Assembly (NCBI GenBank): GCA_964036295.1 | Contig: OZ038464.1 | Coordinates: 18,978,443-19,042,442, forward strand | DNA from: Plumapathes pennacea | Taxonomy: Eukaryota > Cnidaria > Anthozoa > Antipatharia > Myriopathidae | DNA: 64,000 bases | Direction: 5' to 3' | Part shown: positions 1 to 64,000 of the stretch, one piece after another | How the letters are laid out: each line of letters opens with the position of its first letter | Position numbering within the stretch: the first letter of the stretch is position 1 | Notes under the pieces: model-generated | The model's input: the letters and a program-made list of their open reading frames with translations, nothing else | Told to the model about the DNA's origin: nothing | Databases searched by the model: none | Made by a program: the position numbers and the translations under genes

Positions 1-1584
1 TTGGCAGGGAAACGTTGATATTTTTTTCAGTTAACGCGGTGTCGACCGTTATACGTAAAGTTGATAATTTGCTTCTAGACCCAATACGTACACCATTTTT
101 ACGTGCAAATTTCTACTCTGTTTCAAGAAGTAATTTATCCCCAGAAAGTGTTGATAAAAGCACGATATCATGGCATGAAGTATGAGATGGCAATTACGCT
201 TACATCCTAAGCAGAACTGACTCGATCCAGCTGACCTGAGCTTCGGTTTTTGCTGCTATGTTGTCGTTAGTGAGAAATACCAGGCTGATATTGTAGAACA
301 ATCAATTTACGTTGTTAAGTCTGTGATAAATCAGTTCAAAGGACTTTTACCTAACCCTTTATTGCAGTATTTTTATCTTTGTTATTTATGAGCTCGTCGC
401 TTCATAGCCAGTATCAGCATCACTATGTCTAACCTTGTTGATTATTTAGTCAGGTTTTCTTAGGATATTGGTGGTCACTCATCCATCAAAATAGGTTCAT
501 TTAATCTCTTGTAATTTCAGTTCTAGGAGTCATTTAATTTTTTCCCTCTTTATTTATCTTTTCTTAGCCTAAATGGGTTCTATTTTCAATACATATCAGA
601 TATCCAACTGATATGAAATAGAAAATAAAAAATACTAGATAGTCCACTGCAGAGCCCACTTGTTCAAAGCTCAACGAAGCTAACTCACGATTAGCCTTTT
701 TTTTTCTCTCAATTTTGCGGCCCAAAAATCTGCAGAGTTTTGATTTAAAAAACTGCCCAAAAATCTTGATATCTAGCTCAAAACATATCGACTCATATCG
801 TCTCATTAATTCAGGCCATAAAAGTTTAGACCTGTTGTAATCCAGAATTAGAGCTAAATGGAGCTTTGAACAACCGGGCGCAGTTCAGTTATTCACAAGT
901 TCTACAGCGAACTTTAACTATTAACAAGTCACAGAACTAAACTGCTCGAGTGCAACTACATTTCTAGTCTGCAATATATTATGCATGCAACGAAGGTATG
1001 TCTAGCTTCAATTTATAAAGAACAGTGTTGAAAAATTGGCGCCTCGAGGTTCCCCAAGCTATATTTTGTGATACAACAGATTCCTTTTCCTTCTCTCCAA
1101 ACTCTAATCCAAACAAGTTATCAAATTCTCCTTACTGTATAATAAATCTCTGGTACGAGACTGTAAAGAGAAAACGGACGTTGATCACTGTCAAGGGTAA
1201 AAGGTTAATATAGTCTTTCGTGACGAAAAATCAGCGTTGACCGACCCGACATTGAAAATTTCACCACCTCTCGTTGTTTTTTTGTGTGACGCAACAACAG
1301 CGGCTCTGTGAGTGATTTACAAGGGGCACTGATTGAGATCTTGACGTTAGCTTCGGCCTGTCAACATCTGAGTATAAAAAATGACTTGTGCGAGCCGTAA
1401 GTTCAATATAATGCTGTTTTAGTCTGTCGATAGAAGGCGTTTCACCAGATATACGCAGTTTTAGTTAATAAAAAACACACAAGCACCGACTCTATTACAT
1501 TCCTCAGAAAATGGCACGTTCAACATAGGCGATTGAATGCGCTAGTCTTTATACGAACTATTAATAGTATGGGTCTGTTTAACA

Positions 1585-1760
1585 ATCAATTGAGTGGTCA
1601 CACCTTTAGGTTTCATTTGACAGCTCAGGAGTTGGAAGTGAGCACTGCTTTCAGAATATATACTCATTGAAAGGTTTCATTCATTGACAGTTGAAAGTTG
1701 GTGAACACTGCATTTAATATGTGGTTGGCCACACCTTAATGTTTCATCAATAGCTCAGGA
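1585..1760 (-). repeat. Dispersed ~80-bp repeat, two degenerate copies
   Basis: Two imperfect tandem units contain the blocks GAGTGGTCACACCTTTAGG, TTTCATTTGACAG and TCAGGAGTTGGAAGTGAGCA. The same blocks recur, in either orientation, at 4,140, 6,405, 7,765, 12,765, 13,525, 16,405, 55,015 and 58,815, so this is an interspersed family rather than a local duplication. No coding capacity is visible. Confidence 0.7.
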
Positions 1761-1789
1761 GGTAGGCAGGGGCAGGAGGATTGGGTATC

Positions 1790-1996
1790 TCTCATAGTTT
1801 CTCAAAATCGTGACCCTGCGGTTTCAACCCAAAATTTTTTGATACTCCTTTTCAGACCTGTCCCCCAAATTCGTAGCCTATATTGTCGTTTCACATAGAA
1901 ATCACACGCTAACCCGTGGGACAAAAGGACAAAATAATCAAAATAAACGCCTATACCTGTATGGCTTATATTATGGAATCCCCCCCCCCCCCCCTC
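1790..1996. repeat. Poly-C-bounded repeat, degenerate copy
   Basis: The element ends in a run of about 14 C residues (1,981-1,994). Its body contains 'TTTTCAGACCTG' and 'TATATTGTCGTTTCA', which resemble the block order of the clearer copies at 59,157 and 60,425. It is a degenerate member of that family. Confidence 0.5.
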
Positions 1997-3676
1997 CCTT
2001 CTCCTCCTATCTCTCCCCTCCCTTCGGGATGATGAATCACTCATTTAACGTACCCGCAAAAGAGCTCCATGATGCTTTCAGGCAACGAATTACTCGGCTA
2101 ATACATATGGCATGATAACTAAATGTAATGACTAGACTAATGCGAGCAGAAACGAGCAAAATCATATTGCTGCCTCACAGATGATTGTGAGTGATAGCTC
2201 TAGTGGTGTAAAAAAAGGCCACAAAGCAGGAGTTTTGACAGGACAAATATCTCAACGAGGTGTGAAGCCGGCCCTCTTCAGAAAAGAACGATACTTGCGA
2301 TTGACGCATAATTATCTATTGCTTTTCCTTTGTACGAAACGCAGCGCAAAACGCTACGCAAATTCTGACACAAAGAGAGGCGTGCACCGAATTAGGCGCG
2401 TTTTAACTCCAATTTACTGAACTTTTTTGCTGCATTCCGCACCAAAACTGTTGGAACATCCGGTTTTTTTTTTTAAATCTCTCGTTGCCTATTTCTCCCC
2501 TTAATTTCCGGCCTATGAATGTTGTTCAGAGATTGTGACTTACAATGAGCAAACATTACTTGGGAAAAAGGGGGAAGAGGTGGCTTAGAGCTCTTAGTTG
2601 CACGTTTCTACGTGACTTTTTCATATGTTTCATTTTCAACTAGTTTTGGCGCGGACTGTGCAACTATCATGCTAATGACTGATAAAACAAGAGCTATTTA
2701 TTTTTTAGCCTTCCTTTAATTCTTTCAACTCTTCACTACAAGAAATACTGTTTAACATGCATTTATCCAAGCTTGACATAAATTACTCAGATGTTGTGGT
2801 ATAAGAATATATTCTTGAGTTGTTTTGCAAATATGTGTCATATGTAAGTGTAATATGATCTAAATTTGTGTAAGAATAATGTGTGCGTTTCTATAGTTTG
2901 CATGCGAGACAGCTGAATGATGATAGAACTTGCCAAACTGATCGGCGGTCTTTTAAAATGCCCAACATGTTCTTGTCATGAAAAAGATTGACGTCCAAGA
3001 ATGACAACTTAGTAGAACATTACCACACGAACAAACTGCCAGCTTCAATTTGTATTGAGCGTGAACAGAGTCGCTCGCACGGAAAACTGAAAATTTATTA
3101 ATTGTTCGTGTTGAGAACAGTGCGCTAAAATTGTTGTCTGGAAAAAGCAATGAATCTTTTAAACGAATCTAATAAGAATAACCGTCTTTTAGAATAACTC
3201 ATAAATCCACTTGAAATTGTTACATCTGTAGATTCTAATTTCTACACTGAGCGGTTTCCGAAACTTTAGCTGTTTACTACAAGTTTTTTCTTCGTGAGCT
3301 GAAACCGCTCAATTTCAGATCAGAATGTCACCATTATAAAGCAAATACGAATTAATAATTCATATTGATATCACTGGAAAGTAGTGGTTTGAAAAACAGT
3401 CGAATCCTGCTGCTACAGTGGCGTTGGAAAAACTGAAATGAATGTAGCGAAACAACGCACCAACACAGTACACATTATTTTTCAAAGAGAACTAGTTTAG
3501 AAAACTATAAATTAAATACTTTAGAAGGCATTTAAAACATTCCAAGGACTTTTTAATCAGTAATCATTTGCCTATTGGGCGGCTGAAATACCGAGTGCCT
3601 ACTCACTGGTATTGTCAATTTGGTATTTGCCAACTAGTATTCCAGTATAAGGCAATAAGACACCGACAGTCAAAAT

Positions 3677-3682
3677 CAACAA

Positions 3683-3715
<33 letters not shown>

Positions 3716-3722
3716 ACAACAA
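3677..3722. repeat. (AAC)n microsatellite
   Basis: A run of AAC triplets with one ATC interruption. It causes an open frame rich in Thr/Ser codons on the plus strand, which is not a gene. Confidence 0.85.
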
Positions 3723-4139
3723 ACCTTCGTCCCACTTCCTAATCTGTCGGTTTACTGACAGAGTAATGCAAGCTAAGACAACAGTTGTGCTTCGAAAGAT
3801 TTAAAATTAGGTCAATATATCTATGTATGTTTGCATGTGTTACATGGCGTGTCTTCCCGAAGCTATCACAAAACACTTGAGAAACATTTCGGAACAATAC
3901 ACGATATTCAATATGGTGGCCAAAATCATGGAAGAAGACTATCAGCCACTATCGAGGAAGTACGTCAGCGCCTTCCTAAGGTCAGTAGATGTTTTGTTTG
4001 CGCTGAAGAAATGTTCATCTTTTCTACTGTCATGTTTATATCTGACTGTCCAAAATACATGGTTTAATAAGAGTAAAACCAAAACACAAAATCGAAAATA
4101 AGAAAATAAGTAAACAACATGAACACTGCACAACAACAA

Positions 4140-4240
4140 CGTGAACACTGGTATTAGAATTTATTCATCGAGAGATTTCAGTGGATTGGTCACACCTTTT
4201 TTCAGGTTTCATTTGACAGTTCAGGAGTTGATAACTTTCT
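4140..4240 (-). repeat. Dispersed ~80-bp repeat copy
   Basis: Contains GAACACTGGTATTAGAATTT, ATCGAGAGATTTCAGTGGAT, TCACACC and TTCATTTGACAGTTCAGGAG in the family order. Same orientation as the copies at 1,585. Confidence 0.65.
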
Positions 4241-5004
4241 GGGATGAGTCGCAGAAACTCGCCCAGTGAAAGAATTACTGGACGAAGTCGCAATATAATG
4301 ATAGAGCCATGATAGGGTGAGTATACTCAAAGTCATCACACTTTACTGATGGATGGGACCTTCTTAGGATCGATCCGACCTCTAGTAATATGTTCTTGAT
4401 TTCTCGTGACCTTTGCCAGATGTTTCGGTAAAGAAAACAACTTTCTGAGTGACAGAACTTTAAACGCCGCCATGTGAAATGGCCTTGAGCTGTGCCTTCC
4501 GGGCCGCTGTCATTTAACAATTTATGTCCATTGAAAGCATACAAGCATCTCTTGAAAACTGTGAGAAAACACTAAAAGCATTTGTAACATTATTTGTAGG
4601 AGTTGTCTTGTGCCGCTTGGGATTGAAAGTTAGAGCCGAAGAATAGAACGAGAAATACAATTCATTTAAAGCTTTCTTTTCTTTCTGCTTGGGGATTTTC
4701 GGCTGTTTAATCTTATCTTTGAAGAATTTTTAAACTTACAGCACCGTAAAGCCAATATTGTTCCACTTACGGAACCTTCGTCGAGTGAACTATTATCTTT
4801 TCGGACCGGAACAAAAGCAAGCATGAAGTATGTCATAAACTTAATCCAATACAGGAAGAAAATGCTCAGATCTATAGCATGAACTACAAATTCTACCTTA
4901 AAGCATGTCGAAATGCATCACTGTAGTTCTATTTTATTAAAATCACTTTGACCTCAATAAACTAGTCGCAAACTAGTTCAACTAGAAATGCGTCTAGTTT
5001 TGAC

Positions 5005-5132
5005 TTAGGCCTGTTTTAAACGTCGAACTTCACATGCGTCGAACACAATGTAAATTTAGGCTGAAACAATAGATTTTGCTCATTTGTATTGTATTCGACG
5101 CATGTGAAGTTCAACGTTTGAAACAGGCCTAA
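5005..5132. mobile_element. Short MITE-like inverted-repeat element
   Basis: A 128-bp element whose ends are inverted copies of each other over about 40 bp. The left end begins TTAGGCCTGTTTTAAACGTC and continues through GAACTTCACATGCGTCGAA. The right end is its reverse complement with one or two changes. About 45 bp of unrelated sequence lie between the arms. It has no coding capacity. The outer TTA/TAA may be a target duplication or part of the repeat. Confidence 0.75.
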
Positions 5133-7495
5133 GGCTTTGGAGGTTTCACACTTGTAGTGCTCACAAAAATATGTTAGACTTATGTGCGTACATTCGCAGT
5201 TGTTTACAATTTGATTCTTAACTATATCGATTTCTACATTGAATCATTTTATGAAGGCACTGACAGGAACCACACACGCAAGAAAACTTTGAGAGTTTAT
5301 CCGACCTCGAGTCCCGGCCTCAAGTGTGAGTGATCAGGTGTTAGATGTTGTTTTATATTCTGACAGTCTTTAGAAAGTCTTTTCCATCTCTCGTTTGTCT
5401 GTGCGTGTGTCTATGTAGTGTTGTTTACTCCTGTTGTTTATCTGTCTCTGTCTCTGTCTTTCTCTTTACTTTTACCTCTCTATCGTTTACCTTATTTTTG
5501 TCTACAATACACCTAGTAATCTATATAATAATTTCACCAACCTCCAACCTCTAAATTTGTTTTCATCACATAGAAATTCATGGGCACACTTGCTGTGCTA
5601 AGGAAAGCTGTAAAATTATATAAACTAAATTGCAAACTCCGCTCCTCCCATTAACTCATTAACTCCTTCATGATTCTGCCACAAAAGATGCTTCAAACAT
5701 TCAGTATGAAGTACGAGTCAAGTTTAAAACTTTTACAAACTCCTCAGTGCCTGTTAACACGCCCCAAACACAGGTAGGAAATTGTCACGTTTTCGCACGC
5801 GAATTAAAAGAACAACCGTATCCGTAAAGGCTGTGTTCAAGTTTTGCAATCATAGTTTTCTTGAAAGTAAAATTCAAACAGATGAGTTTGTCCGGCTGGT
5901 TATTGTCGCAAAATTCCGTGAGTTTAGCGGATTGTATTTATGAGTGGCTCTCTTAAACCTGTCACAAGGTCCGTGCGGTTTTTTGGGCGGGGCTAAACAC
6001 GTGTCGTATGTTTTGGAAAAGAACAAAGGCAGCACAAGTAGCACAAGCTGTCGTTTTCATAAGTGATGATTAAAGGATTTTAAAGTGCAACATTATTAAA
6101 TACGGGTGAACTTAAAATAATTTTTCATCTGTCCATTATAGTGTGAACGCGAGTCTAAAGCTTTCTCACAGACTTCTGTTTAAAACACGACCACGTGGGC
6201 AGGTGTTAAGACGATATTATGCAAGTGACTACATTAAGCAGGTGTCAGCGTTCTCTTTTAGTTTGGATGATTAAAATTTCAATTCTCACAGCATTACTTT
6301 TGCATTTCTTCTTTAATGATTGGGAGAATCTGCATTATGAGCTTGTGAGCACCTTTTTTTAACCTTTCTTCGAACCACTGACTGTTAAATGAATCTTGAA
6401 AGTGTATCATTCAAATGAAAGCTCTCAGTGAGTAAATTCTGATAACAGTGTTCACGTTGTTGTTGAGCGTACTGTCGTGATTTTTTCCTTCTTTTGTTTC
6501 GATATTATGCGAGTGACTATTTTAGACAGATGGCTGTGATATTTCTACGGGAATTGTTCGCATAGATTACGAAAGACTATAAAGGCTATATGTGTTCCCA
6601 CAATCTTTCAAACAAAGAGGATGTAACTCAGTCGAAGATTTAGGCGTACAAATAATACGAAGTTTAAAATCAGTGTGGTGTTGTTTTTAGATGAAGTCAA
6701 ATTTGGCCTTTAAAAACCCGTAAAAACCGTTGTTTGCCCTATTCTGCATGGTAGTATATGTTAAACATTTTTGTCCAAAAAAGTCAGTTATACCAACATG
6801 TTTTTCAGTCATATTTATATCATAGTATATTGGCTGTTCTCTCCATAAACATTATATCCGCAATACACTTGAATGAAACAAGCAACGCCTACTGCAATAA
6901 AATTGTTCGCAAAGACGCAAGCCCAACACAAACGTAAAGTTAGCCACGCACGAAATGATTGTTAATCTGTTGAGTACCAGAGATCTCTATCAAGTCAATT
7001 GATTTGTTTAATGCAAGGTTTGGCGTAAGCAATTCACTTGTACACAGATATAACGCGATCCACTTTCAAATGAAGACGCCTGGGTTTGTTTAGGAAAAAT
7101 GACGTCTACTAAAAACAAAAAGATTCTGCTCTTATGTTTCAAAGTTCTTGATTTACAATGAAAATCAGCAATTCGTCAATACAGACTGAACGAGCGCTCT
7201 TATTACACACCCACTATAATATTAATTTATAAAACACCGCTACACCAACCTTTGGCTCACCTACACCAAGGCTCTTTGAAGCTACGGTTTCCACAGTCGG
7301 GTTTATCGATGTCGTCTGAGCGGCTTAATTCAAAGAAAAACGCAGTCTGCTATGTATAAACTGCACAGGCTAAACTCTGGGCAATATACAAATCATGTCA
7401 TGACCAACTTTAGCTCGTGGGCGACGGGTGGACTACATTATAATGTGATATTTAGTCACCAATCATCTTGTCAAAAACATTTGGTTTCTCGACTA
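5133..7495. other. Non-coding stretch
   Basis: I see no supported gene. A T-rich stretch at 5,340-5,540 produces a spurious Ser/Val/Leu-rich frame. One partial copy of the dispersed ~80-bp repeat lies at about 6,405-6,465 (AAATGAAAGCTCTCAGTGAG ... CAGTGTTCACGTTGTTG). Confidence 0.5.
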
Positions 7496-7608
7496 CCCAG
7501 TCAGAGTTAACGCGGTCTCAAGCTTGGTTTTTTCGTTCCGTATAGCTTAAATGTAAGCTATACCGAATGAAAAGACCAAGCTTGAGACCGCGTTAACTCT
7601 GACTGGGT
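7496..7608. repeat. Long near-perfect palindrome (hairpin)
   Basis: Two ~55-bp arms are reverse complements with about three mismatches and only a few bases of loop (around AATG at 7,550-7,556). The arm begins ACCCAGTCAGAGTTAACGCG and continues through GTCTCAAGCTTGGT to TATAGCTTA. It could extrude as a cruciform or be a foldback element. No flanking genes are near enough to suggest a transcript function. Confidence 0.85.
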
Positions 7609-7764
7609 CAAAGTAGCTTCTTGGTTGCACACTTGCTTAATCTTTTGTCGTCAAAATTCAGTGTCTGAATACCAATTAAAATAGATAGCTACAGCAACTA
7701 ACAATCTAAAATCTGGTTTTCATAAGCGACCAAAGCACAACGCAAACCATATCATGGAAAAAGA

Positions 7765-8020
7765 ACTGTTAAATGAAACCTCAAGGTGTGACCACTCAAA
7801 CGAAAGCTCTTGATGAGCAGTACATTCTAATAGCAGTGCTCATTTCCAACTCCTGAATTGTCAGATGAAAACTACAGGTGTGACCACTGAAATAAAAGCT
7901 CTCGATGATTATACATTCTAATAGCAGGTTCACCAGTTCCAACTCCTGCATTTTCAAATGAAAAGTAAAGGTGTGACTTCTCAAATAAAAGCTCTCAATA
8001 AGTAGTGTTCACGTTGCTGT
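7765..8020 (+). repeat. Tandem copies of dispersed ~80-bp repeat
   Basis: Three successive units follow the order GGTGTGACCACT, CAAA(C/T)GAAAGCTCT, GATGA, CATTCTAATAGCAG, TCCAACTCCTG, T(C/T)AAATGAAA. Spacing between units is about 80-85 bp. This is the clearest tandem array of the family and defines its period. Confidence 0.8.
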
Positions 8021-8429
8021 GCGGATTTTTTTTCTTTTTAAATTTGATTTGGATCCTAAAGAACTGACTCCCGGTGGCAGTGAAAGAGGTAAGTCTGCAT
8101 ACAGCTTTGTCCTTATGCCTTAACACGTTGTAAAATCCTTACAAAGTATACGCTATTGTTCTAAACTAAGCCGCTCATTTGACATCAAGAGAGCACAATT
8201 GCCTAGTTTACGAAACGACTCCGTCGGTAAAAAGGAACAAAAAATAAAAAACTAATTGATAGGTGTCAAGAATATTTAGTCAGGTTAGTTTCAGGTATAT
8301 TGTTACACATTATTTATTTCCCTAACCGTATCAGATCCAAGCAAACACCCGCAAAATGAACATTCTAGTTGGATCTGAACAGTGCAGGTCAGGTTCAGTC
8401 ACTGTGAAGATAATAGATTTATGATTATC

Positions 8430-8641
8430 TAAAGCTGGTGTTACACTGGTCGATTTGCAACGCCGATTTTCTTCAAATTCATGCTACGGTGTTGCAAGTT
8501 TTTGAATCGCTTTCAAAAACTTGCAACGCGTTGCAGCACTGTAAACATCGCGAAAAATCGTTCGCGATGGGGTGTTACACCTGAACAATTTTTAGCGCAA
8601 CATCGTATCGTTGCAAATCGACCAGTGTAACATCACCTTAA
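8430..8641. mobile_element. MITE with TAA target duplication (PIF/Harbinger-like)
   Basis: The terminal inverted repeats share GTTACACTGGTCGATTTGCA (right arm in reverse complement), extended outward to TGGTG/TGATG. Both ends are flanked by TAA (8,430-8,432 and 8,639-8,641). A 3-bp TAA duplication with such termini is typical of PIF/Harbinger-type MITEs; that assignment is inferred, as no transposase is present. The interior is itself rich in short inverted segments (TTGCAA, CGCGAAAAATCG, TTCGCGA). Confidence 0.75.
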
Positions 8642-9300
8642 GGCCCTGATTATGTGGAGAAAAGTTGTCTCGGGCACACGAGTCACTCTCCTCCCCGAGC
8701 CAACTTTACCGAGCGTTTACAGGGGAAAACGTTTTCGTCAACCGGGTCAAAACCGGGAAGAGTAAGACTCAGTACGTTAAGCACACGGATGGCGGATTGA
8801 AGGAAGATTATTTTATCTTGGTTTCTGTACTCTCATGTTTCGATAGTTTCGCACTTTTGCTTTTGGATCAAGGCGAAACAGGCTTGCGTTACCCGGGTTG
8901 TCCCTCTCACCCGAGTCAAAGTGTCACATGGAAAAAAAAGTTGTCCCTTCCCCTAGGTTCACCCTGTCTAGTTTGCCGACTGGCTCCCAATACAAGTTTT
9001 GATTGTCATGTAGACGGCTTTCTTAGATTTTTTGAGAAATGTATCATCCCCTGGGCATCCGAGTCCCCGGCCCTGTTTTTATGTAGACAAGTTGTTCCGG
9101 GGACCCGATACACCCTTCTACATTTCTTTATAAATCGAAGCGAGCAGTTTACATAAAAAACCACAACTTGTCTTGGGGCACAGGGTGACCCTGGAGGCAG
9201 GGTAAGCAGACCACTCAGATAATTATATATATAAAAAAGCTATATAATAATGAATAGACCACGCGCCCAGGGTGACTCGTGGATGAGGCGCCCCAGGACC
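8642..9300. repeat. Probable non-coding repeat with spurious 163-codon frame
   Basis: The block opens next to the MITE at 8,641 and carries repeated GC-rich words such as CCCGAGTCA, CCCGGG and GGTGACCCTGG in both orientations. The two sides look partly complementary (AAAGTTGTCTCGGGCAC near the left, ACAACTTGTCTTGGGGCAC near the right). This looks like an inverted-repeat element rather than a gene. The open frame at 8,665-9,156 has no recognisable domain or splice context. Confidence 0.45.
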
Positions 9301-9388
9301 AGGTTGTTCGAAAGCCAATTAAGCTAATCCAGGATTAACGAAAATCTCTCTCTTGACATCTCTGCCAATACACTGCAGGGTTTTGTTG

Positions 9389-9404
9389 CTTGTGACGTCA
9401 CAAG
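9389..9404. promoter_or_regulatory. 16-bp perfect palindrome with CRE core
   Basis: CTTGTGACGTCACAAG is a perfect dyad around TGACGTCA, the full cAMP-response/bZIP consensus. It lies within a fragment of the GGGCCC-type repeat family, so it may be a repeat-borne site rather than a promoter element. No gene starts are seen nearby. Confidence 0.4.
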
Positions 9405-9959
9405 CTTTAAAATGCAACGATTTTTTATTTTTTTTTATTTTTCTGGGTTAGAGATCTGCATGCGGTGATTGGTTCATATTATCATGTGATTTGTGATGAC
9501 GTTGTGATCAAGTGACTTGGCGGGCGAGCAGTTTCGCCATTTTGAAGACAGCAAGTTGCTTGCCTTAGTTGGCTCTGTGGATCATTTTATGGACCGCTCA
9601 TCTTACTTACAAACGCATACGCCGGCTGCGGTAGACCCATACTAAATTTCATTGAGCGGTTTTGGCTTGGGTCGGTCCGTTCAGCCTCAAAAGCCATATT
9701 GAAAGCCATGAAAGCAAATGCAATGAACTTATCAATGAACTGCATAACTATGCACAACTGTACAGAAATGTACGAAGAATTTGACATCCAGAACCTTGAG
9801 AACTTGAAGGAACAAGCTGAACGAAGCCGCTCGACATACAAAGACGAGAACCTGTGTAAAGACGGCGATTCTTGACAAGCGCTTGATAGCGGATTATATG
9901 GAACTGTTTAGTATGAGGGTGAACTTGAAGGTACTTTGTATTCTTTTACTTTGTATTAT

Positions 9960-10735
9960 TCTTGTTGATACAAGTAAAGCGTCAGAAAATCTGGCTTTTG
10001 TTTGGGATCAAAATTTCACTCTGCTGTGCATTTATGTGCATTTATGTTGTTGTTGCGACATTCTGGCTCGGTGCCATGAAGGTCAAACAATCAGTGGAAC
10101 AGATGGCGTTATTATTTGAAAATTGGGAAATGGCTGAGGAAAAAGTGACCGTTGGTAGATCTCGCTTCGCTCAGTTTTATTGTATTCCCACAAATGTTTA
10201 TGTGAAAGAAAACCGAAGTCCTGCAAGACGAAGTCGTGAGCCAAGCCACGTACCCTTGAATAACCTTTCACGCATTTTGAACAAGAGTAGAAAAAACAGG
10301 CGACTAATACAAGAATACATTTCAAAGAATGTCCCAAAGTCGTCAAAAGTTCATGATTATACCCGAGCTTACGTACTTCACAATGCTAATGCGTTCCGAG
10401 AACGTGCATGTAAACAACATGTAAACAATAAAAAGCCACAGATGGAAATGGAAAGAGAAAATTAGGATCAATAAACCATCGCTGCGAGAAAGCTAGAAGC
10501 TCAAAAAGAAGATTGCCAAAAGTAACCGAGGTGCTAAGATACGTTTGTATTTTAAAATGTGTTAAAAAAACAGGCATTGCAAGATCAGACGTACTCAGAG
10601 ATCAAAATCACAGAACCAAGTACAATGGGTTTTCTCTGTCAAGGGATATAGAAAAAAATTCCGGTCCTTCAGTTGTTGATCCAAACAAAACGATCATCGG
10701 TTGGCTTTCTGGATGCACGGAAGCCATACTTTAAG
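9960..10735 (+). mobile_element. Decayed element remnant with 2A-like motif
   Basis: Two successive open frames lie here: 9,962-10,465 (basic, Ser/Arg/Lys-rich in its second half) and 10,513-10,734. The second contains DIEKNSGPS at 10,645-10,668, one change from the ribosome-skipping 2A consensus D(V/I)ExNPGP, because the Pro before Gly is Ser. 2A-like motifs are known near the start of coding regions in some non-LTR and other invertebrate elements. The motif and its in-frame surroundings are seen directly. The mobile-element assignment is inference. The frame breaks and lost Pro suggest decay. Confidence 0.3.
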
Positions 10736-12119
10736 AGCGATTTTGGCTTGCATTGTTTTTAAGCGTCGGAAGACTTGAAAATAGCCGTACACAAATGCTT
10801 GATGTGTTACCAGCGGGACCCCCGTAAAGTACGAAGGGTTGTGTTTTGCAAATGCTCGATTATAGATACCGCTTCAACCAATGTATCTGTGTTCTGAGCA
10901 ATATTTGTGTGAAAGAACATCGAATAAGTAGTAGAAGACGTGTCGAAACTTGATAGAACTTGAACTTTTCCCTGCGGGCAGAGCGTCTCCCTTTGTCGGA
11001 AACTCTGCGGCTTTATGTAACGCGCGGCGCATACGAACAGTCGGCGTTTAACTTCGTTTTGCGTGCAGTAACTTTTTCGTGAGTATGTCTCAGTATGTAT
11101 ATAATAAAGGTTCTTTGTTTATTGTCTGAGGATATTGAATTACTAATAGGTTTGAGGCAAATATCACGCGAGATTAAGATACAAGATCTGTCAATGAAAT
11201 GTCACGAGCATAATATCATAGAACGGGGAATCCCGAATCATCAGCTACTTAGCTTTCACTCACTTTCCGCTTTAACAAAAGCAGGAAAGACCGGCAGCGA
11301 TTACATCGAGAATATTTGTCACTGAATACCTCGAAGTCTTCAAAAGCTCAAGGTTGATATCCGACTATCCGAGCCGTAATGTTCGCTCCACAAGCCCGTG
11401 ATGCATGCCTTTGTTGTCACGGTATTCAAACGTCTGCAGCTTCCGATAGAGATTAATTTCGTATCGACCCAGAATTTTGCGTTAAAGCTTAATGCATAGC
11501 AGTCTTGAACATATTAGTGATCAGACTTGTACATGTAGGATGAGTAACGTCTGAGATGGCTTTTTCATACGAAGTAATTTCATCATGGGAAGTGTCATGT
11601 TTTAATGTGCTACAGAGATAAGTCTGAAAGCTTTGAATTACAGCTACTTGAACATGATGCACACTCTGGGAAGATGAGATAAGGCTATTATGCTGTCTTA
11701 CAGCTACTTAAGATGTCGGGTATTCCCCAGTCAATCCCATTACAAAATGACAACACAGTTCCTCCACAAAACATGTCAGCTTGAAAGGTTGCCAGGTTGT
11801 ATAGCAAGCGTCACACAAGTACTGTCACGTGCATCGGAAAGCAATGAAAACTGGGTTGTTGCAAACGAAGAATATTCCTATGGGGCCTTCGATAATTGTT
11901 TTCTCTCAATTATTATAATACACTTTTTCGTGAATATCTGTTTGACCGAAATTAGAAGAAAAGAGGGCAAGAAAAATAAAGGGAGCTCTTGGATCCGTCA
12001 TGTGCAAAAACTGACTCGGCTATAATATCTTTTGCATATAAACGCACGACAAAAGTTCCTCTCCCGGGACCCCGCGTGTCTCTATTCATTGTACTAATGA
12101 CGTCACAAGCGCACTGGCC

Positions 12120-12260
12120 ACGGGCCTGTCTTGTTCGAAGATGGATTAAAAAGCTTTTTCCAGCTTAAAACTTATCAAGGAAGTCGTTGTAGACGAAACC
12201 TTCACATCAGTCAGGCTCATGAATGACAGGATAAGGCTAATCCAGAAACTGCTGAGGCTT
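12120..12260. repeat. Fragment of the GGGCCC inverted-repeat element
   Basis: The block GAAGATGGATTAAAAAGCTT, then CCAGCTTAAAAC, AAGTCGTTGTAGACGAAA and AATGACAGGATAAGGCTAA, closely matches the interior of the complete copy at 35,315-35,556. The outer ends are missing or diverged here. Confidence 0.6.
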
Positions 12261-13524
12261 TCAAGTTTAACTCAACCTGCCAGGGGTCTCGAAAATCTTA
12301 AACGTTTTGTTTTAGTCCGTAAAACAATTACAACGGGCTGTGACTTGGTGTAGTACATGATATTGCAATATGCTTTAACGCCATGATGGTCAAACGGACT
12401 TGCAAGTTGTCGCAAGAGATAACGTTTGGGGATGAAAGAGCTTGGGAACGAGGTTAGGGGTGTGAAAATGTGTGATGACTTTGATTGAATTACCGCTGAC
12501 ACAAACCTAAACGCCAACATGCGCAGGTTCGACATCAAGTTGTCATTAATTCAGTTCAAACTCCCGTCAACTTGCGGGCAACAATTTGGAAATCGGCTTG
12601 GCCAGGGATTCACTTAAAATGCAGTCAATTCAAGTTAAGTTGTTGATTTCTTTTTAAGCATTTTTCTTTTTACTTTTGTTGTTGTTTTTTCACCGCTAAA
12701 GGCAAACTTGACCCTGCCTTGAAAATGTCTAAATTCCTAAAGAATAGAACTCATAATATAAAGTTGTGACTCCTCAAATGAAAGCTCTCTTAATGAGCAC
12801 ATAATTCTACCAAGTTCTGGCCAAACGGACTCGCAGTTCGACACAAGGAACGCGCGTGCACATAGCCTTTGCCAAATGCCGCCGGGATGAAAATTTACGT
12901 GGAAATTTGAGCTTGATAGAAGTCAACGCAAGTCGACATGAGTGGTGGTCAAACAAAAGCACATTGAAGTGCGAAGCCATGGCACAGCGTTCATAACATT
13001 GTTCTTGTTGCTGAGTGAAGTTAATTTTAAGATTAGTTTGGACAGAGAAATACGACGCAGTGAAAGGGTCAATCCAACAGATTGAATAAAAACTATTCAA
13101 GAGCTATTGCAGATATTTTTAAGACAGACGCCCAACAGACGCCCTAAGTTCGATTGCTTGATGACGGCACACTGACTACAACAGGTTTAACAATAAAATC
13201 CGTCTGTTTCAGTACAAAGGGATCAGATAAACTCCCCTCTCCCTAAAAGAATCATCACGAATTCACATGAAGCACGGACGGTGTGTTTATGCCACGTATT
13301 GACAAGTTCGCTTGTCCAACTGGTAAGGTCATGGTGTTTCTTCCAGAAGCAAATTAACATATATACTCTATACCGTCCAACTGCATTGCTTTGATAACGA
13401 ATTGAGCATGAATACAGGAAAGCTGCGCGCCCGCACCATTCCTTTTATACCCACGTTATCATCAGAGTGGTCACAACATTTGAAGATGAAATGATTCAAA
13501 ATGTCTTGCTGTTTAACAACAACG

Positions 13525-13600
13525 CTAACGCTTCTATTAGAATGTACTCACTGAGAGTTTTCATTTGAGTAGTTAAACGAAGGCTACAGTTCAGGAAATG
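13525..13600 (-). repeat. Dispersed ~80-bp repeat copy
   Basis: ATTAGAATGTACTCACTGAG, then TTTTCATTTGAGTAG and a diverged CAGTTCAGGA block, in the family order. Confidence 0.6.
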
Positions 13601-16404
13601 GGAGTTGAGTCTGGAGGGACTGGCACAGAAAGGGTTAATAGAATCACACGGAATGATGCCACAGACGTACAAATTGAATAATAATTATGTGACTGAATTG
13701 ACTTAAAAAAAAGAGGCTCAAATCACGGCCTTTTCTTAATCAAATAACTCTAATAAAAAGAAACGAGAATCCTGTGATGATGCTGAAATAAACTTCACTG
13801 GCACATTTACGAAACTGGATATTCAGTGAGTGCTTTGTGAACGTCTTTTGCTTCTCACAGTTGAAAGAAAATTTATTAAAATGACCAGCATGCGGCAGCA
13901 GGTGTATTGTGAATATCAATAAAGTTAGCGAACAAGGCAATAACCGCGATAACAATCACACCAAGATACTAAGACTCGTAAAATAGGGGCTTTTATATCT
14001 GTCTACCTGACGGCGACGTGAAACATCTGTAATTCAGGTGGACCGGAGGAAAAAAACGAGCGCTGTCAAATCAATCATTTTCTGACTCCACTTTAATCTC
14101 TTTCTTACAACTGAACAAGCAAACCCTGTGAATAAGAGCTTTTAAAACTAAATTAACATTTTTAAAGACAGTTTAAACGCATGATTTTTGACATCCGTCC
14201 TCCCCAAAAATAGAAAACTCGCAGAAATAGGAAAAAAAGAAGTGCTTCTAAAGGCTTCCCACAATAACTCCTTCACGAAGGGAACATAGCGGCAGCCGAA
14301 AAAACCGCGGCTTGGTAAATATAGTTTTTCTTTTTTAATCACCACTGTATTTGCAATTAATGGCGAAGCTCGTGGTTAAAGTTGTCTTATGTCATTATTG
14401 TCGGAGCGAGTAAAAGAGGGTCTTAAATTATTGCTTTAGTTTCTGCTATCTTGCTTCAAGAAAATTCTTGCACAGCTACAGAAATACAACTAACTACTCT
14501 GAAGGTTTCGTTAACTAGCCCTTCTACACGCTCATAGTACTTCGAGAGAACAATAGCCAGAATTTATCTGTGTGGCGATACAAAACAAAAGCCTTACTGT
14601 CGTAGCATTGTATATTTTAAACAGATGGCGAAATTAGAAGAGATTTTTTTGTGTATCAGTTCTGAAACTCTCGACGCCGAATAAAACGAATCAGGAAACG
14701 GTCAGTCTGGCTCTTCAGATCAATTTAACCGATATGTTTAAGCCAGCCTCCTCGCTCTGGTTAATCGGCCATTTCCAGAAATAATGAGTTTGTTTGCCAA
14801 TTTTGTCCTTGATCCATCCACGAGCCAACTGCCTGATATTGGTCTAACTATAAAAAATATTGCTCTATATTTTTTATCTCTCAGTTATTTTATCGCGTTT
14901 TGTTTAGTTGGTATTCTCCATATGTCAATTCGTGCGGAAGTTCCCATAGCCTGCGGTCATTGCTCGAGAGAACTATAACTTCAGACGTTCGCTGGCTTTG
15001 CTCGCGTCAAAGTGTGAAGACGGCTCCGAATTTATGTATTAACAAACTCGATGCTCTTAATTTGTCTCTAGTATATGCATTAACTGTTGGAGGACGGGGG
15101 CGGTGGGTGCGCATACTGTTCGATAGTGAAATGTCCTCGGCCTACCTTTCGACTTGGTCGCTTTTTTGTTCTCCATTTGAAAGTCCTCGTCTGATTCTGC
15201 CTCACGGTACGATTTCTGTGGCTTTGCACGTCTTGTGTTCCTCTCAGTGTGAAATTTCCCGGAGTTCTCTTGTTTGTTGTCATGTTTGTGTTTCGGAAAA
15301 CACGACTGCGAATTGATCGTGACTCGCCGCGCCTCAGATGCCATGCAGAAGAAAATATCAGAGTTCCTTTCCAAAACTCCGTACTCTTTAAATTGTCGGC
15401 TAATATTCCCCCAGTCTCCCAGAATTATTATTTCCTTTGTGTATCAATATCTCTAAACAGCTGCTTATGTCCAGAAGAGGATTCTACGCCGTGATCAAGG
15501 TTGAACAGGCTTGCGATGAATAATAATAGCCGAACAAAAGGGGACACCGCACCAGTTGCGACGATCTCCAATTTGATTGGCTCACGATGACAGCATGGCA
15601 AATAGTCAGGCAAACAAAATAATGCATAAATGCAAAGAACGGTTTTAATGGCTAAACAATGTTTTTTGTGTTTTGTAAATATAGCTGAACTATTCAGAAT
15701 GTGATTTTGTTTGCCACGAGAGAGAGACTTTGGCCAGAGTATCTTCGACTGCTCATTTTGCTGTAGTCTAGAAATTCGAAGAAAATTTATGCTCTCACAA
15801 TCACGTGCACGTGCGAACGACCACGCGGAGCTGTCAACACTGAAAAGGAAATTCTACTCGCTGAACTAACGACCGTGAAGCCTGACAAATTGTAGCTTCG
15901 CACGGAAAGAGATCGCCCCTTTTCCTGCTGTTCTTTGTTAGGCTTAATTTTTTTTTAGGGTTAGGTCTAAGGTTAGGTCTGGGTTTCCTTCTCGCGCAAA
16001 CCCAGCACCAAAGGAGGCGTGGACTCCTGAGCACGAGTGAACGACTCAACTTCTCAACAGTTTGATTCGCAAAAACGGCTCGTCATTTCGTAGTTCGGGA
16101 CAAAACAGACTGTAGCTAGCTAGATAATATCATCTACTTAGACGTTTTCACTGTCAGTGATTAATGTCGGTTTTCTCTTTTCAGTTTCAGAACCATAGTA
16201 TGAAGAAATTGGCAATCAGGATAGTTTGCTGAGAAGAAAGGAGATTAGATGGACAATCGCATTCTGACTCGCAATATCACTCGCATTTTCTTTTTAGAAT
16301 GGTTTGTTTGAATGGCTTGTTAGCCCAAAGGTAGAACTTTCAGTGTCAAAGGCGAATTTGAATCAAACAAGAAAACGCCTTCCTTCTAAAAAAAATGTCC
16401 ACAT

Positions 16405-16535
16405 GAACCTAAGTGTGACCAAAGCTTTCGATGAGTACATTGTAATAGCGGTGTTCACATCCAACCCCTCATGAACTGTCAAATGAAATGTTTAGGTGTG
16501 ACCACTCAAATATAATCTTTCAATGAGTACCACTA
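16405..16535 (+). repeat. Dispersed ~80-bp repeat, about 1.5 units
   Basis: AAGTGTGACCAAAGCTTTCG, ATGAGTACATTGTAATAGCG, then CTGTCAAATGAAATGTTTAG and a second GTGTGACCACTCAAATAT. Same family and orientation as the array at 7,765. Confidence 0.7.
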
Positions 16536-18634
16536 TATTTAAATCGAACAAGCCCCATATAAAACATATAGTTTGACCTAGAAGGCGTTCTACTAACGGT
16601 CAAATACAACGTAACACGGAGGCAACGCACTCTCAGAAAATTCAGTAACACTGAAAAAAAGAAAACTGAGATAATCTAGTTCATATTGCTGTAAAATAAC
16701 TATATGCTGGAAGCTACAATCTACGTACCATATTTGTGTTTGACCTGAAATTCAATCGCTCCTGGTCACTGGCCCCATTTTGTCAGTTGGGTCTTTCGGC
16801 GCCTGAATGGAGCTTCCCCACAATAATGTATGGCCTTGGCTGATACAAACTAGCCTGTCAAAGAAACATTACTGTTTTAACGCAACCAGAACAACACTGG
16901 ATTTCAGACAGTTTTTTAACTATACTCTTAAGCTGCTATAATACTAATGGCTGCTAATCTAAAGACCTAAAGCGATTTATAAATTAGTTACTTGATGTGA
17001 ACGAACATGTACAAGGAGTGTTCTTCGCCTAACCAGTGCAGATCAATCCGACGCCATCCAAAGTGTTATAGCTTCTCTTATGCTGTTATTAAAGGTCTGC
17101 CAAAACAATTAATATAAAGGGAAAAAGCAACACCATTATATGGTTATTGTGACACATTACTCTCTAAATTTAATTAAAGTTTCTAGCAGTTTCCCGAAGA
17201 AAACAAATATTTATAAATCAATGCTTGCTGTTTGGCTGTTTCGGCCGTTCATTGCATGGGATGACGAGTCAGTTATCTACCTGGCCACAAGACTATATTA
17301 CAACAAAAAAACGAACGTACAAGGAACGATGTAATTGACCTGTTACCGTTCATACTTTGCTTTGAGAGACAATCCAGTGATATTTTTTAAGTTTTAGTGG
17401 CCCTTCTAGTCTTATGTTACCATGATTTACCTTCATTTTTACTTGGTATCTTTTCTAATAGGCGAATTGTATTGAAGTTATATTTCCGCCCTTTGACGTG
17501 GGAACTCACTCTTGACACAAAGATGGGCGTGGTGAAGCCGACGCGACATTTTGGCGGGAAATTTCCCGCCATCATTATCGCAGCCGCCGTCAGTCTCGTT
17601 CTGGCTCTTGCTCTTGCTCAGTTTCTCTTTCTCTCATTCTTGCTCTTTATATACTGTTGTTCTTTTCCCTGCTCTAACTTGCTTTTGTTCTTACTCTCGT
17701 TCTTGCTTTTGTTCAGGTTGCTTCTTGCTTCTTTCTCTTGCTTGTTTATTTTGTTTTAATTGTCCTCGTACTTGTCCTGGTCGGGGAAGTGGCTTTATCA
17801 CCGGTGATCACATCAGTGAGATCACATCAGTGAGTGCCGCCAGGGTTATTTCGTAGATCTATTCAGTCTGGTTTGTTTATTGATATTAACACTTAACAAT
17901 GTTCGCTTGAGGTGTAACCTTGCCGTAAACTCCAAACAGGAAGCTGTATAAAAACGGACACAGATTTCTTTACATTCGGCACATATCGTGGTTTATATAT
18001 CAGTACAGTCACAAAGGCGAAAACAACTACAACAACAACAAAACACGACAGCCCTAAAAGCCTGGAGAAGGAAAAAAATGCTCGTTTTCTTGCAATCTAC
18101 TTTTACTTTAGTGCATAGGATTCGTAGAAAAATTAGATCTTTCGCAAAAAATAGGAATGTATGCTAATTAGTATAATTTCTTGTAGCTGCCTGCAACCAA
18201 AAGGGATACGAAAACTTAGGGTTTTAATTATACTATAAAAATAGACATTTTCCATAATATTGTAGATTAGATTTTATAACTGCGAGACTGTATTCTACGT
18301 GTAGATTACTTACTTGATCTAAACAGATACTAACGATTTGAAAATGTTACAAAGCAAATACAACTGCATAATGTATTTGTACACTGAATATAAAGCAGTA
18401 TAAGTTTCGAACTTGTAACACAAGTGCAAAATAACTATAATCCCAGTCATAGGAGCCACACTGAAAAAAAAAAACTTTCAAAGCCTAATCAATGTTCACA
18501 CTTTCGAAATCAAAAACAAAAAGTAAAACCAATCTGAGAAAACGTCCCGACTGCCTGTTCACATTCAGTAGGCCTGGTGGGATCACTTTAGATCGCTCTA
18601 ACTGCCCAAGGATGACTCGACATTATTTGTCTAT

Positions 18635-20074
18635 CTATCCACAGCACAAACAGCCTGCCTTTCCGTCCTTATCCTTCTTCTTGCTCTTACTGTCGTCTGC
18701 GCACCAAGCAAAACATGGGCACATGTCCATGATGAACTTCTTGAAGCAGACGTAACAAATCGCCATGATAATCAAGATTACGTAGAATACCAATCCAATG
18801 CTCCAGATTACATCCGCAGCTCCTCCGACGCCCGCCTTCATTGATGGAGCGACTTTGACCAAGTGGAATTGGACCACCCCCATCCCCGGACATAGAATCA
18901 TTACCATGTATATCACTGCAGCGGGGGCAGCAATAAAGAACCTCAGCGGATAACAGCTCCAGCAGAATGGGTTCCCTACCCACATGTACAGAGGAAGGAG
19001 CCCTGGAGTAGGAAAGCGAACCGGTGGAGAAGAGGGAGTTAGGATGGACACAAGGGGCAGGTGTGGAGGGAGTATATATATATAATTGATTATCATGATT
19101 ATTTAATGTAATTGTTGCTAAAAAGCCCCTTAGGGGAGCATCAACAAAGATATGTATGTAGGGAGGGAGGTGTAAACAGAGAAAGACTGACATGTACATA
19201 CAAAAACAAAGACATTGAGCAGAGAGACAAATACAGAAAGAGACAGAGGGACAGAGAGAGAGACCGTGGCTTTACGGTGGCTTGACTTTTAATATGGATT
19301 TGAGAGTACTAAAAATTATTTCTGCAAGTCCCCAAATGAAAATTATTGCCATAGAAAACAAAACAAAACAAAACTTAACCCTTTCATACCTTTGTATATA
19401 CTTGAAAAAGCAACTGTGGATATCTTCAAACCCAACCACATTGAGCTTCTCTGCACCGCTAGATTCTTTACCCCATCCTCTGTGAGGGAGCACTCCCAGC
19501 AATTCGTCGGATTAAAATACATCACACACAGCTCTACAGCAATGCACGTGGAAGGGATATCGTGCACAATCGACTCTATCAACATGAACACAGAGTGAAT
19601 AGAAATGATGTTTTGATAATATTTTTGGTCATCATCGATTTCTTGCTCAAAGTCGGGATTCACGCAGTAATGGCACAAATTCGGAAGAAGTGTGCACAGG
19701 TGCGTGATGTAAATCGCTCCGCCAATGCCTGCGATTAACAGCACAACCCATTCAAAAATCTCCATCGGTTTTAAGTTCTTATCGAGGTCGGCCAGACTGA
19801 AATTCCCGCTTCTATTGCAATATATTTGAGTTTCTAAAGAGTTGCTCTTAGTCCCGTTTCCGCCTCCGGTGTCAGCAAGCATGTCGTCACACCGCTTGTT
19901 GGCAATAAAAACATCGAAGAATATTCCAACATCCACGCCAAGGTTCATCGCTTGGAGTATCGCGTAGACCACAAACTGGGTGATGTACATCGCCCTAGTG
20001 CTCATGTATCGGCAGCAGATCTTGCACATGGCACCACAGCAGCTCATGATTGCAGCACAACAACGATCCGCCAT
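18635..20074 (-). CDS. Unrecognised six-TM membrane protein, copy A
   Basis: Two exons, 20,074-19,390 and 19,002-18,635, join in phase (AAA G|GTATGA; CTCCAG|GGC) to give 350 residues. The start follows an A-rich leader (AAAATGG). The N-terminus has seven Cys in its first 21 residues. Hydrophobic stretches lie near residues 29-57, 107-132, 152-185 and 208-228, with two more encoded by exon 2. The first loop carries sequons NGT, NRS and NFS, so it is probably extracellular. The C-terminus is Lys-rich and ends GCLCCG, suggesting palmitoylation at both cytosolic ends. Conserved with copy B: ESIVHDIP, NCWEC, PLYMWVGNPFCW. I do not recognise the family. The acidic residue in a helix followed by DIP recalls XK-related proteins only loosely. 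It lies 2.3 kb from copy B on the same strand, so tandem duplication is likely. Confidence 0.8.
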
Positions 20075-22342
20075 TTTTGTTTCTTTGATAATTTAGTATC
20101 CAAGTCTACTGATCAGGCTGGGTCCGCCACTGTTTACTAATCAAACTGACCTCTTACGAAGTTTAACAGCTCGGCCTTTAAAGTGATTTGATTGTCAGCT
20201 AATTTGTGAAGCATTAGAAACATCAGTATCGCACAACAGGCGACTGTGGAGTCAAGGGATGCTGAACATTCACTTGCACAAGACTCCTCGGGAATATACT
20301 TCGCTCTGTTGTCAAACGAATCAGAAAAGGTCGCCAAGTTACGCGCGTTTTCTGTGGTCAAAGTCACTCTCGCCGATAATCGATCGCCACTTTAAAGGTG
20401 CGACTCTTCTCAGCTGTCGTCTAATCCTGCAATCTTGTATCCAAAAGCGGAGGTGAAACGAGCTGCCTGTCCTTCCAAGTTCTCAATTACGCGACAAAGG
20501 GTTTCAACAAAACGTCCTCTAAACGGGCTCTCGATCGTTTTCTTGTCGGTTGATGTCGGGTCGAGGGAACAGTTTCCGCGACGTGCAGAGTTCTCACTAA
20601 AATAACTTCCTCTCGCCGATCAAATATGTCGGCTATTCAGGGACACAGCTTCGACAATCTAAATATACACACTCCAGTGTATTTGCTCTTTTGTCTTGGC
20701 CAGAGGATTGCAAACAATTTGCATACAGTACTATGAGACGCCCACAAATCTGACCCATTAGAGCGAATAATTTATGACGCGCAGTGACGTGTGTCCCACT
20801 ATCGATCTTTTGACTGACTGCGTTACAGCACTTGATCAGTTTGTGCTGATGAATTTATGTCACTTGCAAAGAATTATTGTCCGTTTATGTACGTTTAAAA
20901 CATCGGCATTTGATCCTTCTCCCTCTTACCCATCTCCTTCTCACTCCATCCCTTCAATTCCAACGTTAACTGACAACATCCAAGCAAATTACTGTCGTTT
21001 TATTCACTTACAGTTCTTCGTAGACTGAAACAATAAGTCTCTGCACAACTGTCGCTTTTTTACACAACTGACAATGAAAGACACTCAATAACGCATGCTC
21101 AGTAGCCATGTATGCCTCCGCCAGTCATAACAGATAAAGCAAGTTAGTATGATATATATGCTATCCGTGAATCTTGACTCGAGAATACATTTCTTTAACA
21201 TGTTTCCTATACATGATCTTTTACATGTTTCTTTTACATTTCTTTAACATGTTTCCCTGCCAAAATTGAAGCCAAGAACCCCACAACACTAATACAAGAT
21301 CATTCACATCTGAATCAAATGCTAACAACACACATTGCATGTTATGCACATATGTCAATTCGTTTGCAAACATATCATATCACTGTTTCAAATTATGCTG
21401 AATTTAATAAGCTGTTGAAATCGAACTATTTTGGAAATTGATGATACTTTGTAACATTATAGATCTCTTTTTTATTCACGCGTTTACCATGTGGCCGGAT
21501 TCAATAAGACTTTCAGCATATGCTTAAATTGATTTGTCAATAAATCTGTGAACTAACTATAAAAATAAATAATACAAAATAAACCTTGCCCTAAAAAGGA
21601 CCATGTTGGTTCAGTGCCTTAAATTATTATAATTAATGGAATATGGTATATTATATACGTAAAACAAATTAAGTTATTAATTTAAAAAAATCATACGTGT
21701 TCTAACACATAGCAGTTATGTTCAAAGCTCGATTAAGTTAGCCCCAGGATAACAAAATTCTTTCTCTCTACCTCTTGATAAAACAAACTGTGGAATTTTG
21801 ATCAAAGACGAACTGAAAAACATATCGATGAAGTGTTTCTGTGGAGGAAAATGATAACTTGCCCCTAATGATGATAAGTTTTTATGTACCGTAATCCAGA
21901 GACTACTGGTAAGTGCCGCTATATACTAAACTCCTTAATGCCAAACAGTGATTAAGGTCAATGTTCTCCTTTCATTTGATAAGCAACTGTGAGAAGTATA
22001 GTGTGGAGAACTGGGCAGCTGATCTGTTTCTAGGAACATATTTTGTTAGCATCAAACTTCTCCAGCTATAACTCTCGCGTCGTCTTTTCATAACGTCAGG
22101 GGAATTTGGTTCTTGATCACTGGGCATTAAACCTTTAACTCCTGATGGTGATAAATTCTCTGTTTACTTTCTCAACAGATTCTCAATAGATGTCATCCAG
22201 TAAGGAGAAGTTGCCACCTGACAACCTTCGCAAACACAATTTGACATAGCTATCAATTCTCACAACATCACTCATACAGTTTCTTTGTATGTAGTTGGGA
22301 GAATTAGTGAACGATAAGCTCAGGAGTTAAAGGATGAAGGAG
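20075..22342. other. Intergenic region between membrane-protein paralogues
   Basis: No gene is seen. The region upstream of copy A is expected to hold its promoter, but I recognise no definite element. The stretch near 21,718-21,790 (GTTCAAAGCTCGATTAAGTTAG, then CAGGATAAC) resembles the GGGCCC-family end. The stretch near 22,130-22,320 (repeated TTAACTCCTGA, TTCTC, AGTTGGGAGAATTAGTGA) resembles interspersed coral-type repeat sequence also seen in BBS2 intron 2. Confidence 0.45.
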
Positions 22343-24172
22343 TTAACACAAACAGCCACTTTTCTCGCCTTCTTTTTCTCCTTCCTTCTTCTTCTTCTTG
22401 CACTGACAACTGCAGAACAGGCACTTGCCACACCAATACCAGTAACAGAAGTAAATCATGAACACGATGATATAGAACATCAGGCCGAACGTCCAGATCG
22501 TGTCCGAGATGGTCCCCATTTCCCCCTTCATAGCCGGTGCCGCGATAAAGAGCCTGTTGATGGCCACTCCCATGGCAGGGCACAGGGTAAGGACCACGAA
22601 AAGGAGCCCCGCTGGCATCACTACCAAGATTCGCAGCGGGTAGCAAGCCCAGCAGAAAGGGTTCCCGATCCAGGAGTACAGGGGAAGGATCCCTGGAGAT
22701 AAAGTGAATAAAATTGGTACGTTGTTTGTCTCTCATTTATTTTTTAATTGTCTCCGTTTCTGTTTCTTTGTCTCTGTCTTTTTGTTTCTGTCTCCTTCTT
22801 GCTCGGTACGTAGTCGGCAAGAGCTCGGCACTGAATTGTTCGGTATGTAGTCGGTATGAGCTCGGTAACGTGGTCGATAATGAACTGACTCGGTATGTGG
22901 TCGGCAATCGTATCCGTATAAATACCGACCGTACTTAATCACAACTACCGTCTATGTCTCTCTTACACATATACACGCATATGACTTGAATAAATCAAAG
23001 TGAAACAAATAACAGGTAAAGGGCTGCATTTTAGCCGATACCTTTATAGGCGCTAACCAAAGCAATGGAGCCCAACAGCAGCCCAAGCCACAGCTCACAA
23101 TTGGGCAGGGCCGTGGGAGGAGGCATGTCGCCAGGTGCTCCCACACAGTCCCAGCAGTTAACGCCCCCGATGCCCCACATCTGGGCGCACATCTCGACAG
23201 CCAGGCAAGCGACCGGGATATCGTGCACCAGGGTCTCGGTGTACAGGAAGACCGTGTGGGTGCGAAGGATCTTCTGGTAGTATGGAGAGGCTTCCTGCAC
23301 GTATACAGATAAACATAAACATAAACATAAACATAAACATAAACATAAACATTAACATTAACATTAACATCAACATCAGCAACAACTCGGATTCACAGAG
23401 AACTATGAAGAGTGGACTATAGTCGTATACACATTAATGAACTATCGAATTGTCTGATTGGTTACAGCTCATTATAGACTTTGCGACACAGGCCCGGCTT
23501 TTCAAAGGGTTAGGACCAGATTAAGATAATCATGGGTTTCTTGTCCCGTAACTTTCTTGGAATGGGCTGAGCTACATCAGCATACTTGATTAAAATCCTG
23601 CAGTTCATTGGGCAACAGAATAAGAAAAAAAGTTTGGTCGAGCATCAAACACTACTAAAGTGCGCCTGACGTTTGCTAACAACAAGAAACAGACTTACCT
23701 CTATCATGTTCTCGAAGTTTGGATCTTTCCAGTGCCTGCAAGCGTTTGGGAACAGCACAGTGATGTGCGTCAAGTAGATGGCCCCAGAGAGACAGATAAA
23801 GAAGAAGAAAAATCCCTCCAACAGCTTCAGAGTCTCAGCCTGGCTGTTCAAGAGCGACTGCGTAGCGTTTGGGGTCGTGCTGCAGTACAGCTTGGTGATA
23901 TTCGTTTCGTTGTTGAGCGGTACCAGTTCCTCCGTCGCGAGTCTGTGACAACGTTGGTATGTTTCGGCCGTCTCGAGGAACACGCCAACGTTTGTGCCGA
24001 TGTTGAAGCCTTGAAATGCGGCGTACAGAAAAATCTGGATGAAGAAACCCGCCCCGGGCGAGACAGCATTGCAGAAACAGCGACACATCGCCTTGCACGT
24101 CTTCGCCAGGCATTTTCCCAGGCCTTTGCACAGAAGGCCGAGGCACTTGCCAATGCAGTTGCATAAACACAT
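22343..24172 (-). CDS. Unrecognised six-TM membrane protein, copy B
   Basis: Three exons, 24,172-23,699, 23,294-23,042 and 22,692-22,343, join in phase to 358 residues. The first 32 residues hold eight Cys (MCLCNCIGKC...). A hydrophobic segment follows, then a probable extracellular loop with sequons NET, NIT and NAT and two Cys that align with those of copy A. The later segments carry TLVHDIPVACLAVEMC, VNCWDC and PLYSWIGNPFCWACYPLR, matching copy A position for position. The tail is Lys/Glu-rich and ends SGCLC. Copy B has an extra intron (23,295-23,698), which interrupts the region that copy A encodes in one exon. The shared second splice (K-G, phase 1) shows common descent. Function unknown. 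A multi-pass plasma-membrane protein anchored by lipidated Cys clusters is my inference. Confidence 0.8.
22800..22930. repeat. Degenerate ~20/36-bp tandem repeat
   Basis: Repeated GCTCGGTA(C/T)GTAGTCGG(C/T)A-like words, at least five times, lie inside the second intron of membrane-protein copy B. The repeats explain the GTAC/GTCGG periodicity. Confidence 0.65.
23306..23372. repeat. (ATAAAC)n / (ATTAAC)n hexamer microsatellite
   Basis: About eight copies of ACATAA-type hexamers grade into ACATTA and ACATCA hexamers. It begins about 12 bp upstream of the exon 2 acceptor of membrane-protein copy B, where the minus strand reads (TTTATG)n. That strand is T-rich and may serve as, or disturb, the polypyrimidine tract. 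Confidence 0.9.
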
Positions 24173-26510
24173 TTTGGCAAGTTATGCTCTACGACCACAA
24201 CTGGTTTCGAACACTTGTATGGAATTCAGTTGTCTTCAACAGCCTTGTCTCTCGCCTCTGGTGCTCAAATAAGCTCAGCTTTTGTGAAACTATTGAGCAG
24301 AGCTCTGGAAGACAAAATATTGCGATCTAATAGTTGGTAGGATAGTTCATTAGAGTTCTCCTTGGGGGTTTCACGACTGCGACAACCTAATACGGGTAGG
24401 ACTGCAGGTAGAATTTGGTAAAACCCAAACACACTTGCTTTAACTTCAACTCCCTGAGATGAAAGAGTAAACAGACATATTGTTAGCTCTTTCTATAAGG
24501 TTTTTCAAATGTTTCAGCATATATTTCACTGACGAATTACAAATATAACAATTTAGAATTAAAGCTGAATTAACGCTAATATGAAGATGATTAATGTACC
24601 TCGAATTATAAATTCTAAAAAACAATAACACAGTTTGTTACAAAAATATATATATAAATACATCGGCCGGTTTTTGCATTGAAAGGTCAAGGCTGTATTG
24701 TATAACTGAACAAGAAACGAGAGATCTGTGCTCTACTAATCTTTGTTAATCTGCAAAATGTTTCAGCGGTTATCGAGCCGCTCAGATAAAAATTGTTCGA
24801 GTGATTTCAAATTTGTACAATTTCATGATTTTTCAATTTCATCATTGCAGATGAAAACCAGTTTTTTGATACTCGACGGTCAGACTTCGTTATTTGCACC
24901 AATCTCCAGATTTCTAGGAATTTTACTGCAGGCCAAGCTGGGAGCATCAGTTCCTACGAGTAATGCAGATTCAGTTATATCATTCCATTTATTTTCATTC
25001 CGTTATTTCCATTCCAGTAACATCCCTTTTTTGAGTACTTTTGAGGGAACTATAAAATTATGTGTATCATACTGATCATTTGCAAGAAAATAAAAGTGTC
25101 GTCTTAAAATTAAGAGTGATACTCCCACAATTCACCTTTACCACCAAAATTAGAATTTTATTTCAAATCGTTGTATTAAAGAGAATATTTAGACTTTCCT
25201 GTTCTTCATACAGCCAACATTAGGCAAACTGTTTGTGGCCTTTACACTTTTTTGTTATTGATGTCTCTGAATAAACTAAATTTTAAATTAATCTCGATAA
25301 AATCAACTCAGTTCGATAAATAGGTCGAAGGGGCTTCGCTGAACTGTCCTACTTTTCTTCAATGTTTAAAATAATCAAGGTGGGAAGTAGGACTGCAGAA
25401 TTTTCTGTTCGACAAGACACATCTGCTAATTATATTCGATGTTTGAAGCGGCTCTCGATCTTCGTAATCTTGAAAGTTCGTTTCCGCCTATCGACGAGTC
25501 TTCGAGCCACGAAAGCAGATTTTGTGAAATAATATTCCGAATTGCGTGCAAGTTCGACCTCGATGTCATAAAAAAAATCAGACTTTTTCTTCTTGTGATC
25601 CATTTACAGCGAGAATCCTCAAAGCCTAACAGTAAGTTTCAATCTGCGAATCTTTTTCACAATTAGAATTAAACTAAATATTATATATGGACTGTAAGAC
25701 ATTCAGAATTTAAACATACTAACCTAAACTTTGCTGCGAACCTCCCAGATGTAGATCCGATCACCGAAGATGGATTTCCTCTTCCAATATGGCGTCGTTT
25801 GACAGATCACAGCTTTCAAAGTATTCGTTGCCGATTTGCGAGAACGCCTCTGATTCGTGGATTTATCGACAAACAGTAGGGTCATACACACCAGGTGTTT
25901 TCACAGTTCCATTTATCGACCGAAAGTTGAATAAAATTTACATAAAACAGGAAAACCTAAGCCGAAAGTGATAGTGAAATAAACCTGACCGAAGAGTTTA
26001 ATTTAAAAATCTTATTTCGATCGGGTTAGACGATTCTCTTCGCGAATACTCATAAATAATCATACGATTGGCAAACGAAAAATAAACATCTCTTGATCGG
26101 CCGATCGCATAAATTTATTTTCACGAAGCGCCAACGGAAATAAATTTGACGTGGGGCTGTCATTGCTTTATTACAGAAATAAACATTTAATAAGATTGTT
26201 TTATGTTTTTGTATAATGTGTCTGTTCTTGAAAGCACGACGTTTACCACCTGACGGGAATTTGGTCGGGATTTCTTTACTATAAAATAGTTTGTGTTTTA
26301 GGGGGAGGGGAGGGGGTTAATACGCGCCAAGAAAGAAAACATTGATAATATAATATCCATGTACTGTGAACAAAATGAGGGTAAAAATCACCTAACTATT
26401 AATAAAAAACACTAATGCCACCTCTCATCCACCACAGATGTCTGTAATTTTTTCTTAACTTTGTAAAGCCTGGTTTTCACAAGAGACACAAGCACTTTAT
26501 TAAGCGCAAA
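24173..26510. other. Intergenic, AT-rich, nothing recognised
   Basis: Short open frames (for example 24,743-25,075 and 25,439-25,666) have no recognisable similarity and no convincing splice partners. The first few hundred bases should contain the promoter of membrane-protein copy B on the minus strand, but no definite element was identified. A G-rich run lies at 26,300-26,320. Confidence 0.45.
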
Positions 26511-26518
26511 AACAAGAT

Positions 26519-26700
26519 ATGCGTTGGTGCGTCAGTAAAAACGATCGACGCACGCGCAAGAGATATGCGTCTAGTGAAAACGATCGACGCGGCAATTACG
26601 CCTCATGTGACAACAATCGACGCACGCGCAAGAGATACCTGCCAAGTGAAAACGATCGACGCAAACGCAAGAGTTACGCGTCATGTAAATACCATCTTAT
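26519..26700. repeat. Four-copy 33-39-bp tandem repeat
   Basis: The words AAAACGATCGACGC, ACGCGCAAGAGATA and GCGTCA(A/T)GTGA repeat with starts near 26,541, 26,580, 26,613 and 26,652. The array is CpG-rich compared with its surroundings and ends about 12 bp before the decayed cGAS-like fragment. An 69-codon frame through it is an artefact of the periodicity. Confidence 0.8.
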
Positions 26701-26711
26701 CTCAAAAAACA

Positions 26712-27164
26712 GGTTGAGTGCATTATGAAGGAACTAGCAATGGACCGTGACGTGTTATGGGAGCAAGGGCCCGCTGTGAGCTTTGAATACCCATCGGGCA
26801 CCCGAATTTTCCCTTCATAAGCGTCGACTTGGCCATCGCTATTGATCTCATAAACTAGCCGATAGTCGCCCGACAGCTTACCGCGGAGTTCACGAAAGCA
26901 AAGGCTCAGCTCGTTCCCAAGCCCCGACAACAGACCGCTGCTGTGGCAGATATCGTTCTCTCAGGTGGAAAAGGACTGGGCTCCATCCATGCTCCATCCG
27001 TGCCTCGTTTTCAGGAGTTCATCGAGCGTCTATTAAAGAACGTGAAAGAGGGGTGGCTACCAAGTTACTTTGTTCCCGCGTACAATCTGCTGGAAAATAA
27101 ACCGGGTCTCGTGGCCGCCAAAGATGGCATTTTGAACGCTATGAGAAACCTACCTGGGGCATGA
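26712..27164 (+). pseudogene. Decayed 3' fragment of a Mab-21/cGAS-like gene
   Basis: In shifting frames the sequence matches the downstream intact gene: 'LWEQGPAVSFEYPSG' near 26,753-26,800, then 'VDLAIAI' about 30 bp later after an in-frame TAA, then 'LLWQISFSQVEKDW' near 26,938-26,985, then 'RFQEFIERLL', 'YFVPAYNLLE' to a TGA at 27,162. At least two frameshifts and stops separate these blocks. The 5' part with the GS and ExD catalytic motifs is absent. Residual similarity to the intact gene 1.8 kb downstream suggests a tandem duplicate that lost its front and decayed. The open frame 26,943-27,164 alone is too short to be a functional enzyme. Confidence 0.8.
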
Positions 27165-27224
27165 AGCTGCCACAATCAAGAATATTGAGTTGTGTAGGAT
27201 CAATCTAATAACTATAGATATGGA

Positions 27225-27382
27225 GTCTTTATTCTGATGAAGGGCTAACGCTCAAAATGTCAGCCAACGTTACGTTGATATATTCTACGTTATACCCTGT
27301 TTGTCTCCCCGATTAGTAGGGCACATGTGCCCGGCTATAAGAACCGAGACCTTAATAAAGTTGATTGAATGATTGATTGATA
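27225..27382 (+). mobile_element. Possible retroelement 3' end
   Basis: Begins GATGAAGGGCTAACGCTCAA, a word recurring as GAAGGGCTAACACTCAAAAC at 31,227. It ends with AATAAAG followed by a TGAT/TTGA tetranucleotide run (27,353-27,381). A poly-A-like signal followed by a short tandem tail is characteristic of some CR1/L2-type LINE or SINE 3' ends. No coding part is present. Assignment is tentative. Confidence 0.35.
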
Positions 27383-27412
27383 TCTCAACGAAACGTCTTA
27401 CGAACCAAACCT

Positions 27413-27644
27413 GGGGTCAATTCAATAAACATTTACACGTGTATTTTACAAGCTGGACTATTATTCCAACACCACTAAACGGACTCTAATCTAGCGAAGT
27501 CTGTACAATATTACAGATACAAGTCCCCAGTGCACACCCACAACAGCATTTGGCCATTGTACTGGATTAAAGTGTGTTTTAACGTGTGGCGAAATTGGTC
27601 CGACTTGTAAAATACACTTGTAAATGCTTTATTGAATTGGCCCC
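27413..27644. mobile_element. MITE-like inverted-repeat element, ~232 bp
   Basis: The left end GGGGTCAATTCAATAAACAT, continuing TTACACGTGTATTTTACAAG, is matched by the reverse complement of the right end with a few changes. Arms are about 45 bp and the interior is unrelated, non-coding sequence. Confidence 0.75.
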
Positions 27645-27999
27645 TGGTTGTCACAGGGACTAGTACTCCTATTTTGTACAATCAAATATTGCATTAAAAC
27701 ATAGAGCGTAAAAGGCAGACTCACAGACATTGTCTACTGTTGTGCTGATATTTAATCTCTGCAGCAGACTGAGCTTTTGTGCGTGAACAAGTGAATGAAT
27801 CGTAAATTAACAAAACTTGTGAAAAGGGACACTGTGTTTTGGGAAGGCAGCCGCAAGGCAATGTTAGGTTTACCATGTTCAAGCTAAATCATTTCATGAA
27901 GGTTTTCCTGCAGGTTTGTACAACTTGTGTTTGAAACAATCCTAAAGATCTTAAAATTAAGACACTTCTACGATCTGTGCTGTTGATGGTTGGATACTC

Positions 28000-28720
28000 A
28001 TGCTCTGTTAAATTCTTGTTAAATTCTCTGTTAAATTCAATAAACATTTAGTTAAAAATGGAGGATATACCGGTATTTTCTGTTTAACGCTAGAGGAATC
28101 ACGCTCTGTCGAATTTCTGAGATCGCAACTTAAAAGTCTGTGGTGGATATACCGGTTGAAAATTGATCATGCTCTGTCAAACTCCTGAGATCGTATATAG
28201 TAACTTAAAAGTGGAGGATACGCCAGTCGCCTAAGTCTATTGCTCGCAGAGTCATGCTCTATATGAAATTCTGTAGGTTGTAACTCAACAGTGGACGGTA
28301 CACCGGTTGAAGTCTCCCGCTCTGTCAAAATTCTGAGATCATAAAGAAAATTACATGTGGAGGATCTACCGGTCGTCTGTGTTAAACGCTTGAAGAATCA
28401 TGCTCTATCCAATTTCTGAATTCTTAGCTTAACAGTGGGGGATAAACCGGTTGAGTGTCCTGCTCTGTCAACATTCTGAGATCATAAAATAACTTAAATG
28501 TGGAGGATATACCGGTCGCCTATGTTAAACGCTTGAAGACCCATGCTCTGTCAAATTCCTGATATCGTAACTTAACAGTGCGGGATAAACCAGTTAAGGC
28601 CTTATGCTCTGTCAAACTATTGATATCGTAAAGTAACTTAAAAGTGGAGAATATGCCGGTCAAAGCTTCGCGCTCTGTCAAATTACATCACATGACACGT
28701 GCGGAGGATGGTAAAGTAGA
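28000..28720. repeat. Degenerate satellite-like array with ~141-bp higher-order period
   Basis: About ten diverged units contain CATGCTCTGTCAAATTCTGA, (G)ATCGTAACTTAA and GTGGAGGATATACCGGT. Longer (~82 bp) and shorter (~60 bp) units alternate in the middle of the array: starts at 28,318, 28,399, 28,459 and 28,541 give a repeat of repeats of about 141 bp. The array ends about 270 bp before the start codon of the intact cGAS-like gene. Confidence 0.8.
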
Positions 28721-28989
28721 GGACGGTACCCTGCTCCTTGTTCCCATGGTTGATGTCTCCTGCCCTGCCTAACAATAGCCGCTACATGTGTAGTACATGA
28801 GGTGAAAGTGACCAGGTACTGAAGATATGTTTGAGATGTAAATTAATAACATCAGAGCATACTCTGTAATTTGGCTTTAAATTTGGAGCGTCACCGTCCT
28901 CAAACGAGATTTGCTCGGCAGTCACATTCCGTGAACCAAGACGACAAGAGTTGTACAACGTTTTGCAGTTCAACTTCTCTCAAGGCAGT

Positions 28990-30636
28990 ATGATTGCACA
29001 GCTATTCCTGAAGACTGCAGGGCTCCTCCTGATCCTCTCACTGAACGGAAATGCAATTCCACACAAAGATCGTCTCCTCTCACTCGAGGACTGGGGGTCT
29101 GGCTTCGAAGACACCCCGGATGAAGGCACAGAATCCTCAGCAGAATCAGACTACGAATTCGACTACGAATCCTACGAAACCCACACGTCGGACGTGATTT
29201 GGCCAGGTTTGGCATCGTTTTGCTTTTCAGTATTATACACTCAGTGTAACCTCCCTAAGAGACCACCTCTCTTAGTCCCGATGGGTTCCTCAAATTACCA
29301 CTAGTGCAACTTCTGGTGTTCAACCATCTCTGACTCTGTATATACCGAACAACCGGTATGCGACCACCCAAAACGTAGTACTACAGAAGACTCTTTATTT
29401 TTACGATTGTTATTCAGTTGTTATTATTGTTATTCGTTGGGAAAGCTGTGGATTCACTTCATATCCGCCGCTCCCTTATACAGGAAGTAAAGAGTACTAT
29501 TAGCCACTGCATGTAAGTGTGAAAGTGGCTTATATGGGTGCATACATGCAGTACAAAACTGACACTCCTTCCTTTTGCCTTCTTAATTTCCAGACGAGGA
29601 TAGATTAAGAAACTACCTCAACAGAACTTTCCACAACATAACCATCAACAATGCGACCAGGGAAGCAGTGGAAACCGATCTCTTATGTCGCCTCGGTAAA
29701 ATCCTTCCCAAGGTCGCTGCACTCGACGAGTACCGTTGCTTCGATTTCAGGCTAGAGTTTAAAGGTTCGTCCTATGAGGGTCTCAGAATTGGCCTTCCAG
29801 ATGAGTACGACTATGGCCTGGTCAATGATAGCTGGTCAGAACTTGTAGCCCGTCAGTTGTCTACACCTTACGTACCTGGCTTTGGGTATGCATTCGACAA
29901 CACAACTTACCCTTGCTTGGACCGTTTTAAGAATGGCAGCATACTCGATCCAGAGAAAGTGAAAGCTCATCTCAAAGCATTGGTAAAGCAGGCGATGGAT
30001 GAACTGCACATAGATTACGAAGTAATATGGGACCAAGGACCCGCTGTGAGCTTCACGTACAAGTCCAACGTCCCTACAGTCTACAATGTGGACGTCGACT
30101 TGGCCATCGGCATTAAACTCAAGATGTGGCCCCAGGAAGCCCGAGACCTTCCCCAAAGACTGAAAGACATCGGCACCCAACTCGTCCCTAAATCGTTGGC
30201 CTCTGATCCAATGCTGTGGCAGATATCTTTCTCCCAGATCGAGTTACAGATGATGAGAGACATCGGACAGAAGCCAGGCTGGCGGAAGCAGGTGCTGATG
30301 TTGGCCAAATACTGCAAAGGAATAACCAATGGGACCTGGGACCCTCTACAGTCGTATCATCTGAAGATGGTGTTCTTGAACATGACCCAAGTTCATCCAA
30401 ACGACGAGGATTGGACATTCGCTAAACTCCCCGCTCGTTTTCAGGAACTGATTATGCGCTTACTAGGTCACGTGAGAGACAAACATTTTTATAGTTACTT
30501 CGTGCCAGAGTTGGACCTCTTCCGCCTTTTGAATGAAACCCAGCTTGCCAGGGCCGAGGCGGGTATCAAAAGCTTTCTGTTAAACCTACAGAACATCGCG
30601 GATGCTACTTACGACCAAGTAGGTATCCGGATCTGA
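28990..30636 (+). CDS. Mab-21/cGAS-like nucleotidyltransferase, apparently secreted
   Basis: Exons 28,990-29,206 and 29,594-30,636 join in phase to 419 residues. Residues 1-23 form a hydrophobic signal peptide (MIAQLFLKTAGLLLILSLNG, then NA|IP), followed by an acidic Ser/Glu/Asp/Tyr linker to about residue 72. The catalytic module follows: GSSYEGLRIGLPDEYD at 130-145 carries the GS motif and both metal acids, E143 and D145, spaced as in cGAS. The third acid is D239 in NVDVDLAI. Further family blocks are GPAVSF, WQISFSQIE, YHLKMVF and SYFVPELDLF. No zinc-thumb insertion is visible. At least nine N-X-S/T sequons lie between residues 80 and 395. cGLRs make cyclic dinucleotides in the cytosol on sensing nucleic acid. 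Entry into the secretory route, as in the ITPRIP branch, is inferred from sequence. Activity is not shown. Confidence 0.85.
29240..29360. repeat. Interspersed repeat fragment in the cGAS-like gene's intron
   Basis: CCTCCCTAAGAGACCACCTC, then CTCTTAGTCCCGATGGGT and ACCGGTATGCGACCACCC, show repeated (A/G)CGACCAC and CTCTTAG words typical of a short interspersed repeat. It lies wholly in the single intron. Confidence 0.45.
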
Positions 30637-30639
30637 ATG

Positions 30640-30800
30640 TATCAACCGAAACATGTGTAAGACGGTCAAATAAGAGTGATTTATTAAATTAACTTGTGTA
30701 ACAAGGTAAAATAAAGTTATCCAGTAACTTGTAAGAACAAGGTCAAACAAAGTGATGTAATAACTTATAAGAACGAATAAAGTGATGTACACATCTGACG
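30640..30800 (+). terminator. 3' UTR with polyadenylation signals and ~36-bp tandem repeat
   Basis: AATAAA occurs at 30,710-30,715 and 30,776-30,781, downstream of the cGAS-like gene's stop. The region is built of three degenerate units carrying TAACTTGTAAGAACAAGGTC-type sequence followed by AAA(G)TGATGTA, so the AATAAA signals are partly products of the repeat. Confidence 0.6.
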
Positions 30801-31875
30801 TGGATAACTAGTGCGACATGACTGAAAAAAAAAAAGAGCTTCTCGGGGTAGAGAAAGATGACAGTAAGCTAGACACACTGATTTCTTTGTTTTCATATGA
30901 CGGTGAGAGGAAAGTGAAAGTTTTCAATTCCGGGCCAAACGGTCAAACAAAAACAAAAACAAAAAAACTGATCCAAAATAAGCTATCAAACACTAACCTC
31001 TTCCTTCTTGACCAACTGAGGCCATGAACATTGACCGACTCTTTATAAATAGATAACTGAATATTTACAACATGACACAAAAACAGCATTAAAAGGTTTC
31101 TCTGCAGTGACTGTCACTTTGATGACAGGTTGTAAACTCTTGGAAGTTTACAAGAGAATGCGAAGGACGTTTAAATGATGCTTACATGACGGAGTCCGAC
31201 TGACTAAAACTGGCTGGCTTCGTGGAAGGGCTAACACTCAAAACGTTCTTCCGGCATTAATCTTATCCACATCAACCTTGGGCTGATACATCTCTCACCA
31301 ATTCAGATTAAAAATCAGCTCTCACAGGGGATAGCATTCCATTGTCACTAAAACTAGCTCCTTGCGCGGGAACTGGAACGAGCCTCGAAACGACGCTTCG
31401 GTGCCTCTGAAGGTCGTAACTGCCGGAGAAAAACGTGTATACGTTCCATACAGGTTTCGAGTGCTTTAGAACGTCCTTCCTGGTGAGCTTTGTGTTTGGT
31501 TGACCTCGCTTTCGAGCCAATAGCGCTTTTCTTCGACTTTCGTCTCGAAATTACTTTCGCTTCGGAGCAAAACGGAGACTGTGTCAGGCTGCGATATGAA
31601 GATGAAGATCGTGGAATCTCCAGTACCTCAAAAATAGCTGGCCGAGGAAGCCCACTGGGGAGCACCAGAATACTGCGGAGCCTTCTTTGGTCAGTTATTT
31701 CTTTTCCCGATTTCAAACTTCAAACTTCAAACCAACGAAAAAGTGGAAAGGAACGGTTCAATGAATACAGCATTCTGCTAAAGTAGAAGAAGGCACCGCT
31801 AAAAAAGAAACGGAGCGGTGCCCTATTTCCTCGACGCAAAACTCTAGAGAAGAATAGTGGAAAGAACGGCAAAGT
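30801..31875. other. Intergenic region between convergent genes
   Basis: The cGAS-like gene and BBS2 converge here. The stretch near 31,195-31,270 repeats the GAAGGGCTAAC word of the element at 27,225. A CpG-rich block at 31,330-31,740 has open frames on both strands (for example minus 31,716-31,354) without family resemblance. It could be an old exon or unrecognised repeat. No clear AATAAA for BBS2 was found close to its stop. Confidence 0.4.
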
Positions 31876-34800
31876 TTATAAGGTGCCCGCCTTGATAATC
31901 TTAAACAAACCGTTGACGTTGTTCGTCTTGATGGCCTGACGACATGCGCTGATCGTGTGGGATTTGGATTTGCCAACTGCAAAGGAAAGAATACAGGAAC
32001 AATCGTAAAATTAGAGTCCTGACAACTAATCTCCCTGACAACCACTCTCTGACCCAGGTTCCTCACCTCTCAACTTTCCCGCCCTCTGGATGGCCTGATT
32101 GACAATTTTAAGGGAACTTAACAGCTCCGTGTGGTTGTTACACCGGATCTTGTAGCCGTTGATCAGGTCGCGGTTCAAGTCATACAACTCCATGTAACCT
32201 TTCCGCATGTTTTTCCTACAGGGACAGAAGAGCGTAAACATTGTTTGTCTTCGGATAGATGCACGTCCATAGTCACAGAGAGGTAGAGTGGTGACTATTT
32301 TATATCTGACTGATTGAGCCCTTTTCAGATGACCGTAGAAAGCAATTGTTTGCTTGCTTTGATTTTGCGTTTGCTACGCGTTTGGGTCGGCAGAATGTTG
32401 GTTAACCACAAAAAAGAATTAATAATAATAATAATAATAATAGAAAACCCAATTCTGATTTGCTCACGTAAGCAAATTTCTTCAAAGTAAACCAGTCGCA
32501 AATTGGTTTGGTTTCTAGCTGGTTGAACGTGTTTTCTTGCAGACCGGTGTCCTAAATACATCAATAGAAAATCATTCACCGCCGCAGTATTTAACTCCTG
32601 AGAGTAATCATCTTCCGATTTCTCTGTTGTGTAATTATTCAAAGCTGTACTGTATCATACAGCATACAGTGCAAAAAAAGAAAAACTCAGCGTTTATAAG
32701 CTTCCTCAGATTAAAGTTGATCAATGTATCAATTCTTACTACGCCACTCATAAGCTTTCTTCTTGACTGGTTAGGAGAATTCGTATTATGAGCTCGGTCT
32801 CTTACATGTCGCCCATTAGACGAGCGTCTTCAGCTCGTACGACCAAGCTGCGTATGAGGTTGGAATGGTCCGCCATTTCTGCTGTCAGCTTCTGACGGAC
32901 CGAGTGTAGTTCATCCACCTTCAATGAAGGTAAAGGGGGTGATTAGAGGCAAAGTTTAACTGGAACACAATGAGTCCAGGATATTAACTACGCTAATGCA
33001 TCAAACATCGTAAACTGCCAGTTATAACCACCACCAGCCCCCCCCCCCCCCCCCCCCCCCCCCTAAGGGTTATAGGCCCACCAGTCTGGCAACAAAAAAT
33101 CCCTCTCTCTCCACTATCGAAATGAAATGCCTTTACTATGTCGAACATCGACATCACGGCAAATAGGAAGGGTTTAATGTCAGAGTAGAAGAAAGGCAAA
33201 AGCAGAAAGGACAAGAGTTAACAAAGGAAGAGAAGAAAATTAGAAACAAAACACGAGAAGAAAAAAGAAACCAAGGAGGGGGAAGAAAAAAAAAAACAAA
33301 AAAACATTCTGTGTTCTGTACCCTGAGTAGCACCGCTCGCAGCTCTTCCATTTGCTCGGGGAACTCTGCAGTAGTTTGAAGGTCCTACCGGTGAGAAAAC
33401 AATGAAACATAATGAACACACGAAGCAAAAAAGATTGTGATCCATTGCTAAAGACGCACCTCGATAGCAAGAAAGGAAGCCAATGCTTGGATCAGATCTC
33501 CTGCGAGCTCCATGTCTTCCGTCTTGATCGTAACCTGAGTGGACAAAAACGATAAAAATTTTCATCCGGTGTTTACGTACAGTTCAAGCATCAGGTCATC
33601 AAATCGTTCTTGCCGCTCAAATTCACGTTTTTTTTTTGTTTGTTTTTTTTTTGGTTCATCATCATCATTATTATCAGCTAATCATCATCCTTATGACCAC
33701 CAACATCACCATCACCATAATCATCGACATCATCATCACCACCATCGTCATAATCATAATCAACATCACCATCATCACTATCATCAACGTCCTCGTCGTG
33801 ATCATCATTATCATCATCAATATCTTCACCATCACCATAATCATCATTGTCATCTTCATCACCACCACTATCATCACTATCATCACCATCATCAACTACA
33901 ATATATTATTATCAGAATCAACATAATCGCTGTCTTTATCCACACTCTTCTTCTTCTTCTTCTCCTCCCTCTTTACTCTTCTTGGTCTTCATGTTTTCGT
34001 CTGTTATCGAAGAGCAGGGCAAGCAAAACTTGGGCACAACAGTTGACGGAATGAAGCAAAGAGATTTAGGCAAGAAGGAGGACAGAAGACAGCTGCACTT
34101 ACGTTGCATCCTTGGTCCATCTTGAGTGCTAGTGGGCCGCCACTACGTAAAGACAGGAACATAACATCCAGAGCGCCATCCATTGGCTCCACCTCTTGCG
34201 TCAGGAGGAAGTTCTGGTTGACCCACATAATAACCTGTAATTACATCACCAGTTAAACGGGTTAAACCAGTTAAACCAGTTAGGAACGTGAGCACTGAAA
34301 TCCCAGTGTAGAGTATATTTCTGCACTTTGTCGACCAAAACGTTCTATTACAACTTCATACGTTGAAAGATTCTAAGTTTCACTGCTGAACAAATATTCT
34401 TGGTTTCTAATCAATACCTGGAGACTCCGAATACAAAAGACAACGCGGCCATGTTGGTTCCGAGTACAATATAGGATAATGACAGCCTTTTGTTTAAGTT
34501 CTTCCAACACGGCCGCCATGAAGTCAAATGCAAACGAAGAATAGAAATCTCTAAACATGTTTCAGTACACGCATTGACACTTATTGCGTCCAGTTTCCGA
34601 TCTGTTCCTCGACAGACGAGCCTATAACAAGGAAAGGGCGGCAGGAATCCCATCAAAAGCAATTCCAAATAGGCTTATGGTATTTCGCGAAACGAAACGA
34701 AACAAAACTTGGAATGAAATAGAACACAAATAAAATCTAAGAGGGATTTTTCGGTAAAACGTACCCGGTTGACCCGCTCGTTCACATGGAAAGTGACGAA

Positions 34801-37800
34801 TGACTTGGGTTCGGCATACCCTTCAGGACAAGGAATGTAAAGCGTGAATCTGCAAAAAAGAAAAAGAAAAGAAAAGAGTAAAGAGAGAAATCGATTAATA
34901 TTCACATCCAACGTAAAGCTGGCTCGGGAGGAGTGTGACTCGGGTCCCCAATTGAATTCCAGTGATCAGCAGGAAAATTTGAATGAAAAGAAAACCAGAG
35001 TACCAACGTAACGTGAATTTTATAAGGACTTACTTACCTGGGTAGTTGTCTTGTCAGCTCAAACACGTGGAAATGTTGACTGAGAGGAAAGGAAAGCAGC
35101 AATAAGAACACGAAATCAATGATCGCAGTTGTATTTGACTCGTACACTGAGGTCGTGTTCTACTCGGACCAACCGTTTCAACCTAAACCGGTTTTTGGTT
35201 GACGTGGTTGAAGTGTACCAATAGAACACATTTCAACCGTTTTCGGTTAAATAAGTTGAAACCTGGTGCCATCGTTTTCAACAGTTTTAACAATAGAAGA
35301 CGACCTAGTTCTCAGGGCCCAGTTTTTCGAAAGTCGATTAAGCTAATCCAGGATTAACGAAATTATTTCTCTCCTCCTCCCTCCCAATAAACAGCAAGGT
35401 TTTGTGTCGAAGATGGATTAGAAAGCTTGTTCCAGCTTAAAACGTCAGCAAGAAAGTCGTTGTGGACGAAATGTTCACGTTTTCAGGCTTATAAATGACA
35501 AGAAAGTTTAGACTTAATCCAAGCTTAGCCTAATCGTGCTTTGAGAAATCGGGCCCAGATGAACTGGCATTCCTACGGCATCGGTACAGTACCTTGACTT
35601 CTGACCAACGAACGACTTAATATGCAGATCCACTGGAACATCTTTAGGAGGAAATATCGGGATACTCAGGGATCCCTTCAGATTCTGTTGTGACGGGTGA
35701 ATGACATGACTCTCGCCCTCAAACAGCCCCTCAGCAAAAATCATGACAGCGCGAATGATCGTCTCGTTGGTGGTGGTGACCGATAGCTCCACGTGTGGCT
35801 GAACTTGTTCGCTGCCCGGATTTACAGACAGGGATGTCTGTAGCTGTGTGCTCGCAGGAATCAACCCCATCTGAGACGTGTCTGCATCTTGGCCTCCTGC
35901 TTTGGCAACCTGTGTTTAATTCAGCGTATAACAGTGATCAACTTCAATTTCAGTGTCTACAGCATCAAACAGCAGATGTTGTTCTTTTCACACGTATCGC
36001 GTAACTTATTTGAAAAAATAAAAATAAATAAAATAAATAAATAAAAAAAAAGAGAAGGTCTACGAGCCCATCGGGCACAAAACGATAATTTCTTGCTAGT
36101 CCGATGTCAATTTATACTAGCCCTGAAAATCGTGCTAGCAGATGTTTCAAGCCAAATGATATTCTACAGAATGGTTTATAGAAATACCCTGGAGTTCTCC
36201 TCGTAATTCCTGATCTCCAGCAACAGATTCTGTTTCCTCAGTGCTAGGTCCCTGACAGTATCCTGCTCCACGTTAACGTCCATCAGATTGCCTCGCAGTT
36301 CGGGTGGTGCTGGCAAGTAACCTCGCACTGATGGATTAATAGAAAATATCTCAAATTCTCCCTACTCACCTGAACAAAATGTATGGCTCAAAAAAATTTC
36401 TTCTGCCTCACTAGCCATGGACTCGTATGTCACGCAAGTAGAGGAAGCCCAGATTCAGTGAACTCTAGCTCTAAAGATAGTACTCTTCTCATTGTCGTAA
36501 TCAACCCCAGATACTGTTCGTCGTTTCGCGTGTATCAGTCGGGGGGCGGGGTAGGGAAAAGAGTCTGGGAACGAGGATGCTCTTACTCACGGTCGGACGA
36601 CGGAAGCCAAGGACGCGACAATGGTTTTGTTCTCTCGCGTTCGGCTTCGCCTCACATTCGTTCTTAGTCACTTAGGCCTCGGACAGAGAGCGGGAGGAGA
36701 TCTGGGAGCCACGGTAACTTACCGGTAGTCATTCAATTTTCAACTTTCGAAAAATGAGGAAATTGAGGAAAAGAGAACGTTAGCCCATCGGCCAATAAAT
36801 TGTTGTTTCTAGCTAGCCCAGTGTAAAATCACAGTGCGCTAGCAAAAATTTCGAGCCGTAGGAGTGAGCAGGAGAATTTATGTTCTGATCAACTTGAGCC
36901 CAGCAAGAGCAGGTTTATGATACTGTAAGTACATACCTTCCCCATCCACTGAACAGCAGATGAGTTCTGTCTTTCCGTCCAAGCGGTAATCTCCCTCCAG
37001 AAGTCCCGCCACAGCAGAAGAAAAGTTGTCTTTGAAGATTACTTCACCCGTCCTGTCACTTCTGGCATCGATCTAAGAAAAGGGTTATTGGAGATGATGT
37101 GTAACTGAAAATAATTTGCACCAGCACTTTACTGACTGCTTTCACAAACAATCATCCAGAACAATGAGCGCTAGTCTCTAGTTTGAGATATTCACTTTAT
37201 TATTGGGCTGAAGAATATAGGTCTCTGATGTTATCTATAAAGGTATAGTGTGATTTTGGTTAATATTTGAAAAATGCCTCCGTCGGAAACGAGAAAAAAA
37301 ACTTTTGACAGTTTCATTCAAAAATCCTAAACTAACTATTTTCTGATACTCTGCAGTTAAGTGAACTACAATGCCATGTTCACAATTTTCAATATTTTTT
37401 TCACAGAGGATATATTCAGTAGTTCACATTTATTTTAATAACAGCAACAGACTAACCTTGCCATTAGACCAGCCGGTGATGAGCTCAGGGACGCCGTCAC
37501 TGTCCAAATCAAAACTGTGAATGACTATTGCTTGATTCTTGGACTGTACAAAAAGAAAATTGATCATGAACACATGCACGGCGAGGCCTGGTTATTTTAT
37601 CATTCCCATTTACGGTTTAGTAACATTTTGGAGCCATTCCCGACAAGTAAAATCTAAGAAGGCAACCCTATCAGCAATCGGATAGGGAGATAGGTAATAA
37701 AGACACTAGTGCACCTTAATTCTCCAGTATCTTGCCGTCTTGTCATACACCCCAACAGTTCCATTAGCCAGTGCATAACCAAATCTAGAACCATGCAATG

Positions 37801-40800
37801 GATACAGGCATGTCACAGCCTAAGGAATAAAATATAGAATATATCTAACAAATCATTTCCTGCATTTCACAAGTTATAACTTTCATCTGGAGGGGCTGGA
37901 GCATCCTCACATCAGCCAGAATGCACTGTTATTAGAAACCCTGGTTAGACTATCAAAGTATGTACTACATGTATGTAGTTCAGTGTGGAGAAAATGGCAG
38001 GCAATCTCTTGCTAGGTTCATGTTGGTCAGACTATCAATTCTCCTAATGCCACTAGTCAGGTTTTCTTTCTATCAAATGCCATATTCTCCTTATTGTTTG
38101 ATATACCTCTGATGAGAAATTAAGAAATACAAAATCTTAGCTGATCACTCTCAGTCAGGAGCTACAGTAGCTGAACAGTTGAGGGTTAAATTTACCTCAG
38201 TTTCTGTCATTTCTGCTATTATTTCGTCTTCCTTGAACACTCTGATATCAAAGTCTTCAGAACCAACCAAAAGCTGTTGAAACAATATTAATAATAATGC
38301 CTGTAAAATACTGAAAAAGATCTGAGTTATGAGCACTGGGCTTATACAACTTGTAAGGGGTTTTGAGGGGGCTATAACCAAGGGGAGTTATAACTAGGGT
38401 AAAAAATGTGTATAAACAGAAAACTATGTTTAGGCAGGTAGCACTAAGTCTTAACCCTTTCACTCCCAAGTTAAAAATGCAGATTCTCCCAACCTTTTAA
38501 GAGTAACATGTATAAATAATTGATAGTTTAATCAGCTATCATCTGAGTAAGCTGTGAAATGCCAAGTTCTCCTTGTTGTAATGTATATTTTTAGTGAAAA
38601 ATGGAAGGAGAAAATTGAAGTTGATCACTCTAACTGTCTTGTTTGTGTCCATGTTGCCATTCTTCTTGAGCATAAAGCAATTTATGATACGTGATAATGT
38701 ACCTGAGAATGGGGAAAAGAGGGGGAGGAGGGCTTGAAACCACAATCCTGGTCAAAAGTATGTGGGACACTCTGAAAAAAAGCTATTTTTCAACATTATT
38801 CTCTTTTCAGCAACGAAAGCGCCCCCTTTTCAGAAAGTTAACCCTCCCCCCTTTCCCCCATACAATGTTGCATAAAGGGAGTGCACTTTGAGCACACTCA
38901 GTCAACATTGTAAGGGGGGAGGGGGTGGGAAGAGGGAAAGTGTCATAATTTTTAGATAAAAGGCTAGGTGTCCCACGACTTTTGGCCAGGATTGAAGCTT
39001 TGTTGGTATATGTCATAAAATGTTTGGATCATCATAAATCAAGTACATGTGCAAGTGAGCCATTCTTGATAAGAACACAATCATTACAGTAATGGTTACC
39101 ATACCTCCATTTGTCCATCAGCATTGAAGTCACTCAAAGCCAACGAACACACATTATCCCCAGTGACCTAAAGAATTTGTTGAGCAGTATGATTATTACA
39201 AACTTTATACCCTTTAGTATTCTGATATTCTTCCCGAATGGACGTAAAATTGAGACTTGTATAAAGTACTCACAGTCCAAAATTCATCTTCGCCTTCAAA
39301 ATTGAAACCTTGAATGGAGCAGTTTCCACCAACAACTGCAAGAGGATCCTCAAAGCTCCCAACTCTGCCAACAACGATGGAATTGACACCGTCAGCAACC
39401 TGAGAGAACAACAACAAAATGGTGTGAAGAACTACCGATAACCAAAAGTAAGCTTTTGTATTGATTATAGAATGGTTTATAGATGACTATCCAAAGCGAT
39501 TACAGTGTGATTGCTTTTTTGTCAGATTATCAATATTATCCTAACACTACTCATACATTTTGTTAAAGGCAGGTTGGGAGAGTTGGCCTTAGTGATCTCT
39601 TGCTTGGATTCAAGCTGCTATCAATTCTCCTGAACCAAACTACTCAGACATACACTTTGTTATAAAGAGCATGTTGTAAGAATTAGGTGACCTCTTGCAT
39701 AGGTTCAAGCTGATAAGACTATCAGTTCTCCTAACACTACTCATACATTTTGTTAAAGGCAGGTTGGGAGAGTTGGCCTTAGTGATCTCTTGCTTGGATT
39801 CAAGCTGCTATCAATTCTCCTGAACCAAACTACTCAGACATACACTTTGTTATAAAGAGCATGTTGTGAGAATTAGGTGACCTCTTGCATAGGTTCAAGC
39901 TGATAAGACTATCAGTTCTCCTAACACTACTTATACATTTTGTCCAGGACAAGTTGTGAAAAAAATTAGGGCCTACAGTATATAAATATTATATCTTGGG
40001 ACTGAAAAGGGATAATAAACTACAAATGCACACATCTTGGTTGGATTCTTACATCTTTGTAAAATAAATCAGAGTTCTTTTCCACATCATACGCCAGGAT
40101 ATTGGTTGGAGTACCAATGAGAAGTGTATCACGTCCAGAGGTATTCAGCTGACCTGCAGCCACAGCAGAAACTTGCTGATTGATGTTCAAGATACTGATG
40201 TCACTATCACTGCTGGTTATGGCACGTCCTCCTTGCAGGGAAGTGGTGTGTGGATTATGAATGAAAACCTAGGGAATACAGTGTAAGTATTACCTAAACC
40301 CTGATGTCAAAAGCCAACCCAAATCAACTTAAGATTGCAATAGAACCTGTGTATGCATGGATTTACGATGGGGTCCAAAGGGATTGACAAGTCAGCTTGC
40401 AAGTCATAAGAAAGTAATTCAATGCCATATCAACTTGCAAATGGAATTTGCCTTTCATGTAAAAGTTCATTGAAACCAAAGTCAAGCCAAATATTCCCAA
40501 GTGGGTGTATTGAGCTGACTTGTAAGACAATTTGGCCATGGCCTTGGAAACTGCTACATTTCTGAACACAATCATCTCATCAGAACTGAAATATGGTTTA
40601 TGGTTACAAGGACACCCAAACATTTAATTACAATAAATTATATTATTTACACTAGGTACAGTGTATAATACACTCTATAAATTTTATAAGATACCCTTTA
40701 CTTTTGAATATTTTATGACCATAATAGAAAAAGGTATGGCCACAATAAAAAATATAAAGATAATAATCTATATCTGAAATAATATTATATTACACATTTT

Positions 40801-41094
40801 ATCTGACATAAAAAAAATAAAATAAATAAATAAAACTTAACATCCACAGGAAGATTTGCAGCCTAAACGTTAATTAACAAATATCAGTGGGTTTCCGCGA
40901 GAAACAGAGTACCAGACACATAAGTAATGGCTAAACTAGTAAAACGAGTAAAGTTTTATCAAAATCAAAGTACAAACCTTTCCTGCAGTAGTTGCACCAG
41001 TAAGACAAGGATGTCTTCCATCGTACTTGCCGATGGCGGTCGTTCGCGCGTGAATCTTGTGGCTCAATTTCAACGTAAAAATTGGCACCAACAT
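31876..41094 (-). CDS. BBS2: BBS2, BBSome subunit (Bardet-Biedl syndrome 2 protein)
   Basis: Eighteen exons (5'-3' on the minus strand): 41,094-40,978; 40,268-40,053; 39,399-39,274; 39,167-39,105; 38,273-38,196; 37,819-37,715; 37,543-37,457; 37,072-36,937; 36,327-36,188; 35,909-35,593; 35,079-35,038; 34,849-34,765; 34,234-34,103; 33,534-33,460; 33,384-33,322; 32,918-32,806; 32,215-32,067; 31,976-31,876. They sum to 715 codons (714 aa; human BBS2 is about 720). Diagnostic blocks are [14 protein letters not shown] at the start, [76 protein letters not shown]. By family knowledge, an N-terminal beta-propeller, a coiled coil, GAE-like and platform domains and a C-terminal helical part carry ciliary cargo in the BBSome. 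All domains are present and the gene appears intact. Introns carry several repeats, listed separately. Confidence 0.97.
32415..32443. repeat. (AAT)n microsatellite
   Basis: About eight AAT triplets within the penultimate intron of BBS2. Confidence 0.85.
33033..33063. repeat. Poly-C tract in a BBS2 intron
   Basis: An uninterrupted run of about 25-28 C residues. It lies in the intron between BBS2 exons 15 and 16. Such runs are common assembly and sequencing weak points, so the exact length is uncertain. Confidence 0.85.
33655..33955. repeat. Imperfect (ATC/ACC)n microsatellite, ~300 bp
   Basis: CAT/CAC/ATC triplets with frequent substitutions fill most of this part of the BBS2 intron between exons 13 and 14, and end in a CTT run. 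It creates long His-rich and Ile-rich frames on the plus strand and a Met-rich frame on the minus strand; all are artefacts. Confidence 0.9.
35315..35556. mobile_element. Complete GGGCCC-ended inverted-repeat element (242 bp)
   Basis: The ends are GGGCCCAGTTTTTCGAAAG and the reverse complement of CTTTGAGAAATCGGGCCC, with imperfect inversion continuing through GATTAAGCTAATCC. The interior holds GAAGATGGATTAGAAAGCTT and GTCGTTGTGGACGAAA. Related fragments occur at about 825, 9,299, 12,120, 21,718, 23,490 and 61,605. It sits in BBS2 intron 10 and ends only 37 bp from the exon 10 donor. Confidence 0.75.
39541..39945. repeat. 190-bp tandem duplication in BBS2 intron 2
   Basis: CTAACACTACTCATACATTT starts at 39,541 and again at 39,731, and a diverged third start is at 39,921. 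The two full units differ by only one or two bases (for example GTTGTAAGAATTAG versus GTTGTGAGAATTAG), so the duplication is recent. Confidence 0.95.
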
Positions 41095-41993
41095 GGCACA
41101 AATATTGCACTGTAGCAAAAGGATGGAGAACAAAAAAGTCACTGCGAGAAGGGCGCTAAAATCGGAGAAACTCCATCATTTTATGGTTTGTTCGGACGCC
41201 ATAGAGACAGATGACCACAACGTGCGCACGGGCACAATGCGCATCGTATTTACATCCGAACGCTGGTCAAGGTCCAGTGGCAACTTCCGGTTTCGCATTT
41301 CATGCAATGAGCGGAACAGTGTCATTTCGCTCTCTTTTTTTCATGGCGGATTCACCTCGGTTAATGAGTACGGAAGTACGCATAGGTAACAGATTCTACA
41401 AAAATATTTGGTCATCCAAAGAATTTTTAAATTAAAAGTGTCTGCGATGTCACCTGGTATTTCATTCAACATCTTCGTATTCTTTTCTTTCTTTATGCGC
41501 AGAAAAAAGAAAACGTGGGACAGGTTTCTTCTGTTGTGTAACGTAATGATTTGGCGCCTTTTCGCAACAAGAGCATTGCAACTCGAAACCCAACATTCAC
41601 CACTCGTCTCTTCATCAATTTGATCTAAGACAAATCCTTATGACCGAAAGATTCTTATAATCTTATTTCGCTGTAGTGGCCTCGTGAGCACAACAAGGGC
41701 CAGAATAATGCATAAAAAGGGTGCTAAATCTTCATTTTCGTCTGTCTTGACTCAATCTGTGCAAAACAATGGCAAACAATGCAGTCTGAAATTGACCGCC
41801 ATTTGAACTGCGATAAGCCAATCACAACAGACCATCACGTCAACTCCAACCAATCAGCACAGCGCACCCTGGCGGTCGATTTGAAGTGTCACAAATGCAA
41901 ACGCATATCGATTTTCTTGCGATGAAGAAAAATTGATAAGAAAAGTGCGCGCTTTCGAGATTTTGCCCCAGGAGTGCGGCTCTGTTACCCAGG
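41095..41993. promoter_or_regulatory. Head-to-head BBS2/MYB intergenic promoter region
   Basis: About 900 bp separate the BBS2 start codon (minus) from the preferred MYB start codon (plus). Seen in the sequence: ACTTCCGG (ETS-type core, 41,283-41,290), TTTGGCGCC (E2F-type, 41,550-41,558), and the CCAAT/CDE/CHR cluster at 41,802-41,885 described separately. No clear RFX X-box of the ciliary-gene type was found, although BBS2 would be expected to have one. Confidence 0.55.
41802..41885 (+). promoter_or_regulatory. CCAAT-CCAAT-CDE-CHR cell-cycle module
   Basis: CCAAT occurs at 41,818-41,822 and 41,850-41,854, exactly 32 bp apart. They are followed by GGCGG (CDE, 41,871-41,875), a four-base spacer and TTTGAA (CHR, 41,880-41,885). 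A second TTTGAA lies at 41,802-41,807. NF-Y-bound CCAAT boxes about 31-33 bp apart plus a CDE-N4-CHR tandem are the established architecture of vertebrate G2/M promoters bound by DREAM and Myb-MuvB. The module points toward MYB, whose preferred ATG is 109 bp downstream. Function here is inferred. Confidence 0.55.
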
Positions 41994-44900
41994 ATGGCTA
42001 ATGCCTACTTCTACACGTATGTATTTCTTGTTTCTTTGAAATCCTGCCGACTCTATGCGGTATATCTACCAAATAAGTCTGAAATACCGCTGAATTGCTT
42101 TCGCTCTTGTTTACGCGCCATTTCCCAAAGCTTCAAAATTCAGAGTTCGACACAGAAACATCATAATCAACATCAAAAGCACCAAGAATTTTCTTTTAAA
42201 CAAGTTGCTTTGTAGTGAAATCGGACATATCAGAAGAGCTGGAGAAATATACAGGCACTTTCATGTTTACAGTTCTTGCGAGTTGCGTGTACGATCGTGT
42301 TCGTGTGTTATAGCGGGAATCGACAAAGCTACTTCAGAAAGTACCCTTAGTTTTCTAGGTCACATATTCTTAGATCGTCTGCTTAATGAAGATAGATATG
42401 AATACAATACTTATAAGCAGCATTTATCAGTGTCCTTACCGAGTGATGATCACCCGGTAAACAATGCTCGCGCGATCTGCCTCGCTTCCGATAAATATTT
42501 CTCGCTACGATTGCTTGTCGTAATCTAGTACGGGCATTTTTCTAATGTTTTCTGATCTTTAAGTGTCCTTGCCGATATAAAAGAATGCTATGCTCCACAA
42601 TTTTAATGCTTTTTGATACAATGGGCACACTTCGTAGACCCACGAAATGAACATCCGGGGCTCCGACGTGTGACAACACGTGCACTGCTCTTTGATTTGC
42701 GGTGCGTCGTCCCTAGCGTCTAGATGCTCCTCTTGGTAATCCGGCTAACTAGAGGTGACCCGTAGAGAACTGTTAGAATGCTAAATGAAATAATTCTCAA
42801 CGATGTTGCTTCTTCTTAAAGCTGCGGAATCCGTCGATCGGTAAGGGATATGTCGAGGTGTTGCTGCGTGCAAGACTAGTCACCGAAGAATTTGTCTTCG
42901 ACGGCCCCAGAAACGTCGTCGAAAATAACTGCTTTCATGTGCAGACTCCTGACATAATACTTGCATTTTCGTCTCTTAGTGGCGGTTACAACGTTTGTAC
43001 AGACGAGGAACAGCCGACTCGAACCTACCGAAGGAAAAAGAAAGTCAACAAAGGAAGGTGGAGCAAGGATGAGGTAACCAAATTTAAAACGCTAGAATGC
43101 TTCAGAACTGCGTATGAAGTTAGAAGGCTAAGTTACTCGTCGATACTAAATGTTTCAACAGTTTTTGTAAACGACTGAGTGGTTTTAGGGCTCTCAGAAT
43201 AAAGCAAAATCCGTGCCAGAAGTTTATTTGACGCACTACAACAAACGACGTTTAGCGTTTGTGACCAAGCGTACCGCACCGTCTCTCTAATTTCCCCTTT
43301 ATCTCGGCTTTACTCGATTCATTTACACTATTTATGACAATCTTATCGTTTTGGTCGCAATCGGTCGAAAAACGACGAAACATCGCACGGTGTTTGTATG
43401 ATGTGAAATATTATTTGTTGTGCGTCGCGTCGTCCGAGTTTTCAAATCTCAGATGGCCGTTGAAAAGCGATTCTTGCTATATTTAGTAATACGACCATAA
43501 GCAATATTTGCATGATTACTGGAAATCGCTTTTACTCAGACAAGGGTAGAATTGTACAGATCTTCGCCGGGATAAGTTCTTGGGAACGACATAAGAGCCG
43601 TCTCTACGAAATGTGTAAAAGCGCATATTCTAATTGAACGCAAATTTATGAAACCTGATAACAATACCGGAGTATCCGCTTTACAATTTAAACTCCCTAG
43701 AATATTCAGGACACTTGAACCACCTAGAAACGGTGTCTGGCTAGGTTCAGTAGCGTTGTTAGTTTTTGTTTTCATTTCATGATGCTGAAATGCAGAATTT
43801 TCATTAACAAGTATTATTTGTTGTCTGGCATAAGCCAGGTTAAAGGTTAAAATTTCGAAAAATAGTATATTATTAAAGTTTTGCTCTAATTTAAGTACTG
43901 TTGTACAGTGCTGTCAGGTACAATGTTTTTTAAACAGCTTTGCTGAGCACTTTTGGAATATTTCTCATCTCAGATTGTAAAACAAACAATCTAAGTTGCA
44001 ATATTGTGTTTGTTTTTCCTTTCCTTCAGGCTTTGAGATAGTTTACCAGGGCATAAATTGCCTCTGACCAGTATAATGCACCAATATAAATGATCCCAGG
44101 AATTTTTATTTTGACACTAATGGATCAATCTCTTTATGGTGTATGATCACTGCTGTCCACTCTTTCTGCTTGGCCTTGGGATAAGTGACTCTTAAAACTC
44201 TATGTACTATACATGCTTATGCTGTAAGAAATGTTCTGCATTTTGAAACTGACATTTTCCCAATGAGTGGAGGCCAGAAAAGATTGCAATACTCCTTTGT
44301 TTCACAACTGGAGGAGTCAATTTCTACATTTAACTTTTTTTTACAGATGTAGGTGGTACTGTACATAAAAATCTGACCATGCATTTGGATGTCACAATGG
44401 AATTATCTTTACTGCTACAAAGGATTAAACACTTGGAAAATTAACCAACCAACCCTCTGTGGCATATCAGCCACTGTAATGTATTTCTCTGTGCATGACA
44501 CTAGTACCAATAGTTTTGGTCCACAAGATTTGACGGATAGTCTATTTAACAATCAAAGAAATACATTCTTTGTGGCATTTAGCATATTCACATCATTCTG
44601 CATTTGACTGCCACTCACTTTTACACAGGATGAAAAGCTGAAGGAACTTGCCAGCCAATATGGTTCAAACAACTGGAAGCAGATTGCAGATCAATTCCCT
44701 GATCGAACAGATGTCCAGTGTCTGCATAGATGGCAAAAAGTCTTGAATCCTGAGCTTGTAAAAGGACCCTGGACAAAGGAGGTATGGAATTTATAAATAT
44801 ATAAACATGTAGGGTTGTAGCAGCTGTAGGTGCAGATTAGATATTTGACTGGTTGAGATGGATTTACGTACATTGTGGCTCACACAGAGCAATTCCCAGA

Positions 44901-47900
44901 AATGCATACGGAACCTATCTAAAGTTTCAAGGGATGTTTCAAAATGCATACATGCACAGACACAGATGTGTACCTGAAAATGCAATAATTATTCAGAATT
45001 TATATGAAAGAACAATTGCAGTATAAAATCTGTCATGGTTACTTGCAGGAAGATGATAAGGTGGTTGAGTTGGTCCATAAATATGGCCCAAAGAAGTGGT
45101 CACTCATTGCTCAACAGCTTAAAGGTCGCATTGGAAAACAGTGCAGAGAAAGGTATTTTGTTTTATGGTTTCTTTTCAAAATGGTGACAGTCAACTCCCT
45201 CATAAGACACCCCTCTAACACGGACACTTCTCTAAGGTGGACACCTGGTATAAGCAGTCCCTGTCATTTTTTCAGCATTTACTGTAATTTAACTCTGACA
45301 GACACCTAAAATTAATGGATTGTAGGAGCTGGTCCTCAGGGTGTCCGTCTTGGAGAGAGTAACCTGTACTTGTGAGTCAGAAAGTTGATGACTTCACTAC
45401 CCACAGATATGTATGTTTTATAGCAATGAGCAGCATTTTGTTGGGATTTTCATATTTCAGTGCACTACAGCCTTCACTCTGATTGCTTGCTTATCCTACA
45501 GTTTTAAAATTTCATTCTTTTCAGGTGGCACAATCATCTGAACCCTCACATCAACAAAGAGGCATGGACAGAGGAGGAAGATCAAGTCATTTATGATGCT
45601 CACCGAAGGATGGGAAACAAATGGGCAGAAATTGCAAAACTAATTCCTGGCAGGTTTGTCCATGGATTTGCATTTTTGCAGGAAACTCAGCTCCAGCAGG
45701 GCAGGATTGACACTTTGTACCCAGCCAAGTTTGAAGCAGAGACATAATAGTGTGGCTTTTGTATGGCTGGTTAATCCCCAAAAGATATTAGAGATGCTGT
45801 ACACATGGCTGCAAAACCCCGCACTAAAAAGTCTATGAATCTCATCTCCAATATCTTTTTGAGATTTCATCCTATGCATTGTTAAAAATTTCCAATAGAA
45901 TATATTTGTACCTTTTTCAAAATCACCAAGTATGAATAAGGTGTATGCTGTCAGTCTGTGGCCCAAGTTTACTGAAAACATGCGATCTTTACTTTTCTTA
46001 AAATATTCCAGGACAGATAATGCAATCAAGAACCACTGGAATTCCACCATGCGAAGAAAAGTGGAAAGCGCTGGATATGAGCATTACAGACGCTCCAGAT
46101 ATCATCCTATGGTGAGCACCATCATACTTCACTTAGCTTTGTCATATATTGCTCACTGTAGACCACTACAGGTAGTCTGATGTGTCTGTAGATCTGCAGA
46201 TGTCTATAAGGCTACTGTACATGTTTGCATGCTAAAATATTGTCATAAACTTATCCATGATGTAGGACTTCGCAAATAATATTGAGCTCTAAGTTGCACA
46301 TTTTTCCCATTTATAGTAGTGGAAATGCCATGAAAACTTCTCTGCATACCTAAAAGTCAACAAGTCAGCATCAATTTTCCGATGATTCAGTCATGGTGTG
46401 TTGCAGATAGATGTGAAATAACATTGTAATCTCCTATTTTTTTCTCAAGAATGACAGGAAAGGCAATGGCAGGGTGTCCTCACTCAAGAAAGGTACAGTG
46501 CTATTGAATTAATTAGTTTGTTGTGCATGTGGGGGTGGGTTGGTAATAAGGGGATTTAACCTGTTAGCCACCCCCTCCCTGCCAGGAAATAAGTATGCCT
46601 TACTAAATGGTTCCAAAGAAAACTGTACATAAAACCAAAATGTGTGCTCAGAAATATTGCTAAGACATGCAGTAGAGATACTCAAACACACAGTTGGCAC
46701 ACCAGAATGACAGACGGTATGCATGAAGATAGACAGACAGAAAGGAGGGAAGAAGCTGGCCTCTCAACTAAGGAAAAAAAATCAATCATTAAACAATGGG
46801 TCTTGCAGAGAGAAGAGACATTGATGACTCTGGGTACATAACACACTCATCATCTGATATGCCAGCACCAGCCATTAGCTCCCAGTCGTCGTCAGTGGCG
46901 AGAACTGCAAGTGCATCTACTGCCTGGAATGGACAAAATTCACAGCTTACAAACATCAAACCCAAGAGGGAGTCTGGGTTTTCTTCAAATATTACCCCGC
47001 AAAAGACAGTCAGCACAACACTGGCAAGGAATGATCCCATACTGTCACCATTCAGGACATACATTTATTCAGATTCATTACTGGAGACTGACCCATCAAC
47101 TTGGGGTGATGTCAGCACCTTTGAGAAGGGTAACAACAAGAATTCTCCTCTCTCCAAACTGGCCTCTCCAGGAACAACAGGTATGATATATGATAAATGA
47201 ACTATGAGTACATAAAATTTTAAATTGCATTCAATAAAATCTGATGCCCAAGTATCTTTTTTACAATAACACGTCAGTTTCTCGCTTTGTGATTGGCTAA
47301 TTTTTATTATCAATAAGAGGACAGACACATCAAATCGAGTGCTGACGACAGTGATTTGGACGAAGAAAGTGAATTTAGCTTCAATTTTACCTCAGTTCTT
47401 GCAAAAGCGACATTCGGCATTTGAAGTAGAGAACCAGAAGTGTTCAGAGGCGAATTTCCTTGAGCTTTGTCTTGAAATTGTCGAGAAAACTGCTGCAGAA
47501 AAGCAGCTAGTTTCATTTCTTTCCAACTTCTTTGACAAAATTTTATTTTGCACGTGTGAAATGCTCATGTCAAACTGTCACTTTTTGGCCATTGAAATGC
47601 CTTGAATTTCAACCTCAACCAATTAGAAAGTGGAAAAGTTGTTGACAACATTTTGGTCAAATCAAACAAAATCCAGTTTTCTTGCATGTTTTCCCCGCGT
47701 CGTCACTTTAGTTTTGTTATTGTAAAAAACAAATTGACGTCAGTTTTTTATGTGTCTTTCCTCTTATTGATTATGAAACGCGTCATAACATTGTCAAAAA
47801 GTTGCGGATCCACTCGGCAAAGCGCCTCGTGGATCCACAACTTTTTGACAATGTTATGACACGTTTCATGATCAATAAGAGAACAGACACAAAAAACTGA

Positions 47901-50900
47901 CGTCAATTTGTTAAATTTATTATAGTTTGAACACTTGCCATTAGCTATACAGTGATACTTTCACATTTCAATGGGTTTGATACTGGAGTGGTACCTTTTT
48001 CATTTCTCATGGGCATGAGTGGTCAGTTTTTAATGACACTGAGTGCGTGGGAAATTGTTTTGTCACATATTTATTTAAATCCTTGTGCTTTTAGGTTATA
48101 GATTTGACGGAAACTCCTTGGCAAGCATTCAGACAGGGGAAGGGTGAGTTTCCTTTGAGGTCTGTCAGAAAGATTATCCTAAATTTTATAGCCTGGCTGT
48201 ATGGTATTGTCACAGTTTATATCCAGTACATTCTCTGCCATTTTTATTGTCACAAAGGATCATTTTCTCTTTCAGTCTCTCACCCAAGATATATCAGTCA
48301 TACAGTATAGTTTGGAGAACAACTTTTCACAGCTTCTTCACTAGATGAAAGTTGTTTTACTACATACTGTTTCAACACATGTATTTATCAGGGTTCGTAC
48401 GGGTCATGGAAAACCTGAAAAAGTCATGGAATTTTTGAATTTCATTATCCAGGCCTTGAAAGTCATGGAATTTAAGTGTAGGTCATGGAAAGTCATGGAA
48501 AATGATGTTCATTGTACGAAATGAATTTCTTGTGAATGAAAAAAGCGAAAATGAGTCGGGAAACGGGCAGCTTTTGTTAATTTTCGAAAACAACTGGTCA
48601 ACTTTAGGTTGTGGAAAACTTTAAACGGCCGTGGAAAAGGTCATGGAAATTCATGGAATTTCCCAAAAGAGTATGATCCCTGTTTATTCTCACTGCACCA
48701 CCTACACTGTACTGTATATGTTTTATTGTTGAATTGTTGAATTGTTGGGAGAGGTTGTATTACTGACTGATATTGTTTTATCTTTCAGACCTTTAATACC
48801 AATCACTTCACCGGTTATTCAGAACAGATTCAGTACGCCACCCACAATTCTCAGAAGAGGTCGAAAGAGAAGAGTATCCTTTGCTAACAGGCATTTAAAT
48901 GTGAAATATGTTGACAAAGAAACAAGTCCAGAAAAGTATCTAACAGTGTAAGCAACTCTTTTAAAAGAAGGTGAAATGAAAGTTCATCCTCAGTGCTCAA
49001 CATTAACAGTTGCCCACTATGCCTGGGGCAACCAAAAATTTTGGTCGGGCAGGAAAGTTCAGGGCCAGGCAACCAGAAATTATAAAACTTTCTATTGCTT
49101 GACGTCAATTTACAGGTCAAAGGGCAACCCACTTAAAACCTTAATGTCAAACACTGATCTGCTTAGTTGAAAAAAACTAAACTAACTTACTGTACCAGTA
49201 CTGTGTTTATGCCTTAACACCGTGTTCCCTCAGGCACCCGAGGTGGACAACTCTTCTGTAAACCATGAGTCAAAGTGTGAGAGCCCCAAAGGCAACACAC
49301 CAATTAAGTCATTACCATTTTCACCATCGCAGTTTCTAAATTCACCAGTTGGCACAAATAAGCTGCTGACATCAACGCCGGCCAGTTCAAAAGGTGTGAG
49401 CACACAAAATACCACCCTGAATACTCCTGGTTCAAAAGAAATAGCCAGCGCCGAAGACCCATTCCGCACACCCAGGATCAGACGAAATCTGTTGAGCATG
49501 TCTCCGCGAACCCCAACTCCATTCAAGAATGCATTAAAAGTGCTCAATGACACAAAACTAGCGCATGTGAGTTTGGTTTTGCTGATTCTCTATTGTAATG
49601 TGTATGCTTGTCAGGCCACTTGCTGGCCCTCTCAACCAAAGTCTTGTTTTCAGGGCTCCCACAAATAGAGAGCAATATTGACAATCCATTTCCATTAGAC
49701 TCATTTGATAGGAATAGTTCTGTGCTACTAATACTGTAACCTTTGGCTGTTTTGTCATCAAAATTCACCCTTGCTTTTCACAACAATGAATATTGGATGA
49801 GAGGGTCCTTTAAGATGGGTTCTATAAAGTTTGTTATAATAAATTACTATGTGGTTTCTGATTGACTAAAAAAAAACGTTTTATATAACATGCGTTTCCA
49901 TGTCTTTGCACTCTTATATAAACATGTGGAATGTTGTGAGAACATGAGAAAAAGTTCAAATCACTTGCCAAAGAGTACAAAGACATGGAAATGCGTGTTA
50001 TATGGCAGTAAAGTCACTTCACTAATGGTCTAGCTACAGTGTAGTATGAGAGGGTCTACTTGAATACAGTTCATCCTTGCCCCTGACTTGTTTTTGCTTG
50101 TTTATCATTCCAGACACCAACATACTTGCAAGAAGATTTCAATGAAATCATAAAAAGAGAGGAAGAAGACAGCGGCATGAGCATTAGTAATTCTCACAAT
50201 GTGCGAACATCACTGGAGGAGAAGTACAGGAAAGTGGCTATAAGCCAAGATGCTGTCACTGCTGCACTTTACAATAATGTACAACCAAAGGACGGCAGCA
50301 ACCTGTCAGACGCTTCTGTTAATAATAATATTACCCTTACGGTAAGGAACAATGCTATTTTACTGGCTACTGGTTGTTGTTATTGTTGTTGTTTACCCCT
50401 TCTAATCTCCAGCTTCACTGCAAACAGTTATTGCAGTCAGCTACCTCTGAACACTCCTGAACTCATAGTACAAACTCTCTGAAAGTTTTGGGAGAAATTG
50501 TAGTGATGCATATTCTCCATGTTGAATATTGTATGATGTTAGTTCAGAAAGACATTATAGATCAAGACAAGCAAAGCCCAAATGGCACACTACTTTGGCA
50601 CTATAGAAGGATGATTCTATGTTTACATTATTTTGTTGTCACTGTGTTTGCTTTTTAGGAAGACTCTGGGATTGTGGAGACACCTTTGCTGAAGCCTTCT
50701 TCTCACGAGACATCGGTGGTGAATCCCAGGGATGTCTTTGGCAAACAGAGTGCCTTCGTTACTCCAAGTACACTGCCTTCTGAAGTGAATGGCGTAAGTC
50801 TCCTTGAAGTTAGTCAATACTTTAGGTGACCTTAGCCATAGGTGACATGTAGATTGTCAAAGTCTCATCTCTTTTTCATTGTAATGATTTCCTCTTTATT

Positions 50901-51200
50901 TTTGTAGTCCCGCCGTCGGAAGAGAGGGACACCAATGCGTGTTCTCCGCATTCACGAAACTCCACAGAAAACTACAACCAAGGTGAAGTGATGTTAATAT
51001 TTTTTAATGCTTCGTGTGGGTTTTATATTGCTCTCTCTAAATCTCTCTTTTCATTTCCACAGTTGGACATGGGATGGGAAGAGGTTGCGTGTGGCAGGAC
51101 ACCAGACCAACAACTCCTCACAGAACAAGCAAAGAAATTCATTGCGAACTACAGGCCAGCAGCCCGAACCCTGCAATTCAACACGTCTGCTGTCGTGTGA
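41994..51200 (+). CDS. MYB: MYB, R1R2R3 Myb transcription factor
   Basis: Exons: 41,994-42,016; 42,980-43,073; 44,629-44,781; 45,049-45,152; 45,525-45,653; 46,012-46,111; 46,450-46,492; 46,809-47,180; 48,095-48,143; 48,789-48,945; 49,234-49,566; 50,114-50,341; 50,659-50,793; 50,908-50,982; 51,063-51,200, giving 710 aa. Three Myb repeats (about residues 31-183) each keep three Trp: GRW/NNW/HRW, GPW/KKW/ERW, EAW/NKW/NHW, with recognition motifs [11 protein letters not shown] and [19 protein letters not shown]-terminal blocks [26 protein letters not shown] and [13 protein letters not shown] match the vertebrate A/B-Myb C-terminus. The protein is nuclear and binds DNA at Myb sites. Its likely role is cell-cycle and progenitor control. 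The start was chosen for its Kozak context (AGGATGG), GTATGT donor and phase. A second phase-compatible first exon exists at 42,803-42,840. The exon 10 donor (ACA|GTGTAA) is weak. Confidence 0.93.
45180..45370. repeat. Interspersed repeat fragment in MYB intron 4
   Basis: CATAAGACACCCCTCTAACA, then CGGACACTTCTCTAAGGTGG and GTGTCCGTCTTGGAGAGAGT, show repeated GGACAC words in both orientations. It resembles a short interspersed repeat and does not touch exons. Confidence 0.45.
47275..47912. repeat. Composite palindromic element, MYB intron 8
   Basis: The right part (47,729-47,912) is an ~184-bp palindrome with ~84-bp arms centred on CTCGGCAAAGCGCCTCGTGG. The left boundary carries TTTCTCGCTTTGTGATTGG and CAATAAGAGGACAGACAC, of which CAATAAGAGAACAGACAC recurs at the right end. 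The element at 52,162-52,543 has the same order of boundary, CAGACA block and palindrome centre, so the two are one family. Confidence 0.8.
48391..48685. repeat. GTCATGGAA interspersed repeat in MYB intron 9
   Basis: Starts AGGGTTCGTACGGGTCATGG and contains at least six (A/G)GTCATGGAA words. It ends TTCATGGAATTTCCC and GTATGATCCCTG, which is an inverted match to the start. This word-rich pattern is characteristic of a widespread invertebrate interspersed repeat; it has no coding role. Confidence 0.7.
49880..50003. repeat. Inverted-repeat element in MYB intron 11
   Basis: TTATATAACATGCGTTTCCA, then TGTCTTTGCACTCTT (49,880-49,915), is inverted at 49,971-50,003 with a few changes. About 55 bp lie between. 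It is MITE-like. Confidence 0.7.
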
Positions 51201-51436
51201 TGACTGTGTGTGGGGGCTGTAACAAATGCAGCTTTCTTTGTACATAAGTTTGTATGTGTTCAACTCTGAGGGGGTCGTCTCTGCCAATCCTATGTTATGC
51301 TTTCCTTTCCAACATGAACAAACTTTAAAAAGATGTGATGAATTTATGGTAAAACACGTAAATAGCATGTGGGGAATAGGTATGCAATGGACTGTGGTAG
51401 AAACAACTTCTTTAAAGTGTAGAAGTGGACTTTTCC

Positions 51437-51442
51437 AATAAA
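51437..51442 (+). terminator. MYB polyadenylation signal
   Basis: AATAAA lies 237 bp downstream of the MYB stop codon. It is the first canonical signal after the stop. Confidence 0.65.
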
Positions 51443-52161
51443 AATATAAGACAAGAAATAAAAAGGGAGGAAGGGAAGGGGAATCATGCCCAATGTACAG
51501 AGGGCTCCTCATATAACCTTTTTTCTAGACTGTTGAGAGGTTTGTTTGCCCTCTATAAATTAATTTTTCACTTTGAAACTTTGCATTTTCTTTTCTCAGA
51601 GAAAGGAAGGGGCTAACAGTGAACCCTGAGAGAACCTTGTTACAATGGCATCCCTTTGATCACTTTTTAATAACAAATGACATTGAAGTCAATGTTATGT
51701 TTTATTTTGATACGCAGTTAACTTGATAATCCCCCAATGCCTAGAGTAGTATTAGGAGAAATAATAGTCTGACCAATTTGAGTCAGGTGCCATTTTCTCC
51801 AGAATGAACTGCATACAGCTGATTGTGTATTGAAAGGAGAAGTTTGCCTCTGATCACTGTAATCAATAACTTTACTAGGTCTTTTTGTATGCCTTTATGG
51901 AAAAGGTCTGCACTTGTATGATGTAGTGATTGGACAAAACTTATTCACAAGTGGCAGTTGTCAACGTCAATATTATATTCTAATTATCTAGAAAAAGAAA
52001 ATAATGTTCACTTCTGTCGTTATGAACATCAAAGGACTGATCCCAAAACGAAGTGAACCACATGAGAAAGAGCATACCAAAAATCTCAAGTTATCACAGC
52101 TGTAGGCATAGTATATGTAAATTGTCCCAAAGAAAATATGTAAGCGTTGAAAGTGTTTAGA
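51443..52161. other. Intergenic, nothing recognised
   Basis: AT-rich sequence downstream of MYB. No gene-like frame or clear repeat boundary was seen before the palindromic element at 52,162. Confidence 0.5.
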
Positions 52162-52543
52162 GACCAATCAGAGAGCGAGAAACTAGTGTGTTGTGGTAAA
52201 AATACCGCTTTTTACCACAACACACTAGTTTCTCGCTCTCTGATTGGTCGATTTACCGTGGTAAATAAGAGTCCAGACAACGATGCTGACGCCAGCATGT
52301 CACGTTTTGCAGCGAAATACAACGAAAGTTTCCTGTATATTTCTAAATGTTGTGGTAAAAAACAAATTTCCACTGGTTTGCCGTGGTGTGGACTCTTATT
52401 TACCACGATTTACGTGATCACATGGTCAAAATTAGTTGCGGACTCACTCGGCGAAGCGCCTCGTGAGTCCACAACATTTTGACCATGTGATGACGTAAAT
52501 CGTGGTAAATAAGAGCACACCACGGCAAACCAGTGGAAATTTA
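52162..52543. repeat. Composite palindromic element downstream of MYB
   Basis: Two palindromes bound the element. 52,162-52,249 has 41-bp perfect arms (GACCAATCAGAGAGCGAGAA ...) around TACCGC. 52,364-52,543 has ~80-bp arms centred on CTCGGCGAAGCGCCTCGTGA. The centre sequence is nearly identical to that at 47,820. The block between them carries AATAAGAGTCCAGACAACGA, matching the CAATAAGAGGACAGACAC of the intronic copy. Confidence 0.85.
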
Positions 52544-52983
52544 TTAATTAGCTGGCTGTGTTGAAAGGAGCAGTTTTTCCCTGATGTTCTTGTTATGCCA
52601 GCATTAAAAGAATTGAGTGATTTAGGCCTACAGCTGTGTGAAACTTGCTCTTATGTGGTTATTTGTTTGTTTGTTTTTGTTGTTTGTTTTGTTTTTTACC
52701 AAAACAAGAAAAGTAGATTACTTTTTCCTGCAATATTTGCAGTCGGTCATTGGAAATTATTTTAAACAGTGCTTCATTTCATCCAACAGTGGTAGTTTTA
52801 CAGCTGTCATTATATTTTCGTCAGTATTTATGTTCATATGTCTAGTTTTAGTTGTCCTAATTATACTTCCATGTGATCGGGAATTTGCATTCTGTTGACT
52901 TGTGGGTACTAACAAGATAAAGCCTCGCAAATCCTTTGCGTTCTCACTCGTATCTTGTAGTGTGCAGAGTTTTGGTAAAGATC

Positions 52984-53102
52984 AGGGCCCGATTGTTCAA
53001 AGAGCGTATAGCGCTACTCGCCGGATAAATCGCTATCCAGTGGATATCAACTCAGATAAGGATTTATCTTGTGGATAGCGCTGTCCGCTCTTTTAACAGG
53101 GG
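52984..53102. mobile_element. MITE-like element with GGGCCC end and GCGCTA words
   Basis: The left end AGGGCCCGATTGTTCAAAGA, then GCGTATAGCGCTA, is mirrored by TAGCGCTGTCCGCTCTTTTAA on the right. Internal GATAAATCGCTATCCAGTGG/ATAAGGATTTATCTTGTGG are also inverted. It is short, non-autonomous and non-coding. Confidence 0.65.
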
Positions 53103-53146
53103 AACACTTGCAGTATGTGACCAGCTTTCCCCTTTGAATACAAAGA

Positions 53147-53500
53147 GGTTATTACACGGGAAGGAGTGCAATACGGCGGAGTATTTTTACGAGTCGGTTT
53201 TATTTTTTTTTTTCTAGCCTGCTTCAGGCGAGAAAAAATAAAACTGACGAGTAAAAATACTTCCGTATTGCACGACTTTTCGTGTAATAAATTGTTTATT
53301 ACACGACAAACGAAGCAGGGCAAACATTCTCGCCGCGCGCAAAATGGAACAAAAAAATGACGCGTTCGTAAACTTTGCTTGCGAAAACTGATCACGTAAG
53401 CTAATAAACCAGTTGATCTGGTTCCCGACGAGTGCAATACGCTCCCACCTTTGCACTCGTTTGCCCGTATTTGCACTCGAAAATGTGAAGTCGTGTAATA
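53147..53500. repeat. Inverted-repeat element with nested 108-bp hairpin
   Basis: The outer ends carry TTATTACACG and CGTGTAATAA. A nested hairpin at 53,166-53,273 begins GTGCAATACGG and ends CCGTATTGCAC with ~45-bp arms including GAGTATTTTTACGAGTC and GACGAGTAAAAATAC. GTGTAATAA/TTATTACAC words recur internally. Overlapping open frames on the minus strand are by-products. Confidence 0.75.
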
Positions 53501-54280
53501 AAATACAATAACCCATTGCACCTACTGTGGGCAAAGAAATGAAAATCACTCTGATGAAAAGTCGGAGTGATTTTCGTGTCCGAGTGAAACTAATGCGGGC
53601 AGCGGAATCATAATTCATTCACCAGAACAAAGACAAAGAATTTATACATTCGGTCACAGTCATTGGCAAGTTATTAAAATCATAGCATAATTTCCTCGCT
53701 TCCAGATTTCCTTGTTTTTCTTGTGTGTGTCGAAGCTGTTGTCATTGTGAAAGAAGGACTTGAGCTTGCTTTTACATCGCTGTGGAAAACAGGCTTGCAT
53801 ATCTTAATATTTACATTATAATTAATAATAACTGGTTTTGGCATTCTTCATGCTCAAGATACCATGAAACAAAAGGCAAAGTTATGCACCACTGACTTCA
53901 ACCTGTACATCGTGTTGGACCCTTCTGAGCTCTTGATAGCCGTCCGGTTGTTACAAGGTTAGTGTTGCAACTTTATTGCTATACAACATCTTCCCTTATC
54001 CAAATTAACCTCAACTTACGTACTGAACGTAGGGTCTGGTTGGTCCAGACTACAATATTAGTCTAATCATATAGTTAAGCACCTGACGACTTCAACGAAC
54101 TTTGGTAGCAACTTACCAACGCATCATACCGCGTCGACGACAAGGCGCCATTTGCACTTGAAGTTGTAAATGTCAACATCTACTATTACGTTTAAAAGTC
54201 CCAAGTGTAAAAGTACCAGGGTTGTAGACATTCTTTAATATAAACGCTGCCATTAGTGTTTTGCACTGAGTAATTCTTAT

Positions 54281-54560
54281 TCCCGGGGGGGGGGGGGAGG
54301 TATTCCTCTCATATATTATATGAGCCATATAGGTATGTGCCGCCCCAAAGGGTATCATTTTCAGCGTTTTTAGTCTGAAATAGGGTATCGATTTTAACCT
54401 TTGGTCTGAAAGAGGGTCGGAAATTTTGATATTTGGCCTGAAATAGGGTCGAAAATTGCAAATTTTGGCCTGAAATAGGGTAAGGGTTTTCAGTCCCGGG
54501 CGGCACACTCCCACCCACACTTTTGAGGAGTACCTCCCCCCCCCCCCCCCCCCCGGGATT
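54281..54560. repeat. Poly-G/poly-C-bounded repeat with ~33-bp internal period
   Basis: A poly-G run (54,285-54,297) opens the element and a poly-C run (54,536-54,554) closes it. Between them are four diverged units of CTGAAATAGGGT(A/C)(A/G)A. The flanking CCGCCCCAAAGGGTATCATT and GGGCGGCACACTCCCACCC match, in inverse orientation, the copy at 59,157-59,562. Confidence 0.85.
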
Positions 54561-55014
54561 TGAATGCAGTTTAATAGTTCAGAAGTTCAAGCTCGTTTCT
54601 GTGTTACGTCAACTTTGCTTCGGGCAATGAAAGGGTCAAAATGATCTTACTGGTCGCCATGTTATCGAATGTTAACTCTAAACAGCTCCTTCGTTGAAAA
54701 GCGTCTTTGCTTTTTATTTGTTGATGATAATCTTTAAGGGTTGGGCAGCGCGGAATTGCGACCGCAACGGGCAACTGCAAGGGGCAGATTTACTACCTGT
54801 TGTAGAAGAATGTAGAAGTTTGATAGACTGAAGATATTGTAGGTATACGAAGAGGTGTGAAAAAGTGGCTGTTATACAACGAAGCCCGTCACCTATGCCT
54901 TCCATAAAGCTCTAAATTAAAACGCTGCATGCCAATCATATTACCTGTTTAAACAATTGAATAATGCAAAATCGTAAACTACAATTAACAACAACTTTTT
55001 TTTACTGCTATTAC

Positions 55015-55120
55015 AATGTACTCATTGCTATCTTTCGTTTCAATGGGCACCTTCAGGTTTCATTCGACAGTTCAGAAGTTGGAAGCGAACCCTTTGAGTG
55101 GTGACACCTTCAGGTAATAT
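55015..55120 (-). repeat. Dispersed ~80-bp repeat copy
   Basis: CACCTTCAGGTTTCATTCGA, CAGTTCAGAAGTTGGAAGCG and GAGTGGTGACACCTTCAGG, in family order, about 300 bp upstream of the SLC22-type gene. Confidence 0.65.
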
Positions 55121-55416
55121 TTGAGAATAAAGGACAATAGAATATTTTCTCCTAATTGCATCTACTGAATGGAAACAATGGACAATGGACAATTGTCAGT
55201 GCCTTTGGTTGCTCTTTACATGAAGACTCTGTTGAGAAATTGTGTCTGCTTTACTGTAATTTCTAACAAATTAACAAATTAATGTTATCATTTAAAAAAT
55301 CAGATATTTACTGATGTGAGCTTATTTGGGAGAGGGAGCGGGTTAAACTAATAGTTTTAATAGGAACTTTTGAGTTAAGTGACCTGTGGCACCTATTTAT
55401 CGATGCAGAAACTACA

Positions 55417-58400
55417 ATGGCGCTCGACATGGACGAAGCCCTGCAGAAAGTCGGCAGCTTTGGTCGATACCAGGTGGCACTGTTGGTGTTCTGCAACCTC
55501 TTGAGATGGGCGTGGTCTGGCTGGCCCATTATGATTATGGCGTTTCTTTCTGCGGAGCCTTCATGGAAATGTGTGGCCAACAGTTCTGTGTGCAACTTTA
55601 CCAGTGTTGTTGCTATTGGTGATGATAACTACGATAAGCGCTGCAACATGTCCCGTAAAGATTGGGAATTTAGCGACGACTTTACATCCATTGTTACTGA
55701 GGTGAGGGTTACCTTTAAGTGTAGAAGAGGTAAAAACTCGTTAGTTTTTAAGGACAGATCTTGGACAAAACTTGACAAACCTTCAAAGGGACTAGCTTCT
55801 TGGGGGCATGCTTCTCTAGGAAAATTTTGAGAGTTGACGCTTTAAATCCCCAAAATCTGACTGGTTTCCGTAACTCGATCCGGATTTTACTGGTAATGAA
55901 GCACCCATTCGAGTGATGAACTCCCCGACCCCCACTCCCCCCACTGTCCCCCTTGCATTGATATATCTGTTTTTGAAGACCTTTAACTGTCAGATATTTT
56001 GCTTGAAGTAATGTATTTTCGTGCTTTTCAGTTCGACCTGGTGTGTAATAAAGCAGTGTATGGCAGCGTTTCTTCATCCGCATTCTTTGCTGGCTGGCTG
56101 GTAGCTCTGCTATTTAGCAGCGTCTTATCTGATAAATTTGGAAGAAAGAAAGTCACTTTTGCCTTTGCAACTATCCTGTCCTTTTGTGCGTTGATAGTCG
56201 CCTTTTCTGTTGATTATTGGATGTTCGTTGCATTCCGTACATTGACCGGATTTGGAAGAGGTGTGTAAAGTTTACCAGTAAACCGGCTTTGCAGCTGGAG
56301 CTCACATTACCCAACATTCACCACATGACTGTAAATTCATCACCTCAGGCTTTTCCAGTGAAAGTGTTAGTAGTAGAATTGTTAGTGTGACCAGCTTGAA
56401 TTAACCGAAGCAAGACTAGATCATTTGTCAATTTCTCTACACTGAACCTTTTATAGCTGACCATGTATCGAAATGAGAAATTTGTCTCTAATCAGGCTTT
56501 AATAGGGTTATAGGACTTAAAGGGTTAAAGGCTCTAACTAGGCTTTAATAGGACTTGAAGGGTTAAACGTTTTCTAAAATTGAGATCAATTTGTACCACA
56601 GGGGGTATGGGCATGCCGATGTTTGTCCTGTTGACGGAGTTTGTGAGCCCGAAGGACCGAAGCATGATGGGAAACTCTTTGTGGTATTCCTGGACGATCT
56701 CACTCATCGCTCTAGCAGGCGTGGCTTATCTCATCCGTGATTGGGTAATGCTCACCATTGCGACGGCAGTTCCGGGGATTCCGTTTCTTCTTGCTTACTT
56801 GTGAGTGTTTTAAGCCTTATTTATTGCTTTCAAAGCTGGTTTCACTATCGACATAAACATCAGCAGACGCACAAGCAAAAAAAAACCTTATGTATCGCAA
56901 GTATATAAAAAAGGAATATTAATGTGTGAAAAAAGGTTTGAATAGCGCATAAGGTTGTCGCTATTAAACCAACATGCCACTAATTTCCAAAACGAGGCCC
57001 AGTGCAACGGCTTTACTATGAAAATGGGTTTTACTCACATAACAATCACAGTCATGCAAGTCAAACTTATTTTATATGAAAAGTTTTGCACATTAAGTTT
57101 AGCACTAAGCCTTGTTTTGAAACAAAGGCAGAAGGCATCCCAAATATCACCTACTGCCTCAACACAAATAACTTACCTGCGATCGAGTTTAAGCCCCATG
57201 ATTACCAACATGAACCACGATAAACACATTCAGAACGAGAAAAATGATAAAATACTGAAAAACACAGCAGGTATATAACACGAAGTATTTCAGAATTATC
57301 TTCTAAAATGACTCGTTTTTAGTGAGTAGACATGGGAGGGGGGGGGGGGGGGGGGGGGGGAGGGGGATTCCGATGAGACCTAGAACCGAGAGAAAGTATT
57401 TCAGCCTTATGGTTCTTATTGGCTGATTGATAACCTATTCTGCCTGTTTTACTCACCTGTAGCGTTTTCCCTGAATCCGTTCGTTGGCTAGTGGTAAAGG
57501 GCAAGACTGCGGAAGCTAAAGTGCAGCTCGATAAGATTGCGCGTGTGAATGGTAAAGAGCCACTGACTGAGCCTTTGCAACAGGAGAACCCAGAGGAGAA
57601 GGGCCAAAGACTTGGTGACTTCAGAGATCTCTTTGCAACGCGTAAATTGACGCACCACACCCTATTGTCTTGGTTCGCGTGGTAAGGTTAACGACGAATT
57701 ATTTTCAACAAGACAGTATACAGGTAAGAGAGGTAATCCCCCGTATAGGTCTTATTCCAACTGTAATCCCTCCCAAAGTTATTTTTAGAAGATACCCAGT
57801 CCCCCGCGGATATATTACCTCGCGTGTAACAGCGAGAAACGCGTTTGGTCATTCGAAACACGTTGCGTGGATGTGTCGTGGAGGATAAAAATTTTGAATG
57901 ACCAAACGCGTAATATATCCGCGAGAGACTGGGTACCTTCTAAAAATAACTTTTGGAGGGATTACCTTGGTGTAAGACCTGTACGAGGGATTATTTACCT
58001 CTCTTACCTTTGTACTCTCTTGTTTTCAAGTACTGCTTATAAAGAAAGTAAAAGGAAATATATTAGTTACAAATAAACTGAGTATAACAAGAGGGAGTAC
58101 TTTGAAATAACCAGTGGGCTAATCTGGTCAGACTGACAACACAGATTGCAAATAATTTAACTAATGAAATGAGGACGCATTAGTCGCACTAGCCCGGGGG
58201 GGGGGGGGGGGTAGGGGAGGGGGGAATCTCTACGATCGACTATATAGGGAGGCTCCGCCCGAAAGGGGTTCCTTTTCGAGCCTCTGGTATTAAAAAAGTA
58301 TAAAAAAGAAACTTTTTGGTATTTAAAAGGGTCGGTAAGAAAGGCTGGCCAAAGGAAAATCGTATTGGCATTTCACAGAGGTTCTAAAGCTCGTCCGTTG

Positions 58401-60992
58401 GTTGAGAAACTCGCAAAAGTCACGTTTCCGAGCGTGTTGCGTGCGGTTTTCTAGAAGTTTTCCTGCTCGGCATAAAAAGGGTGCAAATATTTACTAGAGG
58501 TACATGAAAGGGTCAACATTTCGACCCCAGAATAATATTTGAAAGGGTAAGGGCTTGAAAGCCTTTGCGGAGTTAATATTCCGTTTGTTAACAGGTTCAC
58601 GATCTCCATGATTTACTACGGAGTTTTCTTAAGCGCTCCTACTGTTGGAGGAAACATGTACCTCAACTTCTTCCTGGCCAGCATAATTGAGCTGCCAGCA
58701 ATTTATCTGGGAATCAAGGCATACAACAAGTGAGTTGACTGTTATTTCGGTGATCAGACGACTTCAGCTCAATGTTATCATCCAGAAAACGTTAAGTTTT
58801 TACTGCGATAAAACTAAAGGTGTACTTTTAATTAGTGAAAGCTCTCACTATGAGTTCATTCTAATAGCTGCAGTGATCACTCAAATTAAAGCTTTCAGCG
58901 CGTACATCCTAACTATATAAGTCTTCACGTCCAACTCCTGAACTGTCAAATGAAATGTCCCCGCGACAAGTCGCCTTACTGCGACAAATCTGTAAATCAA
59001 CCAATCACGGTCTTCCCTGCAACATCACATTGTGTGACACGCATTAGATTTTGTCGCGGGGACACTGAAACTTTCAATGCAGAGTACATATTCTAACAAC
59101 AATGAATGTTCAGTAGCGGCAACTTCACTTATCTTTAACGTCTTGAAACTAAGGCACTCTCAGGACCGGGGAGGGGAGGCAATCATTATAATTTTGGGTG
59201 GGGATGTGCCGCCCGGTCCTGAAACCCTTACCCTGTTTCAGACCAAAATATCTGATTTTCTAATACCCTATTTCAGACCTGACTCCAAAATGTATACCCT
59301 ATTTCAGACCTTTGTTTAGAGATTTTTTGTTCTTTTGCAACGGTTTCCGCCATGTGTTTTCTTCCATTTGCCGTGCAATGTCCGCGACGGCATATTCCTG
59401 TTAAAATCATACCTATCCCAGACCAAGACAAAATCGATACACTATTTCAGACCAAAAGGCAAAATCGATACCCTATTTCAGACTAAAAATGCTTGAAAAC
59501 GATACCGTTTGGGGCGGCACATATACCTATATACCGCCCCCCCCCCCCCCCCCCCCCCCGGGTCTCAGGACTGAAATGGTTATAAAGCTTAGGAGTACGC
59601 ACAGTGACGGCCTGTGTATCTTTCTTGCAGATTTGGACGGAAATTATGCATAGTTGTCTGTCTTATTTCGGCTGCAGTCTCCTCTGCATGTGCAGTCCTG
59701 GTTAATGAGTATGGAGGCTCTGGAAAAGGTGAGAATAAATACAGTGACCATCAATAAATTAATCTTCATTGCGATTACCAGCATTAGTAGCCACTAATAT
59801 CGCCACCACCACCACCATCATCGCCATCACTACTAACATCACTATCTACAGCAGCACCAACAGCCATCAAAACTATAACCGTGATCACTATTCTTCCATA
59901 CTCATGCAGTGACTGTTTATTTTCGTTCTTGTTCTCCAGCTGCCATGGGTGGTCGCATCTTCTTCGCCATGGTCCTAGCCAAATTTTTCATCATATTCGC
60001 ATTCAATGGCGTTTACATCTACTCATCGGAACTATTTCCCACTGTGATCAGGTGTGTTGATTTGAACTCATCTCCAAACCTAACACAAAGAAATCAGATT
60101 TTCAGTCAAAGTTAAATTTCCAACTCTTTACTTACGGTACTTATATAAAATAGCGTTGCATATTACAAATTTAGCTCAAAGGTTTCTGAACTGCTGCAAA
60201 TAGTAAGCTTAGCATGTAAAATAACCAAAATTTTACTTTATGGAACGACAGGAACATTGGCATGGGAACATCCTCCATAGCAGCCCGCTGTGGGTCCATA
60301 TCAGCACCATACATCGTTTACACCGTAAGTAAACAGTGCAGGCGTAAAAATAAAACCAAACTAAGCGAAACAATACTCACAGAAAAGATCAAGGCCCCAC
60401 AGGGAGTGGGGTAAGGAGTTTGTGTATTCCTCAAATTTTTGAGTGTATGGGAATGTGCCGTTTACGATTCTCAAAACCTGATCCCATTTCAGACCCCCGT
60501 TTAGACAATAACGTTTGATTTCTAACCCTTTTTCGAACTTGTTCCCCAAAATCCGTACGTATACCCTATATTTGTCGTTTCATACCAAACTCGCACCCTA
60601 TCCCAGACCAAAAAGACAATATCTGTATCCCATATAAAGAGATATAATCTTTAGTCCAGATCAAACTGGTACCCTTTGGGGCTGCACATATCCTCGGGAC
60701 TAAGGCTTAGATAAGATTATAACGAGATACACAGAGAGACGAAGGGAGAAAGATATTTTTTAACCCAGATGATGTTTATCCTTTATAGGAACGTGTCCAC
60801 CCACTATTGCCGTATGGAATTATGGCTGTACTCGCACTGATTTCTGGGATCGTTTGCATGACTGGCCCAGAAACTTTGAACAAACCGACGGAGGAGGTCG
60901 TGGTTCGAGCGAAATACAGCAAAAGCAGTCCAGAAGGGGCCGAAGATGCAATAGAAGACGACGAAAAAGCTTTGGTTGAAAACAAGGCATGA
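55417..60992 (+). CDS. SLC22-family organic ion transporter
   Basis: Nine exons: 55,417-55,701; 56,032-56,260; 56,602-56,800; 57,463-57,681; 58,595-58,729; 59,631-59,728; 59,940-60,051; 60,252-60,324; 60,789-60,992, giving 517 aa (family members are usually about 530-560). This is a major facilitator protein with TM1 near residues 20-44, then the large extracellular loop typical of SLC22 with Cys and sequons NSS, NFT and NMS. The sequence FDLVC precedes TM2. MFS motif A is GWLVALLFSSVLSDKFGRKK. FPESVRW follows TM6, and SSELFPTVIRNIGMG and GPETLNKP mark the C-terminal half. It is predicted to be a plasma-membrane carrier for organic cations, anions or zwitterions such as carnitine. Substrate cannot be told from sequence. 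A second in-frame Met at 55,429 could also serve as start. The acidic/basic C-terminal tail ends VENKA. Confidence 0.93.
57337..57366. repeat. Poly-G tract in SLC22 intron 3
   Basis: About 23 G residues followed by AGGGGG. Tract length is uncertain in any assembly. Confidence 0.85.
57722..58010. mobile_element. Long inverted-repeat element (~289 bp), SLC22 intron 4
   Basis: The left arm starts AGGTAAGAGAGGTAAT and carries TAATCCCTCCCAAAGTTATT, TTTAGAAG, ACCCAGTC and GCGGATATATTAC. The right arm is the inverse with scattered changes and ends ATTTACCTCTCTTACCT. Arms are about 130 bp with a ~25-bp centre. It starts 40 bp after the exon 4 donor. Confidence 0.85.
58195..58560. repeat. Poly-G-bounded repeat, diverged copy, SLC22 intron 4
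   Basis: Opens with CCC and about 17 G residues, then GTAGGGGAGGGGGG, a TATATAGGGAGGCTCCGCCC block and repeated (A)AAGGGTCGGTAAG, GAAAGGGTCAACATT and GAAAGGGTAAGGGC words. It is a distant relative of the copies at 54,281 and 59,157. Confidence 0.55.
58815..59110 (+). repeat. Dispersed ~80-bp repeat array interrupted by a MITE
   Basis: Family words (AAAGGTG, GAAAGCTCTCACTATGAG, CATTCTAATAGC, CCAACTCCTGAACTGTCAAA) run up to 58,955. After the insertion at 58,956-59,064 they resume with CTGAAACTTTCAATGCAGAG and TACATATTCTAACAACAATG. The insertion therefore landed inside an existing copy. Confidence 0.75.
58956..59064. mobile_element. 109-bp MITE with TGTCCCCGCGACA ends
   Basis: The terminal inverted repeat is TGTCCCCGCGACAA on the left and TTGTCGCGGGGACA on the right. 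The interior contains GCGACAAATCTG and CAACCAATCAC. It splits the dispersed ~80-bp repeat, which gives its relative age. Confidence 0.85.
59157..59562. repeat. Poly-C-bounded TTTCAGACC repeat, SLC22 intron 5
   Basis: At least six ACCCTATTTCAGACC-type words lie between GGACCGGGGAGGGGAGG and a run of about 23 C residues (59,537-59,559). GGGGCGGCACATATACC precedes the poly-C. Opposite orientation to the copy at 54,281. Confidence 0.85.
60425..60690. repeat. TTTCAGACC repeat, diverged copy, SLC22 intron 8
   Basis: CATTTCAGACCCCCG, CCCTATCCCAGACC, AACCCTTTTTCGAACTT and TACCCTTTGGGGCTGCACAT keep the order of the 59,157 copy, but without the poly-C tract. Confidence 0.7.
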
Positions 60993-61111
60993 GTCATGTC
61001 TTAGAATGACGTCATAGTTCCACGTGACCTATTCAGCAGCAGCAGCTGATTAGTCGAATATTTTTGTGACACGATGTTGTGCTAAAAATTGTTTGAGGTC
61101 CAGTTGTTCAA
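60993..61111. other. Start of SLC22 3' UTR or intergenic sequence
   Basis: No feature other than likely untranslated sequence was seen directly after the SLC22 stop codon. Confidence 0.4.
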
Positions 61112-61468
61112 ATTTTCTCAACAATTTGTCTCGCAACGCCGCTGCAAGTTAAGTTGCTGAAGAACTGCCCAATGTAAGAGTTCAATTATTCCGCGTGAAG
61201 TAGCAACTTTTAATCTCAGTGGCGCAGTGTAACCGCACGATGTATAACCGCCCTCCAGCAATTTTCCTAAGCGCCATCCAGATTCCACTATGTCATATCT
61301 TGAATTTTACGACAACTGCCAGGCGCGCCAGTCACGATTTGGCCCCTCAGTTTCTTTGGCATAAATTGCTGCAAGATGCTAAAAATAATTGCTTTGCACA
61401 GTGTAATAACTTAACTCCTGCACTGAAACAATATATTTCCAACTAGCGAGACAAGTTGCCGAGAAAAT
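61112..61468. mobile_element. Inverted-repeat element (~357 bp)
   Basis: The ends are ATTTTCTCAACAATTTGTCT, continuing CGCAAC, and the inverse of GCGAGACAAGTTGCCGAGAAAAT. Similar TTGTCGC/TTGCAAC words occur in the MITEs at 8,430 and 63,302. It may lie in the SLC22 3' UTR. Confidence 0.6.
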
Positions 61469-61551
61469 AGTAAGAGTAACAGCACCGTAAGTCTTTCATT
61501 GTACTTTCAGTTGTGCCATTTACTCCCCATAATTAGAAACGTTGAGTGTAT

Positions 61552-61557
61552 AATAAA
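61552..61557 (+). terminator. Candidate SLC22 polyadenylation signal
   Basis: AATAAA 560 bp after the stop. If it is used, the 3' UTR would include the inverted-repeat element at 61,112-61,468. Confidence 0.3.
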
Positions 61558-61895
61558 TCTTCCACAATTTACCTTCGACCGTGATTGTATGATGTAGCAC
61601 TAAATTGGGCCCCGGCTGTTCAGAGCTCGAACAAGCTAATCCTGGACTAAGTCACCAAGATTTCATCTAACTAAACATCTTGGTGGTGTTTTCTCCTATT
61701 TCAAGTCTGCGAGTTGATGTATCTTCTGGAAAAAAAAAAAAAAAATACTGCATAGAAGAGAAAACGCCGACTTTACCATGAGCGAATCTGAGTCATAAGG
61801 ACTCAGTGCATTTCTGACCAATATTCGACCATTTAAAGCGTAGAACCTTCCCGTTTTCAAGCGACAAAAAATGGGCTTATGCTATGAGTTGCGCC

Positions 61896-63105
61896 TTAAG
61901 GTATCAGGATACCCTCGTGAACGACATGCGTTCAAACCCATTTTTCGCGCTAGCGTTACATTTAACTAATAATAAAGTATATATTTTCTGAAAGCTCAAC
62001 AATCATAGATTTAGGGTAAAGCTTTATATTTTTTGAATTTGCTAAAGAAAGAAAGTTATCAGCTTCCGAGTGAATTTTGACCTTGCCTCATTCAAAAAGC
62101 CTAATGTCACTCAGATTTTACCCGATTTGATTATTTATTGTTTCAGCCTAATGTTGACACAATGAAGAAAAAAAAGGTGTCTCCGAATTTTGATATCTTG
62201 TCCATATACAAAGTTATTGACTTTTAAAGTTGGCCGATCATATTTCTAGCTACGCGCAAGACAAAAGCGGACATATCTTCCGAACAAAAAAAAAAAAAAT
62301 TAAAATCGGAGACATCTTTTTGTAGCTTTGATATTGATTCACATATTTGCCAAGTTTCAAGCCAATCGATTAAAATCCAGTGAAATGCAGGTTTCCGAAA
62401 GAAACACTTTTCCGCGTTTCGAAAACACCGAGAAAAACACATTTAAAGATTCTGACCAGGGAGCCGGAAACCTGTTTACATAATCGCCTCATCTGTCAGC
62501 AATCTGTCAAAACACCGCAGTTAGTGCTTTCGCATAGAGGCTTTCCAGGCGATTTGTCGGTAATTGAAACACGCAGCACAAAAGGCCGCCGTGTATAACT
62601 ACGGACATCAACGCTTCGTTCGGGTAAGTTTCGCAACATCTATTTTCGCTTCACAGTTGCACACACCACTCGACACCAATTCAACCTTTTGCAGCCACAG
62701 TTGGAATTCGGAATGAGTTCAAGCAAACGACAAACTCGTTCTAAACGTAAGAAAGCGTTCACAAAGGCATACAGGGAAATATTTCTTATGGCATTTCGAT
62801 ATTCTTGCAGATCTGCTGTTAGTCATGCGTTATCCGTCGCGCGGCTAAAATTTGTACTTTATTGTTTTGCACGACTGACGCGCAAGCCGCATGCTGCGCA
62901 GACGGGTGATACTAACGATCTGTTGACAGGTAGCTTCCGGCGAGAAAGAGAAATATAAAATCCTTTCGTTTAAATATCTCGAGGAAAAAAATAGGTATCC
63001 AAATTTTGTTTTCAGAAACACAAGGTAAAACATGTAATAATTTCGTTAAGCCAAAAAAAATTTTTTCGAATCTGGCAAAGTCCGGAGGGTATCCTGATAC
63101 CTTAA
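61896..63105. mobile_element. 1.2-kb non-autonomous element flanked by TTAA
   Basis: TTAA at both ends (61,896-61,899 and 63,102-63,105) flanks perfect 17-bp terminal inverted repeats GGTATCAGGATACCCTC, the right one inverted. TTAA duplication is the hallmark of piggyBac-type insertion, but the inner ends do not resemble the usual CCC-starting piggyBac termini, so the superfamily is open. No transposase-like frame exists. The short frame 62,689-62,958 is basic but unrecognised. Confidence 0.75.
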
Positions 63106-63301
63106 ACGAATTAATTGGGATTCTTGTATTAGAGCTCAGATCATCTTTAATGCTTTGTTCGGTCTGCATTAAGTAGTTAGAGCGGCAAACTCGTGCTTTT
63201 CTTTTCTTGTACGATAGCATCAAGCCCACAACTTCTGTGATAATTCATTGAGCACCTTGATGGTGTTCTTCCTTGAAAGTCTGCGTTTTGAGGTTCCTCT
63301 G

Positions 63302-63462
63302 AAGGTGAAGTAATACGGGCAGCATTCATTATCGCAACTTGTCGCACAGCAGTCGTGGGTTCTACCTCGTGCAACATTGTTGCTACAACTTGCAACATGG
63401 TAAATACGCACGATATGACATTGTTGCGCGACAAGTTGCGATAAGCCCGTATTCTTCACCTT
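63302..63462. mobile_element. 161-bp MITE
   Basis: The left end AAGGTGAAGTAATACGGGC and the inverse of the right end GCCCGTATTCTTCACCTT match with one extra base. Both arms then continue into TTATCGCAACTTGTCGC. The interior has CAACATTGTTGC/GCAACATG words. Confidence 0.8.
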
Positions 63463-64000
63463 AAACGGCGCTGCATGACGTGAAAACGCTGACAAATTAC
63501 CTTACTATTGTGTAAATCTGCATGAGCTATAAGAACTTTGTACTAAATATTTTTGGCGATATCTTGGCCGAGTTATAGTAGTTGGGCCGCAATTGTCGGT
63601 TGAGGCTGCTTGCCTATTTTTCCTTGCTTGAAATACTAGCAAAAAAACAGGGATTGAGATTATTAGTCGAATTTCAGCCAAAATTTTGAAAACTCTTTAA
63701 TCCAGTATACTACCATACGGATGAGTTCTGCATTATCATACTCTGCAAGTGGAATATAATCACAAAGTAGACATCTTTGCCAAGATTGACAACAATTTGA
63801 AAACGCGTTAAGACCTCACAGTCAAATCTCTGGTATGCCTTTTCGTCAAAATTATAGCGATTTTTTTCGCCTTAGACAGAACACTAAATGCCCTTACAAT
63901 CGGGGAAGGGGCATCAGACAGACAAACAAATAAATTCCTGGAGTTTAATTCAGTATTTTAATGGCATGACTTCGAATCTAAGTGACTTATGAACAGTGAG
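63463..64000. other. Terminal non-coding stretch
   Basis: No gene-like frame, splice pattern or clear repeat was recognised up to the end of the window. Confidence 0.5.

Follow-up and report, generated by a model that had tools for sequence, protein, structure and literature searches.

Introduction

Enzymes of the cGAS family are treated as cytosolic, and extracellular cyclic dinucleotides are explained by release from cells. In MiD49 and MiD51 an uncleaved N-terminal anchor holds a module that faces the cytosol. Poxins are cGAMP-degrading nucleases and belong to a separate family. Putative secreted forms of these cGAMP-pathway enzymes occur in insects and insect viruses, and poxins with signal peptides have been reported (PMC7688311), a likeness to the protein described here.

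N-terminal signals on Mab-21 proteins already have precedents (PMC1784063). Signal peptides, transmembrane segments, or both are predicted in the vertebrate DANGER proteins D1A-C, D2B, and D3A, and the same report suggests that some of them may be secreted. ITPRIP and the vertebrate DANGER proteins resemble the protein described here in having a Mab-21 module and an N-terminal targeting segment. However, the DANGER targeting segment is described as an early-vertebrate gain, and ITPRIP, set apart here by its description, has a predicted transmembrane domain, while hydropathy indicates no transmembrane segment beyond the signal in the present protein.

A set of 3,020 animal cGLRs has been described, of which 87% have no added signalling domains (PMC9980059). 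Words beginning with "secret" or "extracellular" are absent from the main text of that paper, and "secret", "signal peptide", and "extracellular" are absent from PMC10732462. No title or abstract beginning among the open-licence PMC matches listed mentions a Mab-21 protein that is exported and has its full active site.

Results and Discussion

Gene structure

The gene lies within 64,000 nucleotides of contig OZ038464.1 of Plumapathes pennacea (assembly GCA_964036295.1, positions 18,978,443 to 19,042,442), referred to as the window. The features are as follows, with a slash marking each cut or splice junction.

26689-27161, plus strand: decayed paralogue in tandem, parts of the C-terminal half interrupted by stops and frameshifts (tblastn E values 2e-9 and 3e-5)
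28990-29206, plus strand: exon 1, signal-peptide-like start and acidic linker
28990-29055, plus strand: predicted signal peptide, residues 1-22 (MIAQLFLKTAGLLLILSLNGNA, cut GNA/IP), from hydropathy and the -3/-1 rule
29056-29206, plus strand: remainder of exon 1, an acidic linker that contains EDWGSGFED (S36) and DYEFDYESYE, from pI and acidic count
29207-29593, plus strand: intron, CAG/GTTTGG ... TTTCCAG/A
29594-30636, plus strand: exon 2, Mab-21 nucleotidyltransferase and helical domains (Pfam, phmmer), stop codon at 30634-30636
29620-30540, plus strand: nine N-X-S/T sequons in the sequence, at N82, N87, N92, N150, N175, N186, N318, N335, and N386
29764-29811, plus strand: first half of the active site, G130-S131, E143, and D145, aligned with human cGAS G212-S213, E225, and D227
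30097-30099, plus strand: D241 codon, for the third catalytic acid (D319 in human cGAS), from alignment and the paralogue VDLAI in register
30710-30715, plus strand: AATAAA polyadenylation-type signal, 74 bases 3' of the stop codon

The two-exon gene and 419-residue product given in the preliminary description are borne out, as the exons join in phase 1 with a reading frame of that length. The start ATG is the first methionine in frame after an in-frame stop and has A at -3. Seven in-phase AG acceptor candidates are listed at 29400-29760, four of which leave the frame open; by inspection, only the one at 29594 has a pyrimidine tract. The predicted junction between the exons (29206-29594) is placed from these sequence features. 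The earliest in-frame ATG within exon 2 is at residue 207, downstream of GS, E143, and D145, which means that exon 2 must be preceded by another exon.

Fold and nearest structures

Exon 2 encodes a Mab-21/cGAS-fold module, as first described. It matches both Pfam domains above the curated cut-off of 24.1 bits: PF03281 (Mab-21) at 7e-12 and 46.3 bits, and PF20266 (Mab-21_C) at 1.5e-15 and 57.6 bits. Forty-three distinct sequences of solved structures match in phmmer at E <=1. The best is 8gjy, named "cGAS-like receptor 1" in the PDB (8.2e-18), followed by cGAS chains from 1.2e-9, MAB21L1 at 2.1e-7, and MiD49 with a weak match at 0.0012. An oyster cGLR, 8gjw, is also among the matches (PMC12424679). 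Three of the 43 sequences (8gjy, 6edc, and 7kxs) were used in alignment A1 and in the active-site comparison. Identity to the query is 33% for 8gjy over the aligned segment and 27% for each of the two cGAS chains. Chain 6edc was taken as human cGAS, since the published residues agree with its numbering.

Relatives were also sought in viral and genome contig collections, where animal genes are not expected. There were 1 and 39 pattern matches in viral contigs with exon 2 or alignment A1 as query and 22 in genome contigs, and none was confirmed. NCBIfam and PADLOC gave weak matches only (0.058 and 0.057).

Active site

The module retains nearly all of the cGAS active site, including the three catalytic acids. 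The GS motif (130-131) and E143/D145 have the cGAS spacing that had been claimed for them, with 13 residues from G to E in both the query and cGAS. The third acid had been given as D239, which is two residues off; in the alignment, human cGAS D319 corresponds to D241. The register follows from SVDLTLGIK in 8gjy and VDLAIGIK in the query, and from ISVDLAIAID in the decayed paralogue, the DNA of which matches without gaps through the D241 codon. Alignments A2 and A3, which include the paralogue, misplaced some fragments; only their VDLAI register was used, and it is backed by the ungapped DNA repeat.

Eleven of the 13 compared positions are identical to human cGAS. In the query these are S131, E143, D145, D241, S284, S286, E289, K311, S326, Y327, and K330. 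The two changed positions are both acceptor-base residues, T211 being replaced by K129 and R376 by Q282, so the product of the enzyme, if there is one, need not be cyclic. In 8gjy the same 11 of 13 positions agree with human cGAS; it also has K before GS and differs from the query in having C rather than Q at the place of R376. Human cGAS and the query share the fold family, the GS motif with its three acids, and donor-site residues E383, K414, S435, Y436, and K439. None of the four zinc thumb ligands of vertebrate cGAS (H390/C396/C397/C404) has a counterpart in the query in the alignment with human cGAS. Apart from S213, S435, and the zinc ligands, the roles of the compared human cGAS residues are those given in PMC4897736.

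MAB21L1 cautions against reading too much into such residues. It shares the Mab-21 fold with the query, as does MAB21L2. Equivalents of Y436, E383, K414, and K439 are all present in MAB21L1; the authors who studied it observed no nucleotidyltransferase activity (PMC4897736). Retention of the donor site is therefore not diagnostic. As described in that paper, MAB21L1 differs from the query in having Q169 at the place of the third acid and in lacking R376, S378, and S380, and its counterpart of T211 cannot be assigned. MAB21L1 and MAB21L2 are nevertheless counted among the proteins with complete putative active sites in PMC9980059. The query has D241 where MAB21L1 has Q.

Relationship to cGLRs

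The protein is best filed as a Mab-21-fold nucleotidyltransferase homologue near the cGLRs, and its membership among them is putative. The published cGLR motif is h[QT]GS-X8-20-[DE]h[DE]h-X50-90-h[DE]h (PMC9980059). The strict form has no match in the query, in which K129 replaces Q/T and the second spacer is 93 residues (91 if D239 is used instead of D241) rather than at most 90. The strict motif is also failed by the cGAS chain 7kxs and by 8gjy. A relaxed form matches the query at 128-242 and fails in 8gjy because H was left out of the hydrophobic set used. Homology extends over both the nucleotidyltransferase core and the C-terminal helix bundle, as in cGLRs. The label "cGAS-like enzyme" in the preliminary description thus holds for the fold and the near-complete active site, but not for the strict motif or for D239, and catalysis is putative.

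The module is not basic, with a pI of 6.22-6.3, compared with 8.7 for the segment of 6edc, 7.68 for 7kxs, and 6.31 for 8gjy. The value for 8gjy means that a non-basic module does not set the query apart from cGLRs. The zinc thumb is missing as well, and three sequons lie close ahead of the expected spine helix. Binding of double-stranded DNA in the manner of cGAS appears unlikely.

N-glycosylation sequons

The sequons are far more numerous than expected by chance. They were defined as N-X-S/T with proline neither at X nor at the next residue, and the earlier count of at least nine was confirmed, with nine present. All are in exon 2, where they take up 9 of the 16 asparagines. Shuffles of the exon 2 module had a mean of 1.29 sequons and a maximum of 6, and none of 20,000 reached nine. 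The module has 2.60 sequons per 100 residues compared with 0.71 on average across the 68 other ORFs in the window that reach 100 amino acids; two of these (114 and 115 aa) are equally or more dense, at 3.51 and 2.61. In the aligned segments there are 6 sequons in the query (265 aa), 2 in 8gjy (295), 1 in 7kxs (283), and 0 in human cGAS (6edc, 282), which differs from the query in having no signal-like start as well. The sequons had been described as spread through the catalytic module, and this applies to six of them; N82, N87, and N92 are upstream of the nucleotidyltransferase core. By inspection, three sequons sit just ahead of the region expected to form the spine helix. Because all nine are in exon 2, they are evidence for secretion that does not depend on the signal exon.

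Signal-like N-terminus and acidic linker

The N-terminus resembles a cleaved signal peptide followed by an acidic linker. Residues 1-22 contain a short hydrophobic core, which is the segment of highest hydropathy in the protein, and GNA/IP satisfies the -3/-1 rule. The hydrophobic N-terminal signal noted earlier is signal-like by ad hoc criteria, and the same criteria pick out 24 of the 424 ATGs in the window that are followed by 35 or more open codons and 8 of the 114 with 72 open codons, this gene's ATG being counted in both. Since signal-like starts are common in the window, this one is weak by itself.

The linker part of exon 1 comprises residues 23-72 and the first base of codon 73. Its acidic character is as previously stated, with a pI of 4.05 and 16 acidic residues of 51 over residues 23-73. 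EDWGSGFED, with S36, is like a glycosaminoglycan-attachment site, and DYEFDYESYE is like a tyrosine-sulphation site. Glycosaminoglycan addition and tyrosine sulphation are Golgi modifications, so both would fit export. Only the tight acidic-GSG-acidic pattern is notable: this gene is the only one of the 474 window ORFs of 50 amino acids or more that has it, and it arises in 169 of 20,000 shuffles of the linker. Little weight can be given to the looser SG pattern and the acidic-tyrosine cluster, which arise in 4,806 and 1,686 of 20,000 shuffles, respectively.

The frequency of signal-like starts bears on the gene model. If the true first exon were another one, the protein would be cytosolic and cGLR-like and the signal-like exon a chance ORF. 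In the frame of exon 1, four GT donors of compatible phase are listed (29071, 29206, 29245, and 29284), and the one at 29206 has the best consensus by eye, yet it is moderate only. No exon-1-like sequence was found beside the decayed paralogue, which therefore gives no confirmation of the signal exon. Even so, a wrong 5' end is very improbable. All four donors preserve the signal-like start, exon 1 is open and in phase with a GC content of 0.52 compared with 0.41 in the intron (exon 2 has 0.48), its GSG motif is unique among the 474 window ORFs, and the sequon excess of exon 2 is independent of it.

The N-terminal segment could also remain uncleaved and serve as an anchor that leaves the module on the cytosolic side, as in MiD49/51 or ITPRIP, and the weak match to MiD49 would agree with this. 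However, the best hydrophobic 19-mer reaches only KD 1.64 and includes K8, a small-residue cleavage site follows the hydrophobic core, the sequon excess would have no reason in a cytosolic module, and 8gjy scores far above MiD49. An anchor of this kind is also very improbable. A cleaved signal peptide is the preferred reading, and no second hydrophobic segment was found in the hydropathy scan, in which all 19-residue windows starting after residue 30 are at or below KD 0.84. The C-terminus (VGIRI) has no KDEL-type signal. On these grounds the protein looks soluble after removal of the signal.

Probable export and possible catalysis

The product is likely an exported glycoprotein, when the two readings in which it is secreted are taken together. 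The preliminary description had combined secretory targeting with an apparently intact active site. The signal-like exon 1, the exon 2 sequons, the glycosaminoglycan-like site, and the lack of a further hydrophobic segment agree with the targeting; the active site is near-complete rather than intact. A soluble glycoprotein would enter the secretory pathway via a cleaved signal peptide, its Mab-21/cGAS-type module would be N-glycosylated, its linker may bear sulphate or glycosaminoglycan, and it would then be exported.

Given the retained active site, binding of a nucleoside triphosphate together with metal ions has most likely been preserved in the module. Nucleotide transfer is probable as well and would take place in the lumen of the secretory pathway or in the extracellular space. 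This reading as a whole, with binding and probable transfer outside the cytosol, has slightly less than an even chance. Free NTP is scarce outside the cytosol, which counts against catalysis there; NTPs could come from lumenal transporters or from leakage out of damaged cells. The narrower proposal of a catalytically active cGAS-family nucleotidyltransferase in the lumen or outside the cell, using such lumenal or leaked NTPs to make a nucleotide signal or to tag an exported partner, is rather unlikely.

The main rival is a secreted pseudo-enzyme, an exported and glycosylated scaffold that binds nucleotides, glycans, or proteins and keeps the active-site residues for binding or for the fold. 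It shares the evidence for secretion from the sequon excess and the linker GSG motif. The changed acceptor-base residues also favor it, as do the donor-site residues that MAB21L1 has without observed activity (PMC4897736). In shrimp, Mab21 proteins reportedly do not act as nucleic acid sensors and do not synthesize cGAMP, and the authors leave other ligands or products possible (PMC12928593). On the other hand, the query keeps all three acids while MAB21L1 has lost the third. A pseudo-enzyme is a serious possibility, although on balance it is not favored.

If active, a cGAS-type enzyme would be in an unusual location. An exported member with a kept active site would be a second source of cyclic dinucleotide signals or a new nucleotidyltransferase of the secretory pathway. 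Even as a pseudo-enzyme, the protein would represent a fold relocated outside the cytosol with its catalytic acids unspoilt.

Genomic neighborhood

The decayed tandem copy indicates that the gene was duplicated at this locus. One of its pieces scores 22.3 bits against Mab-21_C, below the cut-off of 24.1. A 39-base tandem array (26529-26683) is directly before the copy, and a minisatellite with a period of about 143 bases (28052-28661) is shortly 5' of the gene. An inverted repeat at 27427-27494 and 27562-27629, with 68-base arms that are 74% complementary and 67 bases between them, may be the remnant of a small mobile element.

Fifteen of the other ORFs among the 474 in the window were covered with Pfam. 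A BBS2 GAE-domain exon is at 35517-35915 on the minus strand (1.4e-29). Exons of a MYB gene are at 44989-50479 on the plus strand, with a Myb DNA-binding domain (4.5e-13), a C-myb C-terminal domain (2.7e-15), and another, weak C-myb match at 50087-50479 (0.015). These BBS2-like and MYB-like neighbors are consistent with an animal genome. Neither the Rfam scan nor the tRNA scan of the window found anything. On the minus strand, the ORF stretches at 18638-20092 and 22346-24181 are alike by eye (PLYMWVGNPFCWSCYPLR, PLYSWIGNPFCWACYPLR), cysteine-rich, and hydrophobic, and are possibly a tandem pair of membrane proteins; the ORFs at 19346-20092 and 23648-24181 had no Pfam match. An ATG with 72 open codons at 9898-10113 on the plus strand has a strong signal-peptide-like start (MELFSMRVNLKVLCILLLCIILVDTSKA). 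A tandem repeat at 39539-39943 has 2.1 copies of 190 bases that are 99% matching, suggesting that the duplication was recent.
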